DNA of 64,000 nucleotides, taken from contig CANOVJ010000010.1 in NCBI GenBank assembly GCA_947570615.1, forward strand, positions 1-64,000. Direction: 5' to 3'. Of this stretch, positions 1 to 64,000 are shown piece after piece. This DNA is from an uncultured Lachnospiraceae bacterium. GTDB taxonomy: Bacteria > Bacillota > Clostridia > Lachnospirales > Lachnospiraceae. The notes under the pieces were generated by a model. The model was not told the origin of the DNA and did no database searches. It saw nothing but the letters and a program-made list of their open reading frames with translations. The position numbers and the translations under genes were made by a program. Every line of letters begins with the position of its first letter. Positions within the stretch are counted from its first letter, which is position 1.

Positions 1-86
1 TTCCCTATCCTTTTTATGATTGTAACATTTTTGTAATTTCAAAAGTTTATCCTGGCATAAACACGAATCGTCCTTTTGGCGCTTAT

Positions 87-1268
87 TTACTCTACCTGAA
101 TTTCCCTGGCAATCACGGCCCTGTCCGCGGCGCTGCTGTTTATTCCCTCATCCTCCATTTGGGCCCAGTCGTCAAGGCTGTCAAAAATGAAGACGTGCAG
201 GGCGCTGATTTTCTTTCCCTGAACTGCGAAGCCGGCTCTGCCCGGTATTTCCGCATCCGGATAAAGGAGCTCTCCATCCTGATTAAACACCAGCGTCTGA
301 CAGGGCTCATAAGACCATCCAAGCAGTTCGAACATCTCTTCATCTGTCATATCGGGATCCTTTGAAAGGAGTTTTTCCCTCCGCTCGTCTGTCAGCTCCC
401 GCTGTCTGCCAGGGGTTGCTGTATGGACGATTACCTGATACGGAGACACCACGATATCGCCCAGCGTTATGCTCCCCTTTGTCTCTCCGATCTCGATGGT
501 TTTAACCCCTGTGGTGTTTACCTCAAAGGGAAGAACCATATCCCAGTTACCATCGATCCAATGGGATGCGGAGATATCTTCGGCGTCAGAGACCCGGTCG
601 TCGTCATAGCCAAGACCGTCCACATTTAAGCTCACACTGCCGCATCCTTGGGCTTTTTCGGGAAGATCCAGCTTAAGCATTCCGGCAAAGGTATGGGAGT
701 CGATCACTTCCCCTTCAAAGGTATTTCTGAGCTGCTCAGATGAATTTCCACAGGCGCTCCAGGTCCCGCCGATATAAAATCCTGCGGCCGTCCGGTTTTC
801 TGCGGTATTTATCCCTGTATAATGCTGCGGAATATGTGTAAAATCCGCTTCCTCCGATTCGATATTCACGGTTAAAAACAGGGAGTATCCATCACAATAG
901 ACCTCGGACGCGGTCAGCCTGACCCCCGCGTCGGATACGGAATATTCCGAAGTGTCCAGATCTCCCCCGGGCTCCTCATTGGTCAGGACGGAGCCCCTGT
1001 CCGTAAAATCCCCGGAATAGGTGACGCTGTCCCCGATTTTTTCAAAAATTTTTCCGATAAGGGGAATCCTGGCCGCCAGCGCCGGGTTGAAGTAACCCAG
1101 TGTGCCGATGCCGATGATGGCGAGCGCCGCGGCTGCCGCAGCGACGATTCCTGCTGTGCGTGATTTTTTCATTTTAACCTTCCTCCTTCTGCATACCCTG
1201 ATTTCTTTCTCATCAGTTTCCGGAGCAAGGGCCAGCTTTAAGATCTGATCCAGTTTTTCATCTGTCAT
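87..1268 (-). CDS. DUF4179-type membrane protein, probable anti-sigma factor
   Basis: The 393-residue product has a basic cytoplasmic N-terminus (about residues 1-36), one hydrophobic helix at about 41-60 and a long outside domain. This layout fits DUF4179 proteins, which are usually encoded directly after ECF sigma factors and are presumed to bind them. Its start (ATG at 1266-1268) overlaps the 3' end of the sigma gene by 11 bases, so the two are translationally coupled; an SD GGAGG lies at 1278-1282. The early motif LARIPLIGKIFEKIG after the helix is typical of the family. Role as an anti-sigma factor is inferred from the pairing; the signal it senses cannot be read from the sequence. Confidence 0.8.
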   Translation of the reverse strand: MTDEKLDQILKLALAPETDEKEIRVCRRRKVKMKKSRTAGIVAAAAAALAIIGIGTLGYFNPALAARIPLIGKIFEKIGDSVTYSGDFTDRGSVLTNEEPGGDLDTSEYSVSDAGVRLTASEVYCDGYSLFLTVNIESEEADFTHIPQHYTGINTAENRTAAGFYIGGTWSACGNSSEQLRNTFEGEVIDSHTFAGMLKLDLPEKAQGCGSVSLNVDGLGYDDDRVSDAEDISASHWIDGNWDMVLPFEVNTTGVKTIEIGETKGSITLGDIVVSPYQVIVHTATPGRQRELTDERREKLLSKDPDMTDEEMFELLGWSYEPCQTLVFNQDGELLYPDAEIPGRAGFAVQGKKISALHVFIFDSLDDWAQMEDEGINSSAADRAVIAREIQVE

Positions 1269-1797
1269 ATCCTGTCGCCTCCAGTTCTTCTTTTAACAGT
1301 TTCTTTGCCTTTCGCATCCGGCTTTTGACGGTTCCTTCCGGCAGTCCCAGAATCCCGGATATCTCGCTGATCTGCATATCCGCCGAGTAATACAGGCAGA
1401 TGGGCAGCCTGTACTTTTCCGGAAGGGACGCCACCAGCCTTCGAACCATGTCCGCCTCGCTCTTTCGCAGGACGATCTGTTCCGGGGAGACGTTGTGCTC
1501 CTGGTCGGGAATCTCTGTTCCTTCCTCGGACATTTCATCCATGCTGTCCATGGGAACCAGCCTGCGCCTGTTTGCGTATTTCCTTTTTCTGTTCTTCCAA
1601 AGAAAAATCGAAGTGGATAAAGCGTAGCTCTTTGTGTTCTGCGTGAAGTCCAGCCGGTTTCTTTTCTCCAGCAGCCTGAGCATGGTGTCCTGATACAGCT
1701 CGTCTCCGGCCTGCGCGTTTTGAGCGGTCACCCGGCAGAACCGCAGAATATCCTTTCCATATTTCAGGACAAACAGCTCAAATTCATTGTTATTCAT
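1258..1797 (-). CDS. ECF-type RNA polymerase sigma factor
   Basis: The 179-residue protein has the two-domain ECF layout without regions 1 and 3. Region 2 spans about residues 5-75 (GDELYQDTMLRLLEKRN), and region 4 about 115-172 with a helix-turn-helix (ISEISGILGLPEGTVKSRMR). The acidic linker at about 85-105 (MDEMSEEGTEIPDQ) is normal for the group. It directs RNA polymerase to an unknown regulon and is presumably held by the DUF4179 protein encoded immediately downstream. SD GGAGAAAGAGGA lies upstream of the ATG. ECF pairs of this kind usually activate their own promoter; the upstream region carries a run of eight G. Confidence 0.9.
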   Translation of the reverse strand: MNNNEFELFVLKYGKDILRFCRVTAQNAQAGDELYQDTMLRLLEKRNRLDFTQNTKSYALSTSIFLWKNRKRKYANRRRLVPMDSMDEMSEEGTEIPDQEHNVSPEQIVLRKSEADMVRRLVASLPEKYRLPICLYYSADMQISEISGILGLPEGTVKSRMRKAKKLLKEELEATGYDR

Positions 1798-2136
1798 AGC
1801 AGTTATCCTCTTTCTCCTTCAAGTCGACTTGCAGGGATTTGCCCTTGCACTTATATATTGTCGCGGGGGGGGAAGAAAGTTTTCTTTTCATATGATCTGT
1901 CCATTTTTTATTTAAACTGACATAAAGCGTCTCTGCTGTCAATGGAGGAAACATTGATTTTGCCGGGAGAAACGGATATACTGAGAAAGCGGACAAAAGG
2001 AGAGATCAATCTGCGGAAAGAAAGCGCTGATCGGAAGTGAAACCGAAAAGCGCGTCTGAAACTTGCGGAGCGGGTATACTCATGATAAGATGAAAGGGTG
2101 AAGGGAAGCTTTGCCTGTACGGAAAGGATGAAGGAA
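1798..2136. other. Intergenic region between divergent sigma and glycosyltransferase genes
   Basis: About 340 bases without a convincing gene. It holds the upstream region of the minus-strand sigma operon, including the G8 run at 1865-1872, and a good plus-strand sigma-A promoter at 1954-1982. A second TATACT at 2075-2080 has no matching -35. Nothing else was recognised. Confidence 0.6.
1954..1982 (+). promoter_or_regulatory. Sigma-A promoter of the GT2/DUF6044 pair
   Basis: TTGATT at 1954-1959 and TATACT at 1977-1982 are separated by 17 bases. The predicted start of transcription, near 1990, leaves a leader of about 145 bases before the glycosyltransferase start codon. Confidence 0.6.
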
Positions 2137-3099
2137 ATGGATAAAATAGCGGTACTGATCCCTTGTTATAATGAAGAAAAAACGATCGCAAAGGTGGTTG
2201 GGGACGCCAGGGCGGCGCTGCCGGAGGCAGTGGTGTATGTGTACGACAATAATTCCACGGACCGCACGGGGGAGATCGCCGCACAGGCGGGCGCGGTGGT
2301 GCGGCGGGAGTATATGCAGGGAAAGGGCAATGTGATCCGCAGGATGTTCCGGGAGATCGAGGCGGAGTGTTACATCATGGTGGACGGGGACGATACCTAT
2401 CCCATGGAATTTGCGCCGCAGATGGTGGAGCGGGTGCTCAACTGCAATGCGGATATGGTGGTGGGCGACCGGCTTTCCTCCACCTATTTCGAAGAGAATA
2501 AACGTCCCTTTCACAATATGGGAAATTCCCTGGTGCGCAGCAGCATCAACCGGCTTTTCGGCTGTGAGATCAAGGATATCATGACGGGCTTTCGGGCCTT
2601 CAGCTATGGCTTCGTGAAGACCTTTCCGGTGCTCTCAAAGGGCTTTGAGATCGAGACGGAGATGACCATTCACGGGGTCTACAACCATATGCAGATCGAC
2701 AATGTGGTGGTGGAATACCGGGACAGGCCCGAGGGGAGCGTGTCCAAGCTCAACACCTACTCGGACGGATTCCGGGTGCTGGGAACCATCTTCCGGCTTT
2801 ACCGGGACTATAAGCCCTTTGGCTTTTTCAGTATCCTGGCGCTGGCGCTGGCGGCGCTGGCGGCGCTTTTCTTCATTCCGGTGCTGATGGAATATCTGGC
2901 CACAGGGCTGGTCCTTAAGTTCCCCACGCTGATCGTGTGCGGTTTTGTGATGCTGGCGGCGATCCAGTCCTTTTTTGCGGGGCTGATTCTCTCCAACATG
3001 GCCATGAAGAACCGGAGAGATTTCGAGTACCGGTTTACCCTGGTCTGTGAGAAGCAGAGCCGGAAAAAGCGGGAGCAGGACGCACAGGGCAGGGACTGA
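2137..3099 (+). CDS. Glycosyltransferase family 2 (DPM1-like)
   Basis: The 320-residue protein has an N-terminal GT-A domain (about 1-220) beginning IAVLIPCYNEEKTI, with the metal-binding stretch VDGDDTYPMEF near residue 85, and two membrane helices at about 227-253 and 261-290. It should transfer a sugar from a nucleotide donor to polyprenyl phosphate at the inner face of the membrane. I chose ATG 2137 because GGAAAGGA at 2121-2128 is well spaced from it; ATG 2128 and GTG 2098 are in frame but poorly placed. The next gene is a DUF6044 membrane protein, and the pair resembles YkoT-YkoS of Bacillus. The flipped polyprenyl-linked sugar could be the donor of that neighbour. Confidence 0.85.
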   Translation: MDKIAVLIPCYNEEKTIAKVVGDARAALPEAVVYVYDNNSTDRTGEIAAQAGAVVRREYMQGKGNVIRRMFREIEAECYIMVDGDDTYPMEFAPQMVERVLNCNADMVVGDRLSSTYFEENKRPFHNMGNSLVRSSINRLFGCEIKDIMTGFRAFSYGFVKTFPVLSKGFEIETEMTIHGVYNHMQIDNVVVEYRDRPEGSVSKLNTYSDGFRVLGTIFRLYRDYKPFGFFSILALALAALAALFFIPVLMEYLATGLVLKFPTLIVCGFVMLAAIQSFFAGLILSNMAMKNRRDFEYRFTLVCEKQSRKKREQDAQGRD

Positions 3100-3168
3100 C
3101 GGAGCCGCCCGGTAGCGGAGGCGGTCTGCGCCCGGCGAAATCCGGGGCACAGGCAGGGAGGAGCAAAT

Positions 3169-5031
3169 GTGAAAAAACTGACAGAGTGCTGGTATCTTCT
3201 GGCGGCGGCGGGATTTATCCTGTTCGCGGGGCTGGTCTTTGTCCTCTGCGGGGAGGACAGCGTCATAGCCGTCCACGACAATCTGGATCTGTTTATCCCA
3301 CAGTATCAGATGATGAAAAATACGGGAACCTTTTTTGGACAGGGAGGGCAGGCGCCCTTTCTGGGAGGGATCAGCCGGGATGTGCTCCCGGCGGAGTTTT
3401 CTCTTTATACATTGCTGTACTGGCTTATGCCGGCCTTCCCGGCCTATGTGACAGGGTATCTGCTCAAAATTGTCCTGGCGCTTCTCTCCTGTATCCTTCT
3501 TGCCAGGGAGCTGTATGGGGAGCGTTATGGGCAGTACCGGCCGCTGGTGTGGATTCTGGGGCTGGCCTACGGCGCGCTGAATGTGTTTCCCAATTTCGGG
3601 ATCCCCTTTGCGTCCATTCCGCTGGTGATTTATCTGGTCTGTAAAATATGCCGGGATTCCCGGCCTGTGTGGTATGTGTTATTGTTTTTCTATCCCGTCC
3701 TGTCTTATTTTTCCTATTTCGGACTGTTTATCCTGGGGTATATGGCGCTGGTTTTTGTGTGGGCGTGTGTCAGGGCTCTCTGGCTGAAAAAGAGGGAATC
3801 CCATGAAAAGGGGGAGCATATGTCCGCAGTGGAGCGGGGGACTGTGAGGAAAACAGAGATCGGGGCGGATGGATCAGAAGCGGAAGCAAAATCGGACTGG
3901 CAGCTTCCGCGACGGCTCTTCCTTTCCATCTGCATCCTTGCGGCAGGCTGTATCGCCTGTGAATACAGGCTCTTTGGGGTGATGCTCTTCGGGGACGAGG
4001 TGACCATCCGTTCTACCATGGAGGCGGGGAGCTTTTCCTTTCCGGAGATTGTGAGAACCATCGGGGAGGTGTTTGCAAGGGGAATGTTCCACGCGGAGAG
4101 TATGCACACCGTCCTGGTGCTGCCGGTCTGCGGTTTTTATTTTTTGTTCCTGAATCTGGAGTACATCAGGAAAAAGAACGCAAAGGGGATTTTTCACGAC
4201 CCTTACAATCTTCTGATGCTGGCGCTGGTCTTTAACAGCGTGGTATATGGGATTTACTACTGCGAGAGCTTCCGGAGCCTGGTGGAGCGTCTCTGTCCGC
4301 CCCTGACAGGGTGGCAGTTTAACAGAACCGTGTTTTTCAGCCCCTTTGTCTGGTACGCCGCCTTTTTTCTGGCGCTGAAACGGCTCTGTGACAGCCGCAG
4401 GCGCCGGGGAAGGATGCTGGCCAACGGGCTGGCGTTTGCGGCGGTGCTGCTTATCGTCCTGTCGAATACCCGTTACAATGACCTTTATCATACCTGCAGG
4501 GCGCAGGCGTATCAGATCATAAAAGGGAAGGAGAGCGACCAGCTCAGCTTCGGGGAGTTTTACTCCGCCGGACTGTTTGAGGAGGCGAAGGAACAGACCG
4601 GCTATCAGGGACAGTGGTCTGCGGCCTACGGTTTTTATCCGGCCACCCTTGAATACAACGGGATTGCCACCCTTGACGGCTATCTGGGCTTTTATTCCCA
4701 GGAGTATAAGGAGAAGTTCAGGAAGATCATCGCCCCCGCCCTTGAGAGGGTGGAGGCGAGCCGGGATTATTTCGACACCTGGGGGGCCAGAGCGTACCTT
4801 TACTCAGGGACAGAGCTGTCCATCGTAAACACCCTGCGCACGCCCTCTGTGGAGGAGGAAGATATCCATATAGACGCGCAGGCGTTCCGGGACCTGGGGG
4901 GCGAGTACATCTTCTCGAGGATCCGCCTGCGCAACGCCGGGGAGGCGGGCTTTTCCCTGGAGGGAAGCTTCACCCATGAGGACTCGCCTTATACGCTGTA
5001 TGTATACCGGATTTCCGGCCGGAAGAACTGA
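3169..5031 (+). CDS. DUF6044-family polytopic membrane protein
   Basis: The 620-residue protein starts with GTG at 3169, preceded by the SD AGGGAGGAG. It has a first helix at about 8-28, then the motif HDNLDLFIPQYQMM soon after it, and about ten further helices, with a hydrophilic C-terminal part of roughly 180 residues. The acidic-plus-histidine loop after helix 1 recalls GT-C glycosyltransferases (YfhO/YkoS type) that use polyprenyl-phosphate sugars on the outer face. A charged loop at about 205-245 (KKRESHEKGEHM onward) looks like a low-complexity insert. It is 69 bases after the GT2 gene, so co-transcription is likely. The assignment to DUF6044 is from memory of the family and not checked by search. 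Confidence 0.7.
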   Translation: MKKLTECWYLLAAAGFILFAGLVFVLCGEDSVIAVHDNLDLFIPQYQMMKNTGTFFGQGGQAPFLGGISRDVLPAEFSLYTLLYWLMPAFPAYVTGYLLKIVLALLSCILLARELYGERYGQYRPLVWILGLAYGALNVFPNFGIPFASIPLVIYLVCKICRDSRPVWYVLLFFYPVLSYFSYFGLFILGYMALVFVWACVRALWLKKRESHEKGEHMSAVERGTVRKTEIGADGSEAEAKSDWQLPRRLFLSICILAAGCIACEYRLFGVMLFGDEVTIRSTMEAGSFSFPEIVRTIGEVFARGMFHAESMHTVLVLPVCGFYFLFLNLEYIRKKNAKGIFHDPYNLLMLALVFNSVVYGIYYCESFRSLVERLCPPLTGWQFNRTVFFSPFVWYAAFFLALKRLCDSRRRRGRMLANGLAFAAVLLIVLSNTRYNDLYHTCRAQAYQIIKGKESDQLSFGEFYSAGLFEEAKEQTGYQGQWSAAYGFYPATLEYNGIATLDGYLGFYSQEYKEKFRKIIAPALERVEASRDYFDTWGARAYLYSGTELSIVNTLRTPSVEEEDIHIDAQAFRDLGGEYIFSRIRLRNAGEAGFSLEGSFTHEDSPYTLYVYRISGRKN

Positions 5032-5040
5032 TATCAAAAT

Positions 5041-5066
5041 ACCCTCCGGGGAAATTCCCGGAGGGT
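5041..5066. terminator. Bidirectional hairpin between convergent genes
   Basis: ACCCTCCGGG and CCCGGAGGGT form a perfect 10-base-pair stem with a 6-base loop. On the minus strand it is followed by ATTTTG, so it best fits termination after prs; it can also stop transcription coming from the DUF6044 gene. Confidence 0.75.
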
Positions 5067-5072
5067 TATCCG

Positions 5073-6263
5073 TCAATCGATCACTTCCCCCGCCTTATAC
5101 CTGGCCACCACGCTCTGGATCCGCTCGTTGGGATCGAGCAGGTCGCTGATGGAAGCGTCATGGTTTAAGGTGTCGATCAGGTAGGCGATATACTTACTCA
5201 TATCGCAGTCTATGTACCATTCCCTCTCGAGAAGCTCCGGCGTCTGATAAACCAGATTGGTGGTGAGCACCCGGTCGATCATGCCGTTCTCGTAGGCTCT
5301 GTCGAACCGCTCCAGGCCGTTTGTGAACAGGCCGAAGGTGGAGCAGATGAAGATTTTGCGGGCTTTGCGCTCCTTTAAGGCGGTGGCCACCTCCAGCACG
5401 CTCTCGCCGGAGGAGATCATGTCGTCGATGATGACCATGTCCTTTCCCTCCACGGAGGAGCCCAGGAACTCGTGGGCCACAATGGGATTGCGGCCGTTGA
5501 CGATGCGGGTGTAATCCCTTCTCTTGTAGAACATACCCATGTCCAGGCCAAGGACGTTGGCCATGTAGATGGCCCGGCTCATCCCGCCCTCGTCCGGGCT
5601 GATGATCATCATGTGGCCGGAATCGATCTTTAAATCCGTGATATGCTTAAGCAGCCCCTTTACGAACTGATAGGTAGGCTGGACGGTCTCGAAGCCGTGG
5701 AGGGGAATGGCGTTCTGGACACGCGGGTCATGGGCGTCAAAGGTGATGATGTTGTCCACCCCCATATTCACCATCTCCTGAAGGGCGAGGGCGCAGTCCA
5801 GGGACTCTCTGGCTGTTCTTTTATGCTGGCGGCTCTCGTACAGGTAGGGCATGATCACGGTGATGCGTCTGGCTTTGCCGCCCACGGCGGCGATGATTCT
5901 CTTTAAATCCTGATAATGATCGTCCGGGGACATGTGGTTTTCGTGTCCGCACAGAGAATAGGTCAGGCTGTAGTTGGCCACATCCACCAGAAGATACAGG
6001 TCGGTTCCGCGGACGGATTCCAGGATCATTCCCTTGGCCTCGCCGGAGCCAAAGCGGGGGATATTGGCCCTGAGGATATAGGACGGCCTCTGATATCCGG
6101 CAAAGGCAAGGCTCTCCTTGTGCTCGCTTTCCCGTTCGGTACGCCATTTTACAAGGTAGCTGTCCACCTTTTCTCCCAGGGAACGGCACCCCTCCAGGGG
6201 AATCATGCCCAGGGAACCTACAGGAATGGTTTCAAGGTTTCTCTTTTCTTCACGTTGCGACAT
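5073..6263 (-). CDS. prs: Ribose-phosphate pyrophosphokinase, long clostridial form
   Basis: The enzyme makes PRPP from ribose 5-phosphate and ATP for nucleotide, histidine and tryptophan synthesis. The type-I phosphoribosyltransferase PRPP loop reads IIDDMISSGES at about residues 271-281, and the conserved His segment is IITFDAHDP near 172. At 396 residues it is about 80 longer than the usual bacterial enzyme, with an extended N-terminus and a changed loop (SSGES rather than DTGGT), as seen in many clostridial paralogues. It ends the minus-strand block behind the DnaI-like loader gene (9-base gap). Whether this is the only PRPP synthetase of the organism cannot be told here. Confidence 0.88.
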   Translation of the reverse strand: MSQREEKRNLETIPVGSLGMIPLEGCRSLGEKVDSYLVKWRTERESEHKESLAFAGYQRPSYILRANIPRFGSGEAKGMILESVRGTDLYLLVDVANYSLTYSLCGHENHMSPDDHYQDLKRIIAAVGGKARRITVIMPYLYESRQHKRTARESLDCALALQEMVNMGVDNIITFDAHDPRVQNAIPLHGFETVQPTYQFVKGLLKHITDLKIDSGHMMIISPDEGGMSRAIYMANVLGLDMGMFYKRRDYTRIVNGRNPIVAHEFLGSSVEGKDMVIIDDMISSGESVLEVATALKERKARKIFICSTFGLFTNGLERFDRAYENGMIDRVLTTNLVYQTPELLEREWYIDCDMSKYIAYLIDTLNHDASISDLLDPNERIQSVVARYKAGEVID

Positions 6264-6272
6264 GAAAGCACC

Positions 6273-7244
6273 TCACTTTCTGTTTTGAAGTCGTTTTTTT
6301 AACATCCGGATATCCGTTCCGGTTATTTTGCATATGTGATACTGGTTTGTGATCCGGGAAAAAACCCGATCCGAATAGCGGTTGCGTATATCCTCCAGCG
6401 ACAGATTGGTGGAGATGATGGTGGATTTTCGGTTCAGGCATCGTCCGTTCAACAGGGAAAACAGCACGGAGGGCGCCAGGTTTTTCGTGTATTCCGTTCC
6501 CAGATCGTCCACGATAAGCAGGTCGCATCCATAGAGATCGTCATGGAAGAGCGCCTGTTCTTCTTTATTTTTATAGTCGAATATATTTCTGGATAAGAGT
6601 TCGAAGAGTCCGGCGGCGCTGAAATAGATAACGGAGTGACCGCTCTCTATCAGTTCTCTGGCCACACAGCCGGACAGGAAAGATTTGCCCGTCCCTACTG
6701 TACCATAAAAAAACAGATTTTGGTAGTCTGTATCAAAGGTTTTTATAAAATTTCTGCACGCTGCCACGGCCCCCTGGAAGCGCTCGAGATCCTCCCCCTG
6801 GTAATAGTCATAGGAGAGGGTGGAAAAGTTCTCCTTTTCCAGAAGATCCCGGATTCCGGACTGCTCATAGAGAAGCCGGATGACGGCCTCCTTAAAGCAG
6901 TGGCATTTCTGCCCGCCTGTATAGCCGGTGTCCTTACAGTCCGGGCAGTCGTAGATGGGGGCGAGATAGTCGGCCGGATAGCCGGCGTCCTTAAGGAGCT
7001 GCTCCTTCTTCTGTGAGAGGTCGTGCAGAGAGGCTTTCAGATCGGTCAGGGCGTTGGCGTCCCCCTCAAGCAGCTTCCTGCCCTGCGCGATGGAGAGGGA
7101 AGCGATGGAATCGGACAGCTCCCCGTAGCCCTCCACATGGGAAAAAATATGCGCGGCGCGCTCTTCTGAAAGATGGCGGTTTCTGATCCGCCTCTCCTCA
7201 TAGGAGCGCATGATGGTGTTATACTGGGTGTTCGTAAGTGCCAC
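6273..7244 (-). CDS. DnaI/DnaC-like helicase loader ATPase
   Basis: The 323-residue AAA+ protein has Walker A GTVGTGKS near residue 180 and Walker B LLIVDDLG near 240, followed by the sensor-1 stretch STNLS. Before the ATPase domain there is a zinc-binding cluster CPDCKDTGYTGGQKCHC at about 115-135, typical of clostridial DnaC-like loaders. It should load the replicative helicase at the origin or at stalled forks, working with the DnaD-like protein encoded 36 bases upstream. The order dnaD then loader is a primosome operon comparable to dnaB-dnaI of Bacillus. Confidence 0.88.
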   Translation of the reverse strand: MALTNTQYNTIMRSYEERRIRNRHLSEERAAHIFSHVEGYGELSDSIASLSIAQGRKLLEGDANALTDLKASLHDLSQKKEQLLKDAGYPADYLAPIYDCPDCKDTGYTGGQKCHCFKEAVIRLLYEQSGIRDLLEKENFSTLSYDYYQGEDLERFQGAVAACRNFIKTFDTDYQNLFFYGTVGTGKSFLSGCVARELIESGHSVIYFSAAGLFELLSRNIFDYKNKEEQALFHDDLYGCDLLIVDDLGTEYTKNLAPSVLFSLLNGRCLNRKSTIISTNLSLEDIRNRYSDRVFSRITNQYHICKITGTDIRMLKKRLQNRK

Positions 7245-7280
7245 GGCGAAAATCTCCTCTTAAAGGCGCCCGGGAGAGCT

Positions 7281-8336
7281 TCAGTTGCTCAGAATCTCCT
7301 TCTCCAGCGCCTCAAAGTCGTAATCGGTATGCATAAACTGGTTAAAGGAGCCGTTGCCCGGGACGGCCCTGGGCTGGGGTCTGGAGGTTCTGGTTTTGGC
7401 ATAGTGATCGTCCAGCGCCCTGATATCGGCCTTGTGGTGAACCTGCTCCCTGTGCCAGCGGCTTAAGATGCTGTCCGCATATTCAAAGCGGTGCCTGTCC
7501 GTGGCCAGCACGGTGCGCTCGCAGGCCTCCAGGATGATATCCTGGGTAAAGCCGTACTCCTTCCACCATTTCATGGCAAAATCCGCCTCGGCCCTGGTGG
7601 GTGTGCCGGATTTGCCCAGCGCCTTCATGACCGTGTAAACGATTTTATCATATTTCCCGGCCAGCCCGGCGGCCTGCTTCGGGGTGGAGATCCCCTGCTG
7701 GGCCCAGCTGATGGCCACCTTTTCTATGTAACGGAAGTCCTTTTTTCCTTTGTCCACACAATACTGGATCAGGTAATCGATGAGATCCTCCGAAAAGCCC
7801 AGACGGTCCGAGAAAAACAAAAGCGTGGTGATCTCACCGGGGCCAAGGGGCCTTCCAATGTACTGCTCCGCCACGAAAAGGAGCTGGGAGGTCTCCTCCT
7901 TCTCCTTAAACGCTTTGAGCTCGTCCAGGCTGTAGGCGGGCTTGGAGAAGTCCGGCGTATCCTGCCCGCTCTCCGTCTTCTGGGGAAGCGCGACAAGAGG
8001 AGCGACGGAAGACTGAGGAGGATTTTCCTGCGGGAGGCTGCGGGATAAATCGGGGATGCGGATGCCGGAGAGGGTTTTGCCGTCCTCGTACTCCAGCGCA
8101 AGCAGACGATTTTTTTCCCAGTATTTCAGCGCGCGCAGAACGTCCTTCTCCGTGTAGTTGAACGCATCCGCCAGGTCGGATACGCTGCTGACGCAGCCGG
8201 CCTGGGCCATGCGCAGCAGATACAGATAGAGCTTTAGCTGGGCGTCGTTGGCATCCTTCATATACCGGTCGATGAACAGATTGGAAAGGATGGTCACATC
8301 CGCAGAAGCTTCCTGATAAAGTTTAAAGCACCCCAT
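7281..8336 (-). CDS. DnaD-domain primosomal protein
   Basis: The 351-residue protein has an N-terminal winged-helix region (about 20-100; the segment VSDLADAFNYTEKDVLRALKY looks like the helix-turn-helix) and two DnaB/DnaD-type domains, at about 130-220 and 225-300. The C-terminal one ends with the signature YxxxIxxxW, here YADSILSRW near residue 284. Such proteins remodel origin DNA and help helicase loading. A low-complexity Pro/Ser linker lies at about 100-125. Upstream, the gap to murC holds an extended -10 promoter and three tandem DnaA-box-like 9-mers. Confidence 0.87.
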   Translation of the reverse strand: MGCFKLYQEASADVTILSNLFIDRYMKDANDAQLKLYLYLLRMAQAGCVSSVSDLADAFNYTEKDVLRALKYWEKNRLLALEYEDGKTLSGIRIPDLSRSLPQENPPQSSVAPLVALPQKTESGQDTPDFSKPAYSLDELKAFKEKEETSQLLFVAEQYIGRPLGPGEITTLLFFSDRLGFSEDLIDYLIQYCVDKGKKDFRYIEKVAISWAQQGISTPKQAAGLAGKYDKIVYTVMKALGKSGTPTRAEADFAMKWWKEYGFTQDIILEACERTVLATDRHRFEYADSILSRWHREQVHHKADIRALDDHYAKTRTSRPQPRAVPGNGSFNQFMHTDYDFEALEKEILSN

Positions 8337-8369
8337 AACGCTACCCCCACAGTTTCAAAAGTAAGTTGA

Positions 8370-8398
8370 ATTATAGCACAGCCTGCCTGAAAAGAAAA
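8370..8398 (-). promoter_or_regulatory. Extended -10 promoter of dnaD-dnaI-prs
   Basis: On the minus strand TGC is directly followed by TATAAT (plus-strand ATTATA at 8370-8375), an extended -10 element. The -35 at 17 bases (TTTTCT) is weak, as is common with extended -10 promoters. Transcription should start near 8363. Confidence 0.6.
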
Positions 8399-8400
8399 TA

Positions 8401-8412
8401 GGAAAATTTTCC
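8401..8412. repeat. Perfect 12-base palindrome upstream of dnaD promoter
   Basis: GGAAAATTTTCC is an exact palindrome lying just upstream of the dnaD -35 region and before the tandem 9-mers. It could be a dimeric regulator site; no known operator was matched. Confidence 0.4.
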
Positions 8413-8425
8413 GCAAACGCCCTGT

Positions 8426-8443
8426 TTTCAAGGGTTTCAAGGG
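8426..8443 (+). repeat. Two contiguous TTTCAAGGG 9-mers
   Basis: TTTCAAGGG occurs at 8426-8434 and again at 8435-8443 with no gap. One base later the TGTGGA 9-mer array begins, so five 9-base units stand in a row with almost constant period. Confidence 0.7.
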
Positions 8444-8444
8444 T

Positions 8445-8471
8445 TGTGGACAGTGTGGATACTGTGGATAA
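8445..8471 (-). promoter_or_regulatory. Three tandem DnaA-box-like 9-mers
   Basis: Reading the minus strand, TTATCCACA (8471-8463), GTATCCACA (8462-8454) and CTGTCCACA (8453-8445) follow each other without gap. The first is a perfect DnaA box, the others have one and two mismatches. They sit about 80-110 bases upstream of the predicted transcription start of the primosome operon, directly after the murC stop codon. In Bacillus, DnaA binds clusters upstream of dnaB-dnaI and other genes, so DnaA control of this operon is likely. Confidence 0.65.
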
Positions 8472-9878
8472 TCAGCGCGTAAGGAGAGAATTTCCAATGT
8501 TTACAACGTCTCCCGCGCCCATAGTTATCAACAGGTCGTTGGGGACAGCGTTTTCCAGAAGAAAATTTTCTGTCTCCTCAAAGGAAGAAAAATAATGGCA
8601 GTCTGTTCCGAGCTGCAGAACCTTCTGCTGCAGATCCCGGGAGCTGATACCGAGATCGTCGGTTTCCCTTGCGGGATAAATGTCGGTGAGAATCACATGA
8701 TCCGCCAGGGTGAGCGCCTTTGCAAACTCCTCCATAAAGGCCTTCGTGCGGGTATAGGTATGGGGCTGGAACACGCACCAGATGGATCTGTGGGGATATT
8801 TTGCGGCGGCGCGGAGGGTTGCGGTAATTTCCTCGGGGTGATGCGCATAATCATCTATCAGAGTAGCGCCCCTTACCACGCCCTTGTATTCAAAGCGGCG
8901 GTCGGTTCCGTGAAATCCCGCAAGCGCCTGACATACGGCGGATGGGTCGATAGAAAAGCGGTCCGCAAAGGCGACGGCCGCCATGGCGTTGTAGATATTG
9001 TGCTCGCCCGGAACCCCCAGGGAAATGCGAAGATCCTCCGGGAGGCTTCCCTGATCCGTCCCTTTCGGGGACTTTTTCCCGAGGAGGAAGCTGGCGCAGC
9101 CCTTTTCGTCGTAGGAGATCTCCCGGGGCCAGTAGTCGAAACGGGAATCGCTTCCGTAGGTGACCACCCGGCAGGGCAGATCCTGCAGGATCACATCAAC
9201 GGCGGGAATCTCGCCGTTGACAATGAGAACGCCGTCCTGTGGCAGAAGGGCCGCGAACCTGTGGAAGGAGCGGCGGATATCATGGATATCCTTGAAAAAG
9301 TCCAGATGATCCTCCCCCACGTTGAGTATGATCCCCACTTTGGGGAAAAAGTTCAGAAAGCTGTTGGTGTATTCGCAGGCCTCCGTCACAAAGTAGCCGG
9401 AATGGCCCACCCGGATATTCCCGCCGATGGATTTTAATATCCCGCCGATGGACAGGGTGGGGTCGGTGTCCGCCTTAAGAAGAATTTCCGCGATCATGGA
9501 GGTGGTGGTGGTCTTGCCGTGGGTGCCGCTCACGGCGATGGGAAGGTCGTAATTTCGCATGATTTGCCCCAGCAGCTCCCCCCTTGAGAGGAGAGGGATG
9601 CCCATTTCCAGGGCGGCCACATACTCCGGATTGTCGGTGTGGACAGCGCCGGTGTATACGGCCAGGTCGATATCGCCGTTTAAGTTGGAAGCCCTCTGGC
9701 CATAGTAGATTTTGGCTCCCATGGCGGACAGCATTTCCGTTAAGGGGGACGGCTTTGTGTCGGAGCCTGAGATGGTGAAGCCCTCCTCCCACAGGATTTT
9801 TGCCAGCCCGCTCATGCTGATTCCCCCGATCCCCATGAAATGGACATGGACGGGATGATTAAAATCTATCTGATACAT
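8472..9878 (-). CDS. murC: UDP-N-acetylmuramate--L-alanine ligase
   Basis: MurC adds L-alanine to UDP-N-acetylmuramic acid in peptidoglycan precursor synthesis in the cytoplasm. The 468-residue protein has the N-terminal UDP-binding motif GIGGISMSGLAKIL at about 13-26, the ATP-binding loop SGTHGKTTTTSMI near 115, and DDYAHHP near 345. The start at 9878 is supported by SD GGAGG seven bases upstream and by the conserved N-terminus YQIDFNHPVHVHFMG; the frame is open further upstream but without support. It is the first gene of the minus-strand block that leads into dnaD. Confidence 0.95.
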   Translation of the reverse strand: MYQIDFNHPVHVHFMGIGGISMSGLAKILWEEGFTISGSDTKPSPLTEMLSAMGAKIYYGQRASNLNGDIDLAVYTGAVHTDNPEYVAALEMGIPLLSRGELLGQIMRNYDLPIAVSGTHGKTTTTSMIAEILLKADTDPTLSIGGILKSIGGNIRVGHSGYFVTEACEYTNSFLNFFPKVGIILNVGEDHLDFFKDIHDIRRSFHRFAALLPQDGVLIVNGEIPAVDVILQDLPCRVVTYGSDSRFDYWPREISYDEKGCASFLLGKKSPKGTDQGSLPEDLRISLGVPGEHNIYNAMAAVAFADRFSIDPSAVCQALAGFHGTDRRFEYKGVVRGATLIDDYAHHPEEITATLRAAAKYPHRSIWCVFQPHTYTRTKAFMEEFAKALTLADHVILTDIYPARETDDLGISSRDLQQKVLQLGTDCHYFSSFEETENFLLENAVPNDLLITMGAGDVVNIGNSLLTR

Positions 9879-9914
9879 GATAAAACCTCCGTTTATAATA
9901 GTAGTCTTGACACA

Positions 9915-9943
9915 ATTATATAGAATTACACGGCAAAAACCAA
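9915..9943 (-). promoter_or_regulatory. Promoter of murC
   Basis: On the minus strand TTGGTT (plus 9938-9943) and TATAAT (plus 9915-9920) are 17 bases apart. The leader before the murC start is about 30 bases. Confidence 0.5.
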
Positions 9944-10086
9944 TGAGAAAATGAAAAAAGCTGTCGATTTGGGAAGGCCTGTGCAACATTCCGCAAAAAA
10001 ATCAGAGGAGTAGAATTTCCGGATCGGAAGGATTGTAAATTATCAACATAAAAATTATATTTTCACGGATGAATTTGTAAAAAATA

Positions 10087-10115
10087 TTCACTTTCAAGGG
10101 AATCTATGGTATACT
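10087..10115 (+). promoter_or_regulatory. Promoter of glgC-glgD
   Basis: TTCACT at 10087-10092 and TATACT at 10110-10115 are separated by 17 bases, with the extended -10 dinucleotide TG at 10107-10108. The surrounding sequence is AT-rich. Confidence 0.65.
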
Positions 10116-10162
10116 ATTCACACATTCTTAAAATGGTTACTACTTATATGAGGTGAAATGAC

Positions 10163-11437
10163 ATGATCAAGAAAGAAATGATTGCCATGCTGCTTGCGGG
10201 CGGTCAGGGAAGCCGGCTGGGAGTTCTGACTTCCAGGATGGCCAAACCGGCGGTATCCTTCGGAGGAAAGTACCGTATCATTGACTTTCCGCTGAGCAAC
10301 TGCATTAATTCCGGGGTCGACACGGTGGGTGTGCTGACCCAGTATCAGCCCCTGCGGCTGAACACTCACATCGGAATCGGGATTCCCTGGGATCTGGACA
10401 GAAACATAGGCGGAGTGACGGTTCTTCCCCCCTATGAGAAGAATGTCAACAGCGAGTGGTATACCGGAACCGCCAACGCGATCTATCAGAATCTGGAGTA
10501 TATGGAAAGCTTCCATCCGGAGTACATACTGATCCTCTCCGGAGATCATATTTATAAGATGGACTATGAGGTCATGCTGGATTTCCATAAGGAGAAGGGA
10601 GCGGAAGTGACCATAGCGGTCATGCCGGTTCCTGTGGAAGAGGCCAGAAGGTTCGGTATCATGATCACGGATAAGGACAGGAGGATCACTGACTTTGAGG
10701 AGAAGCCGGAAAATCCCAGAAGCAATCTGGCGTCCATGGGGATCTATATCTTCAACTGGAAGACCCTTAAGGAGGCGCTCCTGGTCAACGCCCATCTGCC
10801 CGGCCTGGATTTTGGCAAGCATGTGATCCCCTACTGCCATGGTAAGGGGAGCCCTCTCTATGCCTACGAGTTCAACGGCTACTGGAAGGATGTAGGCACC
10901 TTAAGCTCCTACTGGGAGGCCAACATGGAGCTCATCGATATTGTCCCGGAATTCAATCTCTATGAGGAATACTGGAAGATCTTCACCAAGAGCGAGATTC
11001 TTCCGCCGCAGTATATCGCGGCCGGCTCGGTGGCGGAGAGGAGCATTATCGGGGAGGGCTCGGAGATTTACGGCCAGGTGTACAATTCCGTGATCGGCTG
11101 CGGCGTCAGCGTTGGGAGGGATACCGTGATCCGGGATTCCATCATCATGAACAACACGCAGATCGGGCAGGGGTGCCAGATCACAAAGGCGATCGTGGCG
11201 GAGAACGTGCAGATCGCAGATCATGTCAGACTGGGAGAGGGGGAGGAAGTGCCGAACGAGACAGAACCGCATATCTACAGCGGCGGGCTGGTCACGGTAG
11301 GGGAGTTAAGTAAGATACCGGAAGGCGTTACGGCAGGCAAAAATACCTGTATATTCGGGGCGACCGTGAAGGAGGATTACCCGAATGGCTATCTGGCAGG
11401 GGGAAAAACATTGATTAAGGCAGGTGAAGAACAGTGA
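10163..11437 (+). CDS. glgC: Glucose-1-phosphate adenylyltransferase, catalytic subunit
   Basis: GlgC makes ADP-glucose from glucose 1-phosphate and ATP, the committed step of glycogen synthesis. The 424-residue protein opens with the nucleotidyltransferase motif [15 protein letters not shown], has the substrate region [13 protein letters not shown] near 100 and [13 protein letters not shown] near 130, and a C-terminal left-handed beta-helix (about 290-400). The start has the SD AGGTG at 10151-10155. Its stop overlaps the GTG start of glgD by four bases. Confidence 0.95.
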
Positions 11438-12552
11438 GGGCGATCGGGATCATATTAGCAGGCGGAAACAGTCACAGAATGAAGGAGCTTTCCCGCAGGA
11501 GGGCGGTGTGCGCCATGCCCGTGGCGGGGAGCTACCGGAGCATCGATTTTGCTCTGAGCAATATGACGAATTCCCATATTCAGAAGGTGGCGGTATTTAC
11601 CCAGTACAATGCCGGGAGCCTGAACGAGCATCTGAATTCCTCCAAGTGGTGGGACTTTGGACGCAAGCAGGGGGGCCTTTATGTGTTCACTCCCGCGGTG
11701 ACTGCCGAGAGCAATTTCTGGTACAGGGGTACGGCGGACGCCATCGCGCAGAATCTTTCGTTTCTGAAAAACAGCCACGAGCCCTATGTGGTGATCGCTT
11801 CCGGCGACGGCGTGTATAAGCTGGACTACAACAAAGTCCTGGAATACCATATCGCCAAAAAGGCGGATATCACCGTCGTGTGCAAGGACATGGGGCCGGA
11901 TGTGGATGTGGAGCGCTTTGGCACGATCAGGATGAACGAGGAGAGCCGCATCGAGGAGTTCGAGGAAAAGCCTGTGGTGGCGAGATCCAACACCGTTTCC
12001 TGCGGAATCTATGTGATCAGAAGGCGTCAGCTTATCGAGATGATCGAGAAGAGCGCCGAGGAGGACAGGTACGATTTCGTGAAGGATATCCTGATTCGCT
12101 ACAGGAGTATGAAGAGGGTTTATGGGTACAAATTGAAGGATTACTGGAGGAACATAGCAACTGTTGAGGACTATTTCAACACAAATATGGATTTTCTCAA
12201 AGCAGAAATCAGGGATTACTTTTTTAAACAGTACCCGGATATTTACTCTAAGGTGGACGATCTGCCTCCTGCCAAATATAACGTGGGTTCGCAGACGAAA
12301 AACAGCCTGATTTCCAGCGGCTGTATCATTAACGGTACCGTGGAGGACTCGATAATCTTTAAGAAAGCCTTTGTGGGGAGCAACTGCTATATTAAGAATT
12401 CCATCATATTAAATGATGTCTATATCGGCGACAACACCCACATTGAGAACTGCATCGTGGAAAGCCGCGATACGATCAGGGCGAATTCGTATCATAAGGG
12501 CGCCGACGGTATCAAAATTGTAGTGGAGAGAAATGACAGGTACGTTATCTGA
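11434..12552 (+). CDS. glgD: GlgD, regulatory homologue of ADP-glucose pyrophosphorylase
   Basis: This 372-residue paralogue of GlgC forms the heteromeric GlgCD enzyme found in Firmicutes and modulates its activity. It keeps the fold ([18 protein letters not shown] at the N-terminus, beta-helix from about 280) but has changed catalytic positions: the GlgC motif GGQGSRL reads GGNSHRM and GDH reads GDG ([13 protein letters not shown]). GTG at 11434 is the start, within the glgC stop codon overlap, preceded by AGGTGAAG. Confidence 0.92.
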
Positions 12553-12657
12553 GGTTAATGCGTATCGTGTGAGTGGCAGTCCGGCTTATGGCTGATTGCA
12601 AAGCGCGATGATCGTTGTGGATGCAAAGTGAGAAGGTCTGATCAAGGGGGACGAAGT

Positions 12658-12939
12658 ATGCAGATTACGGATGTACGGGTAAGAAAGATTACCAAAGAGG
12701 GCAAGATGCGCGCCATCGTCTCAATCACTATTGACGATGAATTTGTTATTCACGACATCAAGGTGATAGAGGGAGATAAGGGGCTGTTTATCGCAATGCC
12801 AAGCAAGAAGGCTACGGACGGTGAGTATCGGGATATTGCCCATCCCATCAACTCAGCGACCAGGGAGAGAGTGCAGGCGACAATTCTGGAGAAATACCAG
12901 ATGGCGCTGCTCGAGCCGGAGAGGGAAGAATCAGAGTGA
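12658..12939 (+). CDS. spoVG: Septation/sporulation regulator SpoVG
   Basis: SpoVG is a small nucleic-acid-binding regulator conserved in Firmicutes. The product of 93 residues starts [11 protein letters not shown] and contains the family signature [11 protein letters not shown] and FIAMPSKK. The start at 12658 is preceded by AAGGGGG at 12644-12650; an upstream in-frame start at 12628 lacks support. It stands alone between glgD and a strong terminator. Confidence 0.95.
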
Positions 12940-12957
12940 GTTTTCAAAGGTTTAGAA

Positions 12958-12987
12958 GCCCGGACAGAGCGGGAATTCTGTCCGGGC
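12958..12987 (+). terminator. Strong hairpin downstream of spoVG
   Basis: GCCCGGACAGA and TCTGTCCGGGC form a perfect 11-base-pair stem with an 8-base loop, 18 bases after the spoVG stop. It lacks a T-run, so it may stabilise the 3' end; a T-rich terminator follows. Confidence 0.55.
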
Positions 12988-13032
12988 CCTGCACTGCCGG
13001 ACCTGAAAATCCGGATGTGTGATACAGAGGGC

Positions 13033-13057
13033 AGAGCGGAGCTTTGCTCTTTTTTTT
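13033..13057 (+). terminator. Rho-independent terminator after spoVG
   Basis: AGAGC and GCTCT can pair around a small loop and are followed by a run of eight T at 13050-13057. The stem is short but the T-run is strong. Confidence 0.6.
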
Positions 13058-13069
13058 GTGGGAAAAATA

Positions 13070-13078
13070 TGGTATGAT
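13070..13078 (+). promoter_or_regulatory. Extended -10 element upstream of pth
   Basis: TGG followed by TATGAT (13073-13078) forms an extended -10; the region where a -35 would lie is the T-run of the preceding terminator, so no -35 is seen. Confidence 0.45.
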
Positions 13079-13120
13079 GGCGGGGTGGCTTTTTCGGACA
13101 GTACGGTAAGGGGTATAAAG

Positions 13121-13702
13121 ATGTTTATTATTGCAGGACTTGGGAATCCGGGGAAGGAATATGCGCAGACGAGGCATAACGCCGGATATATGGTGATAGA
13201 TGAGCTGGCGGAGAAATATAATATTTCTGTGATGACAGTGAAGAACAGGGCGCTGGTGGGAAAGGGAACCATCGAAGGGCAGAAGGTGATCCTGGTCAAG
13301 CCCATCACTTTTATGAATGCCAGCGGGGAGAGCATCCGGCCCCTGGCGGATTATTATAAAATCGATCCACAGGAGGAGCTGATCGTGATTTCCGACGATA
13401 TCACGCTGGCCCCCGGACAGATCCGGATCCGGAAGAAGGGAAGCAGCGGAGGCCACAACGGGCTTAAAAGCATTATCCGCCACCTGGGAAGCGAGGATTT
13501 TAAGAGGATCCGGGTGGGAGTGGGAGAAAAGCCGAAGGGATACGATCTGGTGGACTACGTGCTGGGGCATTTTTCCGGGGAAGAGAAAAAGCTCATGGAG
13601 GAAGGATGCGCAAGGGCGGCGGAGGCGGCACGGATGATGCTGACCGGGGATACGGATCGGGCGATGAATGAATATAATCGAAAGACGCAGATACAGGACT
13701 GA
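13121..13702 (+). CDS. pth: Peptidyl-tRNA hydrolase
   Basis: Pth recycles peptidyl-tRNA released from stalled ribosomes. The 193-residue protein starts MFIIAGLGNPGKEYAQTRHN, giving the conserved Asn and catalytic His within the first 21 residues, and has the motif TFMNASGES near 65 and KGSSGGHNGLKS near 105. SD GGTAAGGGG precedes ATG 13121. mfd follows after 67 bases, the usual pth-mfd order of Firmicutes. Confidence 0.95.
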   Translation: MFIIAGLGNPGKEYAQTRHNAGYMVIDELAEKYNISVMTVKNRALVGKGTIEGQKVILVKPITFMNASGESIRPLADYYKIDPQEELIVISDDITLAPGQIRIRKKGSSGGHNGLKSIIRHLGSEDFKRIRVGVGEKPKGYDLVDYVLGHFSGEEKKLMEEGCARAAEAARMMLTGDTDRAMNEYNRKTQIQD

Positions 13703-13769
13703 GTGACCTTTCCGGTTTTTGCCTGCCGGATATGGATTCGCCCCGGACGGGGCGGGAGGAAGGATTAGA

Positions 13770-16700
13770 ATGAGGGTATTGACGGCTCCCCTGATGGAAC
13801 TGGGAGAATTTGAGGAGATAAAAAAGGGGCTGGACCGGCAGAACAGCTACTGCGCCAGCCTGACAGGCTGTATGGAGTCCCAGAAGCTTCATATGATATA
13901 TGGGCTGGGAGAGGGCTTTCAGAACAGGCTGATTATTACCTTCAGCGATCTGCGGGTGAAGGAGATGCTGGAGGATTACCGTTTTTATGACAGAAATGTC
14001 ATGGCGTATCCGGCCAGGGATCTGATCTTTTACCAGGCGGACGTCCACGGCAATCAGCTCGTGACGGAGCGGATCCGGTGTCTTCGAAGGATGCTGGAGG
14101 GAAAGCCGGTAACGGTGATCACCACATTCAGCGCGCTGATGGCTCCGCAGATTCCGCCAGACGTCTGGAGGAAGCATCTTCTCTCCATCAACAGCAAAAG
14201 TCAGATCGATGAGAAGGAGCTGGCCAGACGTCTGGTGGAGATGGGGTATGAGAAGAACTATCAGGTGGAAGCCCCCGGCCAGTTCAGTATAAGGGGCGGA
14301 ATCGTGGATATTTTCGACCTGACGGAGGAGAATCCTTACCGGATCGAGCTCTGGGGGGATGCAGTGGAGTCCATTCGCAGCTTCGATGTGCTCAGTCAGC
14401 GCTCCATCGAAACGCTCTCCGGTATTACCGTCTATCCGGCCGGGGAAATGCTGCTCTCCGAAAAGCGTCTGAGGGCGGGGATGGAGAGGATCGAAAAGGA
14501 GGCGGAGGAATTTTCCCGAAAGCTGCGCCGGGACTGCAGGACGCAGGAGGCGCACCGGATAACGGAGCAGATCAGGGAACTCTCGGAGCAGGTATATGAG
14601 CTGCGCAATCTGGTGAATCTGGATTCCTATGTGCATTACTTTTATGAGAATACGGTTTCCTTCCTGGAGCTCTTCGAACGAAGCGAAACCTGTGTTTTCG
14701 TGGACGAACCGGCCAGGGTGGAGGAGCATGCGCAGGCGGTGGAGCTGGAGTTTCGGGAGAGTATGGCACACAGGCTGGAAAAGGGGTATCTTCTGCCCGG
14801 GCAGATGGACCTTTTATTCTCCGCCCAGGAGGCAGCCGCGAAGCTGGAGCGGGGGCGTATGGTTACGCTTGCGGCGCTGGATCTGAAGAACGCGCTCTTT
14901 AAGGCAGGCAGGAAGGCGGATATCCCGGTTAAAAGCATTTCTTCCTATAATAATAGCTTTGAGGCTCTGGTGCAGGATCTGCGGCGTTATAAGAGAAACG
15001 GATACCGGATTCTGCTCCTGTCGGGCTCGCGGACCAGGGCCGCAAGGCTGGCGCAGGATCTGATGGAGGAGGAGCTTGCGGCCTTTTATACGGAGGATCC
15101 CGACAGGGAGCTCGAGGCGGGGGAGATCATGACCTTCTACGGCCGGGTGCTCAGGGGTTTTGAATACCCTCTGCTCAAGTTCGCGGTGATCTCCGAGAGC
15201 GATATCTTCGGCGCGGACAAGAAAAAGAAGAAGAAAAGGAAGCGGTACGAGGGCCGGAAAATCAACGACTTTAACGAGCTTAAGGTGGGAGATTATGTGG
15301 TTCACGAGAATCACGGGCTTGGAATCTACCGGGGCATTGAAAAGGTGGAGGTGGAGAAGGTAGTCAGGGACTACATCAGGATCGAATACCGGGACGGCGG
15401 GAGCCTTTATGTGCTGGCCACCGGACTGGACGTGATCCAGAAATACGCCTCCGCCGACGCGAAACGTCCCAAACTGAACAGACTGGGAACCCAGGAGTGG
15501 AACCGCACACGAAGCAGGGTAAAGGAGGCCACCGGGGAGATCGCCAGGGATCTGGTGGAGCTCTACGCCGCCCGCCAGCAGAAAAACGGGTACCAGTATG
15601 GAAAGGACACAATCTGGCAGAAGGAGTTCGAGGAGATGTTTCCCTTTGAGGAGACAGAGGGACAGCTCTCGGCCATTGCCGAAACCAAGGCGGATATGGA
15701 GAGCACGCGGATCATGGATCGGCTGATCTGCGGGGACGTGGGCTATGGAAAGACGGAGATCGCCATACGCGCCGCCTTCAAGGCCGTCCAGGAGGGGAAG
15801 CAGGTGGTGTATCTGGTGCCCACCACCATTCTGGCCCAGCAGCACTACAGCACCTTTGTCCAGAGGCTGAAGGACTTCCCGGTGCGGATCGATCTGCTCT
15901 CCCGGTTCCGCACCGGCGCGGAACAGAAAAAGACAGTGGAGGATCTGAAAAAGGGGCTGGTGGATATTGTGATCGGTACCCACAGAGTTCTCTCTGCGGA
16001 CGTGGTCTATAAGGATCTGGGGCTTCTGATCATCGATGAGGAGCAGCGCTTCGGGGTTACCCACAAGGAAAAGATCAAGAAGCTCAGGGAAAACGTGGAC
16101 GTGCTGACCCTCACCGCCACTCCGATTCCCAGAACCCTTCATATGAGCCTGATCGGAATCCGGGATATGAGTGTGCTGGAGGAAGCGCCAAACGACAGGA
16201 TGCCGATTCAGACCTACGTGATGGAGTACAATGAGGAGATGGTGCGGGAGGCCATTGTCAGGGAGCTGTCCAGACAGGGGCAGGTATACTATGTCTATAA
16301 CAGAGTAAACAATATTGCGGACGTGGCGGCCACCGTACAGAATCTGGCGCCGGAGGCGTCGGTGGCCTTTGCCCATGGCCAGATGAACGAGCGGGAGCTC
16401 GAGCGCATTATGTACGATTTCATAAGCGGGGAGATCGACGTGCTGGTGTCCACCACGATCATCGAGACAGGGCTGGACATATCCAACGTGAATACCATTA
16501 TCGTCCACGATTCGGACCGCATGGGCCTTTCCCAGCTCTATCAGCTCCGGGGACGGGTGGGGCGCAGCAACCGCACCGCCTACGCCTTTCTCATGTACCG
16601 CAGGGATAAGATGCTCAAAGAGGTTGCGGAAAAGAGACTGGCAGCGATCAAAGAGTTCACCGACCTGGGGAGCGGCTTCCGCATCGCCATGCGGGATCTG

Positions 16701-17306
16701 GAGATCCGGGGGGCGGGAAACCTTCTGGGAGCCAGACAGCATGGCCATATGCAGGCAGTGGGGTACGATCTGTACTGCAAGATGCTCAACGAGGCGGTAA
16801 AGGGGTTAAAGGGCGAGAGCGTCCAGGAGGATTTCAACACCACCGTGGATCTGAATGTGGACGCCTTTATTCCGCCGGCCTACATCGTCAACGAAATTCA
16901 GAAGCTGGATATCTACAAGCGGATCGCCGGGATTGAGAGTCAGACGGAGTGCGACGATATGAAGGGAGAGCTCCTGGACCGGTTCGGGGAGATTCCGGGG
17001 GCGGTGGAAAATCTGTTCCGCATCTCCATGATCCGGGTAAACGCCCACAGGCTGTATCTGACGGAGGTAAAGGGGAGAGACGGACAGATCCGGTTCCTTT
17101 TTAAGCCGGACGCGCAGATCAGGCCGGAGGGGATTCCCGTACTCTTGAAAAAGCACCCAAAGCTTTCCTTTAACGCGAAAGGGACGCCCTTCTTTCTGCT
17201 GCGCTATCAGAAATGCGGAGTGGTGGAGAAGGACGCCCAGATACTTTTGCAGTACACGGAGGATATTCTTCTGGCCATGGAGAGGGAGCTGGGCGGGGTG
17301 CAGTGA
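13770..17306 (+). CDS. mfd: Transcription-repair coupling factor
   Basis: Mfd removes RNA polymerase stalled at DNA damage and recruits UvrA. The 1178-residue protein contains the N-terminal UvrB-like module (about 1-450), the polymerase-interacting domain ([20 protein letters not shown] near 510), SF2 helicase motifs GDVGYGKTE near 655 and IIDEEQRFG near 756, and the translocation motif ([13 protein letters not shown] near 985). The start at 13770 has a GGGAGGAAGG SD; in-frame sequence before it is not conserved. A lysine-rich stretch [13 protein letters not shown] near 490 is unusual but harmless-looking. Confidence 0.96.
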
Positions 17307-17346
17307 GCGTATGCGTACAGCCCTGCCCCTGCGCTCTCACGGCCCG

Positions 17347-18471
17347 TCAGCGGTTCTTATATTTATTGACTATGGCGGTCATCTGATCCCATTTGGCCTC
17401 CATGTCAGCCACCAGCTTAAACTGGGTCCTGGCCCGGTCAAGGTTGTGGTTTTCGCGGTGGATCTTAAAGTAGACGTCGCCTGAAAGGAAATCCGCCAGG
17501 AAGCGGATGCCGCATTCATAGGTCATCAGCTTGGCCCCCATGGGAAGCATTTCGATCTCCTTTTCGGTAAGGCTTCCGTCGCAGCCCTCCAGATAGCCTC
17601 TGGTGAAGGCCTCGAACAGATTAAGGTCCAGCTCCACCCTGGTTAAATCCTGCTCGTCCTCCGCCCCGGTGCTGGCGCCGAAGCGGATGGAATCGCCGAA
17701 ATCATAATGAGAAAGTCCCGGCATCACCGTGTCAAGGTCGATGATGCAGAGGGCTTTTTTGCTTTGCGCGTCAAAGAGGATGTTGTTGAGCTTGGTGTCG
17801 TTGTGGGTTACCCGAAGGGGCAGCTCGCCCCTGGCAAGCAGGTCGGTGAGAGCGGCGGTTTCCGCCTCCCGCTCAAGGGCAAAGGCAATCTCTTTTTCAG
17901 CCAGGGACACCCGGTGCGCCGCATCCTCCTCAACCGCCCTCTTAAAGTCCTGAAAACGGGAGGGAGTGTTGTGGAAATTGGGGATCGTCTCGTGGAGTGT
18001 GTCCGCCGGGTAATCTGCCAGCATCTTCTGGAAATTGCCAAAGGCCACGGCGCTGTCATAGAAGTCCCCGGCGTTCTCCACCATCTCCAGGCAGAGGGTG
18101 TTTTCGATAAACAGAAAAACCCGCCAGAAATTATGGTCCTCATCCTCATAGCAGCTCTCCCCGGCTGCGGTTCTGACCACGTTTAAGGTTTCCCGGTCGG
18201 CGTCGCCCCCCTTCTCAAGGATGATCCTGCGCAGATACTCCGTCACGTTCACCACGTTCTCCATCAGCTCCCGGGGCTTTTTGAAGATGGAGTGATTCAT
18301 TCTCTGGAGAATGTAGCGGGCGGTTTTTCCCTCCGGCGTCTCATAAACCAGCAGATAGGTGTCGTTGATATGTCCGTTTCCGTAAGGACGTTTTTCTTTC
18401 AGTGCGCCTTTGATGGCAAACTGTGCAATGGCCTCGTCGATTCTTAAGCAGGCCGCGTTTTCCTGATTCAT
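17347..18471 (-). CDS. NahK-like N-acetylhexosamine 1-kinase (APH fold)
   Basis: The 374-residue protein matches the known Bifidobacterium N-acetylhexosamine 1-kinase in many diagnostic blocks: YGNGHINDTYLL near the start, YILQRMNHSIF, the catalytic LRVTHNDTKLNNILFD near 224, IIDLDTVMPG near 247 and DFGDSIRFGAS. It should phosphorylate GlcNAc or GalNAc at C1 with ATP, feeding salvage of host glycan sugars to UDP-HexNAc. The start at 18471 has SD AAAGGAAA. It faces mfd tail to tail with no evident terminator, and is divergent from the Na/Pi transporter. Substrate preference cannot be read from sequence. Confidence 0.83.
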   Translation of the reverse strand: MNQENAACLRIDEAIAQFAIKGALKEKRPYGNGHINDTYLLVYETPEGKTARYILQRMNHSIFKKPRELMENVVNVTEYLRRIILEKGGDADRETLNVVRTAAGESCYEDEDHNFWRVFLFIENTLCLEMVENAGDFYDSAVAFGNFQKMLADYPADTLHETIPNFHNTPSRFQDFKRAVEEDAAHRVSLAEKEIAFALEREAETAALTDLLARGELPLRVTHNDTKLNNILFDAQSKKALCIIDLDTVMPGLSHYDFGDSIRFGASTGAEDEQDLTRVELDLNLFEAFTRGYLEGCDGSLTEKEIEMLPMGAKLMTYECGIRFLADFLSGDVYFKIHRENHNLDRARTQFKLVADMEAKWDQMTAIVNKYKNR

Positions 18472-18516
18472 AAGTGTTTCCTTTCGTATTTGTATGATGA
18501 GTCCAATATAGCAGAA

Positions 18517-18522
18517 ATTATA
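18517..18522 (-). promoter_or_regulatory. Likely -10 element of the nahK-like gene
   Basis: On the minus strand TATAAT lies about 46 bases upstream of the start codon and directly abuts the repeat half-site at 18521-18531. No good -35 is seen, consistent with an activated or tightly regulated promoter. Confidence 0.4.
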
Positions 18523-18573
18523 TAGTTTGTCTATGAAATCCATCTATAAAAAAGGGATTCTGGACAAACTATA
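18521..18573. promoter_or_regulatory. Inverted-repeat operator, ROK-repressor-like
   Basis: TATAGTTTGTC (18521-18531) and its exact reverse complement GACAAACTATA (18563-18573) flank 31 bases in the divergent region. AGTTTGT/ACAAACT half-sites resemble operators of ROK-family sugar repressors such as XylR. The first copy overlaps the predicted nahK -10. Confidence 0.5.
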
Positions 18574-18701
18574 CAATTTTGATTATGTGAAAATAGAGTA
18601 TTCAAAAGCCCGGAAATAGTGTACAATAAAAAGTATGGTTTTACTCACATAAGGATATTAAGGTACGAAAGGCTGCCATGCGCGGCAGAATGAGAGGAAA
18701 A

Positions 18702-20477
18702 ATGGACATATTCAGTATACTGACCATGGTCGGCGGGCTGGCGTTGTTTCTGTATGGAATGCAGGTGCTCGGGGACGGACTCAAAAAGGCTTCCGGCGGA
18801 AAGCTGGAGCTCATTCTCGAAAAGCTTACTTCCAACAAGCTGACGGCGATCCTTTTAGGGGCCGGGGTGACGGCCGTGATCCAGTCCTCCTCGGCCACCA
18901 CCGTTATGGTGGTGGGCTTTGTCAATTCCGGGATCATGAAGCTTACTCAGGCGGTGGGCGTGATTCTGGGAGCCAATGTGGGAACCACGGTGACCGCGTG
19001 GCTTTTAAGCTTAAGCGGCGTGGACGGCTCCGGCTTCTTTTTACAGCTCTTAAAGCCCTCCTCCTTCGCCCCTGTGCTGGCCATCGCCGGAGTGATCATG
19101 CTGAGTATGGGAAAGAAAGAACGGCACAGGGATGCGGCGACCATCATGGTGGGGTTTGCGGTGCTGATGATCGGAATGGATACCATGTCCGGGGCAGTAA
19201 AGCCCCTGGCGGAGATCCCCGAATTTACCAATATTCTTCTGATGTTCTCAAATCCTGTGCTGGGAATGCTGGTGGGCCTTGTGCTGACGGCCGTTATCCA
19301 GTCGTCGTCGGCCTCCGTAGGTATCCTGCAGGCCATGTGCGCCTCCGGCGCGGTGAGCTATTCCACGGCGATCCCCATCATCATGGGGCAGAACGTGGGG
19401 GACTGCGTGGCCGCGCTTCTGTCCGGCGCGGGAGCGGGCAAAAAGGCCAGAAGGGCCGCGCTGATCAATCTGTATTACAAGATCATCAAGGTGGCAGTCT
19501 TTATGGCGATCTTCTATTCCCTGAACGCCATATTTGAGTTCGCGTTTCTGACCAGGCCGGCCAGCGCTCTGGGGGTGGCGGTGATTCACACGGCGTTCAA
19601 TGTGGCGGCGGTGATCCTGATCTATCCGGTCAGCGGCGTGCTGGAGAAGCTGGCATATCTCACCATACCCGAGGATGAGGAGGAATCCCTCCCGGCGAAG
19701 CCGGCCAGGGCGGAAATCCAGATCCTGGATCCCCGTTTCCTGAACACGCCGGGCTTTGCCCTGGAGCAGTGCAAAAACGCGGCTCTGGATATGGCCAGAT
19801 ATGCGAAGGAGGGACTGTTCCTGTCCATGGAGCTTTTTGACAAATTCGAAAAGAAATCCGCCGCCAGGGTGATCGAGCTGGAGGAGCTGGTGGATCACTA
19901 TGAGGACGAGCTGGGCTCCTATCTGGTGAAGCTCAGCAGTAAGCATCTGACTGCAAAGGACAGTCAGGAGCTGTCCATACTGCTTCACTGTATCGGTGAT
20001 TTTGAGCGGATCTCAGACCACGCCATCAATATTATGGAGTCCGCAAGGGAGATGCACGAGAAAAAGCTTGGTTTCACCCGCAAGGCCCAGGAGGAGCTCG
20101 CGGTCTTTACAGGGGCGGTGCGGGATATCGTGGAAACCGTTCTGGAGGTCTTCTGCAGGGAGGATCTTGCGCTGGCCCGCAAGGTGGAGCCTTTGGAGGA
20201 GGTCATAGATTACCTGAATTCCGAGATGAAAAAGCGCCACATCAAGCGGCTGCGAAAAGGGAAATGCACCATCGAGATGGGCTTTGTGCTCTCGGATATC
20301 ACCACCAACTATGAGAGGGTGGCAGATCACTGCTCCAACATCGCGCTGTGTCTTTTACAGCTCAACGAGGAGAGCTTCGGCACCCATGAATATCAGATCC
20401 ATTTAACCAGCAAGGAAAACGCGGACTTCGAGACAGAGGTTGCGCGCATTCAGGAAATTTATCAGCTGCCCAGGTAG
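18702..20477 (+). CDS. Na+/phosphate cotransporter with PhoU domain (NptA type)
   Basis: The 591-residue membrane protein has two Na/Pi-II repeats, each with the signature QSSSA (QSSSATTVMVVGF near 65 and QSSSASVGILQAM near 205), about eight to ten membrane helices up to about residue 320, and a cytoplasmic PhoU-like helical domain from about 365 to 560. It imports phosphate with sodium or controls phosphate flow. ATG 18702 has SD GAGAGG; ATG 18678, with GAAAGG before it, is possible and would add eight residues. It is divergent from the nahK-like gene. Confidence 0.88.
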   Translation: MDIFSILTMVGGLALFLYGMQVLGDGLKKASGGKLELILEKLTSNKLTAILLGAGVTAVIQSSSATTVMVVGFVNSGIMKLTQAVGVILGANVGTTVTAWLLSLSGVDGSGFFLQLLKPSSFAPVLAIAGVIMLSMGKKERHRDAATIMVGFAVLMIGMDTMSGAVKPLAEIPEFTNILLMFSNPVLGMLVGLVLTAVIQSSSASVGILQAMCASGAVSYSTAIPIIMGQNVGDCVAALLSGAGAGKKARRAALINLYYKIIKVAVFMAIFYSLNAIFEFAFLTRPASALGVAVIHTAFNVAAVILIYPVSGVLEKLAYLTIPEDEEESLPAKPARAEIQILDPRFLNTPGFALEQCKNAALDMARYAKEGLFLSMELFDKFEKKSAARVIELEELVDHYEDELGSYLVKLSSKHLTAKDSQELSILLHCIGDFERISDHAINIMESAREMHEKKLGFTRKAQEELAVFTGAVRDIVETVLEVFCREDLALARKVEPLEEVIDYLNSEMKKRHIKRLRKGKCTIEMGFVLSDITTNYERVADHCSNIALCLLQLNEESFGTHEYQIHLTSKENADFETEVARIQEIYQLPR

Positions 20478-20620
20478 TAAAGTCCGTTTTATGGGACAGC
20501 CAAAATGTTATTCTTTGAAAAAGGAAAAGACGATACGGCGAAAGGCGGGGATCCTTCTTCGGGACAGACCCGGCGGCCAGGCGTCTTTGAAGATCAGAAT
20601 AACAGGAGGCGACGAAGGGT

Positions 20621-20737
20621 ATGAAGGGATATTTCGTGAATGAGGGTTATATGGGAATGGTGGAAGGAAGGTATATGCTGTTTGCCAGTGAAAGGGATTA
20701 TCGGGAATATCTGGAGGAGACACAGGAGGCTGCTTAA
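20621..20737 (+). CDS. Small conserved-looking protein of 38 residues
   Basis: The ORF begins MKGYFVNEGYMGMVEGRYML and ends EETQEAA; it is rich in Tyr and Glu and has no membrane segment. A strong SD AGGAGG lies at 20605-20610. The next gene starts one base after its stop codon, and its own SD lies in the last codons of this ORF, so the two are coupled. I recall similar short proteins with an MFLAS/YMLFAS-like core in other Lachnospiraceae, but this was not checked. Function unknown. Confidence 0.6.
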   Translation: MKGYFVNEGYMGMVEGRYMLFASERDYREYLEETQEAA

Positions 20738-20738
20738 A

Positions 20739-21386
20739 ATGGAGATCATATACGGGACGGGGAACGAGGCCAAGATTGCTTCCATGAGGCGAACCCTTAA
20801 GGGGCTGCCCTTTACCATAACAGGGCTGGGACAGGCCGCAGCCCAAAGAGGGATCAGGGTGCCGGAGGTTGAGGAGACAGGGGCAACGCCGCTTGAGAAT
20901 GCCAGGCAGAAGGCGCAGGGGTACTACCGTCTTTTTCACAGTCCCGTGTTTTCCTGTGACAGTGGCCTGTATCTGTGGAATCATGCCACCGGGGAGCCCC
21001 TTTTGGAGCAGCCCGGCGTTCAGGTACGGGGAAGGCAGAAGGAGCGTTACAGCGATCAGGAGCTTCTTGATCGCTATGTGGGGCTGGTGAGGAAATACGG
21101 TCCGGTCCGGGCCCGATATCAGAATGCAGTCTGTCTGATCTGGGATGAGCAGATCAGGGTGGAGAGTATGGAGGAGGATCTGTGGGGAGAGCCGTTTTTG
21201 CTCACGGACGTACCCCATCCCACAAGACGGGTGGAAGGGTTTCCGCTGGATGGTATTTCCCTGGAGATAGAGAGTGGAAAATATTTTTATGACCTGGAGG
21301 AGGATTCCCAGGACACCCTAGCGGCGGAAAAGGGGTTTGCGCGGTTTTTCCGGGAGTTTGCGGACAGGATGGGATTTGCGCGATAA
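20739..21386 (+). CDS. Divergent Ham1/RdgB-type purine NTP pyrophosphatase
   Basis: The 215-residue protein starts MEIIYGTGNEAKIASMRR, matching the Ham1 N-terminal motif (TGNxxK), followed by VEETGATPLENARQKA and the DSGL metal site in SCDSGLYLW near 68. These enzymes hydrolyse ITP, XTP or dITP to monophosphates. The middle (about 75-150) departs from the usual SAR motif region (EQPGVQVRGRQKERYSD in place of GVYSARY-type sequence), so the substrate may differ. SD GGAGG at 20725-20729 lies within the upstream small gene. Confidence 0.72.
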   Translation: MEIIYGTGNEAKIASMRRTLKGLPFTITGLGQAAAQRGIRVPEVEETGATPLENARQKAQGYYRLFHSPVFSCDSGLYLWNHATGEPLLEQPGVQVRGRQKERYSDQELLDRYVGLVRKYGPVRARYQNAVCLIWDEQIRVESMEEDLWGEPFLLTDVPHPTRRVEGFPLDGISLEIESGKYFYDLEEDSQDTLAAEKGFARFFREFADRMGFAR

Positions 21387-21393
21387 CTGACAC

Positions 21394-21422
21394 TTTTCAC
21401 ATATATTGACGTAATTTATACT
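21394..21422 (+). promoter_or_regulatory. Possible promoter of the Spo0A-like gene
   Basis: TTTTCA at 21394-21399 and TATACT at 21417-21422 are 17 bases apart. A better -35 (TTGACG at 21406) is only five bases from the -10 and cannot pair with it. No 0A box was seen nearby. Confidence 0.4.
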
Positions 21423-21466
21423 AATGAAATAAATGTGTAACTTTTCGGGAGGTGAAAATTTCTGAT

Positions 21467-21853
21467 ATGCAGGAACAGTCAGGAAGGGAAGTAGAACAGA
21501 TGATTTCGCATATTATGCTGGATATGGGCGTACCCGCCCATCTGAAGGGATACCGGTATGTGCGCACAGCGGTGCTTATGGCGGAGGAGGACATGAAGGT
21601 GGTGGGGAGTGTGACCAAGCTTCTCTACCCCGAAATCGCCAAGCGCTATAATACCACGGACGGTAAGGTGGAGCGGGCCATCCGCAATGCCATTGAGATC
21701 TCGTGGGAGCGCGGAAACCGGGAAACCTTCGAGGAGATGTTCGGCTACTGTGTGGACAGCGGGCGGGGCAGACCAACCAACAGCGAGTACATAGCCACCA
21801 TCGCCGACGCCATCAGGGTGCGGCGGGGCGCGGCAGATAAACAGAAGGCGTAG
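21467..21853 (+). CDS. Stand-alone Spo0A C-terminal DNA-binding domain protein
   Basis: This 128-residue protein corresponds to the output domain of Spo0A without the receiver: LDMGVPAHLKGYRYVRTAV, LLYPEIAKRYNTTDGKVERA and SGRGRPTNSEYIATIADAI match the Spo0A C-terminal domain block for block, including the recognition helix. It should bind 0A-box-like DNA but cannot be phosphorylated itself, so it may compete with or assist Spo0A. ATG 21467 is chosen because the in-frame GTG at 21452 lies inside the SD GGGAGGTG. It directly precedes the glycan locus. Confidence 0.85.
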   Translation: MQEQSGREVEQMISHIMLDMGVPAHLKGYRYVRTAVLMAEEDMKVVGSVTKLLYPEIAKRYNTTDGKVERAIRNAIEISWERGNRETFEEMFGYCVDSGRGRPTNSEYIATIADAIRVRRGAADKQKA

Positions 21854-21867
21854 AATCAGGGCATGGA

Positions 21868-21887
21868 CCGGCGCTTTTGCGCGGTTT
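21868..21887 (+). terminator. Weak hairpin between Spo0A-like gene and pseC
   Basis: CCGGCGC and GCGCGG pair with one bulge around TTTT, followed by only three T. It may attenuate rather than stop transcription into the glycan locus. Confidence 0.3.
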
Positions 21888-21930
21888 GGCGGCATGCTCT
21901 TTTACATAAGGACAAAAGGAGGCAGGTACG

Positions 21931-23139
21931 ATGGACAAGCCGGCAGTATGCGGGGGAATCCCCGTGCGGGAGAAGAAGATATATTACGGCCATCAGTATA
22001 TCGACGAGGCCGATATACAGGCGGTGGTGGAGGTTTTAAGGAGCGACGCCTTAACCTGCGGGCCGAAAATCCAGGAGCTGGAGGATAAGCTCTGTCGGAT
22101 CACGGGAGCAAAATATGCGGTGGTGTGCAGCAACGGAACCGCGGCGTTACATATGGCCTGCCAGGCGGCGGGAGTGGGAGAGGGGGATGAAGTGATCACC
22201 ACCCCCATCACCTTTGCCGCCTCGGCCAACTGCGCTCTCTACTGCGGCGCCAGGCCGGTCTTTGCGGATATCAATGAGGAAACCTGGAACATTGACCCGG
22301 AACAGGTGCGGGTTCTTACCACGCAGAGGACCCGGGCGGTGGTGGCTGTGGATTTTACAGGGCAGTCCGTGGAGCTGGATCCGCTTCTGGCTCACTGCAG
22401 GGAGAAGAATCTTGTCCTCATTGAGGACGGAGCCCATGTGATCGGCACCCGGTATAAAGACAGGTGCAACGGTTCCATTGCGGACATGACTACTCTGAGC
22501 TTTCATCCGGTTAAGACCGTCACCAGCGGAGAGGGGGGCGCGGTGCTCACCAACAGCGAGGCGTATTATAAAAAGCTGCTCCTGTACCGGGCTCACGGGA
22601 TCACCCGGGATCGGGGACAGCTTGTCCATAAGCCGGACGGGCCCTGGTATTATGAACAGCTCACCCTGGGAATGAATTACCGCATGACGGATATCCAGGC
22701 GGCGCTGCTGATCAGTCAGCTTGACAAGCTGCCCATGTTTTCGCGCAGAAGAAAAGAGATCGTAAGGGCCTACGACGAAGCTTTCGGGAAACTGCCTCAG
22801 GTGATCGTGCAGAGGGAGATACCGGAGTCGGACACCACCAGGCATCTGTATATCCTGCGGCTGAATCCGGACAGGCTTCGGATTGACCGCAGGGCGTTCT
22901 TTGAAGCCCTGGACGCGGAGAATGTGTGCTGTAATGTACATTATATTCCCACATACTATTTCCCGTACTATGAAAAGCTGGGTTATGCCAGGGGACTGTG
23001 CCCGAAGGCGGAGAAGCTCTATGAGGAGATCATCAGCCTGCCCCTGTACTATGCCATGACGGATCAGGATGTGCAGGATGTGATCAGAGCGGTGGAGCGT
23101 ATCGCGCTGTACTACGGCGTGCAGGGGACTTCGATATGA
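21931..23139 (+). CDS. pseC: PseC-like UDP-4-keto-sugar aminotransferase
   Basis: The DegT/DnrJ/EryC1 aminotransferase of 402 residues carries the hallmark N-terminus YGHQYIDEADIQAVVEVL and SDALTCGPKIQELE of PseC, the second enzyme of pseudaminic acid synthesis, which makes UDP-4-amino-4,6-dideoxy-AltNAc. The PLP lysine is in SFHPVKTVTSGEGGA near residue 195. The GT2 gene after it overlaps by ATGA. PseG, PseI and PseF homologues are encoded nearby on the other strand and a PseH-like protein about 18 kb away; a PseB dehydratase was not found in the window. Confidence 0.87.
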   Translation: MDKPAVCGGIPVREKKIYYGHQYIDEADIQAVVEVLRSDALTCGPKIQELEDKLCRITGAKYAVVCSNGTAALHMACQAAGVGEGDEVITTPITFAASANCALYCGARPVFADINEETWNIDPEQVRVLTTQRTRAVVAVDFTGQSVELDPLLAHCREKNLVLIEDGAHVIGTRYKDRCNGSIADMTTLSFHPVKTVTSGEGGAVLTNSEAYYKKLLLYRAHGITRDRGQLVHKPDGPWYYEQLTLGMNYRMTDIQAALLISQLDKLPMFSRRRKEIVRAYDEAFGKLPQVIVQREIPESDTTRHLYILRLNPDRLRIDRRAFFEALDAENVCCNVHYIPTYYFPYYEKLGYARGLCPKAEKLYEEIISLPLYYAMTDQDVQDVIRAVERIALYYGVQGTSI

Positions 23140-24191
23140 AGCTGAGTGTGATTGTGCCTGTTTATAACATGGCGTCCGGAGACAAGCTTTCCTGGTGCCT
23201 TGATTCTCTTGTGAACCAGACCGTGAGGGACTATGAGATCATTGCAGTGGACGACTGCTCCACCGACGATTCCCTTAAGATCCTGAGAGAATACGAGCGC
23301 AAATTCCCCGATAAGGTTCGGGTGATCGCCTCCCCTGAGAACAGAAGACAGGGAGGCGCGAAGAATCTGGGGCTTTCGCAGGCCGCCGGGGAGTGGATCG
23401 GCTTCATCGACAGCGACGACTGGGTGACGCCTGATTACTATGAAAAGCTCCTGGCCCGGGGGGAGGAGACGGGAGCGGACATGGTGGGCTGCGATTACCA
23501 TCTCACCAGCGCACACAGCATGGAGATCGGCCAGGTGGTACACAATAACAGGCCGGAGCAGACAGGGATGCTTACGAAAGAAAAATACCGGTCGCTGATT
23601 CTCGACAGCGGAAGTCTTGTGGTGAAGATTTACAGACGGCATATCATTCTGGACTATCCCAACCGTTTCCCGGAGCATATTTTTTATGAGGACAATGCCA
23701 TCGGAAATTCCTGGATGCTCAGGGCCAGGCATTTTGAGTATTTGCAGGAGCCTCTTTACTATTATTATCAGCATGAGACCTCCACTGTCCACACCATCAC
23801 GAAGCAGCGCTGTCTGGACCGGATGGAGGCGGCGCGGGTGATGGTGCGGGAGGCCAGGCAGTTTGGTTTTCTGGAGGAATACTATCCGGAAATCGAGAGC
23901 AGCTTTACCACCCTGTTTTATGTGAACACCCTGTTTTCCTATATGGCGGGGGTAAAAAAGAAGGAGTACGGATTTGTGAGGGCTCTCGGCCGGGAAATGC
24001 GGGAGGCTTTTCCGGGTTTCATGAGAAATCCGTATTATCAGGAGCGGGTGCATGAGGAGGAGCGCAGACTCATCAGAATGCACATGAAATCCACTCTGTA
24101 CTTTATGCTGTACTATAAGCTGCTGTGGATGTACCGCAATTTCAGAAAGCGCATCGACGAAAAGCAGGCGCCGAAGAACAAAGGTGCCTGA
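23136..24191 (+). CDS. Glycosyltransferase family 2
   Basis: The 351-residue enzyme has a GT-A domain at about 1-230 with LSVIVPVYNMA at the start, VDDCSTDDS near 39 and the donor metal motif GFIDSDDWVTPDYY near 90. A basic C-terminal tail (YRNFRKRIDEKQ) may contact membrane. ATG overlaps the pseC stop (ATGA), so it is part of the same operon. Acceptor and donor are unknown. Confidence 0.85.
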   Translation: MKLSVIVPVYNMASGDKLSWCLDSLVNQTVRDYEIIAVDDCSTDDSLKILREYERKFPDKVRVIASPENRRQGGAKNLGLSQAAGEWIGFIDSDDWVTPDYYEKLLARGEETGADMVGCDYHLTSAHSMEIGQVVHNNRPEQTGMLTKEKYRSLILDSGSLVVKIYRRHIILDYPNRFPEHIFYEDNAIGNSWMLRARHFEYLQEPLYYYYQHETSTVHTITKQRCLDRMEAARVMVREARQFGFLEEYYPEIESSFTTLFYVNTLFSYMAGVKKKEYGFVRALGREMREAFPGFMRNPYYQERVHEEERRLIRMHMKSTLYFMLYYKLLWMYRNFRKRIDEKQAPKNKGA

Positions 24192-24248
24192 ACAGCCCGG
24201 AGCGGCGTGCGGACAGATGAACAGGATGTGACAAAAGGGAGTAAAGAG

Positions 24249-25157
24249 ATGGAACTTGCGGTTTTGTCGGATATACATGGAAATTATGCAGCTCTTTCGG
24301 AATGTGTCTCCCTGGCCCTTTCCAGAGGAATTTCTACTTTTCTTTTCCTGGGTGATTATCTGGGGGAGATGGCTTATCCGGAGAGAACCATGGCGTTTTT
24401 GTACGATCTGAAGGATAAGTATGAATGCCTGTTTGTCAGGGGGAACAAGGAGGGCTACTGGCTGAGCCATGCCGAACGCGGCCAGGAGCAGGAGGGCTGG
24501 AAGGAGTATCATTCCACCACAGGATGTCTTGTGTATAACTGGTCCCGTCTGACCGGAAGGGATCTGGCGTTTTTTGAGGGGATGCCCATTGTGCGGCGGC
24601 TGGAATATGAGGGACTTCCGCCTCTTACGCTCTGTCACGGCTCGCCCTTGCGGGTGAATGAGAAGCTCCTGCCGGGGGATGAGAATACCCTGTCGGTGAT
24701 GGAGCGGACGGGGACGCCGATGCTCCTGTGCGGCCATACCCACCGTCAGGAGAAGATCATACACGAGGGAACGACTCTTCTCAACGCCGGGTCGGTGGGG
24801 CTTGGGCTGGATACCGGCGCGGGCCGTCCTCTGCAGGCGCAGTTTCTGATCCTGCACGGGGAGATTCGCCATGGAGAAAACCTTCCGGGTGCGGGGAGAT
24901 GGAGGGAGGAGTTTGTCAGCCTTCCCTATGATACGGAGCGGGTGATCCGGGAATTATATGAGGAAAAGCTGGATCAGCGGGCGCCGTACTGGACGCTGAT
25001 CACAGAGCGGATGCTTCGCACGGGATCCGGCGATCACGGGCGGGTACTGGCAAAAGCCATGGAGCTGTGCCGGGCGCAGGAGGGGCAGTGCATTTGGCCG
25101 GATATCCCGGAGCAATACTGGCAGCAGGCCTGGGAGATGGAGACGGGGCGGATATAG
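24249..25157 (+). CDS. Metallophosphoesterase (YfcE/ApaH-like)
   Basis: The 302-residue protein has the calcineurin-like metal motifs in order: VLSDIHGNYAAL at about 5-16, FLGDYLGE near 34, VRGNKEGYW near 62, CHGSPLRV near 130 and CGHTHRQEKII near 160. It should be a cytoplasmic phosphoesterase; in this place a role in turning over a sugar phosphate or nucleotide sugar is possible but not shown. ATG 24249 follows SD AAAGGGAG. The C-terminal 90 residues (from about 205) are an extra helical part not typical of YfcE. Confidence 0.75.
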   Translation: MELAVLSDIHGNYAALSECVSLALSRGISTFLFLGDYLGEMAYPERTMAFLYDLKDKYECLFVRGNKEGYWLSHAERGQEQEGWKEYHSTTGCLVYNWSRLTGRDLAFFEGMPIVRRLEYEGLPPLTLCHGSPLRVNEKLLPGDENTLSVMERTGTPMLLCGHTHRQEKIIHEGTTLLNAGSVGLGLDTGAGRPLQAQFLILHGEIRHGENLPGAGRWREEFVSLPYDTERVIRELYEEKLDQRAPYWTLITERMLRTGSGDHGRVLAKAMELCRAQEGQCIWPDIPEQYWQQAWEMETGRI

Positions 25158-25219
25158 CGGGGGATTCGGATCCCGGGTATGGCGGAAAGAGCCATATTAT
25201 GGAAAGGACTGGAGACAAA

Positions 25220-26440
25220 ATGAAGGCAGCGATAGCAGGCGCGGGAGAGGAAGCGCTGCATACCATCAGGAAGGCGCATGAATACGGACTTAAGGTGCTG
25301 GCTCTGGACGGAAATCCCGAAGCGGCCGGGCTTCGGGAGGCGGATGAGGCTCTGGTAGTGGATATATCCAATGAGGAGGCCGTGCTGCGCGCTCTGGGGG
25401 GCGCAGGGGTGGATTTTCTGCTGACGGCTCCCATCGGAAGATATCTGACCACCACCGGAGCGGCGAACGATGCCCTGGGGCTGCCGGGAATCAGCCGGGA
25501 AATGGCGGAGGTGTGTACGGATAAGTTCCGGTTTCACCAGAGACTGTGGGAAAATGGACTGCGGCAGTGCCGCTGCTATGGGGTGGAAGAGAATCGGATA
25601 ACGGATGCCGATGGAAGGGAATCGGAGCTTTCTGGCGCGGGAGGGCTTTCTGCCAGGGAGTGGGAGCTGTCTTTTCCGGCCATTTTAAAGCCCCGATATG
25701 GCTCAGGAAGCCGGGGGATCCATATGATTTCCGGCCCCGGGGACCTGGAGGGAGCGCTCAGGCAGGTCTTTGGGGAGCCTTATGTGCTGGAGGAGTGCGT
25801 CGCCGGACCGGAGTACGGTGTGGACGCGGCGGTGACCAGAGAGGGCTTCTGGATGATCCTGCTTCGTCTCAAGGAGAATACGCCGCCCCCGGCAAGGCAG
25901 GCGGTGGGTTATTTTTCTGTGCCGCCTTCGGATCCCTTCTACGGGAAGGTCAGGGACTACATGAGAGAGGCGGCCGTCTGTCTGGGCCTGGAGGAATGCC
26001 TGATCCACGCGGATATCATCCGGGGGGAAAACGGTCCCTTTGCCATAGAGCTCTCGGCCAGGCCCTCCGGCCATAATCTTCACAATCTTTTTACGCCCCT
26101 CTGCACAGGGGTGGACATGGCGGAGCAATACATCCGGTACAGGATGGGGCTTTCCCACAGCTTCCGCCCCCGGCAGACCAGATCCATGATGATCCATTAT
26201 TTTGATATGGAAGGAAGGGTCCGGCGGGCGCCGGAACGGGAACAGGTACAGAGAAACCTGAAAGCCCGCCTGGCGGCGTGGGAGTGCCGGATCAGAGCGG
26301 GGCAGGTGCTGGGGCCCGTATCCGACGGACACTCGCTGATGGGGCGGGGGTATTTCGTGCTGGAGGGGGGCGACGCTGCGTTTCTTCGGGAGCAGGGGGA
26401 GATTGTGAAGGGGTTATTTGGAGGAAGGACCTGGCTCTGA
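25220..26440 (+). CDS. ATP-grasp ligase of the nonulosonate module
   Basis: The 406-residue protein begins MKAAIAGAGEEALHTIRKA, a Rossmann-like N-domain, then the ATP-grasp fold: FPAILKPRYGSGSRGIHMI near 155 (nucleotide-binding Lys and Gly loop), YVLEECVAGPEYGVDAAV near 190 and the metal-site region HADIIRGENGPFAIELSARPSG near 265-285 (ADII, AIELSARP). Such enzymes join a carboxylate to an amine or similar group via acyl phosphate. Its place in the pseC operon suggests an N-acyl tailoring step. A low-complexity insert lies near 128-150. Its last 27 bases overlap the 3' end of pseG on the other strand. SD GGAG precedes ATG 25220; ATG 25199 is possible. Confidence 0.78.
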   Translation: MKAAIAGAGEEALHTIRKAHEYGLKVLALDGNPEAAGLREADEALVVDISNEEAVLRALGGAGVDFLLTAPIGRYLTTTGAANDALGLPGISREMAEVCTDKFRFHQRLWENGLRQCRCYGVEENRITDADGRESELSGAGGLSAREWELSFPAILKPRYGSGSRGIHMISGPGDLEGALRQVFGEPYVLEECVAGPEYGVDAAVTREGFWMILLRLKENTPPPARQAVGYFSVPPSDPFYGKVRDYMREAAVCLGLEECLIHADIIRGENGPFAIELSARPSGHNLHNLFTPLCTGVDMAEQYIRYRMGLSHSFRPRQTRSMMIHYFDMEGRVRRAPEREQVQRNLKARLAAWECRIRAGQVLGPVSDGHSLMGRGYFVLEGGDAAFLREQGEIVKGLFGGRTWL

Positions 26441-27697
26441 TGTACCGTCGCAGAGCCGATCCAGAGCCTTTGCAATCCGAAAAGCCCCCTTCCCGTCGAC
26501 AAGTCTGCGCATGGCCTCATGGGCAGACGCTCTCTCAGAGAAGGAATCTGATTCTGACATATCTGTCATAAAATTTATCAGCGACTGTATCGTTTCCAGC
26601 GGAGCCCTGCGCAGGTCTCCGGCCCAGGGAATCGCGCCCACAGCGTCAAATGCCCTGGCAGAGGGAATCTGGTTGTCTGCCATGGAAAAGCTGACAGCGG
26701 GAACGCCCAGGGCGCAGAGCTCATAGAGCGTGGTTCCCGCGGCCGAGACGGCCAGATCGCAGGCCTGCATCAGACCCGCCATATCGGACACGTTTTCGTG
26801 GAGACGTAAAAAGGGAATCTGTCCGGCCAGGAAGCGGAGCTCATCCCGGTCATCGTTCAGCTTTCCGATCACCATATGCACCGTGGGAAAAGGGGTCTGC
26901 CGGCTGCCGGGGCCGCCTCCAAAGTGGGGCCTCGGGCGGATATCAGCGTATTTTGCGGGTTCCTCTGTGGGATTGTCCTGCATATCCCGGAGAAAACGCC
27001 TTGCCAGGGAAAGGCAGAGATGGCCGCCGTCCCCGGCGCCGGTGGTGATAAGGATATTCTCTGCCTGTTTTCTCACAGGCATCGTCCGGTTTTGGAACTG
27101 CGTCCGCAGGGGAGCAAAGCAAGCCCCCAGAAGGAGCCTGTCGGCATTGCGGTAAGCCGACCGGTAAGAGGCAAGCTCATCCTGCGGTATCACATCATAA
27201 TTGACCAGCAGATCCACAGGATAGTCGAAAAGCTGCAGATCGTCCAGATATGCTACCCTGGCGAGAGGTCTTATGGCGGACAGATAGTCTTCGGTTACAT
27301 AGTAGGAGTCCAGGAGATATACGATCTCCCGAAGATAAACAATCTCCCGAAGATAAGTGACCTCCCCGGGGAGATCAGAAGAACGCGCTGCGCCGGAGAG
27401 AGGATTTGGGGCGCCGGCACGGGCATGTGCCCGAAGAAGCGCGGTTACCTCCTCAATCTCCCGCTGCGGCTGGTCATAAACGGCGGTTTTCAGCGCGGTC
27501 ACTTTCACAAATTCGCATTTGTTTTCCTTTATAAGTTCCTCAAGGAGGCGGAGACTCTCCCCCCCGCAGACCAGAAAACGCACCTCCATGCCAAGGCTGC
27601 GGCAGGCCTGGGCGATGGAAAGACACCGGACCAGATGGCCGGAGGCGATCTGGCGATTTCCGTCTGCGCGGATAAAGATCAGCGGATGAGTTCCCAT
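26414..27697 (-). CDS. pseG: PseG-like UDP-sugar hydrolase
   Basis: PseG removes UDP from the 2,4-diacetamido-trideoxy-altropyranose intermediate of pseudaminic acid synthesis. The 427-residue protein has the glycine/histidine signature IRADGNRQIASGHLVRCLSI at about 8-27 and the GT-B-like second half with SAAGTTLYELCALGVPAV near 325. It is longer than typical (about 280-360), partly because of a stretch at about 95-125 containing the tandem motif LREIVY, LREIVY, and a Pro/Gly-rich insert near 255-275. Start 27697 overlaps pseI by 19 bases. Confidence 0.83.
   Translation of the reverse strand: MGTHPLIFIRADGNRQIASGHLVRCLSIAQACRSLGMEVRFLVCGGESLRLLEELIKENKCEFVKVTALKTAVYDQPQREIEEVTALLRAHARAGAPNPLSGAARSSDLPGEVTYLREIVYLREIVYLLDSYYVTEDYLSAIRPLARVAYLDDLQLFDYPVDLLVNYDVIPQDELASYRSAYRNADRLLLGACFAPLRTQFQNRTMPVRKQAENILITTGAGDGGHLCLSLARRFLRDMQDNPTEEPAKYADIRPRPHFGGGPGSRQTPFPTVHMVIGKLNDDRDELRFLAGQIPFLRLHENVSDMAGLMQACDLAVSAAGTTLYELCALGVPAVSFSMADNQIPSARAFDAVGAIPWAGDLRRAPLETIQSLINFMTDMSESDSFSERASAHEAMRRLVDGKGAFRIAKALDRLCDGTSEPGPSSK
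27324..27356 (+). repeat. In-frame 18-base tandem repeat inside pseG
   Basis: ATCTCCCGAAGATAA occurs at 27324-27338 and 27342-27356, a period of 18 bases, encoding the doubled LREIVY segment on the minus strand. A third, decayed copy may follow toward 27370. Confidence 0.7.
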
Positions 27698-28731
27698 TGA
27701 AGCGGCGTTCCTTTCTTTAAGAAGGTTCTGGCCCTTTTTCCCAGAACATCCTCATAGTACATGGTGTGAAGTCCATCCGCCGGGCGGATGGAGCGGATAT
27801 TTTCCGGGGTCAGAACCTCCCCGGCGGCGATATCCTTCACCACAAACAGGGAGCGGGAATCGCCGCGCTCCAGCTTCTGCGTTTCGGTGAGGGCGTATTC
27901 GCTTTGGCCCAGGGCCTTTTCCATAATCCGGATGTCCCTTACCATCTGAGCGAACTCCTCCGGTTCCATGGAAAAGGAGCTGTCGGGGCCGCTGTCGCTG
28001 CGGCGCAGGGTCAGGTGCTTTTCCACCATCCGCACGCCCAGCGCGACGGACGAGGCGCTGACAATGGTTCCCATGGTATGATCGGAGATTCCCGTCAGGC
28101 AGTCCCAGGTTCGGGAAAGGGTGGGGATCATATTCAGGTTGATCTCCTCGTAGGGAGTGGGATAGGAGGAAACGCATTTGAGCAGGATCACCTCCTCGTT
28201 TCCCTCCTCCCGGCAGGTGTCGAGGGCCCGCCCGATGTCCTCGGGATACGCGATCCCGGTGGCAAATATCATGGGCTTATGGAGCCTGGCCGCTTTCCGG
28301 ATCAGGGGGATGTCGTTGATCTCGTAGGAGGCAATCTTAAAGGCGGGAACGTCCATCCCTGCAAGAAAATCCACAGAGGCCAGATCGAAGGGGGAGGAGA
28401 ACCACTCCATTCCCAGCCGGTTCGCCTCCTCCTTCAGACGGGGCTGCCACTCCCAGGGAGTAGAGGCCTGGGAATAGAGCTGGTAAAGGGTGAGACCGTC
28501 CCAGATCGTGCCCTCCTTAATCTGAAAACAGGGGTCGTCACAGTCGATGGTGATGCTGTCCGCGGTGTAGGTCTGCATTTTTACGGCGTCCGCCCCTGCC
28601 CCGGCGGCGGCGTGGATGATTTCCAGCGCCCGCCCATAGTCCTGGTTATGGTTGGCGGAGACCTCCGCCACCACAAAAACCGGGGAGCTGTGACTGAGCG
28701 TGCGGCTTCCGATCCTGATTTCCTTTTTCAT
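27679..28731 (-). CDS. pseI: Nonulosonic acid synthase (PseI/NeuB family)
   Basis: The enzyme condenses the 6-deoxy sugar with phosphoenolpyruvate to give the nine-carbon acid. The 350-residue protein has the NeuB barrel with FVVAEVSANHNQDYGRALEI at about 18-37, ADAVKMQTYTADSIT near 49, GISDHTMG near 215 and the C-terminal antifreeze-like SAF domain (VKDIAAGEVLTPENIR near 300). The start at 28731 fits family length and has SD AAAGGAA; the in-frame ATG at 28809, overlapping the upstream stop codon, would add 26 unconserved residues. Confidence 0.9.
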   Translation of the reverse strand: MKKEIRIGSRTLSHSSPVFVVAEVSANHNQDYGRALEIIHAAAGAGADAVKMQTYTADSITIDCDDPCFQIKEGTIWDGLTLYQLYSQASTPWEWQPRLKEEANRLGMEWFSSPFDLASVDFLAGMDVPAFKIASYEINDIPLIRKAARLHKPMIFATGIAYPEDIGRALDTCREEGNEEVILLKCVSSYPTPYEEINLNMIPTLSRTWDCLTGISDHTMGTIVSASSVALGVRMVEKHLTLRRSDSGPDSSFSMEPEEFAQMVRDIRIMEKALGQSEYALTETQKLERGDSRSLFVVKDIAAGEVLTPENIRSIRPADGLHTMYYEDVLGKRARTFLKKGTPLQWELIR

Positions 28732-28808
28732 GGTTCTGTATTCCTTTCCGTGATCTGTGTACTGCGGATACCGGGGAGCTGATGATTTCCGGCAGATATG
28801 GGGGCGCA

Positions 28809-30011
28809 TTACTCCGTGTAGCAGAGCTGCAAAAATTCTTTATTGGTCCAGGGGCTCCTTGCGGTGAAGAGAGAGCCGTCCTGATGCTCCACGTATACGG
28901 CCGGAAAATAATTGATAAACAGAGGATTTAAGCACATGGTGTATCCCCCGGCGGTATCGTAGATGATTTTATCCCCGGGTATAAGCGCCGCATCGTCCCT
29001 GATCTCAAAAAGCCGGTCGTACTCCATACAGGTCGCCCCGCACACCCACTGGCTGGCCTCTCTTTTCCTGACAGCCGCATCGGATATATATTCCATATGA
29101 TGAGGGTAAACGTGTCTGGTCACCAGGGGATTTAAGTTGGTGCGGCTCCCGTCCGTGACCACAAATTTCCGCCCCCGGATATCCTTTACATCCAGCACGG
29201 TGGTCTCAAAGGTGGTGGCTCTCGAGATCAGGGACACGCCGGGCTCCGCGATCAGGGCGGTCTTTCGGGGGCTGAAATGAGCGGATAACTCCCTGCAGAT
29301 TTCCCGGAAATAATCCCGGTAATCGGGCATATCATCCCGGCCTCCGAAATAGCCGCCGCCCATATCCACATAGGAGAGGGAAAGATCATATTCCCGGGCG
29401 ATCTGCACGGCCATCCTGGCCAGCGCGCCGAACACCTGCACGGTACGGGACTGGGTGGAGGAATGGAGATGAAGCCCGGTCACCGTTACGTTGGGAAGAG
29501 CTCTCAGCCGGCGGATGGCGGCTTCCAGCACACCATTTTCGTAACAGTAGCCGAACCGCCCGCCCTCCTCCGAGGCCAGAACCTCTCCGGGGCAGAGCTT
29601 CGCCAGATCGCAGTTGACGCGCAGACCCACCCCGAAACGCACGTCAGGATGAAGTGTACTGAGATACTCCATCCACTCCAGCTCGTAGCCGGAATCAAGG
29701 TTGATATAGCTGCCGGCCAGCAGAGCGGCCTGAAAAATGGTCTTATCCTTGATGGGGCCGTTGTAGATGATGCGGTTTGCCGGATAGCCCAGCCGTCTGG
29801 CCAGGTCGTACTCTGCCGCTGACACCACCTCGGCATAAAAACCCTGCTCCCTCAGATATTTGAGAAGCCAGGGCAGGGAATTGGTCTTGACGGAGTAGCC
29901 CATGAGCGCGTTTCCCCAGTTTTCGGCAAGGGAATCCCGCAGAAGGGAGATGTCATATAATAAATCCTTTTCCCGGATACGGAAAAAAGGGGTCTGTAAC
30001 GGTTCTTTCAT
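28809..30011 (-). CDS. PLP-dependent fold-III decarboxylase (LysA/NspC-like)
   Basis: The 400-residue protein is an alanine-racemase-fold decarboxylase: PLP lysine in GYSVKTNSLPWLL near 40, HLHSSTQ near 190, the phosphate-binding GGGYFGG near 230, EPG near 270 and the C-terminal catalytic CGATCMEYDRL near 335. Relatives decarboxylate diaminopimelate, carboxynorspermidine or ornithine/lysine. It lies between pseF and pseI, in the same direction and almost without gaps, where no decarboxylase is part of the textbook pathway, so a tailoring role (supply of an amine) is inferred. The exact substrate is not predictable from the motifs. Confidence 0.82.
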   Translation of the reverse strand: MKEPLQTPFFRIREKDLLYDISLLRDSLAENWGNALMGYSVKTNSLPWLLKYLREQGFYAEVVSAAEYDLARRLGYPANRIIYNGPIKDKTIFQAALLAGSYINLDSGYELEWMEYLSTLHPDVRFGVGLRVNCDLAKLCPGEVLASEEGGRFGYCYENGVLEAAIRRLRALPNVTVTGLHLHSSTQSRTVQVFGALARMAVQIAREYDLSLSYVDMGGGYFGGRDDMPDYRDYFREICRELSAHFSPRKTALIAEPGVSLISRATTFETTVLDVKDIRGRKFVVTDGSRTNLNPLVTRHVYPHHMEYISDAAVRKREASQWVCGATCMEYDRLFEIRDDAALIPGDKIIYDTAGGYTMCLNPLFINYFPAVYVEHQDGSLFTARSPWTNKEFLQLCYTE

Positions 30012-30074
30012 AAACAGAAATCCTGTCCCTTTCCATAGCCTGCATGCGTCGGGCGGCAGGCACAATATTGCAGA

Positions 30075-30782
30075 TCATACAGGTTTGATTTTATCCGGGT
30101 GCAGCAGCCTGTATTTCATCTCGGCCAGAGTCCAGTCCTGCACCGTATCGATATCCTGTACCTCCATCTCTGTCAGCACAAGGGGAAGAAGACGCTTCAC
30201 ATCGGTGGTTCCCTCCGCGAAAAAGGCGTCCGTGCGGCAGGCGTAAAACTGGCCGCAGTCGTGGAAAATCGGAGGGAGATCCTGACTGCGGGCGCTGGCG
30301 TACTCCGGGAACTGCCATCTGACATAGCCCTTTTCATCCTGGATCAGCCCCCGCTGGGGGGGATAGGAAAAGGGGACCACGGGCGTTACCCCGTCGGCCC
30401 TGGAGAGAAGCTCCATGGCGTTTTTCAGGCGCTGGGCGCTCAGAAAGGGGGCGGTGGGATAGATACAGCAGAAAGCGTCGAAGCTCCGGCCTCTCTCCTC
30501 ATAGGTTTTGAGTACCTCCATGATCACATCGTCGGTGGAGGCATAGTCCCCGGCCGTATGGGCCGAACGGAAAAAAGGGACCACGGCCCCGGCCTTTTCG
30601 GCCGTACGGGCAATCTCCTCATCCTCGGTGGACACCATGATCTCCTCAAAGACCCCGGCCTCCAGAGCGGCCTCTATGGAATAACAGATGATTGGCTTTC
30701 CGCAGAATTCCTTAATATTCTTTCGGGGGATCCGCTTGCTGCCTCCCCTGGCAGTGATGATGGCCAGATTTTTTTCCTTCAT
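30075..30782 (-). CDS. pseF: CMP-nonulosonic acid synthetase (PseF/NeuA family)
   Basis: The 235-residue cytidylyltransferase activates the nonulosonic acid with CTP. It begins with the CMP-sugar synthetase motif LAIITARGGSKRIPRKNIK, followed by GKPIICYSIEAAL and STEDEEIARTA; CIYPTAPFL near 100 is the next conserved block, and DIDTVQDW near 215 completes the pattern. ATG 30782 has SD AGAGGTG. It is the first gene of the minus-strand operon pseF, decarboxylase, pseI, pseG. Confidence 0.9.
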   Translation of the reverse strand: MKEKNLAIITARGGSKRIPRKNIKEFCGKPIICYSIEAALEAGVFEEIMVSTEDEEIARTAEKAGAVVPFFRSAHTAGDYASTDDVIMEVLKTYEERGRSFDAFCCIYPTAPFLSAQRLKNAMELLSRADGVTPVVPFSYPPQRGLIQDEKGYVRWQFPEYASARSQDLPPIFHDCGQFYACRTDAFFAEGTTDVKRLLPLVLTEMEVQDIDTVQDWTLAEMKYRLLHPDKIKPV

Positions 30783-30836
30783 GCATAACACCTCTTTTTT
30801 ACAGTAAGCTGGATCGCAGAGTCCGGCGCTTTTCAC

Positions 30837-30864
30837 ATTATACACCATTATTGATTGCATTCAA
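30837..30864 (-). promoter_or_regulatory. Promoter of the pseF operon
   Basis: On the minus strand TTGAAT (plus 30859-30864) and TATAAT (plus 30837-30842) are 16 bases apart, about 55 bases before the pseF start. Confidence 0.65.
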
Positions 30865-30884
30865 AGAAAAAACTGTGATAAGAT
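30855..30884 (+). promoter_or_regulatory. Possible divergent promoter of the sialyltransferase-like gene
   Basis: TTGCAT at 30855-30860 and TAAGAT at 30879-30884 with an 18-base spacer. It overlaps the -35 of the opposite pseF promoter, so the two could exclude each other. Confidence 0.35.
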
Positions 30885-30920
30885 AAACAGAAAGTCAGTT
30901 GCAGGAGGGAGTCTTCTACA

Positions 30921-32054
30921 ATGAGGAAAGCGAAACCGGACGGAAAGCGGGTCTATATCTGCCACACCTATTATCATGTATACATCGCCTGCCTGAAGGA
31001 GCTGAATCTGCCGGTGAGCGGGAAGGGGCCTGTGCGGGGACAGGCCAGTCTGATGCTCAGCACCCTCTCCAGCGATTTCGGATCGCTGGGCGAGCGGGCG
31101 GAGAAGTCGGGGCTGTTTAAGGAGATTATCTGCTATGAGGAGAAGGGGGAGGATTTTTTTCCGGAGCTGGCGCCCCTGCATAAGGACCGGAAAAATCTGG
31201 CGCTGAACATGCTCTGCCGGATCAGATTTACGAAGCGCATGGGCAGGCTGCAGGCGGCCTATGTCCCGGTGGATCTGCGGGAGTACGGGGATATCTATGT
31301 GTTCTGTGATTCGGACCCCATCGGCTATTACCTGAATACTTATAAGATCCCTTATCATGCCATGGAGGACGGGCTGGACTGTATCCGTTATTACGACGCC
31401 GCCCGCTACGATAACAGGGGACATTTCCGGCTGAAGGCCTGGATGGCGGCCCGGAATCTGATCTTTATCCAGAACGGATACTCCAAATACTGCCTGGATA
31501 TGGAGGTCAACGATCTCTCCGTGCTGGAGTATCCCTGTCCGAAGTACATCGAAAGGCCCAGAGCGGAGCTGACGGCAGGACTGGGAAGGGAAGAGAAAAG
31601 GACGCTTGTGTCGATTTTTCTGGAAAATGCGCAGGAGCTTAGAGAGGCTCTCTTTTCCGGGGAGGAGAACCGGCCCAGGGTGCTGGTGCTCACGGAGCCG
31701 CTCTGCGACCTTGAGACCAGGGAGAGGATTTTCAGGGATATCATCAGGCAGTATGGGGCGGTGGGCGCTCAGCAGGCGCAGATCCTGTTAAAACCCCACC
31801 CCAGAGATGTGCTGGACTATCGGAAGCTGTTTCCGGAGCACATTGTTCTGGACGGAAAGTTTCCCATGGAGATCCTGAATTATGTGGAAAATCTCTCGTT
31901 CGACAGAGTGGTTACGGTTTTCACGGTCCCCTCCGCCATTTCCTTTGCCAGGGAACGGGTTTTTCTGGGGGAGGATTTCATGGACCGGTACGAAGCGCCG
32001 CAGATCCACAGGCAGAACGAGCAGATACAGAAAAACGCGCGGAGCAGACAATGA
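30921..32054 (+). CDS. Sialyltransferase-like glycosyltransferase (EDG/HP motifs)
   Basis: The 377-residue protein has the two motifs shared by GT-B bacterial sialyltransferases and polysialyltransferases: the D/E-D/E-G motif, here MEDGLDCIRYY with EDG at 149-151, and the HP motif, here LLKPHPRDV with His 293 and Pro 294. After it come TVFTVPSAISFA, in the position of the nucleotide-binding serine segment. No signal peptide or membrane helix is seen, so it should act in the cytoplasm. Being divergent from the CMP-nonulosonate genes, it is the best candidate for the transferase that attaches the nonulosonic acid. GT52 or a related family is likely; ATG 30921 follows SD GGAGGGAG. Confidence 0.68.
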   Translation: MRKAKPDGKRVYICHTYYHVYIACLKELNLPVSGKGPVRGQASLMLSTLSSDFGSLGERAEKSGLFKEIICYEEKGEDFFPELAPLHKDRKNLALNMLCRIRFTKRMGRLQAAYVPVDLREYGDIYVFCDSDPIGYYLNTYKIPYHAMEDGLDCIRYYDAARYDNRGHFRLKAWMAARNLIFIQNGYSKYCLDMEVNDLSVLEYPCPKYIERPRAELTAGLGREEKRTLVSIFLENAQELREALFSGEENRPRVLVLTEPLCDLETRERIFRDIIRQYGAVGAQQAQILLKPHPRDVLDYRKLFPEHIVLDGKFPMEILNYVENLSFDRVVTVFTVPSAISFARERVFLGEDFMDRYEAPQIHRQNEQIQKNARSRQ

Positions 32055-32083
32055 AAAGGACGCGTCATCCTGACATGCCGAAT

Positions 32084-32112
32084 TTGCGTTGCGCGGGCAA
32101 GTGTGATAAAAT
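32084..32112 (+). promoter_or_regulatory. Extended -10 promoter of the ABC transporter gene
   Basis: TTGCGT at 32084-32089 and TAAAAT at 32107-32112 are 17 bases apart, with TGA directly before the -10 (TG at 32104-32105). The leader also contains a small GC hairpin at 32150-32165. Confidence 0.5.
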
Positions 32113-32228
32113 GGTGTGAATTCCCAATGTCACGCCTCCTCTGTGGTGTGTCCGCAGGAGCGGACGGACAGGGCGGGATAAAATTTACAGAGAAAGTCAA
32201 TGCTGACTGATGATATGGAAAAGGCACG

Positions 32229-33986
32229 ATGAAAAAAATTCTGAAAAAGCTGATGGTGCTGCTGGATAAGCGGCAGAAAAGGATAATGGCGCTTCTGGTT
32301 CTGCTGATGCTGGCCGGGGCGGTGCTGGAGACGCTTGGAGTCTCCATGGTGTTTCCGGTGATGAATGTGGTGATGGACGAGCACGCGGTGGAGAACCACC
32401 GGTATTTACAGATCGCCTGCGACATTCTGCATATCGATTACGGGGATACCAGGACCCTGGCGGCGGCCACCATGGCGGCCCTGGTGGGGGTGTTCGCCGC
32501 CAAAAATATTTTTCTCTTTTTCCAGCAGAAGGCCCAGCTTAAGTTTGTCTATACCAATCAGTTTGCCACCTCCAGAAGAATGATGATCAATTTTATGGAG
32601 AGGCCCTACGAATATTATCTGAATGCGGACACTTCGGTGATCCAGAGGAGCATCACCTCCGATGTAAACAACATGTACGGCCTGATTCTGGCTCTTTTGC
32701 AGCTTGCCAGCGAGGCGGTGGTTTTCATATGTCTGGTGGTGGTGAGCCTGGTGGCGGATATCTGGATGACAGTGACGGTAACCGCGCTGCTTCTGATCGT
32801 GCTGGCGGTGATCAAGGGCGTGTTAAAGCCCATCATGCGAAAGGCCGGGGAGGAGAACCAGGATTACTACAGCGGCCTGTACAAGTGGATCGATCAGTCC
32901 GTGATGGGGATCAAGGAGATCAAGATCGCCTGTAAGGAAAATTACTTTATCAACGAATACGCCAAATGCGGCTCCGGCTATGTGAACGCGGTGCAGAGAT
33001 ACAATCTGTACAACGCCACGCCCCGGCTTCTCATCGAGACGGTGGCCATCGCCGCGCTGATTTTTTATATGTTGATTCAGATTCTGAGAGGAACCGGCGT
33101 ATCGGCCATTCTGCCCCAGGTGACGGCCCTGGGGGTGGCGGCCATGCGTCTGATCCCCTGCGCCAACCGGATCAACAATCATCTGACTTCGATTTCTTAT
33201 TTTGAGCCCTTTTTCATGGGGGTCAGCGATAATCTTCAGGAGGAAATCCGGGACGAATCCATCAATTATGAGCAGTCCGCCTATCAGAACAGCGTGGAGG
33301 TGGACAAGCTTCAGATCCGGGAAAAAATCGAGCTTCGGGATATTGTCTACAGATATCCCAACTCCGATGTGCTGATCTTTGACCATGCCGATCTGGAGAT
33401 CCCCATCGGAAAATCCGTGGGCATCGTGGGAACCTCAGGCGCGGGCAAGACCACGGTGGTGGACATTCTGCTCGGGCTTTTAAAGCTGCAGGGCGGCGAG
33501 ATCCTGGCGGACGGGAAACCGGTCAGAGAGCATTATCAGTCCTTCCTCAAAAATGTGGGCTACATTCCCCAGACCATTTTCATGATCGATTCCACCATCC
33601 GGAAAAATGTGGCCTTTGGCTGCGCGGACGAGGAGATCGACGATGAGAAGGTCTGGCGCGCTCTTGAGGAGGCCCAGCTCGATGCGTTCGTAAGAGCGCT
33701 GCCGGAGGGCCTGGATACCGGGATCGGGGAGCGGGGAATCCGCATTTCCGGCGGACAGAGGCAGAGGATCGGTATTGCCAGAGCGTTGTTTGAGGATCCG
33801 GAGGTGCTGGTGCTGGACGAGGCCACCTCGGCCCTTGACAACGAGACGGAGGCTGCCATCATGGACTCCATCAACAGGCTTCACGGGCGAAAGACGCTGA
33901 TCATTATCGCGCACCGCCTGCAGACCATCGAGAAGTGCGATATGGTATACCGGGTGGAAAAGGGAAAGGCCCGCCGGGAGAGGTAG
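32229..33986 (+). CDS. ABC transporter/flippase, fused membrane and ATPase domains (PglK/MsbA type)
   Basis: The 585-residue half-transporter has about six membrane helices (about 15-310) and a C-terminal nucleotide-binding domain with Walker A GTSGAGKTT near 400, signature ISGGQRQRIGIARAL near 505 and Walker B VLVLDEATSALD. It works as a homodimer. In glycan loci such proteins flip lipid-linked oligosaccharides (PglK, WlaB). Its position between the sugar activation genes and the membrane glycosyltransferases, and the absence of a Wzx flippase in the window, support that role. Confidence 0.86.
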   Translation: MKKILKKLMVLLDKRQKRIMALLVLLMLAGAVLETLGVSMVFPVMNVVMDEHAVENHRYLQIACDILHIDYGDTRTLAAATMAALVGVFAAKNIFLFFQQKAQLKFVYTNQFATSRRMMINFMERPYEYYLNADTSVIQRSITSDVNNMYGLILALLQLASEAVVFICLVVVSLVADIWMTVTVTALLLIVLAVIKGVLKPIMRKAGEENQDYYSGLYKWIDQSVMGIKEIKIACKENYFINEYAKCGSGYVNAVQRYNLYNATPRLLIETVAIAALIFYMLIQILRGTGVSAILPQVTALGVAAMRLIPCANRINNHLTSISYFEPFFMGVSDNLQEEIRDESINYEQSAYQNSVEVDKLQIREKIELRDIVYRYPNSDVLIFDHADLEIPIGKSVGIVGTSGAGKTTVVDILLGLLKLQGGEILADGKPVREHYQSFLKNVGYIPQTIFMIDSTIRKNVAFGCADEEIDDEKVWRALEEAQLDAFVRALPEGLDTGIGERGIRISGGQRQRIGIARALFEDPEVLVLDEATSALDNETEAAIMDSINRLHGRKTLIIIAHRLQTIEKCDMVYRVEKGKARRER

Positions 33987-34031
33987 GAGGAGGGCAGGCC
34001 GGAGATTGCCGGAAAGGAGGTGCCGGGCAGA

Positions 34032-35216
34032 GTGGAAGAAAAAAGACGGATGGCAAATTATGAGCTTTTGCGGGTTCTGGCAATGGTCATGGTGGTGGTC
34101 ATGCATTTTCTGGATCACTCGGACTCTCTTCCAGCCCTGGACCGGCCCATGAGCGGCGTGCGGCTGGCGGGATCACTGCTTGAGTCCTTTTCTCTGGTGG
34201 CAGTGAATACCTATGTGCTGCTGAGCGGCTATTTCGGGGTGAGGAGCCCGTTTAAGCCCTCCAGGGCGGTATCCCTGCTGTGTCAGATCTGGTTTTATGC
34301 GTTGCTGATTCCCCTGGCGCTCTGGCCTCTGGGGGTTCCCACAGTGGCGGGCAGGCTGGGGGTTTACGGGCTGATTCAGTATGTTTTTCCCATAGAGACG
34401 GAGCATTACTGGTTTGCCACCTCCTATCTTATGCTGTATCTGCTGACGCCCCTTCTGTCCCGGGCGGCGGGGAGCCTGTCAGGAAAACAGTTTCGAATCA
34501 TACTGGGAGGGCTTCTGATCCTGTTCTGCGGGATCAAGAGTATCAGCCCGGTGCCCTTTGCCTTTGACCGGTACGGCTATGATCTTCCCTGGTTTATCTG
34601 CGTGTGGCTGGTGGGGGCTTATCTCTCCCTCCATGGGGGGGATCTGCAAAAAAAGAAGGGGTGGCTGCTCTATGGCGGGAGCTGCCTTCTGAGCTTTGGC
34701 ATCAGTCTGGCCATGTGGGCGCTGGCCCGGCGGTGGGAGGGCTTTTCCTACTGTTTCACAGTGCCCTTTCACTATAATTTTATTCTGTGTCTGACCGGGG
34801 CGGTGGGGCTGTTTTGCGGCTTTGCCAGGGTTCGCGTCCGTGAGGGACGCCCGGCCAGGGCGGCGCGCAGGCTGGGGGAGCTCAGCTTCGGCGTCTATCT
34901 GCTGCATGAGCACATTGATCTGCGGGAAAGCTGGTATGGATGGCTTGCGTCCCTGATTTCTCCCGGCGCAGGGAATTCCGCCGTCGAGGCATCAGAGATG
35001 CAGGCCCTTGTGCCTTTTCTTCGGGAGCTGATCTTTTGCATAGCGATTCTTTTTGGGGCAGGTATTCTCATAGACTGGATCAGGAGCCTGATCTTTGGGA
35101 GGGCGGCCCGGGCGCTGGCGGGGAAAGAAGCGGGAGCAAAGCCGCGGGCCGGGCTTTTGCGAGAGCTGCAAAAGCTGGACGAATGCTTTAAGGAGCCGCG
35201 GTCGGGGAAAAACTGA
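34032..35216 (+). CDS. Membrane acyltransferase (acyltransferase-3 family)
   Basis: The protein of about 394 residues starts near NYELLRVLAMVMVVVMHFLD, the typical first helix of acyltransferase-3 with its conserved Arg and His, and has about ten helices; YWFATSYLMLYLLTPL near 120 and FGVYLLHEH near 285 are also characteristic. It should O-acetylate a surface sugar. GTG 34032 is chosen because AAGGAGG at 34013-34019 is 12 bases before it; GTG 34020 lies inside that SD and ATG 34050 is also possible. Confidence 0.83.
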   Translation: MEEKRRMANYELLRVLAMVMVVVMHFLDHSDSLPALDRPMSGVRLAGSLLESFSLVAVNTYVLLSGYFGVRSPFKPSRAVSLLCQIWFYALLIPLALWPLGVPTVAGRLGVYGLIQYVFPIETEHYWFATSYLMLYLLTPLLSRAAGSLSGKQFRIILGGLLILFCGIKSISPVPFAFDRYGYDLPWFICVWLVGAYLSLHGGDLQKKKGWLLYGGSCLLSFGISLAMWALARRWEGFSYCFTVPFHYNFILCLTGAVGLFCGFARVRVREGRPARAARRLGELSFGVYLLHEHIDLRESWYGWLASLISPGAGNSAVEASEMQALVPFLRELIFCIAILFGAGILIDWIRSLIFGRAARALAGKEAGAKPRAGLLRELQKLDECFKEPRSGKN

Positions 35217-35250
35217 GGGAGCTGACGGGAAGGAAAGGGGATGTGGGAAA

Positions 35251-37110
35251 ATGACATCGGACAGATATGGGGCGGATGTGAAGGGATTTGTCGCCGGGAC
35301 AAAGCCGGCCCGGGGAAAGGACTGGGAAAAGCGCTGGCAGCGCGCGCAGAGTGTGCTGTTTCCGCTGCTGCTTTTCCTCTACCCGTTTTTAAAGGTGAGG
35401 GAGGGAATCGACCTGACGGATACCGGATACAGTCTGGGAAACTACCGGTTTTTCGGGGAAACCGGCGGGATCTGGACGCTGCTCACCTTTCTCTCCAACG
35501 TGACGGGATATCTTCTGACCAGACTGCCCATGGGGAATACCATGCTGGGAATGAAGATGTACACGGCCCTTGTGGTGAGCGCCATGGGACTTTTGGGATA
35601 CCGTTTTTTCAGGACCAAAATGCCCCCCTGGCTGGCCTTTGCGGGGGAGGCGGCCGCCATCAGCTTCTGCTGGTGCCCAACGGTGATCCTGTACAATTAT
35701 CTCACATATCTGTTGTTTCTTCTGGGAGCGATATTGCTGTTCCGGGGGCTGGCCGGGGGAAGGAATCTCTGCCTTGTGATGGCCGGCGTGCTTTTGGGGA
35801 TCAACGCGCTGGTGCGTTTTCCGGGGAACATTCTGGAGGCCGGGCTGATTCTGGCGCTGTGGTATTACGGCGCGCTGAAGAAGAAACCCTTCCGGCAGAT
35901 GGCGGCGCAGACCGGACTGTGCGCGGCGGGATATGTGGGAGCCGCTCTTGCGATGCTGGGTGTGGTGGCTCTGATCTGCGGAGCGGACGCGCCGGGGAAG
36001 ATGATCGAGGGGGTTTTCGGCATGGCGGGCAGCGCTTCCGACTATACCCTGGGGGAGATGGTTGCGGCCATAGCCGACGCTTATTTCCACGGGCTGCAGT
36101 GGATGCTCTATATGCTTGTGTGTATTCTTCCGGGGATCCCCTTTCTGACGGTCAGGCAGGAGCTTTTGCCGGGGCTTCGAAGGGTTGTGTACTGTGCCTG
36201 TATCCCGGTGCTGTTTTTCGTGCTGGGAAAGTGGGGGATGTTTAATTTCAGATACTTTCAGAAGGAGGCGGCGCTGCAGTGGGGGGCGGTATTCCTGCTG
36301 CTGGCTCTATTCATCAGCGTGTGGATGCTCTTTACCAGGATGCTGGACGATGAGTGGCGTCTGATCGGCTGTATCGCCCTGCTGGTGATTCTGCTGACCC
36401 CTTTGGGGAGCAACAACCACATCTGGCCGGCGCTGAACAACCTGTTTTTCATTGCCCCGGTGGTGTTCTGGATGGCATACCGCTTTGTCAGGTGGGGAAG
36501 GACTTATCTGGACGCCACCCGAAAGGTGCCTCTGTTTCCCGTAAAGGCCATGATGGCGGGAGTGCTTGCGGCGTTCCTGGTCCAGGCGGCGGGGATCGGA
36601 GCGGGTTACGTTTTCCTGGACGGGGAGTCGGGCGAAAAGAGAGTTTACAAGGTGGAGGCCAATCCGGTTCTTTACGGGATGTACACCGGAGAGATGAATG
36701 CGGAGACCCTGGAGGAAATTTCCTATTTTATGCTGGAGCATAAGCAGGAGTATCAGGATAAGAAGCTGATCCTTTACGGGAATATTCCCGGGCTCTCCTA
36801 CTATCTTGACAAGGCGCCGGCCATCGACACCTCCTGGGCGGATCTGGACACCTATCCCCTGGAACGACTTAAGGAGGAGCTTTCGCAGGTTGCCGGCCTG
36901 CTGGCAGGGCAGAAGCTCTCCCGCCCGCTGGTCATTCTGACGCCGCCCCTGGCCGCCTGGCTTTCCGGGGATCCCAGGGCGATACAGTGGTGGGGGGCGG
37001 ATGCCATGAACCTGGAGGCGGACGAAAAGCTGGGAGCCATCCGGGAATTCATGGAGAAGCACAGTTACGCGCAGGTATTTGCCAACGAGGCCTTTGTGAT
37101 ATATGAGTAG
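35251..37110 (+). CDS. Polytopic membrane protein, GT-C-like, unassigned
   Basis: The 619-residue protein has about eleven hydrophobic helices between residues 28 and 480 and a soluble C-terminal tail of about 140 residues. Near the first loop it reads FLKVREGIDLTDTGYSLGNY, an acidic outside loop similar in position to the catalytic Asp loop of GT-C enzymes; the pattern LTYLLFLLGAILLFRGLAGG is pure membrane. I do not recognise a named family. In this locus a polyprenyl-phosphate-sugar-dependent transferase is the most plausible role. The SD GGAAAGGGG precedes ATG 35251. Confidence 0.6.
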   Translation: MTSDRYGADVKGFVAGTKPARGKDWEKRWQRAQSVLFPLLLFLYPFLKVREGIDLTDTGYSLGNYRFFGETGGIWTLLTFLSNVTGYLLTRLPMGNTMLGMKMYTALVVSAMGLLGYRFFRTKMPPWLAFAGEAAAISFCWCPTVILYNYLTYLLFLLGAILLFRGLAGGRNLCLVMAGVLLGINALVRFPGNILEAGLILALWYYGALKKKPFRQMAAQTGLCAAGYVGAALAMLGVVALICGADAPGKMIEGVFGMAGSASDYTLGEMVAAIADAYFHGLQWMLYMLVCILPGIPFLTVRQELLPGLRRVVYCACIPVLFFVLGKWGMFNFRYFQKEAALQWGAVFLLLALFISVWMLFTRMLDDEWRLIGCIALLVILLTPLGSNNHIWPALNNLFFIAPVVFWMAYRFVRWGRTYLDATRKVPLFPVKAMMAGVLAAFLVQAAGIGAGYVFLDGESGEKRVYKVEANPVLYGMYTGEMNAETLEEISYFMLEHKQEYQDKKLILYGNIPGLSYYLDKAPAIDTSWADLDTYPLERLKEELSQVAGLLAGQKLSRPLVILTPPLAAWLSGDPRAIQWWGADAMNLEADEKLGAIREFMEKHSYAQVFANEAFVIYE

Positions 37111-37143
37111 GGCTGTAAAATTGCCGGAATGGAGGGCGGAAAA

Positions 37144-38274
37144 ATGATAAGATTTAACGTCCCCCCCTGTACGGGGCGGGAGCTGGAGAATATAAAGAAG
37201 TCCATAGAGAGCATGCACATCTGCGGAGACGGGGAATTTACCAGAAAGTGCAGCGCCTGGCTGGAGGAGATCACCGGCACGGCGAAGTGTCTGCTCACCA
37301 CCTCCTGCACTCACGCCCTGGAGATGGCGGCGCTGCTGTGCGGACTGAAGGAGGGGGATGAGGTGATCGTTCCCTCCTATACCTTTGTGTCCACGGCGGA
37401 CGCCTTTGTGCTGCGGGGGGCCAGGGCGGTGTTTGTGGATATCCGGCCTGACACCATGAACATTGATGAGACGCTGATCGAGGCGGCCATCACGGAGAAG
37501 ACCAGGGCCATCTTCCTGGTACATTACGCGGGGGTCGCCTGCGAGATGGACACGATCATGGATATTGCCCGCAGACATGACCTGAAGGTGGTGGAGGACG
37601 CCGCTCAGGCCATCATGTGCAGCTATAAGGGAAGGCCCCTTGGAACCATCGGGGATTTCGGGTGCCTGAGCTTTCATGAGACCAAGAATTTCAGCATGGG
37701 GGAGGGCGGAGCTCTTCTGATCAGAGACCCGGCCTGTATTGAGGAGGCCGAGATTCTGCGGGAGAAGGGGACGGACCGGAGCAAATATTACAGGGGGCAG
37801 GTGGACAAGTACAGGTGGATGAACTATGGTTCCTCCTACCTTCCCAGCGATATGAACGCGGCCTATCTTTATTCCCAGTTTGAGATGGCGGAGGAGATCA
37901 ACCGGACCAGGCTCGCCCGCTGGAACCAGTATTGGGAGCTGCTTTTACCGCTGCAGCAGGCAGGGAAGGCAGAGCTTCCCGTGATCCCCGGGGACTGCGT
38001 ACACAATGGGCACATGTTTTATATCAAGACAGGGGACCCTGAGGAGAGGGGAAGGCTTATCGATTTTCTGAAGGAAAAGGGGATTATGGCGGTGTTTCAT
38101 TATATTCCTCTCCATTCCGCGCCGGCCGGCCTTAAGTTCGGGCGGTTCTTCGGGGAGGATCGCCATACCACCAGGGAAAGCGAAAGGCTTCTGCGGCTTC
38201 CCATGTTTTATCAGCTCACAAAGGAGGAAGTGGCGTACATTGCGGGAGCTGTGAGGGAGTTTTATGGAATGTAA
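37144..38274 (+). CDS. WecE-like dTDP-4-keto-6-deoxyhexose aminotransferase
   Basis: The 376-residue DegT-type enzyme has the length of E. coli WecE and its motifs: IRFNVPPCTGRELENIKKSI, CLLTTSCTHALEMAALL, DEVIVPSYTFVSTADAF and the PLP lysine in LSFHETKNFSMGEGGAL near 187. WecE makes dTDP-4-amino-4,6-dideoxygalactose (Fuc4N precursor). No dTDP-glucose genes (rmlA, rmlB) are in the window, so the keto sugar must come from elsewhere or the substrate differs. Its 3' end overlaps the next gene by 11 bases. Confidence 0.82.
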   Translation: MIRFNVPPCTGRELENIKKSIESMHICGDGEFTRKCSAWLEEITGTAKCLLTTSCTHALEMAALLCGLKEGDEVIVPSYTFVSTADAFVLRGARAVFVDIRPDTMNIDETLIEAAITEKTRAIFLVHYAGVACEMDTIMDIARRHDLKVVEDAAQAIMCSYKGRPLGTIGDFGCLSFHETKNFSMGEGGALLIRDPACIEEAEILREKGTDRSKYYRGQVDKYRWMNYGSSYLPSDMNAAYLYSQFEMAEEINRTRLARWNQYWELLLPLQQAGKAELPVIPGDCVHNGHMFYIKTGDPEERGRLIDFLKEKGIMAVFHYIPLHSAPAGLKFGRFFGEDRHTTRESERLLRLPMFYQLTKEEVAYIAGAVREFYGM

Positions 38275-40207
38275 GGCCTGGATTAAAAAGAGCGTGCGCG
38301 GCGGACCTGCCGGGCAGGAGGTGCTTTCCGCGGGAGGCGGAGGCGACATTGAGAGCCGGAGAGCCGATTTTGCGCTGGCCCTGGGGGCGACGGCGCTTCT
38401 GGCCCTGTTCGTGGGCCTGCGTTTTGATTATTTTTATGATCTCAACGACGATGTGCTGATGAAGGACATTCTCTCGGGGGCCTACACAGGCACGCCGGAG
38501 GGGCGCAATATCCAGATGCTCTGGGGGATCAGCTTTCCCCTCAGCCTGCTGTACCGTATGGCGGGGACGCTTCCCTGGTACGGACTGTTTTTGTGCGCCT
38601 GTCATTACGGGTGCTTTTTTCTGATTGTGAGAAGGAGCCTCTCCTTCGCGCAGACCCTGCGGGGGAAAGCGCTTCTGGGCGTCGTGGAGGGGATGCTCTT
38701 TGGGGGGCTGTTTCTCTCCCATCTGGTGTTTGCCCAGTATACGCTGACCTGTACCCTCCTGGGGGCTGCCGCCGCGTTTTTGTTTTACACCACGGATATC
38801 CGGTTGGGAAGCCGGGAATTTATCCGGCGAAATATCCCGGCGGCGCTGCTGGTCGTGCTGGCTTATCTGATCCGGACGGAGATGCTTCTGCTGGTGTTGC
38901 CCATGATCTGCGTGGCGGGGGTGGCCAAATGGGGGAGCGAGGAGCGGATTTTTACCGGAGACCACGCCGTGAAATATTTTTCCGTGATCGGCCTGATCCT
39001 TCTGGGGATTCTCCTGGGAGAGGTCTCGCACAGAATCGCCTGCGGATCCCGGGAGTGGCGCAGGTTTACGGAATTTTTCAACAACAGGACGGAGCTCTAT
39101 GATTTCCAACAGCCTCCGGCCTATGAGGAGCATACGGAATTTTATGAGAGCATCGGGCTTTCGGAGAGCGAGAAGGAGCTGTTTGACAATTACAACTTCG
39201 GCATGGATGAGGAAATCGATGAAGTGATGGTGGGAAAGATCGCCAGGTACGCCGCAGAGAACAAAAGCGCCGGGGTCCCTTTCGGGGAGCTGCTTGTGAA
39301 AAATCTGAGGGCTTATGCCTACCGGTTCACCCACGGGCCGGGGACGGGGGCGGATTTCCCCTGGAACTATGGGGTGATACTGGGGTATCTGTTGGCGCTT
39401 CTGGCGGGGATCTTTTCCGGGGGGCGGGATGAAAATGCCCGGAGGGCGCCGGATCATGGCGCGAAGCGACCGTTGCAGGCAGGGAAACCCGGGGAAAAAG
39501 CGGCGGGCGGCAGAGGAAAGTATCTGGGAAACGCCTTCGCTGTTCTCTGGAAGCTGGCCCTGCTTTTCGGGGTGAGGACAGGCCTGTGGATGTTTATTCT
39601 CATGCGGGGCAGGGATCCTGAGCGGATCACCCACTCCCTTTATCTGATGGAGCTTGTCATTCTCACAGCCCTGCTGCTGACACAGTGGCAAAGGATCGGC
39701 ACGGCTTTGTGCAGGCGGCTGACTGCGGGGATTTGTCTTGCCCTTTTTGGAGCGCTGTCCCTTGCCGTATGGCCCGGGAGCCTTACCGGCGTCTTAAGGG
39801 AGCAGGAAAGGCGGGAGGCGGTGAACGCCCCTTATCAGGAGCTGTACGGATATCTGGCGCGGGAGGCCGGGAGGGATAACTTTTATCTCATCGATGTGTA
39901 TTCTACGGTGTCTTACTCGGAGAAAATGTTTGCAGACGTGGACAATTCCCTGGATAACTATGATATCATGGGAGGGTGGGCCTGCAAAAGCCCGCTGCAG
40001 AGAAAGAAGCTCTCCCGCTTTGGCATCGACTCCATGGAACAGGCGCTGCGGGAGCGGGAGGACGTTTTTTTCGTCAGAAAAACCGACCAGGATATGGAAT
40101 GGCTCCCGGCCTACTATGAGGGACATGGGACGCCGGTGGAGATCTGCAGGGTGGATACGGTGGCGGAGATGTTCGAGATTTACGCGGTCAGAGACAGAAC
40201 GCTCTGA
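38264..40207 (+). CDS. Polytopic membrane protein, GT-C-like, unassigned
   Basis: The 647-residue protein has helices from about residue 35 to 500 and a soluble C-terminal part (about 510-647). The first outside loop reads RFDYFYDLNDDVLMKDIL with several Asp, again like a GT-C catalytic loop. A Gly/Arg-rich low-complexity insert lies near 390-420 (GGRDENARRAPDHGAKR). I do not recognise a family. Start ATG 38264 has SD GAGGGAG and overlaps the wecE-like gene, and its stop overlaps the next start region, so the genes form an operon. Confidence 0.58.
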   Translation: MECKAWIKKSVRGGPAGQEVLSAGGGGDIESRRADFALALGATALLALFVGLRFDYFYDLNDDVLMKDILSGAYTGTPEGRNIQMLWGISFPLSLLYRMAGTLPWYGLFLCACHYGCFFLIVRRSLSFAQTLRGKALLGVVEGMLFGGLFLSHLVFAQYTLTCTLLGAAAAFLFYTTDIRLGSREFIRRNIPAALLVVLAYLIRTEMLLLVLPMICVAGVAKWGSEERIFTGDHAVKYFSVIGLILLGILLGEVSHRIACGSREWRRFTEFFNNRTELYDFQQPPAYEEHTEFYESIGLSESEKELFDNYNFGMDEEIDEVMVGKIARYAAENKSAGVPFGELLVKNLRAYAYRFTHGPGTGADFPWNYGVILGYLLALLAGIFSGGRDENARRAPDHGAKRPLQAGKPGEKAAGGRGKYLGNAFAVLWKLALLFGVRTGLWMFILMRGRDPERITHSLYLMELVILTALLLTQWQRIGTALCRRLTAGICLALFGALSLAVWPGSLTGVLREQERREAVNAPYQELYGYLAREAGRDNFYLIDVYSTVSYSEKMFADVDNSLDNYDIMGGWACKSPLQRKKLSRFGIDSMEQALREREDVFFVRKTDQDMEWLPAYYEGHGTPVEICRVDTVAEMFEIYAVRDRTL

Positions 40208-40233
40208 TGCTGCGGCAGTGGAAGGGGATGGGC

Positions 40234-40752
40234 ATGATTATGGAAAATCAGAGGTTTTTCCTGCGCCCCATGACAGGGGAGGATACGGACAGGATCATTC
40301 GCTGGCGGAATCAGGATTTTGTGCGCAGGAATTTTATTTACCAGGAGCCCTTTACCAGAGAGGGCCATGAAAACTGGATCAGAACCATGATCGATACCGG
40401 GCGGGCGGTTCAGTTCATTCTCTGCATGGACCGGGAGCCTGTGGGCAGCGTGTATCTGCGGGATATCGACCGCAGACACAGCCGGGCGGAATACGGGATT
40501 TTTATCGGCGAACGGAATGCCTGGGGGCAGGGGGCCGGCACGTGGGCGGCCCGGGAGATGATCCGCTTTGCCTTTGAGAGGGAGAGACTGCACAAGCTCA
40601 TGCTGCGGGTGCTGGCGGAGAACGCCGGGGCCATAAAAAGCTACGGGAAGGCGGGGTTTGAGCGGGAGGCATATCTTCGGGACGAGGTGTTCCTGGAAGG
40701 GCAGTATAAGGATGTAATTTATATGGCGGTGTTAAACAAAGCCAGGAAATGA
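40234..40752 (+). CDS. GNAT N-acetyltransferase, PseH/RimJ-like
   Basis: The protein of about 172 residues has the start FFLRPMTGEDTDRIIRWRN typical of PseH and RimJ/L-type GNATs, the acetyl-CoA region AWGQGAGTWAAREMI near 100 and the C-terminal block ENAGAIKSYGKAGFEREAYL. PseH acetylates the 4-amino group in pseudaminic acid synthesis, and this is the only GNAT in the window, but it lies about 18 kb from pseC and might instead serve the wecE-like product next to it. Start among ATG 40228, 40234 and 40240 is uncertain; SD GGAAGGGG favours 40234. Stop overlaps the next ATG. Confidence 0.75.
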   Translation: MIMENQRFFLRPMTGEDTDRIIRWRNQDFVRRNFIYQEPFTREGHENWIRTMIDTGRAVQFILCMDREPVGSVYLRDIDRRHSRAEYGIFIGERNAWGQGAGTWAAREMIRFAFERERLHKLMLRVLAENAGAIKSYGKAGFEREAYLRDEVFLEGQYKDVIYMAVLNKARK

Positions 40753-41723
40753 GGGATATTTTGGAGACAAAAGTCAGTTTTGTGATCCCCTGCTACCGGT
40801 CGGAGGAAACCCTGCCGGGAGTCGTCCGGGAGATCCGGGAGACAATGGAGAACATGGCGGGATATACATTTGAGATCGTGCTGGTAAACGACTGCTCTCC
40901 GGACGATACCTTTGGAACCATAAGGAAGCTGTGTCAGAGCCATGACAATATCACAGGGCTTGACCTGGCGAAAAATTTCGGACAGCACAGCGCCCTGATG
41001 GCAGGCTTCCATCAGGCCACGGGGGATATTGTGGTCTGCCTGGACGACGACGGGCAGACGCCCGCCGGGGAGGTGGGAAAGCTTCTTGCCGGGATCCGGG
41101 AGGGGGCGGATGTGGTCTATGCGAAATATGTACACAAGCATCACTCCGGCTTTCGCAACTGGGGAAGCCGCGTGAACGAGCTGATGACAAGAGTGATGCT
41201 GGGCAAGCCGAAGGAGCTGTATGTCTCCAGCTATTTCGCCGCCAGAAGGTTCGTGGTGGAGGAGATGAAGCGTTACGCGAACGCCTACCCTTACGTGATC
41301 GGGCTGGTGTTGCGCACCACGAAGAACATTACGAATGTGGAGGTAAACCACAGGGACCGGCAGGCGGGGCAGTCCGGCTACACGCTGGGCAGGCTTCTTG
41401 GCCTGTGGTTTAACGGCTTTACGGCGTTCAGCGTCAAGCCTCTGCGTATCGCCACCCTGACGGGAGCGTTCTGTGCCCTGGTCGGGTTCCTGTACGGGAT
41501 CTATACCATTATCAAGAAGATATTTATCAATCCCCCCGGTCTGGTCACGGGCTTCAGCGCCCTGATGGCAGTGCTGGTGTTTATGGGCGGCATGCTGATG
41601 CTGATGCTGGGACTGGTGGGGGAATACATGGGCAGGATGTACATTTCCATGAACAATTCCCCTCAGTTTGTGATCCGGGAGAGTGTGGGAGCGGGAGCAG
41701 AAGAGACCGATGCGGAGCAGTGA
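40749..41723 (+). CDS. GtrB/DPM-like polyprenyl-phosphate glycosyltransferase (GT2)
   Basis: The 324-residue protein has a GT-A domain with VSFVIPCYRSEETLPGVV at the start, VLVNDCSPDDTF near 45 and DDDGQTP near 97, then two helices at about 233-260 and 268-295. This is the GtrB layout, transferring a sugar to undecaprenyl phosphate at the inner face. The GT-C-like proteins around it could use the flipped product. ATG overlaps the stop of the acetyltransferase gene by four bases. Confidence 0.85.
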   Translation: MRDILETKVSFVIPCYRSEETLPGVVREIRETMENMAGYTFEIVLVNDCSPDDTFGTIRKLCQSHDNITGLDLAKNFGQHSALMAGFHQATGDIVVCLDDDGQTPAGEVGKLLAGIREGADVVYAKYVHKHHSGFRNWGSRVNELMTRVMLGKPKELYVSSYFAARRFVVEEMKRYANAYPYVIGLVLRTTKNITNVEVNHRDRQAGQSGYTLGRLLGLWFNGFTAFSVKPLRIATLTGAFCALVGFLYGIYTIIKKIFINPPGLVTGFSALMAVLVFMGGMLMLMLGLVGEYMGRMYISMNNSPQFVIRESVGAGAEETDAEQ

Positions 41724-41751
41724 GAGAGGGAAAGCAGGGGACAGGCCGTTT

Positions 41752-43638
41752 ATGAAGAAAGGGAAGGCTTTTACGGAAATGGTGATTTCATATCTGAGGC
41801 GATCCGCAAAGGGAAGGAACGCTCTGGCTGCTGCTGCCTCCTTCGGCGGCGTGTGCGCCCTGCCCTGGACGCTTTCCATGGAGGGAAGCTGGCTGAGCTA
41901 CACCAACAGCATTCTGGCGTTCTTTCTGTTTTTGGGGCTCTTCTGGCTGGTGAGGACAGCGCTGGAGTCCTGCCTCCGGGAAGAAAGGCCATACGCCGGC
42001 AGGCGCAGAGGGCTTCTTCCCGGCCTTTTCGGGACGCTTTTTTCGGTGTGTATGGTGTTCGGCGCGCAGCTGGATACCAGGGAAAGGGTTCCCTTCCAAA
42101 GCGTGGGGATGTGGGGGAGCATTCTGATCCTGTCGTTGCTCGCGGCGCTGCTCACCCGTTATTTCTGGGATCTTCTGGCCCGGGCAGGACAAAGGAGAGA
42201 GGGAGCGGTGCAGGAAATCTCCCGCCCTGAGAGGGCAAAGGAGCAGCAGGAGGGGGAGAAAAGGAGAAATCTGCGGCGCTTTTTTTTCACGGGGATGGTG
42301 ATCTTTCTTCTGTATCTGCCGGTCTTTCTGGCGGTGTATCCGGGTTTTTTTGTCTATGATGCCCAGGATGAGCTGCTCCAGGTGGTGACCCGGAACTTTT
42401 CCACCCACCATCCGCTCTTCCATGTGCTGATGCTGGGAGGGATCATCCAGTGGGTTTATAAGATGACCGGTTCCTATAACCTGGGGATCGCCTGCTATAC
42501 GCTGCTGCAGATGGGGGTCATGTCGCTGATTTTCGCGGGATGTGTGGAGAACTTAAGGGGCCGGGGGATGAAGAGGTCCTGGAGGATCGCTCTGACGCTG
42601 TACTTCGGGCTGTGCCCGGTGCTGGTGATGTTTTCCCTCTGCTCCGCAAAGGACGGGCTTTTTATGGGAATGATTCTGATTATGGTGCTGCTTTTTCAGG
42701 AGCTGCTGTCCTGTCCGGAGAAAGTTTCCCGGGGGAAGCTGCTGGCGCTGGGGGCGGCTTCGCTTCTTATGATGCTGCTGCGTCATAACGGGTTCTACGC
42801 TTTCTGTGTTTTCGGGGTAATCTGTGTTTTTTACCTGAAAGGAAGATGGAAAAAGACAGCCGCGTTTTTCGGGGCGGTGATTCTGCTCTACGCTGTGGTA
42901 AACGGCGCCCTCACCGGTATATTCCACGCGGATTCTTCGGAGCATCAGGAAATTCTCACAGTGCCCATCTCCCAGATGGCGAGGGTTTACAACGATCAGG
43001 AGGAGGATCTGCCGCAGCAGGAGAAGGAGCTTTTGTACCGGTATCTTCCCAGGGAGGCGCTGGAGCGCTATACGCCGAAGGTATCCGACGGGGTCAAGAT
43101 CCATTTTAATAACGAGGCTTATCAGGCGGACCGGATGGGCTTTCTGGGGCTCTGGCTGAAATGGGGAGTCAGACACCCGTTCAGCTATCTGAACGCCTGG
43201 TTTATGACCTCCTACGGGTTCTGGTATCCCGACACGGTGATCGACGTGTATCGGGGGAATACGGTGTTTACCTTTACCTATGGGGACAGCTCCTGGTTCG
43301 GTTATGAGGTGGAGGAGCCAGGAGTGCGGGAGAGTAAAATCCCCTGGCTGGACGAATGCTACCGGCGTATGTCCCTGGAAATCGCCCAACAGAGGATCCC
43401 CCTTGTGTCCATGCTCTTTTCCCCGGGCTTTCTGTTCTGGGTGACGGCCTTTTTGCTGGGCTTTCTCCGGGATCAGGGACGGCGCAGACAGATGATGCCA
43501 TTTTTGCTTCCGCTTCTGTGCTGGCTTACGGTGATACCCGGGCCCACTTATCTGGTGCGGTATGTGGCGTTTTTGTGGGCGGTGGTTCCGGTGCTTGGCT
43601 TTACGGCCTGGGAAGGGGAACGTGCGCAGATCGGATAA
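41752..43638 (+). CDS. Polytopic membrane protein, DUF6020-like
   Basis: The protein of about 628 residues has about twelve helices. The segment YPGFFVYDAQDELLQV (near 205) with Asp and Gln outside a helix, and THHPLFHVLMLGGI after it, match what I recall of DUF6020 membrane proteins, thought to be GT-C-like. A charged insert is present near 145-175 (RREGAVQEISRPERAKEQ). ATG 41752 is preceded by GGGGACAGG; ATG 41710, inside the preceding gene, is an alternative. Confidence 0.65.
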   Translation: MKKGKAFTEMVISYLRRSAKGRNALAAAASFGGVCALPWTLSMEGSWLSYTNSILAFFLFLGLFWLVRTALESCLREERPYAGRRRGLLPGLFGTLFSVCMVFGAQLDTRERVPFQSVGMWGSILILSLLAALLTRYFWDLLARAGQRREGAVQEISRPERAKEQQEGEKRRNLRRFFFTGMVIFLLYLPVFLAVYPGFFVYDAQDELLQVVTRNFSTHHPLFHVLMLGGIIQWVYKMTGSYNLGIACYTLLQMGVMSLIFAGCVENLRGRGMKRSWRIALTLYFGLCPVLVMFSLCSAKDGLFMGMILIMVLLFQELLSCPEKVSRGKLLALGAASLLMMLLRHNGFYAFCVFGVICVFYLKGRWKKTAAFFGAVILLYAVVNGALTGIFHADSSEHQEILTVPISQMARVYNDQEEDLPQQEKELLYRYLPREALERYTPKVSDGVKIHFNNEAYQADRMGFLGLWLKWGVRHPFSYLNAWFMTSYGFWYPDTVIDVYRGNTVFTFTYGDSSWFGYEVEEPGVRESKIPWLDECYRRMSLEIAQQRIPLVSMLFSPGFLFWVTAFLLGFLRDQGRRRQMMPFLLPLLCWLTVIPGPTYLVRYVAFLWAVVPVLGFTAWEGERAQIG

Positions 43639-43640
43639 AT

Positions 43641-43669
43641 TTGATAAAAAATACCGGTTGTGATATACT
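43641..43669 (+). promoter_or_regulatory. Strong internal sigma-A promoter
   Basis: TTGATA at 43641-43646 and TATACT at 43664-43669 are 17 bases apart, with TGA directly before the -10 (extended -10). It should drive the polymerase-like gene and the bacillosamine-type genes behind it. Confidence 0.75.
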
Positions 43670-43746
43670 ACCATTGCATTATTATGGAAGATATCATATT
43701 TCAGCGCAGGATCGCGTGCAGTTTCAGAGATATGCAGGAGTACGGT

Positions 43747-46323
43747 ATGAAAAAAATTGTCTATCAAAGTAAAGCAATACAGGCAGTAATCCTGATGGCG
43801 GCAGCGGCGCTTCTGCTCTCGCTCTGGCCATTGCGGCTCTGGCATGAGCAGGTGAGCGCGTCCGTTCCGCCCGCGACGGGGGCCATGACAGAGGTGATCG
43901 ATGAGGAGAGGACTCTTTTGCAGGGGATCATCGCGCAGTTTGACCACATGGATACCATCGACGTCTATCTGGGCGAGAACAGCGTGGGCGAGAGCTTCTA
44001 TGTGCGGATTCTGGATGAACAGTGGCAGATGATCTGCGAGGAAAGGACGGCCATCGACCACGAAAACCTGCCCGGGTTTCAGAGGGCCATGATCGATGTG
44101 GAGATGGAGCCGGGGAAAATGTACTATGTGATCCTGCAGGGGGATGAATCGCAGATCTTTGCGGGATATGAGGCAGTCTCCCAGGCGGACATGCCCTGGC
44201 TGGGAACCATGTACTATGCGGATTCCACGGTGGAGGGCGTGAGCCTTGCGGCGAATTACAATTATGCAGTGCCTCTGCGGAAAATGAAGGTGCTGGCGCT
44301 GGGGCTTCTGATCCTGGCGGCGACGGCCCTCTCGCTTCTGGCGGTGCGTCTGTGGTACCGGAAAAGGCAGGACCGGCTCATCACCGTGGAGCGGGTGTTC
44401 AGACGGGTTGCCAATCCGGTGGCGGGGATTCTCACGGTCCTCTCTCTCGGGGCGGTGCTTCTGGGATACTGGGGGCATTATCTGCTGGACAATTCGGTCT
44501 ACGCGGCGGGCATTATTCTGCTGGCCATGATCCTGTTTTACGGCATCAATCATAACCGGGACGGACAGCAGGCCATTGTCACTCTGGAGTATCTGAAATC
44601 CCACGGGGGGGATCTGGTGCAGTCCGTTGCCATCGCCGGGGCGCTCCAGGGATGCTGCGACTATGTGAGCGGCCTTTATGATATTCACCACGCGGCGGCG
44701 GAGCGAAAGGAGCTGTTCTGGCTTGCCCTTGCCATCATCGCCATGTTCAGATGGAAAGAAATCTTTAATCTCTGGAATCTGATTTATCTCATCGCGGCAG
44801 GAGGATACGGTCTGTACTGTTACCGAAGCGGTATGGCGGCCTTCGCGGAGGATGTGGAGGAGCCGGTGAAGGTGGCTTTCCGTTACACGGTTCTGATCGG
44901 ATTTTTGCTTGGGCTGATTCTGATCCGGACGGTGATCGGTCTTTGCAGAAAAAAGCTGGCAAAGCCGGCCCTGCTCTACACAGGGATACTCGCCCTGTTC
45001 TTTGCCGCCCTGATTCTGTTCCGTAACGGGAGATGGTGGGGCGTCGCCATGGTGGCGGCCTTTACCCTTTTTTACTTAAACTATGGAATGTGGGAGCATA
45101 AGGACAGGATTCTGGTCAACATCGCCAGGGGGGCGGTGCTGCAGTTTGCGCTGGCCACCGGGTATGCCCTTCTGCACAGACCCTATGTGACCTTCCGCAA
45201 CGCGCGATATACCCATATTTTTCATACCGTCACCATCACGGCCACGTATCTCACCATGGTGGAGTGTGTGGCGGCGGTTCTGTTGCTTGGAAAGCTCCGC
45301 AAAAGCCGCAGACTGCGGGACTGCTGGAAGGAGCTGGTCTTTTTCGGGGTGGTCTCCGCCTATATGCTCTTTACCATGGCAAGGACGGCCTTCTTCTCAG
45401 TGGGAGCCGCGCTGCTGTTTGCGCTGATCCTCACATCCGCAGGCAGAGGCCGGGAGAGGATTAAAAATTTCGGAAAAAATCTGGGGATGCTGATCCTGGC
45501 GGTGGTTGTCTGCTTTCCAATTACCTTTACTGCCCAGAGAAATATCCCGGCGCTGGTGAGCGAGCCGTTTCTGTATGAGATCGAGTATTCCATGTACTGT
45601 CCGGAGGATGTGATGAGAGGACGGCGGGTGGATTCTCTGAACTTCATGCGAGTGGGACGCTTTATCGATGTGTTCGCGGAGAAGATTTTTGGCATTCCTG
45701 AGGGGACCTTCGATATCTACGGGGAGCTTGCCGAGTACAGAAGAACCCACGCGGATGAGGACGGGGAGGCGAAGGCCGGGAGCCGTGCCGGCGCGCAGAC
45801 GGGAGGGGAGGAGCTTCTGATCGCGTCCGCAGGCGATCTGCCCGAAGGGATCCTGATGGCCGCCGCGGAAGGAGGCACGGATGCGCCGACATCCGATGAG
45901 GCGTCCGGTCTGATCCCGGAGGGAGCCCGGGAGGACAACGACTATACCAACGGACGTCTGGACATTTTCCGCTCCTATCTGGAACAGCTCAACCTGACAG
46001 GGCACGAGGAGATGGGGGCCGTGTTAAAGGATGGGGAGATCGCCACCCATGCCCACAATATTTATCTCCAGGTCGCCTACGACCACGGGATTCTGGTGGG
46101 AATTCTGTTCCTGGTGGTGGGAATTGCAACATTTGTGTCAGCCTGTCTTTATTATCATAAGAAAAAGGATAAAATAACCTGTGCGGCGCTGCCTGTTGTG
46201 ATCGTCACAGCCGTGGCGGTGGCGGGGATGGTGGAGTGGATCTTCCAGCTCAGTAATCCCTGCGGCCTGATGCTGATGCTGGTGATCACGCCGCTGATAT
46301 TTCAAAAAGAGGTTAAGCCATGA
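43747..46323 (+). CDS. O-antigen polymerase/ligase-like protein with extracytoplasmic domain
   Basis: The 858-residue protein has a first helix near 15-35, a soluble outside domain at about 36-180, then about twelve helices with Wzy/WaaL features: the long outside loop from about 590 to 760 and the motif HAHNIYLQVAYDHGILVG near 765, the HNxxLQ signature of O-antigen ligases and polymerases. It should polymerise or transfer lipid-linked glycan at the outer face. A Gly/Asp/Ala-rich insert occupies about 665-735. ATG 43747 has SD AGGAG; earlier in-frame starts overlap the promoter. The next gene overlaps by ATGA. Confidence 0.75.
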   Translation: MKKIVYQSKAIQAVILMAAAALLLSLWPLRLWHEQVSASVPPATGAMTEVIDEERTLLQGIIAQFDHMDTIDVYLGENSVGESFYVRILDEQWQMICEERTAIDHENLPGFQRAMIDVEMEPGKMYYVILQGDESQIFAGYEAVSQADMPWLGTMYYADSTVEGVSLAANYNYAVPLRKMKVLALGLLILAATALSLLAVRLWYRKRQDRLITVERVFRRVANPVAGILTVLSLGAVLLGYWGHYLLDNSVYAAGIILLAMILFYGINHNRDGQQAIVTLEYLKSHGGDLVQSVAIAGALQGCCDYVSGLYDIHHAAAERKELFWLALAIIAMFRWKEIFNLWNLIYLIAAGGYGLYCYRSGMAAFAEDVEEPVKVAFRYTVLIGFLLGLILIRTVIGLCRKKLAKPALLYTGILALFFAALILFRNGRWWGVAMVAAFTLFYLNYGMWEHKDRILVNIARGAVLQFALATGYALLHRPYVTFRNARYTHIFHTVTITATYLTMVECVAAVLLLGKLRKSRRLRDCWKELVFFGVVSAYMLFTMARTAFFSVGAALLFALILTSAGRGRERIKNFGKNLGMLILAVVVCFPITFTAQRNIPALVSEPFLYEIEYSMYCPEDVMRGRRVDSLNFMRVGRFIDVFAEKIFGIPEGTFDIYGELAEYRRTHADEDGEAKAGSRAGAQTGGEELLIASAGDLPEGILMAAAEGGTDAPTSDEASGLIPEGAREDNDYTNGRLDIFRSYLEQLNLTGHEEMGAVLKDGEIATHAHNIYLQVAYDHGILVGILFLVVGIATFVSACLYYHKKKDKITCAALPVVIVTAVAVAGMVEWIFQLSNPCGLMLMLVITPLIFQKEVKP

Positions 46324-48221
46324 GTGACGATAAGAGACAAAAGGGGAATCCCTTTAATGTAAAGCTGTTTTACAGAAGAACCTGTCTGATCATATATGAT
46401 ATTATCAGCGTCACAGGGGCCAGCTACCTGGCCCTTCTGATGCGTTACAACTTTGATATCTCCCAGATACCGGAGCATTTTATCACCCCGGTGAATCGGT
46501 TTTTGCCGGTGAATATCCTGATCACCCTGGGGGTGCTGTATCTGTTCCGTATGTATCACAGTCTGTGGGCCTTTGCGGGGGAGACGGAGCTGCAGAACCT
46601 GGTGATGTCAAGCATCGTCTCGGCGCTGTGCTACAGCGTGGGGATTCAGTTTTTCAGGGTGCAGGGAGAGCAGGCGGTTCCCAGCAGCTATTATTTTCTG
46701 TATGTGTTTCTGCTGATCAGCTTTGTGTTCGTGAGCCGTTTTTCCTACCGGTTTTTCAGGAGCATGAAGCACAGGCAGCAGAATAAGAACAACAGCGTTT
46801 CCGTGATGGTGTTGGGGGCCGGCGAGGCGGCCAACCTGATCATTAAGGAAATCGTGAACAGCAATTTCTCCACCATGGTGATCCGCTGTATCATCGATGA
46901 CGATCCCGGCAAATGGGGGCGCTTCATTCAGGGGATCAAGGTGGTGGGCGGAAGGGACAGGATCATCGAGTGCGCGGATATTTACGATATCGATGAGATT
47001 ATTGTGGCCATGCCCTCCATCTCCAGGGCGGAGATGTCCGCCGTCCTGGAGATCTGTAAGGAGACAAGCTGTAAGCTGCGCTCGCTCCCGGGCATGTACC
47101 AGCTTGTAAACGGGGAGGTCAGCGTCAGCAAGCTGCGGGATGTGGAGGTGGAGGACCTTCTGGGGAGGGATCCCATCGAGGTGGATTTAAACTCTATCCT
47201 GGGCTATGTAAAAGGAAAAAGGGTGCTGGTGACGGGAGGGGGCGGTTCCATTGGAAGCGAGCTCTGCCGGCAGATCGCCACCCACCACCCGGCACAGCTG
47301 ATCATCGTCGATATATACGAGAACAGCGCCTATGATATTCAGCAGGAGCTGCAGGCAAAATACCCGGAGCTGCCGCTGACAGTCCTGATCGCCTCTGTGC
47401 GCAATACCGGCCGGATGAACTGGATTTTCGAGCATTACCGGCCGGAGATCGTCTATCACGCGGCGGCCCACAAGCATGTGCCGCTGATGGAGGTGAGCCC
47501 CAACGAGGCGGTGAAGAACAATGTGTTCGGCACCTTCAAAACCGTGCAGGCGGCGGCCATGAACGACGTAAAGCGATTCGTGATGATCTCCACGGACAAG
47601 GCGGTGAACCCCACCAACATCATGGGGGCAAGCAAGCGGATCTGTGAGATGATTATCCAGACCTTTAACAGGCATTATGACACGGAATTTGTGGCGGTGC
47701 GCTTCGGAAATGTGCTGGGAAGCAACGGCAGCGTGATTCCCCTTTTCAAGAAGCAGATTCTGGCGGGAGGGCCGGTGACGGTGACGCATCCCGATATCAT
47801 CCGCTATTTCATGACCATACCCGAGGCGGTGTCCCTGGTCCTGCAGGCCGGAGCCTACGCCAGGGGGGGAGAGATTTTTGTGCTGGATATGGGAAAGCCC
47901 GTGAAGATCCTGGATCTGGCCAGAAACCTGATCCGTTTATCCGGCTATCGGGTGGGGGAGGATATTCAGATCGAGTTTACCGGCCTGCGTCCGGGAGAAA
48001 AGCTCTATGAGGAGCTTCTCATGGCGGAGGAGGGGATGATGGAGACCGCAAATAAACTGATCCATATTGGGAAACCTATTGAGATAGACGAGACCGCCTT
48101 TTTCGTACAGCTCAAAGAGCTCAAGGAGGCGGCGAAGGATGAGAGTGCAGACATCCGGCCGCTGGTTAAGAGGATTGTACCGACCTACCACTATAAAAAG
48201 GATGGAGAGAAAAATGGCTGA
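46320..48221 (+). CDS. UDP-N-acetylglucosamine 4,6-dehydratase, membrane-bound (PglF/CapD type)
   Basis: The 633-residue protein has four N-terminal helices (about 18-135), a CoA-binding-like domain (about 150-270), and an extended SDR domain with VTGGGGSIGSELCRQ near 302 and the catalytic TDKAVNPTNIMGASK near 425, where Met replaces the usual Tyr as in PglF and CapD. It makes UDP-2-acetamido-4-keto-6-deoxyglucose, the first step to bacillosamine-type sugars. The aminotransferase gene overlaps its 3' end by eight bases. Confidence 0.9.
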   Translation: MSDDKRQKGNPFNVKLFYRRTCLIIYDIISVTGASYLALLMRYNFDISQIPEHFITPVNRFLPVNILITLGVLYLFRMYHSLWAFAGETELQNLVMSSIVSALCYSVGIQFFRVQGEQAVPSSYYFLYVFLLISFVFVSRFSYRFFRSMKHRQQNKNNSVSVMVLGAGEAANLIIKEIVNSNFSTMVIRCIIDDDPGKWGRFIQGIKVVGGRDRIIECADIYDIDEIIVAMPSISRAEMSAVLEICKETSCKLRSLPGMYQLVNGEVSVSKLRDVEVEDLLGRDPIEVDLNSILGYVKGKRVLVTGGGGSIGSELCRQIATHHPAQLIIVDIYENSAYDIQQELQAKYPELPLTVLIASVRNTGRMNWIFEHYRPEIVYHAAAHKHVPLMEVSPNEAVKNNVFGTFKTVQAAAMNDVKRFVMISTDKAVNPTNIMGASKRICEMIIQTFNRHYDTEFVAVRFGNVLGSNGSVIPLFKKQILAGGPVTVTHPDIIRYFMTIPEAVSLVLQAGAYARGGEIFVLDMGKPVKILDLARNLIRLSGYRVGEDIQIEFTGLRPGEKLYEELLMAEEGMMETANKLIHIGKPIEIDETAFFVQLKELKEAAKDESADIRPLVKRIVPTYHYKKDGEKNG

Positions 48222-49437
48222 GAAAAGGATTTATTTATCGTCACCTACCATGCATGGGGAGGAACAGGAGTTCATCAGGGAGGCTTTTGACACCAACTGG
48301 GTGGCGCCCCTTGGACCCAATGTAAACGCTTTTGAGAAGGAGCTGGCGCAGTATGTGGGAGTTCCCCATGCGTCTGCGCTGAGCGCGGGTACGGCGGCCA
48401 TCCATCTGGCCCTTAAAATTCTGGGGGTGGGGGAAGGGGACGTGGTGTTCTGCCCTTCTCTGACCTTCAGCGCAAGCTGCAATCCTATCGTCTATGAGAA
48501 GGCCACGCCAGTGTTTATCGATTCGGAGTGGGAGACCTGGAACATGGATCCCCGGGCGCTGGAGCGGGCTTTTGAGAAGTATCCGAATCCGAAAGCGGTG
48601 ATCGTGGTGCATCTCTATGGCACCCCGGCGAAGCTGGACGAGATCATGGAGATCTGTACGGCCCATAAGGTTCCCCTGGTGGAGGATGCGGCGGAGTCCC
48701 TGGGAAGCACCTATAAGGGAAGGCATACGGGAACCTTCGGAAAGATCGGGATCTATTCCTTTAACGGCAACAAGATCATCACCACCTCCGGCGGGGGCAT
48801 GCTGGCTTCCCATGAGGAGGAGATCACCCGGCAGGCCACCTTTCTGGCCACTCAGGCCAGGGATCCGGCCAGACATTATCAGCATTCCCAGATCGGATAT
48901 AACTACAGAATGAGCAATATCACCGCGGGGATCGGCAGGGGGCAGCTTCTGCATCTGGAGGAGCACAAGGCTTTGAAAAAGGCCATTTATCAGAGATATA
49001 AGGAGGCCTTTGCGGATATCCCGGAGGTTTTGATGAATCCCTTAAATCCGGACGCAGACGCCAACTGCTGGCTCAGCGGCATGTGGATTGACAGGAGGAG
49101 TCCGGTTTCGCCGGATCAGGTGATGGACGCCCTGGCCGGGCACAATATTGAGACCAGGCCTGTTTGGAAGCCCATGCACTTACAGCCGGTGTTTGCGGAC
49201 TGTGATTTCATCACGGCCTGTGACGGACAGGACGAAGAAACGACCGGAGAGGCAAATCCGGGGCAGAGCGGCCAGACGCACAGAGGCGTGGATGATCACG
49301 GGATGGTTATGGGAAGGCAAAGGAGCGTCTCGCAGGAGATTTTTGACAGGGGCCTGTGTCTGCCCAGCGATATCAAAAATACCCGGGAGGACATGGAGCT
49401 GATTACCGGAATTGTGCGCGGATGCTTTGGCAGATAG
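48214..49437 (+). CDS. PglE-like UDP-4-keto sugar aminotransferase
   Basis: The 407-residue DegT-type enzyme starts KRIYLSSPTMHGEEQEFI, has FDTNWVAPLGPNVNAFE and the PLP lysine in YSFNGNKIITTSGGGML near 188, as in PglE/LegC-type enzymes. With the PglF-type dehydratase upstream it should give the 4-amino sugar of bacillosamine synthesis. An insert of about 30 polar residues (near 345-375, DGQDEETTGEANPGQ onward) interrupts the conserved C-terminal region before GLCLPSDIKN. SD GGAGAG precedes ATG 48214. Confidence 0.86.
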   Translation: MAEKRIYLSSPTMHGEEQEFIREAFDTNWVAPLGPNVNAFEKELAQYVGVPHASALSAGTAAIHLALKILGVGEGDVVFCPSLTFSASCNPIVYEKATPVFIDSEWETWNMDPRALERAFEKYPNPKAVIVVHLYGTPAKLDEIMEICTAHKVPLVEDAAESLGSTYKGRHTGTFGKIGIYSFNGNKIITTSGGGMLASHEEEITRQATFLATQARDPARHYQHSQIGYNYRMSNITAGIGRGQLLHLEEHKALKKAIYQRYKEAFADIPEVLMNPLNPDADANCWLSGMWIDRRSPVSPDQVMDALAGHNIETRPVWKPMHLQPVFADCDFITACDGQDEETTGEANPGQSGQTHRGVDDHGMVMGRQRSVSQEIFDRGLCLPSDIKNTREDMELITGIVRGCFGR

Positions 49438-49447
49438 AGGGAGAAGG

Positions 49448-50080
49448 ATGTACAGAAAATTTGGAAAACGATTCCTCGATATTTTCATATCTCTTGGCGC
49501 GATTATTGTCTTATCCCCCCTTCTGCTGGCGCTCTGGATTCTGGTGAGGGTAAAGCTGGGAAGTCCGGCGCTCTTTACCCAGGAGAGGCCGGGCAGGGAC
49601 GGGAAGATCTTCCGGCTTCACAAGTTCCGTTCCATGACGGATGGGCGGGATCAGGAGGGAAATCTGCTCCCCGACCAGGAGCGCCTTACGCCCTTCGGGA
49701 GGAAGCTGCGCAGCACCAGCCTGGATGAGCTGCCGGAGCTTTTCAGTATCCTGAAAGGGGATATGAGCGTCATCGGGCCAAGGCCCCTTCTGGTGAAATA
49801 TCTGCCTCTTTATAACGAGACCCAGAGACATCGGCACGACGTGCGTCCCGGGCTCACGGGGCTGGCCCAGATCAACGGGCGCAACGCCATCACCTGGGAG
49901 AAAAAATTTGAATACGATGTGGAGTATGTGAGGAATCTCTCCTTCGGTCTGGATATGCGGATCTTTCTGGGCACCATAAGGGCGGTGCTGAAAAGAGAGG
50001 GGATCAGCAGTGAGAGCGACGCCACCATGGAAGCGTTTACCGGTACCCCGGGTCAGGGCGCAGGGCAGGAGCCGGGATGA
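49448..50080 (+). CDS. PglC-type phosphoglycosyl transferase
   Basis: This 210-residue initiating enzyme moves a phospho-sugar from UDP to undecaprenyl phosphate. It has one N-terminal re-entrant helix (about 8-32) and the monotopic catalytic core: RLHKFRSMTDG near 60, the TSLDELPELFSILKGDMS block near 92 with catalytic Asp-Glu, GPRPLL near 115 and RPGLTGLAQINGRN near 135. The small size, without extra N-terminal helices, is that of PglC rather than WbaP. It follows pglE by ten bases. Confidence 0.9.
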   Translation: MYRKFGKRFLDIFISLGAIIVLSPLLLALWILVRVKLGSPALFTQERPGRDGKIFRLHKFRSMTDGRDQEGNLLPDQERLTPFGRKLRSTSLDELPELFSILKGDMSVIGPRPLLVKYLPLYNETQRHRHDVRPGLTGLAQINGRNAITWEKKFEYDVEYVRNLSFGLDMRIFLGTIRAVLKREGISSESDATMEAFTGTPGQGAGQEPG

Positions 50081-50163
50081 AAAAACGTCTCCCGGCGAAG
50101 GAGGCGTCCGCAGGGGGCTCTTTCAAAGGCCCCGGGCGGCAGATTCAGAAAGGAAGGGATCGG

Positions 50164-51156
50164 ATGAATATCTTATTTTGCAGCGTGGGAAGAAGATGCG
50201 AGCTTCTTAAGGATTTCCGGCAGAGTCTGGGGCCAGAGCTGAAAATCGTGGCCACGGACAACAGCGAGGTGGCGCCCGCCATGGCCTTTGCCGACCGGGC
50301 GTACCGGGTACCTCTGATCCATGCCCCGGAATATATCCCCATGATCCTGGAGATCTGTAAAAAGGAAAGGATAGACGCCATAACCACCCTGATCGACCCG
50401 GAAATCATGCTTCTGGCACAGCACCGGGAAGCGTTCGAGGCGCTGGGGGTGACGGTGCTGGCGCCTTATGAGCAGACGGCCAGGCTCTGCTTTGACAAAT
50501 ACGAAATGTATCAGTTCCTTGTAAAGAATCAGATCAGAACGGCCAGAACCTGTGGGAGCTGGCCGGAGTTTGACCGGGCATATCGGGCCGGGGAGATCTC
50601 TTTTCCGGTATTTGTAAAGCCCAGGACGGGGAGCGGAAGCGTGGGGGCCAGAAGAATCGACACGCCGGAGCTTTTAAAACAGGTGATGGACCAGGACGAG
50701 GGCCTGATCGTCCAGGAGCTGATGACGGGACAGGATCTGGACGCGGACGTCTATGTGGATACCATCAGCCATCAGCCTGTGGCCATCTTCTCCAAGCGCA
50801 AGCTCTCCACCACCATCGGAGGAGCCAACAAAACCATCTCCTTTAAGGACGAGGCGCTCTTTACCTTTGTCAGAAAGGTGCTGTCCATTCTGAAATTCTG
50901 CGGTCCCCTGGATATGGACTTCTTTTACCAGGACGGCGAATACTTTCTCTCCGAGATCAATCCCAGGTTCGGCGGTGCCTATCTCCACGCATACGGCGCC
51001 GGGGTTGACTTTGTGAAGCTGATCAGGGAGAATGTGGCCGGAAGGGAGAACCGGGAACAGATCGGGGATTATGAGGAGGACGTGGTGATGATGATGTATG
51101 ACAGCGTGGTCATCAGAAAAAAAAGCGAGATCGAGGCGTCGCTGGCGCGGCTGTAG
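50164..51156 (+). CDS. ATP-grasp ligase of the bacillosamine-type module
   Basis: The protein of about 330 residues has a CarB-like ATP-grasp fold: MNILFCSVGRRCELL at the start, FPVFVKPRTGSGSVGARRI near 145, LIVQELMTGQDLDADVYVD near 180 and the metal site in LSEINPRFGGAYLHAYGAG near 265. It should form an acyl phosphate and couple it to an amine. It stands between the PglC- and PglA-like genes, where an acetyltransferase (PglD) would be expected. ATG 50164 has SD GGAAGGGA; ATG 50077, overlapping the pglC stop with its own SD, would add 29 low-complexity residues. Confidence 0.8.
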   Translation: MNILFCSVGRRCELLKDFRQSLGPELKIVATDNSEVAPAMAFADRAYRVPLIHAPEYIPMILEICKKERIDAITTLIDPEIMLLAQHREAFEALGVTVLAPYEQTARLCFDKYEMYQFLVKNQIRTARTCGSWPEFDRAYRAGEISFPVFVKPRTGSGSVGARRIDTPELLKQVMDQDEGLIVQELMTGQDLDADVYVDTISHQPVAIFSKRKLSTTIGGANKTISFKDEALFTFVRKVLSILKFCGPLDMDFFYQDGEYFLSEINPRFGGAYLHAYGAGVDFVKLIRENVAGRENREQIGDYEEDVVMMMYDSVVIRKKSEIEASLARL

Positions 51157-51233
51157 ATACCATGGATACGGGGCGGAAATTCCCGGAGGCTGCCTTCGCG
51201 GGATTTCACCCCGTGGGATACAGAGGGCTGAGA

Positions 51234-52358
51234 ATGAAAATTCTGATTCTGAGTAACTATGCAAATGGATTATATCTGTTTCGAAGGGAGCTGCTTCGCG
51301 CTTTTGAGCAGGAGGGGTATACGATCGCGGTTTCGGTTCCCACGGATGAGAACTGTCCGAAGCTCAGGGCGCTGGGGGTGAGGGTGATCCCCACAGAATT
51401 TGAGCGAAGGGGAAATAATCCCGTTCATGATCTGAAGCTGTTTCTGCGCTATCTTCTTTTGCTTAAGCAGGAGAAGCCCGACAGGGTTCTGACCTATACC
51501 ATCAAGCCGAATCTGTATGGAGGGCTGGCCTGCCGGATCCGGAAAATACCGTATCTGGTCAATGTGACAGGGCTGGGAACCGCTCTGGAGGAGCCCGGGA
51601 TTCTGGGAAAGGTACTGCTTCGCTTTTACAGGATTGCGGCAAAAGGGGCCTGTTGCGTGTTTTTTCAGAATGAGGCCAACAGGAGATTCATGCTGGAGAG
51701 AGGGATCGGAACCGGGAGAGACCGGCTTTTGCCCGGCTCAGGGGTGAATCTGGAGGAGAATCCTCTCAGAGACTATCCGTCCGAGAGGGACGGGATCATC
51801 TTTCTGGCGGTCCTGCGCATTATGAAGGATAAGGGGATCGAGGAATATCTGCAGGCGGCCCGGCAAATCGCCGGGGAGGATCCCGGGGCCCGGTTTTATC
51901 TGGTGGGGGAGTATGAACAGGAGAGCCGGGCGCTCTATGAGCCACAGATAAAAAAGCTCTCTGAGGACGGGATCATCCGGTACTTTGGGCATATCAACAA
52001 TGTGTCGGAGGTGATGGGACAGAGTCATGTGATCGTGCATCCCTCCTACCATGAGGGGTTATCCAACGTTCTGCTGGAGGCCGCGGCCTGCGGCAGGCCG
52101 GTGCTTGCAAGCGATGTGCCCGGATGCAGGGAAACGCTGCTCGAGGGCGAGAGCGGCCTTCTGTTTTCGGCCAGGAGCGCGGAAGGTCTTGTACAGGCCA
52201 TGAAAACCATGCTGGGCTTTTCGGAAAGCCGCCGCCAGGAGATGGGGCGAAGGGGACGGGAATATGTGGAGGATACCTTTGACCGGAGGAAGGTCATCGA
52301 CGCTTATCTGGAGGAAATCAGGAAAGAGGTTAACAGGCAGCCGGGCAGTGTGCTATAA
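51234..52358 (+). CDS. Glycosyltransferase family 4, PglA-like
   Basis: The 374-residue GT-B enzyme starts MKILILSNYANGLYLFRREL and has the GT4 donor motif HPSYHEGLSNVLLEAAACGRP near 265-285, with the E-x7-E pair. It resembles PglA and other second-step transferases acting on undecaprenyl-diphosphate-linked bacillosamine, adding a HexNAc. An extended -10 promoter is embedded in its last codons. Confidence 0.83.
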   Translation: MKILILSNYANGLYLFRRELLRAFEQEGYTIAVSVPTDENCPKLRALGVRVIPTEFERRGNNPVHDLKLFLRYLLLLKQEKPDRVLTYTIKPNLYGGLACRIRKIPYLVNVTGLGTALEEPGILGKVLLRFYRIAAKGACCVFFQNEANRRFMLERGIGTGRDRLLPGSGVNLEENPLRDYPSERDGIIFLAVLRIMKDKGIEEYLQAARQIAGEDPGARFYLVGEYEQESRALYEPQIKKLSEDGIIRYFGHINNVSEVMGQSHVIVHPSYHEGLSNVLLEAAACGRPVLASDVPGCRETLLEGESGLLFSARSAEGLVQAMKTMLGFSESRRQEMGRRGREYVEDTFDRRKVIDAYLEEIRKEVNRQPGSVL

Positions 52359-52359
52359 T
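52330..52359 (+). promoter_or_regulatory. Extended -10 promoter overlapping a stop codon
   Basis: TTAACA at 52330-52335 and TATAAT at 52354-52359 have an 18-base spacer, and TGC directly precedes the -10. The TAA stop of the upstream gene (52356-52358) lies inside the -10 element. It should drive the wbpO-wbpP part. Confidence 0.65.
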
Positions 52360-52441
52360 GTAGTCAGTCTGTGCGGGAAAAGAGAGTGCGCCGGCATTTT
52401 GCCCGGAGCGCCGGCGGCAGTAAAGAACAGGAGAGAGGAAA

Positions 52442-53758
52442 ATGAGCTTATACAGTGATCTGGCAGAAGGAAAAGAAAAATTATCCCTGGTGGGGCTGGG
52501 CTATGTGGGAATGCCCATTGCGGTGGCGTTCGCCCGTAAGATAAAGGTGGTGGGCTTTGACTTAAACGAGGAGAAGATCGCTCTCTACCGAAACGGCGTG
52601 GATCCCACGAATGAGGTAGGGGACGAGGTTATCAGAAATACCAGGGTGGAGTTTACCGCGGACCCGGCCCGGCTGCGGGAGGCAAAATTCCATATTGTGG
52701 CGGTCCCCACGCCGGTGAACGACGACCATACGCCGGATCTGACTCCGGTGGAGGGCGCCAGCCGGATCCTGGGGCAGAATCTGACCAGGGGATCCGTGGT
52801 GGTGTTTGAGTCCACGGTTTATCCCGGCGTGACGGAGGATATCTGTGTCCCCATTCTGGAAAGGGAATCGGGGCTTACCTGCGGCGTTGACTTTAAGATC
52901 GGTTACTCGCCGGAGCGCATCAATCCCGGCGATAAGGAGCATCGTCTGGAGACGATTGTAAAGATTGTCTCGGGTATGGACGAGGAGACCCTGGATACCA
53001 TTGCCGGCGTGTACGAGATGGTGGTGGAGGCCGGCGTTTACCGGGCCCAGTCCATCAAGGTGGCGGAGGCGGCCAAGGTCATAGAGAACAGTCAGCGGGA
53101 TATCAATATCGCTTTTATGAACGAGCTTTCCATTATATTCAATAAGATGGGGATCGACACCAGGTCCGTGCTGGAGGCGGCGGGGACGAAATGGAATTTC
53201 CTGAAGTTTTACCCCGGGCTGGTGGGAGGCCACTGCATCGGCGTGGACCCCTATTATCTGACCTACAAGGCGGAGGAGCTGGGATACCACTCCCGGATTA
53301 TCCTTGCCGGACGGCGGATCAACGATGATATGGGAAAATATGTGGCGGAGAGTATGGTCAAGAACCTGATCAGAGCGGATATTCCGGTAAAACAGGCCAG
53401 GGTGGCCATTCTTGGCTTTACCTTCAAGGAGAACTGCCCTGACACCAGAAACACAAAGGTGATCGATATCTGCCGGGAACTGGGCGAGTACGGCATCCAT
53501 CCGCTGGTGGTGGATCCGGCGGCGGACGCCCGGGAGGCGCAGCGGCTCTACGGCGTCACCTTTGCGTCCATGGAGGAGGTAAAGGATATGGACGCGGTGA
53601 TTGTGGCTGTGGCCCACGACCAGTTCCTTTCACTGGATAAGGAAAGGGTGGACAGCTTTTACAATCCGTCCCACGAGACAAAGGTGCTCATGGATCTGAA
53701 GGGGGTTTTGGACAGGAACCGGTATCTGACGGAAGATTACATTTACTGGAGACTGTAG
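52442..53758 (+). CDS. UDP-N-acetyl-hexosamine 6-dehydrogenase (WbpO/TviB-like)
   Basis: The 438-residue nucleotide-sugar dehydrogenase has the NAD motif LVGLGYVGMPIAVAFAR near 16, VAVPTPVNDDHTPDL near 87, ESTVYPGVTEDICVP near 122 and the catalytic Cys in GLVGGHCIGVDPYYLTYKA near 265. The pattern is that of WbpO/TviB, which oxidise UDP-GalNAc or UDP-GlcNAc to the uronic acid. Together with the WbpP-like epimerase after it, UDP-GalNAcA is the likely product. Confidence 0.88.
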   Translation: MSLYSDLAEGKEKLSLVGLGYVGMPIAVAFARKIKVVGFDLNEEKIALYRNGVDPTNEVGDEVIRNTRVEFTADPARLREAKFHIVAVPTPVNDDHTPDLTPVEGASRILGQNLTRGSVVVFESTVYPGVTEDICVPILERESGLTCGVDFKIGYSPERINPGDKEHRLETIVKIVSGMDEETLDTIAGVYEMVVEAGVYRAQSIKVAEAAKVIENSQRDINIAFMNELSIIFNKMGIDTRSVLEAAGTKWNFLKFYPGLVGGHCIGVDPYYLTYKAEELGYHSRIILAGRRINDDMGKYVAESMVKNLIRADIPVKQARVAILGFTFKENCPDTRNTKVIDICRELGEYGIHPLVVDPAADAREAQRLYGVTFASMEEVKDMDAVIVAVAHDQFLSLDKERVDSFYNPSHETKVLMDLKGVLDRNRYLTEDYIYWRL

Positions 53759-53841
53759 GCGGATTACAGGGCTGTTTCGTAAGGGAGATTTGCGCTGTCG
53801 CCTGTCCCGGCTGCGGGACGGGGATGGCATTGGAGGAGTGT

Positions 53842-54819
53842 ATGGGATACAGGGAATTAAAATTTGATCAGGATTCGGTCTTTCTGGTGACCGGCGGAGC
53901 GGGATTTATCGGCTCCAATCTGTGCGAGGCGATTCTGGAGATGGGCTGCCGCGTCCGGTGCCTGGACAATCTCTCCACAGGGAAAATGGAGAATATACAG
54001 CCATTTATGGATAACCCCGGGTTTACCTTTCTGAAGGAGGACATCAGGGAGTTGGAGACCTGTAAAAGGGCCGTCGAGGGGGTGGATTATGTACTCAACC
54101 AGGCGGCCTGGGGGAGTGTGCCCAGAAGCATCGAGATGCCTCTTCTCTATGAGGAGATCAATATCCGGGGGACGCTGAACATGATGGAGGCGTCCAGACA
54201 GGGCGGGGTCAGGAAGTTTGTCTATGCGTCCAGCTCCTCCGTGTACGGGGACCATCCGGCGCTCCCCAAGAGGGAGGGGCATGAGGGAAAGGTTCTTTCC
54301 CCCTATGCGCTCACCAAGAGAGTGGACGAGGAGTACGGGAGGCTTTATAAGACGCTGTACGGGCTCGATACCTACGGCATGAGATATTTCAATGTGTTTG
54401 GCAGACGGCAGGATCCGGACGGAGCCTATGCGGCGGTGATTCCCCGGTTTATCAGACAGCTCCTTAAGGGGGAGACGCCCACCATCAACGGGGACGGCAG
54501 ACAGTCCCGGGATTTCACCTACATCGACAATGTGATCGAGGCCAACTTAAAGGCATGCCTTGCGCCCTCCCGGGCTGCGGGGGAAGCCTTCAATATCGGG
54601 GCGGGAGGCAGAGAATACCTGATTGATGTGTACCATGAGCTGTGCAGGGCGCTTGGAAAGGACGTGGAGCCGAATTTCGGGCCGGAGCGGGCCGGAGATA
54701 TCCGGGACTCCAACGCGGATATCAGCAAGGCCAGAGAGCTTCTCGGCTATGACCCGGAGTATGACTTCGCCCGGGGGATCGATCTGGCCATCGACTGGTA
54801 CAGGGAGCATCTGATATAA
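53842..54819 (+). CDS. UDP-N-acetylglucosamine 4-epimerase (WbpP/TviC-like)
   Basis: The protein of 325 residues is an extended SDR with FLVTGGAGFIGSNLCEAIL near 14, YASSSSVYGDHPALPK near 130 and the active-site YALTKRVDEEYG near 155 (YxxxK). The WbpP-type interconverts UDP-GlcNAc/GalNAc or their uronic acids. SD GGAGGAG precedes ATG 53842 (MGYRELKFDQ). A small GC hairpin (53804-53819) lies just upstream. A promoter for the next gene overlaps its stop. Confidence 0.85.
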   Translation: MGYRELKFDQDSVFLVTGGAGFIGSNLCEAILEMGCRVRCLDNLSTGKMENIQPFMDNPGFTFLKEDIRELETCKRAVEGVDYVLNQAAWGSVPRSIEMPLLYEEINIRGTLNMMEASRQGGVRKFVYASSSSVYGDHPALPKREGHEGKVLSPYALTKRVDEEYGRLYKTLYGLDTYGMRYFNVFGRRQDPDGAYAAVIPRFIRQLLKGETPTINGDGRQSRDFTYIDNVIEANLKACLAPSRAAGEAFNIGAGGREYLIDVYHELCRALGKDVEPNFGPERAGDIRDSNADISKARELLGYDPEYDFARGIDLAIDWYREHLI

Positions 54820-54820
54820 T
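54791..54820 (+). promoter_or_regulatory. Extended -10 promoter overlapping the wbpP stop codon
   Basis: TCGACT at 54791-54796 and TATAAT at 54815-54820 are 18 bases apart; TGA precedes the -10. The stop codon TAA (54817-54819) is inside the -10 element. Confidence 0.5.
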
Positions 54821-54912
54821 AACGTATGTGATTTTGATCTGATCCGGGAGCGGAGAGCGGTCTCTCCTGCGACAATCGGTTCCCGGACAAAGGCGCCGCA
54901 AGGGAAAAACGT

Positions 54913-55734
54913 ATGAAAATAGCAGTGAGACTGGATGACATAACACCTGATATGGATTGGGAACGCTTCCTGAAATTTAAGGCGCTTCTGGATCGGTATC
55001 AGGTGAAGCCGCTTATAGGGGTGGTGCCCCAGAACCGGGATCCGGGCCTGGTCAGGAGGGCGGAAACCGACGGGATTATGGCAGGCGAGGGCCCGGGAGA
55101 CGGACGGGATGAGGGCGATGACGGGAGAGCAGGGAAAAGCGGCGCCCATTCGCCGGAGGAATTCTGGGATTATGTAAAGGCCCTTGAAAGGGACGGATGG
55201 GTAATCGCCATGCACGGCTGTTATCACATTTACACGACAGACCGGGGAGGGATCTTTCCTCTTAACAATTTTTCGGAGTTTGCGGGACTGCCTTTTGACC
55301 GGCAGAGGGAGCTGCTGGCGGAGGGAAAGCGGCTTCTGAGAAAGAAGGGGATCGAGACGGATCTTTTCATGGCTCCGGCCCACTCCTATGACAATAATAC
55401 CCTGAGAGCGTTGAAGGAGACGGGTTTTCGCGCCCTGACGGATGGCTTCGGGAGCCGTCCCTATCGCTGGAAGGGACTGGATTTTTATCCGATCTCGTTT
55501 CTGATGCGGGACACTCTGCGCAGGAAGGAAGGGTATTCTGCCATGGTGGTTCACACCAATACCCTTTCGGATGAGGATTTAAGCCGCTGCGAGGCGTATT
55601 TTGAGAGGGAAGGGATTTCCTGGATTTCCTTTGGGGAGTATCTGAGGGCGGACAAAAAAAGGAGGAGCCTTCCGGGAAGATGGAAGGAGTTTCTGATGGC
55701 GAAGGGGAAGTATCTGCTGGTGAAATATCTGTGA
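54913..55734 (+). CDS. DUF2334-type polysaccharide deacetylase
   Basis: The 273-residue protein begins MKIAVRLDDITPDMDWERF, with the Asp pair of the NodB-like fold, then WVIAMHGCYHIYTTD near 100 (metal His) and MAPAHSYDNNTLRAL near 155. Such proteins remove N-acetyl groups from sugars. No signal peptide is visible, so it probably acts in the cytoplasm on a precursor. A Gly/Asp-rich insert lies near 57-80. Confidence 0.8.
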   Translation: MKIAVRLDDITPDMDWERFLKFKALLDRYQVKPLIGVVPQNRDPGLVRRAETDGIMAGEGPGDGRDEGDDGRAGKSGAHSPEEFWDYVKALERDGWVIAMHGCYHIYTTDRGGIFPLNNFSEFAGLPFDRQRELLAEGKRLLRKKGIETDLFMAPAHSYDNNTLRALKETGFRALTDGFGSRPYRWKGLDFYPISFLMRDTLRRKEGYSAMVVHTNTLSDEDLSRCEAYFEREGISWISFGEYLRADKKRRSLPGRWKEFLMAKGKYLLVKYL

Positions 55735-55752
55735 GAGGAGTAAGGATTAAAG

Positions 55753-56904
55753 ATGGCGGAACCGATTCGGGTGCTTCATGTGCTTGGGAATACGCAGCTT
55801 GGCGGTGCGGAGAGCCGTACCATGGATCTCTACCGCCATATGGACAGGGAGCGGGTTCAGTTTGATTTCCTGGTCCATACGGATCAGGAAGGATATTTTG
55901 ACCGGGAGATCACAGAGCTGGGAGGGCGGATTTTCAGGATTCCCCGTTTCAGAATGTACAACTATCCCGCTTATCGCAGAGCTCTCCGGGCGTTTTTCAG
56001 AGAGCACCACGAGTTTGCAGCGGTACAGGGCCACATTACCAGCACAGCCGCCATCTATCTGCCCCTTGCAGGGCGGGCGGGGGTGCCTGTCACCATCGCA
56101 CATGCCAGAAGCGCCGGGGTGGATCGGGGGCTTAAGGGAACCCTCACAAGGATTCTCAGACGGAATCTCTCAAAAAAAACGGACGTTATGTTCTGCTGCT
56201 CGCGGATTGCCGGGCTCTCCGTGTTCGGCAGGCGGGCGGTGGAGGAGGGAAAAACCATCTTTATCCCCAACGCCATAGACTGTCAGGCCTTTGATTATCG
56301 GCCTGCCGTGAGAGAGAACATCAGACGGGAGCTGGGAATCCAGGATAAATACGTGATCGGCCATGTGGGAAGCTTTCGCTATGCCAAGAACCATGCGTAT
56401 CTGCTCCGGATTTTCGCCGCGCTTTCGGATCCTGCCGGGAAGGGGGAGAACCGGGAGCAGAGCGGAGGAAAGGACTGTGTCCTTCTCCTTCTGGGAGAGG
56501 GCGCGGGGATGCCCCAGGCCAGAGCGCTTGCCGCAGAGCTGGGGATTGAGGAGCAGGTTTATTTCCTGGGAAACCGCACCAACGTGAACGATTATTATCA
56601 GGCCATGGATTACTTTGTGTATCCTTCCAGGTTTGAGGGGCTGCCGGGAGCGGTGGTGGAGGCCCAGACTGCCGGGCTTAAGTGCCTGATAGCGGACGCC
56701 ATCTGCGAGGAGGTGGCGGTGACGGAGCTGGTGGAAACCATGAGTATAGAGGAGGACCCCGCCGTGTGGGCCAGGCGGATCAGAGCCACACAGGCATACG
56801 GGCGAAGAGGATATGTGGAGGAGATGAAAAGGGCGGGGTTTGATGTGGCCGCGCAGGCGGAGCGGATGATGCGCTTTTATGAGAGAGGGGGATGGGATGG
56901 CTGA
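55753..56904 (+). CDS. Glycosyltransferase family 4
   Basis: The 383-residue GT-B enzyme starts IRVLHVLGNTQLGGAESRT, with the acceptor-side glycine loop, and has IGHVGSFRYAKNHAYLL near 205 and the donor motif VYPSRFEGLPGAVVEAQTAG near 295. A short polar insert (DPAGKGENREQSGGKD) lies near 230. It resembles EpsF-type transferases. It is 18 bases after the deacetylase gene. Confidence 0.85.
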   Translation: MAEPIRVLHVLGNTQLGGAESRTMDLYRHMDRERVQFDFLVHTDQEGYFDREITELGGRIFRIPRFRMYNYPAYRRALRAFFREHHEFAAVQGHITSTAAIYLPLAGRAGVPVTIAHARSAGVDRGLKGTLTRILRRNLSKKTDVMFCCSRIAGLSVFGRRAVEEGKTIFIPNAIDCQAFDYRPAVRENIRRELGIQDKYVIGHVGSFRYAKNHAYLLRIFAALSDPAGKGENREQSGGKDCVLLLLGEGAGMPQARALAAELGIEEQVYFLGNRTNVNDYYQAMDYFVYPSRFEGLPGAVVEAQTAGLKCLIADAICEEVAVTELVETMSIEEDPAVWARRIRATQAYGRRGYVEEMKRAGFDVAAQAERMMRFYERGGWDG

Positions 56905-58096
56905 TGAGAAGAAAATTATGCTGATCTCGCCCATGCTTCATCAGGGAGGCTTCGAGAGAGTCTGTGTTCTGACGGCCAGGATGCTCGCCGGGACGCATAA
57001 GGTTGTCATCGTCGTTTTCTCCCTGGAGGATGTCGCCTTTGATATCTCGGGTCTGGAGGTAATGGATCTGGGGCTGGGGGTGCGCAGAGGCAGGAGCGGA
57101 AAGCTTATCAATGTATTCAGGCGGAGCCTGCGGCTTGGCAGACTGCAGAAAAGACTGGGGATCGACGTCTCCTACAGCTTTGGCATGACTGCCAATATTG
57201 CAAACGCTCTGAGCTTCGGCGCCAGGAAGAAAATCGCATCCTGTCATTCCTTTGAGGAGATAAAAAACGGGCTTTATATGAAGCTGATCGGCCGTTTTAC
57301 GGACCGGGTGCTGTGCTGCTCGGAAAAAATGGCGGATCTGGTCAGGAGCGAGTACGGCTTCTGTAATGTCAGGGCCCTGTGGAATCCCTGTGACATGTCA
57401 GGGCTTCTGGAACAGAGCGCGGAGCGGGCGGATGAGGATATTCTCTTTTTCAGGACGGGCGCGCGCGTGCTGGTGTCCATGGGCAGAGAGGACGACGTGA
57501 AGGGCTTCTGGCATCTGATCAGGATATTCAGAAGGATAAACGAGGAGGAGGCGGATACCAGGCTGGCCATTATCGGGGACGGGGAATTTAAAGAATATAA
57601 AGACCTGGCGGGAAAACTGGGGCTGGAGGAGAATGTACTTTTTACAGGGCTTAAGAAAAATCCCTTTCCCTATTTGAAGGAAAGCGATATCTATGTTCTG
57701 ACCTCCTTAAGCGAGGGTCTTCCCAACGCGCTGGTGGAAGCGCTTTCCCTTTCTCTGCCGGTGGTATCGACAAACTGTATGTCCGGCCCGGCAGAGATCC
57801 TGCACAGGGATTTCCGGGCTGCCCAGGACCAGAAGGAGGTCTTTAAGGCGGATTATGGAATACTCTGCCCGGTACTCTCCGGGCAGAAGGACTTTTCCGT
57901 GAGCTGGGAGGAGGAAAGCGCCGGCAGGAGGATCAGGCTGGAGGAGACGGAGCAGAAGTTTGCCGGTGCAGTTCTGGAATTGCTTCGGGACAGGGAGCTT
58001 TATGAAATGTATCGGAGCAGGGCGGCTGCAAGGGCAGGGGATTTTTCAACGGCCGGCTATATGGAAGGCCTGGTTTCCTGCATGAGGGAAATATAG
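56897..58096 (+). CDS. Glycosyltransferase family 4
   Basis: The 399-residue enzyme starts MADEKKIMLISPMLHQGGFE, then has VSMGREDDVKGFWHLIRIF near 200 and YVLTSLSEGLPNALVEAL near 285, the GT4 donor site. Its start overlaps the preceding gene by eight bases, with SD AGAGGGGG at 56884-56891. Sugar specificity is unknown. Confidence 0.85.
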   Translation: MADEKKIMLISPMLHQGGFERVCVLTARMLAGTHKVVIVVFSLEDVAFDISGLEVMDLGLGVRRGRSGKLINVFRRSLRLGRLQKRLGIDVSYSFGMTANIANALSFGARKKIASCHSFEEIKNGLYMKLIGRFTDRVLCCSEKMADLVRSEYGFCNVRALWNPCDMSGLLEQSAERADEDILFFRTGARVLVSMGREDDVKGFWHLIRIFRRINEEEADTRLAIIGDGEFKEYKDLAGKLGLEENVLFTGLKKNPFPYLKESDIYVLTSLSEGLPNALVEALSLSLPVVSTNCMSGPAEILHRDFRAAQDQKEVFKADYGILCPVLSGQKDFSVSWEEESAGRRIRLEETEQKFAGAVLELLRDRELYEMYRSRAAARAGDFSTAGYMEGLVSCMREI

Positions 58097-58099
58097 ATT

Positions 58100-60007
58100 A
58101 TGTGCGGAATATGTGGTTTTTTCACGAGAGAGAGGGTAACGGCGGATCAGCTTACCCGGATGAACAATACAATGTATCACCGGGGGCCGGATGACTGCGG
58201 GGTCGAGCTGTATCCTGCGGGAGAGGGATATACGGTGGGACTGGCCCAGAGGCGTCTTTCCATAATGGATTTATCGTCCCTGGGACATCAGCCCATGCAT
58301 TCGGCGGACGGCAGGCTGAGTATTGTATATAATGGAGAGATTTACAATTTTCAGAAGCTTAAGAAGGAGCTGTCGGATTATCCCTTTGTCTCTTCCTGCG
58401 ATACGGAAGTGATTCTGGCGGCCTTTTTGAAGTGGGGAGCGGGATGCGTTGACAGACTCAACGGCATGTTTGCCATGGCACTTTTTGACAGAGAGACGAA
58501 AGAGCTGTATCTTGTGCGTGACAGAATTGGGAAGAAGCCTCTGTATTACTGGCTGGAGAAGGGGAATCTTGTATTTGCGTCGGAGCTGAAGCCGATACTG
58601 GAATATCCGGGATTTTCGGCGGAAATCAGCAGGGAAGTGATCCCGCGGTTTCTATATCAGCAGTATATCTGTGAGCCGGATACCATCTTCAGAAATGTGA
58701 GAAAGGTGCGTCCGGGAGAAATCGTCCGCTTTGCGCCTGACGGCGTAAAACAGTGGAAATACTGGGATTTAAAACAGGTTTACCAGGAAAAGAAGAGGGA
58801 GCCTGTAAAGGATTACCCTACGGCGAAGCAGGAGCTGAAGGGCAGGCTCCTGGCAGCCGTGGAGGAGAGACTGGTCGCGGACGTTCCGACGGGAACCTTC
58901 TTAAGCGGAGGGTACGATTCCTCCCTGGTGACGGCCATTGCACAGTCGGTAAGCGAAGCGCCTGTAAAGACCTTCTCCATAGGATTTTATGAGGAGCAAT
59001 ATAACGAAGCCGGATACGCGAAGGAGGTAGCGGAGTATCTGGGGTGCGATCACACGGAACTGTATATGGGGGAAAAGGATATGTTTTCTCTTATAGACAG
59101 CATCCCCCGATATTTTGACGAGCCCTTCGCGGACAGCTCCCAGATTCCCTCCATGCTGGTCTCCATGCTGGCCGGAAAAAAGGTCACGGTGGCCCTGTCG
59201 GGAGATGGGGGAGACGAACTTTTCTGTGGATATAACGTATATGACAGAGTGCGTCAGGCCCAGATGCTTGACGGGTTTGGCGCCGCGGTGAAGCTGGCGG
59301 GAGATTTTTTCCATATAACGGACAGGCTTCCGTTTAAGGTCCGGGTAATTGCGGAAAATCGCGACCGGGAGACGAAGACACAGTTTACAGCCGGCAAAAC
59401 CGGACGGATTGCCAGGCAGATGGTAAAAAACGAGGGGGAGGCGCTTCCCTGTTATTATGATTTTGAGACATCCTATGGAGAGAAAAACTGGCAGGAGCGG
59501 CGGATGCTGCTGGACATGGACACATACCTGCCGGGAGATATACTCTGTAAGGTGGACCGTGCTTCCATGCGCTATTCCCTGGAGGCGAGATGTCCCATAC
59601 TGGATAAGAATGTGATTGAATACGCCTTCTCGCTGCCGCATGAGTTTAAGTACAGACGGGGAGACAAAAAAAGGATCCTGAAGGATATCACCCGCGACTT
59701 TATTCCCTCAGAACTGCTGGAGAGGCCCAAGACAGGCTTTGGCGTGCCGCTCGATAAATGGATACGGGGGGCATTGAGGAATCAGGTGATGGAATATGCA
59801 CAGGAGGATTTTCTGCGCAGGCAGGGGATATTCCAGCCTGAATATATGCGACGCTTCCTGGAGGATTATATGAAAAAGGGAGACGGCGGATCGGGCAGCG
59901 GCACGAACTATTCGAGAATAATATGGGCCTTTTTCATGTTTCAGAAATGGTATGAAATGTATGCAGGTGAAAAAATTGGGAAAGAAAAAGATATTGTTTC
60001 ATATTAA
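58100..60007 (+). CDS. AsnB-type glutamine-dependent amidotransferase
   Basis: The 635-residue protein has the class-II glutaminase domain with catalytic Cys2 (MCGICGFF), YHRGPDDCG and VYNGEIYNF, and the C-terminal synthetase domain with the PP-loop FLSGGYDSSLVTA near 272 and SGDGGDELFCGYN near 370. In glycan loci such proteins (WbpS, WbtH) amidate uronic acids rather than aspartate; the WbpO/WbpP genes upstream would supply that uronic acid. It starts three bases after the preceding gene and overlaps the next glycosyltransferase gene. Confidence 0.85.
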   Translation: MCGICGFFTRERVTADQLTRMNNTMYHRGPDDCGVELYPAGEGYTVGLAQRRLSIMDLSSLGHQPMHSADGRLSIVYNGEIYNFQKLKKELSDYPFVSSCDTEVILAAFLKWGAGCVDRLNGMFAMALFDRETKELYLVRDRIGKKPLYYWLEKGNLVFASELKPILEYPGFSAEISREVIPRFLYQQYICEPDTIFRNVRKVRPGEIVRFAPDGVKQWKYWDLKQVYQEKKREPVKDYPTAKQELKGRLLAAVEERLVADVPTGTFLSGGYDSSLVTAIAQSVSEAPVKTFSIGFYEEQYNEAGYAKEVAEYLGCDHTELYMGEKDMFSLIDSIPRYFDEPFADSSQIPSMLVSMLAGKKVTVALSGDGGDELFCGYNVYDRVRQAQMLDGFGAAVKLAGDFFHITDRLPFKVRVIAENRDRETKTQFTAGKTGRIARQMVKNEGEALPCYYDFETSYGEKNWQERRMLLDMDTYLPGDILCKVDRASMRYSLEARCPILDKNVIEYAFSLPHEFKYRRGDKKRILKDITRDFIPSELLERPKTGFGVPLDKWIRGALRNQVMEYAQEDFLRRQGIFQPEYMRRFLEDYMKKGDGGSGSGTNYSRIIWAFFMFQKWYEMYAGEKIGKEKDIVSY

Positions 60008-61109
60008 CAGCTTGGGAAAAGGCGGTGCAGAGCGTGTGGTCACAGTGCTGTCCGGCTGTTTTGCCCGGGATGAATACGAGGTGGTCCTCGTCACGCTCTG
60101 GCGGGCCGGGGAGGAATACGAGCTCCCGGAGAGGGTGAGGAGAATTAATCTGGGGGATCTGCAGGAGCGCGGAGAGGGAAACGGAAAAGTGCTTGCGCTC
60201 AGAAGGCTGATGGATCTGAGAAGAACAATGAAGCGGGAGAGGCCGGACATTGTCATTTCCTTTTGTGTAAAGGCCAACTTCCGGAGCGCATACTGCATGG
60301 CCGGAATGAAGACGCCGCTGCTGGTCTCTGTGCGCAATAATCCGTGGCAGGACTATGCATGCCACAGGGCGTCCACAAGATGGATGGAGAAAAAGGCGGC
60401 CGGATGTGTGTTCCAGACGCAGGAGGCGAAAGCGTTTTTCAGTACGCCCTTTCAGAGGCGCTCCCGCATTATATGGAATCCGGTGGACGAAAAATATCTT
60501 TTGGACGTGCCCGCAAAAGAGAGCGCCGGCGGAAATGGCGTAAGAAGCAATCGGGTCGTGACGGTGGGGCGAATCTCCCGTCAGAAAAACCAGATGCTTC
60601 TGCTTAAGGCCTTTCACAGAATAAGGGAGCAGTTTCCGGATATAACAATACAGATCTACGGGGAGGAAGGAGAGCGGGGGGTAAAGGAGGCGATGGAAGC
60701 GTACATTCTGGAACATAAAATGGAAGACCAGGTGGCCTTCATGGGGCATTGCAGCAGCCTTGAAAAGGAGATCGCCGATGCGGATCTGTTTGTACTGCCC
60801 TCCGATTATGAGGGAATGCCCAATGCTCTGATTGAAGCGATGGTGCTGGGGCTTCCCGTCATTGCCACAGACTGTCCATGCGGGGGGGCTTCCGCGCTGA
60901 TTGAGGACGGGATTTCCGGTTTTCTGGTGCCGGTGGGGGATGACAAAAGGCTGGCGGAGAGGATGGAAAGGCTTCTCACAGACCCGGAGCTGGCCAGGCA
61001 GATGGCCGGAGCGGCCGAAGAAGTGGCGCAGAGGGTGAGTCCCCAGAGGATTTACGGGGAATGGAGGGAATATGTGGAAGAACTCGTAAGACATCCAATG
61101 TCACGGTAA
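59961..61109 (+). CDS. Glycosyltransferase family 4
   Basis: The protein of about 382 residues has ILFHINSLGKGGAERVVTVL near the start, VVTVGRISRQKNQMLLLKAF near 195 and FVLPSDYEGMPNALIEAM near 275, the GT4 pattern. Start is uncertain: ATG 59952 or 59961 lack a clear SD, while TTG 59976 is well spaced from AGGTG. In all cases it overlaps the amidotransferase gene. Confidence 0.82.
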   Translation: MQVKKLGKKKILFHINSLGKGGAERVVTVLSGCFARDEYEVVLVTLWRAGEEYELPERVRRINLGDLQERGEGNGKVLALRRLMDLRRTMKRERPDIVISFCVKANFRSAYCMAGMKTPLLVSVRNNPWQDYACHRASTRWMEKKAAGCVFQTQEAKAFFSTPFQRRSRIIWNPVDEKYLLDVPAKESAGGNGVRSNRVVTVGRISRQKNQMLLLKAFHRIREQFPDITIQIYGEEGERGVKEAMEAYILEHKMEDQVAFMGHCSSLEKEIADADLFVLPSDYEGMPNALIEAMVLGLPVIATDCPCGGASALIEDGISGFLVPVGDDKRLAERMERLLTDPELARQMAGAAEEVAQRVSPQRIYGEWREYVEELVRHPMSR

Positions 61110-61122
61110 AAAGGGAATGATT

Positions 61123-62217
61123 ATGGAGAAAAGGGTTGCGCTGTATATCAGCAGTCTGCGAAGGGGCGGCGCGGAAAGGGTGATTGCAAATCTGGCCGGG
61201 TATCTTCACCGGAGCGGCTGGCGTGTATCGGTAATCACCACAGCCAGAGCGGAGCATGAATATGAGGTGGAGAAGGGAATCGTCAGAAGAATATCGGAGC
61301 CCTCCCCGGAGAAACTGGAAGGAGGCCGGATTCACAATTTTGTGGCCCGGTTTTGTTCTCTGAGGGCCATATGGAAACAGGAGAGGCCGGATGTGATCCT
61401 GTCCTTCATTGGCAAAAACAATATGATGGCGATTCTTACCTCCTGCGGACTTCATATTCCGGTAGCGGTTTCGGTGAGGGGCGAGCCCACGCAGGAGTAT
61501 TACAACCGATGGATGCAATTTGCGGCCAGACATATGTTTTTGCTGGCAGACGGCGTTATATTGCAGACGCGCAGATGCCGCTCCTTCTTTCCGAAAGGAG
61601 TCCGAAAAAAAACAGTGATACTGAGAAACCCTGTACATCCGCTTTTTTTCAGGAAGCGGTATGAGGGAGAACGGGAAAAGGTAATCGTGTCGGTGGGCAG
61701 AGCGGATGAGAACAAGAATCACGGGATGCTGGTCAGAGCATTTGCCGGTCTGGCGGAATCATTTCCCGAATACAGACTGATTATCTACGGAGAGGGGGAG
61801 AAACGCGCAGACCTGCAGGCGCTCTCGGAGCAGATGGGACTGGAAAAAAGAATCTCTCTTCCGGGAAATGTAGAAAATATAGCGGATGTTATTTACAGAG
61901 CCCGCGTCTTCGTGCTTCCCTCCAACACGGAAGGGATGCCCAACACCCTGATCGAGGCCATGCTGATGGGACTTACGGTCATCTCCACGAACTGTCCCTG
62001 CGGCGGCCCTGCGGAGCTGATCGAGCACGGGGTGAACGGGCTGCTGACGCCGGTGGGGGATGTGGAAGGGATGAAGGCATGTCTGGAGCTTGTGCTTGGA
62101 AATCCGGAGCTGGCGGATGAAATGGGAAGAAATGCGGCGAAGATCAGCGAGGACTACAGGGCGGAGGCGGTATATGGAAGCTGGGAGAGATATCTGGAAG
62201 GACTGATAAGAAAATAA
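61123..62217 (+). CDS. Glycosyltransferase family 4
   Basis: The 364-residue enzyme starts MEKRVALYISSLRRGGAERV, with KVIVSVGRADENKNHGMLV near 185 and VFVLPSNTEGMPNTLIEAML near 265. It is a close relative of the preceding enzyme (same GGAERV and SEGMPN-type motifs and CPCGG after them), so the two probably arose by duplication and then add similar residues in the same glycan. SD AAGGGA precedes ATG 61123. Confidence 0.85.
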   Translation: MEKRVALYISSLRRGGAERVIANLAGYLHRSGWRVSVITTARAEHEYEVEKGIVRRISEPSPEKLEGGRIHNFVARFCSLRAIWKQERPDVILSFIGKNNMMAILTSCGLHIPVAVSVRGEPTQEYYNRWMQFAARHMFLLADGVILQTRRCRSFFPKGVRKKTVILRNPVHPLFFRKRYEGEREKVIVSVGRADENKNHGMLVRAFAGLAESFPEYRLIIYGEGEKRADLQALSEQMGLEKRISLPGNVENIADVIYRARVFVLPSNTEGMPNTLIEAMLMGLTVISTNCPCGGPAELIEHGVNGLLTPVGDVEGMKACLELVLGNPELADEMGRNAAKISEDYRAEAVYGSWERYLEGLIRK

Positions 62218-62275
62218 CATATGTTTTTCTTTCGGCAGACCAGAAAAGAACGCAGAAAAACAGGGAGCAGGAGAT

Positions 62276-64000
62276 ATGTGCGGAATAGCGGGATTCTGTA
62301 ATTTTAAGGGAGACAGACAGGAAAATATCGAGCGTATGAAGCGGAGGATCTATCACAGAGGACCCGACGCAGGGGGAAGTTTTTTTTCTGAGGACGGTCA
62401 GGTGACGCTGGGACACAGAAGACTGTCCATCATCGATTTGTCTGAGAAGGGAGCCCAGCCCATGACCTCCCATAGCGGGCGTTATGTGATTGCATACAAT
62501 GGAGAAATCTATAATTACAAAAGTGTGGCGGAGAAGCTTCTTCGGGAAAAAAGGGTCGGCGCCTTTCGGGGAAGCTCTGACACGGAGGTTTTGCTGGAGG
62601 CCTTCGAGGCCTATGGGGTGAAGGAGGGGATCTGCCTCTGTAAGGGGATGTTTGCCATTGCCCTGTATGATAAGAAGGAACAATGCCTCTATCTTCTCCG
62701 GGACCGGATCGGGGAAAAGCCTCTGTACTACGGCCGGGTGGGAGAGAGCTTTGTCTTTGCCTCGGATATCGGGGCGATCGCGGCATTGGACGGCTTTCAC
62801 AATCCCGTCAACAGAGCGGTTCTGGGCCTTTATTTTATCCACGGCTATATTCCGGCGCCCTATTCCATCTATGAAAATATTTATAAGCTTGAGCCGGGGA
62901 CCATCCTGAAGGTGAGGCTGCCCTTTGACGGCCTGGATGCTCTGACACAGGAGACGTACTGGTCTGTGAAGGAGGTTGCACGAAGGGGACAGGACAGTCC
63001 CTTCCAGGGGACGGAAAGGGAGGCGGCGGATGAGCTGGAACGCCTTCTGAAGGAGTCCATTGCGCAGCAGATGGCTGCGGATGTGCCGGTGGGCGCTTTT
63101 CTCTCGGCGGGGATTGACTCCGCCACTGTGGTGGCTCTGATGCAGTCACTGAACAAAGGCAGGGTAAAAAGCTTTACCATAGGGATGGAGGAAAAGGATT
63201 ACAATGAGGCGGTGTACGCCAAAGAGATTGCCAGGCATCTGGGAACGGAGCACACGGAGCTCTATATCACCGAGGAGGATGCGAAGGCGGTGATCCCCGC
63301 TCTGGCCGGAATGTTTGGGGAGCCCTTTGCGGATTCCTCCCAGATTCCCACGTATCTCGTGAGTAAAATGACGAGAGAGCATGTGACGGTGTCCTTAAGC
63401 GGTGACGGGGGAGATGAGCTCTTCTGCGGCTATACTTCCTATCCTTCCGTGGAACGGATCTGGAGCAAAATGAAGGATATTCCCTGGTTTATCCGAAAGC
63501 CCTGCAGTGAGCTTGTGATCCACAGCCCTCTTGCCAGGAAGCCCATATACCGGATTAAGGGAAAGCTGCTGGGGGCCAGGGGCCCTTCGGATATCTATAT
63601 CTGCTCCCGGGAGACGGATCCGCTTGCGAAGCGGATCAGCCGCAATGGCGGGGAGTGCAGCTATAAGTACAGCGAGTATGCCCCCGGATACCTGGAGGAG
63701 GTCAATCACAATATTATGCTGATGGACATGCTGATGTACCATCCGGATGATATTCTGGTGAAGGTGGACCGGGCGGCCATGGCGGTTTCCCTGGAGACCA
63801 GGGTGCCCATGCTGGATAAGGACGTGGTGGAGTTCGCCTGGACGCTTCCCATCGATTATAAGAGAGAATGGAAAAACGGAAAGATCGACCACAGCGGATT
63901 TTACGGGAAAAAGGTGCTGCGCGACGTACTCTACCGCTATGTGCCCAGGGAAATGATGGAGCGGCCCAAGAAGGGATTCAGTATCCCCATTGAGAAATGG
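62276..64000 (+). CDS. AsnB-type amidotransferase, cut by window end
   Basis: 575 codons are visible with no stop before the window end. The glutaminase part has MCGIAGFC with Cys2, IYHRGPDAGG and YNGEIYNYKS; the synthetase part has SGDGGDELFCGYTS near 378 and KVDRAAMAVSLETRVPML near 500. The PP-loop reads FLSAGIDSATVVA near 278, with Ala where SGG is usual. It is clearly related to the amidotransferase at 58100 but not identical. SD GGGAGCAGGAG precedes ATG 62276. A second uronic-acid amidation or a different acceptor is possible. Confidence 0.85.
   Translation, partial: MCGIAGFCNFKGDRQENIERMKRRIYHRGPDAGGSFFSEDGQVTLGHRRLSIIDLSEKGAQPMTSHSGRYVIAYNGEIYNYKSVAEKLLREKRVGAFRGSSDTEVLLEAFEAYGVKEGICLCKGMFAIALYDKKEQCLYLLRDRIGEKPLYYGRVGESFVFASDIGAIAALDGFHNPVNRAVLGLYFIHGYIPAPYSIYENIYKLEPGTILKVRLPFDGLDALTQETYWSVKEVARRGQDSPFQGTEREAADELERLLKESIAQQMAADVPVGAFLSAGIDSATVVALMQSLNKGRVKSFTIGMEEKDYNEAVYAKEIARHLGTEHTELYITEEDAKAVIPALAGMFGEPFADSSQIPTYLVSKMTREHVTVSLSGDGGDELFCGYTSYPSVERIWSKMKDIPWFIRKPCSELVIHSPLARKPIYRIKGKLLGARGPSDIYICSRETDPLAKRISRNGGECSYKYSEYAPGYLEEVNHNIMLMDMLMYHPDDILVKVDRAAMAVSLETRVPMLDKDVVEFAWTLPIDYKREWKNGKIDHSGFYGKKVLRDVLYRYVPREMMERPKKGFSIPIEKW

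What the first reader, a model, noticed from the sequence alone, without database searches (positions are those of the whole stretch)
21931..30782. Nonulosonic acid module with an ATP-grasp ligase and a PLP decarboxylase
pseC, pseG, pseI and pseF homologues define a pseudaminic-like pathway, but a decarboxylase sits between pseF and pseI and an ATP-grasp ligase closes the pseC operon; pseB and an adjacent pseH are missing. Known clostridial flagellin sugars carry amino-acid-derived N-acyl groups, so the extra enzymes may make and attach such a group. This may be an undescribed nonulosonic acid derivative.
Basis: inference. Interest (0 to 1): 0.75.

Follow-up and report, generated by a model that had tools for sequence, protein, structure and literature searches.

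The report
Ligase-decarboxylase pair decorating pseudaminic acid
A gut bacterium's genes for a sialic-acid-like sugar carry an ATP-using ligase and a decarboxylase that recur together in several amino-sugar pathways and probably attach a trimmed amino acid to the sugar, which may give a not yet described sugar with a free amine.

Summary
The genes are there: pseC, pseG, pseI and pseF homologues, a PLP (alanine-racemase-fold) decarboxylase between pseF and pseI, and an ATP-grasp ligase ending the pseC operon. The absences hold only locally: pseB is elsewhere in the genome and a PseH-like GNAT is at 40207-40752, beside a WecE-like aminotransferase. In 397 sampled Lachnospiraceae genomes, 22 of 23 decarboxylase copies have an ATP-grasp in the locus, of differing subtypes, in Pse, bacillosamine-type and unclassified clusters. 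Beside pseI, ATP-grasp and PseH were never seen together (0 of 50 loci). Best explanation: the ATP-grasp replaces PseH and joins an amino diacid by its side chain to the 4-amine of the PseC product; the decarboxylase then removes the alpha-carboxylate, giving a beta-alanyl or 4-aminobutyryl amide at N-7 of Pse. This rests on gene context and known relatives (PglB2, BtrK, FigC); no chemistry was shown and the structure predictions never returned. New variant of a known kind.

The parts
21931..23139 (+). pseC: 4-aminotransferase making the UDP-4-amino precursor
   Evidence: NCBIfam PseC 454.3 bits over cut-off 423.5
23136..24191 (+). GT2 glycosyltransferase of the pseC operon
   Evidence: Pfam Glycos_transf_2 123.2 bits; a homologue in 53 of 78 decarboxylase loci
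24249..25157 (+). metallophosphoesterase in the pseC operon; role unknown, probably not part of the pathway
   Evidence: Pfam Metallophos_2; in the other loci searched only one weak match, in L132
25220..26440 (+). ATP-grasp ligase (type A), proposed to acylate the 4-amine with an amino acid in place of PseH
   Evidence: Pfam ATP-grasp_4; solved relatives by profile: 4dim, then L-amino acid ligases; homologue of this type in 61 of 78 decarboxylase loci
26414..27697 (-). pseG: UDP-sugar hydrolase, with inserts
   Evidence: TIGR03590 146.3 bits, just under cut-off 153.55, in two stretches
27679..28731 (-). pseI: pseudaminic acid synthase
   Evidence: TIGR03586 455.0 bits over cut-off
28809..30011 (-). 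PLP-dependent alanine-racemase-fold decarboxylase, proposed to remove the alpha-carboxylate of the sugar-tethered amino acid
   Evidence: Pfam; best PDB match N-citrylornithine decarboxylase; K42 and C328 the same in 39 of 39 homologues
30075..30782 (-). pseF: CMP-Pse synthetase
   Evidence: TIGR03584 268.5 bits over cut-off
30921..32054 (+). GT52-family glycosyltransferase, likely the transferase for the CMP-nonulosonate (inference)
   Evidence: Pfam Glyco_transf_52 44.9 bits; in 63 of 78 decarboxylase loci
32229..33986 (+). ABC transporter, probably the flippase of the surface glycan (inference)
   Evidence: Pfam ABC_tran + ABC_membrane; ABC label in 61 of 78 loci
37129..38274 (+). WecE-like 4-aminotransferase of a second 4-amino sugar (not the proposed acceptor)
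   Evidence: NF008687 607.6 bits over cut-off
40207..40752 (+). GNAT over the PseH cut-off, proposed to serve the WecE-like gene's sugar
   Evidence: TIGR03585 100.6 bits, cut-off 93.1; 1.8-1.9 kb from degT2 in the window and in L033, L046, L052, L062, L067
46320..51156 (+). pglF-like, LegC-like, pglC-like, ATP-grasp B operon without a decarboxylase: internal comparison
   Evidence: in relatives a decarboxylase sits in such an operon

Best explanation
The locus makes a pseudaminic acid whose N-7 group is not acetyl but a decarboxylated amino acid. PseB (encoded elsewhere) and PseC make UDP-2-acetamido-4-amino-2,4,6-trideoxy-L-altrose. In place of the acetyltransferase PseH, the ATP-grasp ligase activates the side-chain carboxylate of an amino diacid (aspartate or glutamate) and joins it to the 4-amine. 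The PLP decarboxylase removes the alpha-carboxylate of the tethered amino acid, leaving a beta-alanyl or 4-aminobutyryl amide with a free terminal amine. PseG, PseI and PseF then give the CMP-nonulosonate, and the GT52-type transferase adds it to a surface polysaccharide. Shown here: gene identities, conserved linkage, the pairing of the decarboxylase with different ATP-grasps across sugar pathways, and no PseH-like gene beside pseI where an ATP-grasp is. Inferred: the substrates, which amino acid, the order of steps, the final sugar.
For: (a) Linkage: 73 of 78 decarboxylase loci have pseI and 64 an ATP-grasp; 51 of the 56 with at least 9 kb on both sides. (b) In 397 family genomes there are 23 decarboxylase copies in 22 genomes; 21 have an ATP-grasp of my types A (10) or B (11) in the fetched locus, a 22nd (L150) has Pfam ATPgrasp_ST, the 23rd (L149) an Asn_synthase 1.7 kb upstream instead. 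In all 11 type-B loci the two open frames abut or overlap on one strand (-133 to +4 nt). (c) Different sugars: PglF/LegC-like/PglC operons (L127, L146), WecE+ArnC-like (L088, L091, L092), and PseC-decarboxylase-ATP-grasp B with no pseI in the 19.5 kb fetched (L143; PseC over cut-off). What these pathways share is the 4-amine. (d) PseH swap: of 50 pseI loci, ATP-grasp beside pseI in 9, PseH in 19, both in 0, neither in 22, Fisher p=0.008; with the decarboxylase as marker too, PseH in 0 of 14 against 19 of 36, p=0.0003 (five of the 14 are one genus). (e) One genome (G080) has Pse with PseH and, about 18 kb away, a separate decarboxylase + ATP-grasp B beside pglF/pglC. (f) The decarboxylase is not the housekeeping LysA: 125.6 bits vs cut-off 297.9; another gene scores 283.4; its best solved relative acts on a tethered amino acid. 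(g) Precedents read in passages: clade of decarboxylases of tethered amino acids, iso-aspartyl to beta-alanyl, Neisseria acetyltransferase/ATP-grasp alternatives for the same 4-amino sugar.
Against: In the window the two genes are in separate, convergent operons. pseC itself is in only 28 of the 78 fetched loci, and 14 of 78 lack an ATP-grasp, five of them with good flanks (L030, L040, L055, L059, L060). 22 of 50 pseI loci have neither PseH nor ATP-grasp within about 1.5 kb, so genes for this step are often unlinked. Of the 9 ATP-grasps in that test four outside the window were confirmed by Pfam; L116's partial frame was not and L096, L105, L153 were not submitted. The Fisher tests ignore shared ancestry, and all 23 Pse-linked decarboxylases in the tree form one group (94/99), perhaps a single recruitment. 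A PseH-like GNAT in the window could act on Pse in trans.
Confidence: 0.58

Rival explanations
1. Reverse order: the decarboxylase acts on a free amino acid and the ATP-grasp attaches the resulting amine-bearing acid (for example beta-alanine) to the 4-amine. The final sugar could be the same.
For: The decarboxylase family includes free-substrate enzymes (LysA and ornithine decarboxylases among its PDB matches). Fungal E-64 clusters pair an ATP-grasp with a decarboxylase thought to supply free amines (PMC12568646, passages); odds raised from 0.17 to 0.19 for this.
Against: The best solved relative by sequence and by profile works on a tethered substrate, as do BtrK, MccE, SbnH and AcsE of its clade; in the bolagladin case beta-alanine feeding did not rescue. 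ATP-grasps occur without the decarboxylase in the locus (L098, L101, L102, L106; window 50077-51156), whereas all 23 sampled decarboxylase copies have an ATP-grasp or an Asn_synthase in the locus.
Confidence: 0.19
2. The pair modifies another 4-amino sugar of the same polysaccharide, the WecE-like product made by degT2 (37129-38274), and merely lies among pse genes.
For: degT2 is in 47 of 78 decarboxylase loci, and L088, L091 and L092 pair decarboxylase, ATP-grasp C and a WecE-like gene without pse genes recognised.
Against: In the window degT2 is followed by its own GNAT, kept in five other loci. The ATP-grasp sits with pseC, or directly before pseF-decarboxylase-pseI-pseG in Butyrivibrio. 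L143 has PseC-decarboxylase-ATP-grasp B with no WecE-like gene detected. No PseH-like gene was seen beside pseI where an ATP-grasp is.
Confidence: 0.1
3. The ATP-grasp amidates a carboxylate of the nonulosonic acid (or another sugar acid) with a diamino acid and the decarboxylase trims that.
For: FigC decarboxylates an amino acid joined by an amine to a carboxylate.
Against: The gene pair is also in bacillosamine-type and WecE-type clusters, whose precursor sugars have, by established pathway knowledge, no carboxylate but do have the 4-amine.
Confidence: 0.06
4. The decarboxylase is an ordinary lysine-pathway or polyamine enzyme that happens to lie here.
For: NCBIfam's best match is LysA (125.6 bits).
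Against: Far below the LysA cut-off 297.9, whereas another gene of the genome scores 283.4, itself just under; the EPGR motif is in none of 39 homologues; linkage to pse and ATP-grasp genes in dozens of genomes.
Confidence: 0.02

Closest known systems
Pseudaminic acid pathway PseB-C-H-G-I-F
   Same: PseC, PseI, PseF over curated cut-offs, PseG just under, PseB elsewhere in the genome
   Different: No PseH beside pseI; ATP-grasp and decarboxylase added
Neisseria PglB2 (ATP-grasp/phosphoglycosyltransferase making the glyceramido sugar GATDH)
   Same: An ATP-grasp in place of the acetyltransferase for the same kind of 4-amino sugar; pglB and pglB2 are mutually exclusive (PMC11130364, passages)
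   Different: Bacillosamine-type sugar, a glyceramido group, no decarboxylase named in the passages
BtrK, VinO and BolN: decarboxylation of carrier-bound amino acids
   Same: An alanine-racemase-fold enzyme turns a carrier-bound glutamyl or iso-aspartyl group into the GABA or beta-alanyl form (PMC7857480, PMC7756342, passages). That BtrJ, the loading enzyme, is an ATP-grasp is recalled
   Different: Tether is a carrier protein in antibiotic pathways; here proposed to be a nucleotide sugar or sugar
FigC/FslC N-citrylornithine decarboxylase
   Same: Best solved relative (7kh2); shares a C-M-x-x-D loop
   Different: Siderophore substrate; its ELGR loop has an arginine that is absent here
C. botulinum flagellin sugar Leg5GluNMe7Ac
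   Same: A nonulosonic acid carrying a glutamic-acid-derived acyl group (cited in PMC5207245, passage)
   Different: Legionaminic acid, N-5 position, N-methyl, not decarboxylated
Fungal E-64 clusters (ATP-grasp plus PLP decarboxylase)
   Same: The two enzyme types in one cluster (PMC12568646, passages)
   Different: Small-molecule inhibitor; decarboxylase thought to supply free polyamines and dispensable in the host used

Membership tests
Pseudaminic acid pathway | PseC, PseI and PseF over their curated cut-offs | tested here: met
   454.3/423.5, 455.0/340.25, 268.5/205.7 bits
Pseudaminic acid pathway | PseG hydrolase over cut-off | tested here: inconclusive
   146.3 vs 153.55 bits, two stretches
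Pseudaminic acid pathway | PseB present in the genome | tested here: met
   542 bits, over cut-off, on contig C4
Pseudaminic acid pathway | PseH acetyltransferase for the 4-amine, linked to the pathway | tested here: not met
   The only GNAT over the PseH cut-off is about 11 kb from pseI, beside degT2; an ATP-grasp is linked instead
Diaminopimelate decarboxylase (LysA) | NCBIfam LysA cut-off 297.9 | tested here: not met
   125.6 bits; another gene of the genome scores 283.4, itself just under the cut-off
Diaminopimelate decarboxylase (LysA) | Arginine of the EPGR loop (recalled as typical) | tested here: not met
   Window EPGV; no EPGR in 39 homologues; the genome's LysA-like gene has EMGR
Alanine-racemase-fold decarboxylases | PLP lysine and catalytic cysteine | tested here: met
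   K42 and C328 in 39 of 39 homologues; roles assigned by alignment
Tethered-amino-acid decarboxylases (FigC, BtrK type) | Substrate is an amino acid bound to a larger carrier | not testable with these tools
   Only sequence kinship and pairing with ligases
ATP-grasp carboxylate-amine ligases | ATP-grasp domain over Pfam gathering score | tested here: met
   PF13535 41.0 vs 27
ATP-grasp acylation replacing acetylation of a 4-amino sugar (PglB2 type) | Mutual exclusion with the acetyltransferase gene | tested here: met
   0 of 50 pseI loci have both; p=0.008, not corrected for kinship
ATP-grasp acylation replacing acetylation of a 4-amino sugar (PglB2 type) | Acylation of the 4-amine in vitro | not testable with these tools
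   No assay possible

The most novel reading that the evidence does not exclude
An 'aminoacylate, then decarboxylate' cassette (ATP-grasp plus a dedicated decarboxylase family marked by EPG-without-R, RFG[YF]CYENG and CMExDR with variants) moves between pathways of 4-amino-6-deoxy sugars (Pse precursor, bacillosamine-type, Fuc4N-type) in gut Lachnospiraceae and at least one actinomycete, turning each 4-amine into a beta-alanyl or GABA-type amide and so placing cationic, zwitterion-forming sugars, including an undescribed nonulosonic acid, in surface polysaccharides.
Probability: 0.5. Interest if true: 0.76.

Novelty: new variant of a known kind. Interest (0 to 1): 0.62.

Why it matters
If true, it adds a modular route by which gut commensals put free amines on nonulosonic acids and other 4-amino sugars. 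Free amines can make a polysaccharide zwitterionic, a property that I recall as important for immune recognition (no call). It also gives annotators a marker: a 'LysA-like' gene next to an ATP-grasp and a DegT aminotransferase is probably not lysine biosynthesis but sugar decoration. It offers an answer to what does PseH's job in some pse clusters without pseH, and it gives exact masses to look for.

Tried and rejected
Lysine biosynthesis by chance placement: rejected (below cut-off, another LysA-like gene, conserved linkage). Incomplete pathway because pseB is missing: rejected, pseB is elsewhere. PseH-like gene absent from the genome: rejected; one exists but lies by degT2. Flagellin as the target: not settled; flagellin domains (5 matches) and one PF01973 match are on other contigs.

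Led nowhere: PHROGs search of three proteins (no match). Amino acid specificity (Asp or Glu) could not be read from sequence. Both structure predictions were polled up to and never returned, so no fold search or pocket analysis was made.

Literature: one search found no held paper with pseudaminic acid, ATP-grasp and decarboxylase together. One search found 3 papers with the first two terms; I read passages of two. Searches were otherwise seen as listings (15 of 38, 20 of 75). Only the held open library was searched. PMC3268129, on ATP-grasp amidoligases, is not held.

Rows left out: in the 50-locus test the pseI matches under the PseI cut-off were not used (10 of 33 rows), and's 40 rows the 10 without a locus were not examined. 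L116 counts among the 9 ATP-grasps by my own HMM but Pfam found nothing in its partial frame; without it the split is 8 ATP-grasp, 19 PseH, 0 both, 23 neither.

Full report
WHAT IS THERE. On the + strand, pseC (21931-23139), a GT2 (23136-24191), a metallophosphoesterase (24249-25157) and an ATP-grasp protein (25220-26440) follow one another. On the - strand, converging on them, lie pseF (30782-30075), a PLP decarboxylase (30011-28809), pseI (28731-27679) and pseG (27697-26414). NCBIfam places PseC, PseI and PseF over their cut-offs and PseG slightly under; Pfam recognises the ATP-grasp and both decarboxylase domains. Next come a GT52-family transferase, an ABC transporter, an acyltransferase and a run of glycosyltransferase and sugar genes, so this is part of a surface polysaccharide cluster.

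WHAT IS NOT MISSING. PseB is on another contig of the same genome (542 bits, over cut-off), with no other pse gene recognised among the ten neighbours scanned. In L131 and L140 the order pseB-pseC-GT2-ATP-grasp is in one place. The genome's only GNAT over the PseH cut-off is in the window at 40207-40752. It lies 1.8-1.9 kb from the WecE-like degT2 in the window and in L033, L046, L052, L062 and L067; in L128 a PseH-like GNAT instead abuts pseI, 4.7 kb from degT2. So the window's GNAT most likely serves the WecE-like sugar.

THREE 4-AMINO SUGARS, THREE N-ACYLATING ENZYMES. The window has PseC with ATP-grasp A; WecE-like degT2 with the GNAT; and a pglF-like, LegC-like, pglC-like operon with ATP-grasp B (46320-51156). 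This one-to-one pattern suggests that ATP-grasp A serves the PseC product (inference).

LINKAGE IN OTHER GENOMES. A scan of one genome per species gave 78 loci encoding close relatives of the decarboxylase. Of these 73 have pseI, 71 pseG, 63 the GT52, 28 pseC and 64 an ATP-grasp within the fetched DNA; of the 56 with at least 9 kb on both sides, 51 have an ATP-grasp. Loci lacking pseI are L041 (has pseC and ATP-grasp), L056 (cut short), L088, L091 and L092. The patterns came from the window's own protein and favour close relatives. A less biased sample of 397 family genomes gave 22 genomes with 23 copies. Ten copies have an ATP-grasp A in the locus, 0 to 5 kb away (eight of these loci also have pseI); eleven abut an ATP-grasp B; one (L150) has a sugar-transfer ATP-grasp (ATPgrasp_ST) beside it; one (L149) has an asparagine-synthase-type protein 1.7 kb upstream and a DesI-like aminotransferase. 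Phylum-wide the gene is rare: 3 of 398 genomes, namely the window's own, one more of the family and one (G491, L137) of another family, with an ATP-grasp 1.9 kb away. In a 120-genome family sample 7 had the decarboxylase and 4 ATP-grasp A; those 4 all had the decarboxylase, though in G094 on a different contig, beside an ATP-grasp B.

ONE DECARBOXYLASE, SEVERAL SUGARS. ATP-grasp types A, B and C are about 19-31% identical to each other, apart from very short matches, while the decarboxylases of non-Pse contexts keep 38-52% identity to the window's. Of the eleven type-B loci, L127 and L146 are pglF-LegC-like-pglC-decarboxylase-ATP-grasp operons, L129, L145 and L147 show part of that set, L143 is PseC-decarboxylase-ATP-grasp with no pseI in the fetched 19.5 kb (PseC 458.7 bits over cut-off), and L126, L130, L142, L148 and L151 remain unclassified. 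Type C loci are WecE-like + ArnC-like GT2 + ATP-grasp + decarboxylase (L088; L091 and L092 of the actinomycete Paraeggerthella hongkongensis). What the classified contexts share is a 4-amino-6-deoxy sugar made by a DegT-family aminotransferase. In a tree of 41 proteins the 23 Pse-linked decarboxylases form one group (94/99) and the others surround it; the bootstrap had not settled and some long branches make deeper joins unsure.

ATP-GRASP IN PLACE OF PSEH. Among 50 pseI loci from two genome samples, within about 1.5 kb of pseI, 9 have an ATP-grasp, 19 a PseH-like GNAT, none both, 22 neither (Fisher one-sided p=0.008). The labels come from HMMs built here. Pfam confirmed the ATP-grasp in L098, L101, L102 and L106 and the window, found nothing in the partial frame of L116, and was not asked about L096, L105 and L153. 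With the decarboxylase also taken as marker the split is 0 of 14 against 19 of 36 (p=0.0003), five of the 14 being from one genus. With the NCBIfam PseH model at E up to 1e-8, mostly under its cut-off, a match lay within 10 kb of pseI in 0 of 4 genomes with ATP-grasp A and 9 of 19 without (my count; the window's match is 11.6 kb away, so the line matters). None of these tests corrects for kinship. ATP-grasps abutting pseI in L098, L101 and L106 carry the L-amino-acid-ligase domain LAL_C2, with no decarboxylase in those short loci: the ligase is found without the decarboxylase, whereas all 23 sampled decarboxylase copies have an ATP-grasp or Asn_synthase in the locus.

THE DECARBOXYLASE. Its best PDB match is N-citrylornithine decarboxylase (2.4e-28 as a single sequence, 9.9e-55 as a profile), ahead of diaminopimelate decarboxylases and BtrK. 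K42, E256 and C328 are the same in 39 of 39 homologues. In the same 39 no EPGR occurs, C[MVI]ExD is in all, CMExDR in 34 and RFG[YF]CYENG in 28. The genome's LysA-like gene (283.4 bits, just under the cut-off) is a different one on contig C77; its neighbours look like hisF and hisH by eye.

READING OF THE LITERATURE. PMC7857480 (passages and sections 7 and 13): FigC, SbnH, AcsE, MccE and BtrK form a clade with DAPDC and D-ODC, and the five act on amino acids bound to something larger. PMC7756342 (one passage): VinO turns a methyl-isoaspartyl thioester into a methyl-beta-alanyl one, and bolN mutants are not rescued by beta-alanine. PMC11130364 (passages): pglB (acetyltransferase) and pglB2 (ATP-grasp) are mutually exclusive in Neisseria. 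PMC3210612 (passages): a 4-(2-hydroxyglutar-5-ylamido) group on a 2,4,6-trideoxyglucose shows that such a 4-amine can carry a diacid by its far carboxylate. PMC5207245 and PMC5207246 (passages): amino acids on clostridial flagellar sugars, with an ATP-grasp gene near. Against my order of steps, PMC12568646 (passages): in fungal E-64 clusters a PLP decarboxylase next to an ATP-grasp is thought to supply free amines. BtrJ's nature is recalled.

CONCLUSION. The gene evidence supports a ligase-decarboxylase pair acting on the 4-amine of several sugars and taking PseH's place in this pseudaminic pathway. Which amino acid, and the order of ligation and decarboxylation, are inferred from relatives. 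The predicted nonulosonic acid, Pse5Ac7(beta-alanyl) or Pse5Ac7(4-aminobutyryl), is a hypothesis with exact masses to test.

Noticed in passing
window 21452-21853 (+): A stand-alone Spo0A DNA-binding domain gene (PF08769, 137.3 bits) directly precedes pseC; a homologue lies within 142 nt of pseC in 15 other loci. Perhaps a regulator of the operon.
   Followed up: partly
L013 3156-9229 (same genome, contig C8): A 30% identical decarboxylase paralogue follows an IlvE-like aminotransferase and an HpcH/HpaI-type aldolase, with a PseF-like cytidylyltransferase (70.6 bits, under cut-off) 2.4 kb downstream: possibly another activated, decarboxylated building block.
   Followed up: partly
L098 178-1404, L101 2499-3728, L106 1621-2964: L-amino-acid-ligase-type ATP-grasps (LAL_C2) abut pseI in pse loci where no decarboxylase or PseH was seen within about 1.5 kb, suggesting aminoacylated Pse.
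   Followed up: partly
L149 5447-12439: A decarboxylase homologue near an asparagine-synthase-type protein and a DesI-like aminotransferase: perhaps another ligase in the ATP-grasp's place.
   Followed up: partly
window 24249-25157 (+): The metallophosphoesterase in the pseC operon has only one weak match (L132) in the other loci.
   Followed up: partly
window 26414-27697 (-): PseG carries inserts, including a near-repeat YLREIVYLREIVYL, and falls just below the family cut-off.
   Followed up: no
window 58100-60007 (+): An asparagine-synthase-type amidotransferase lies in the same polysaccharide cluster.
   Followed up: no
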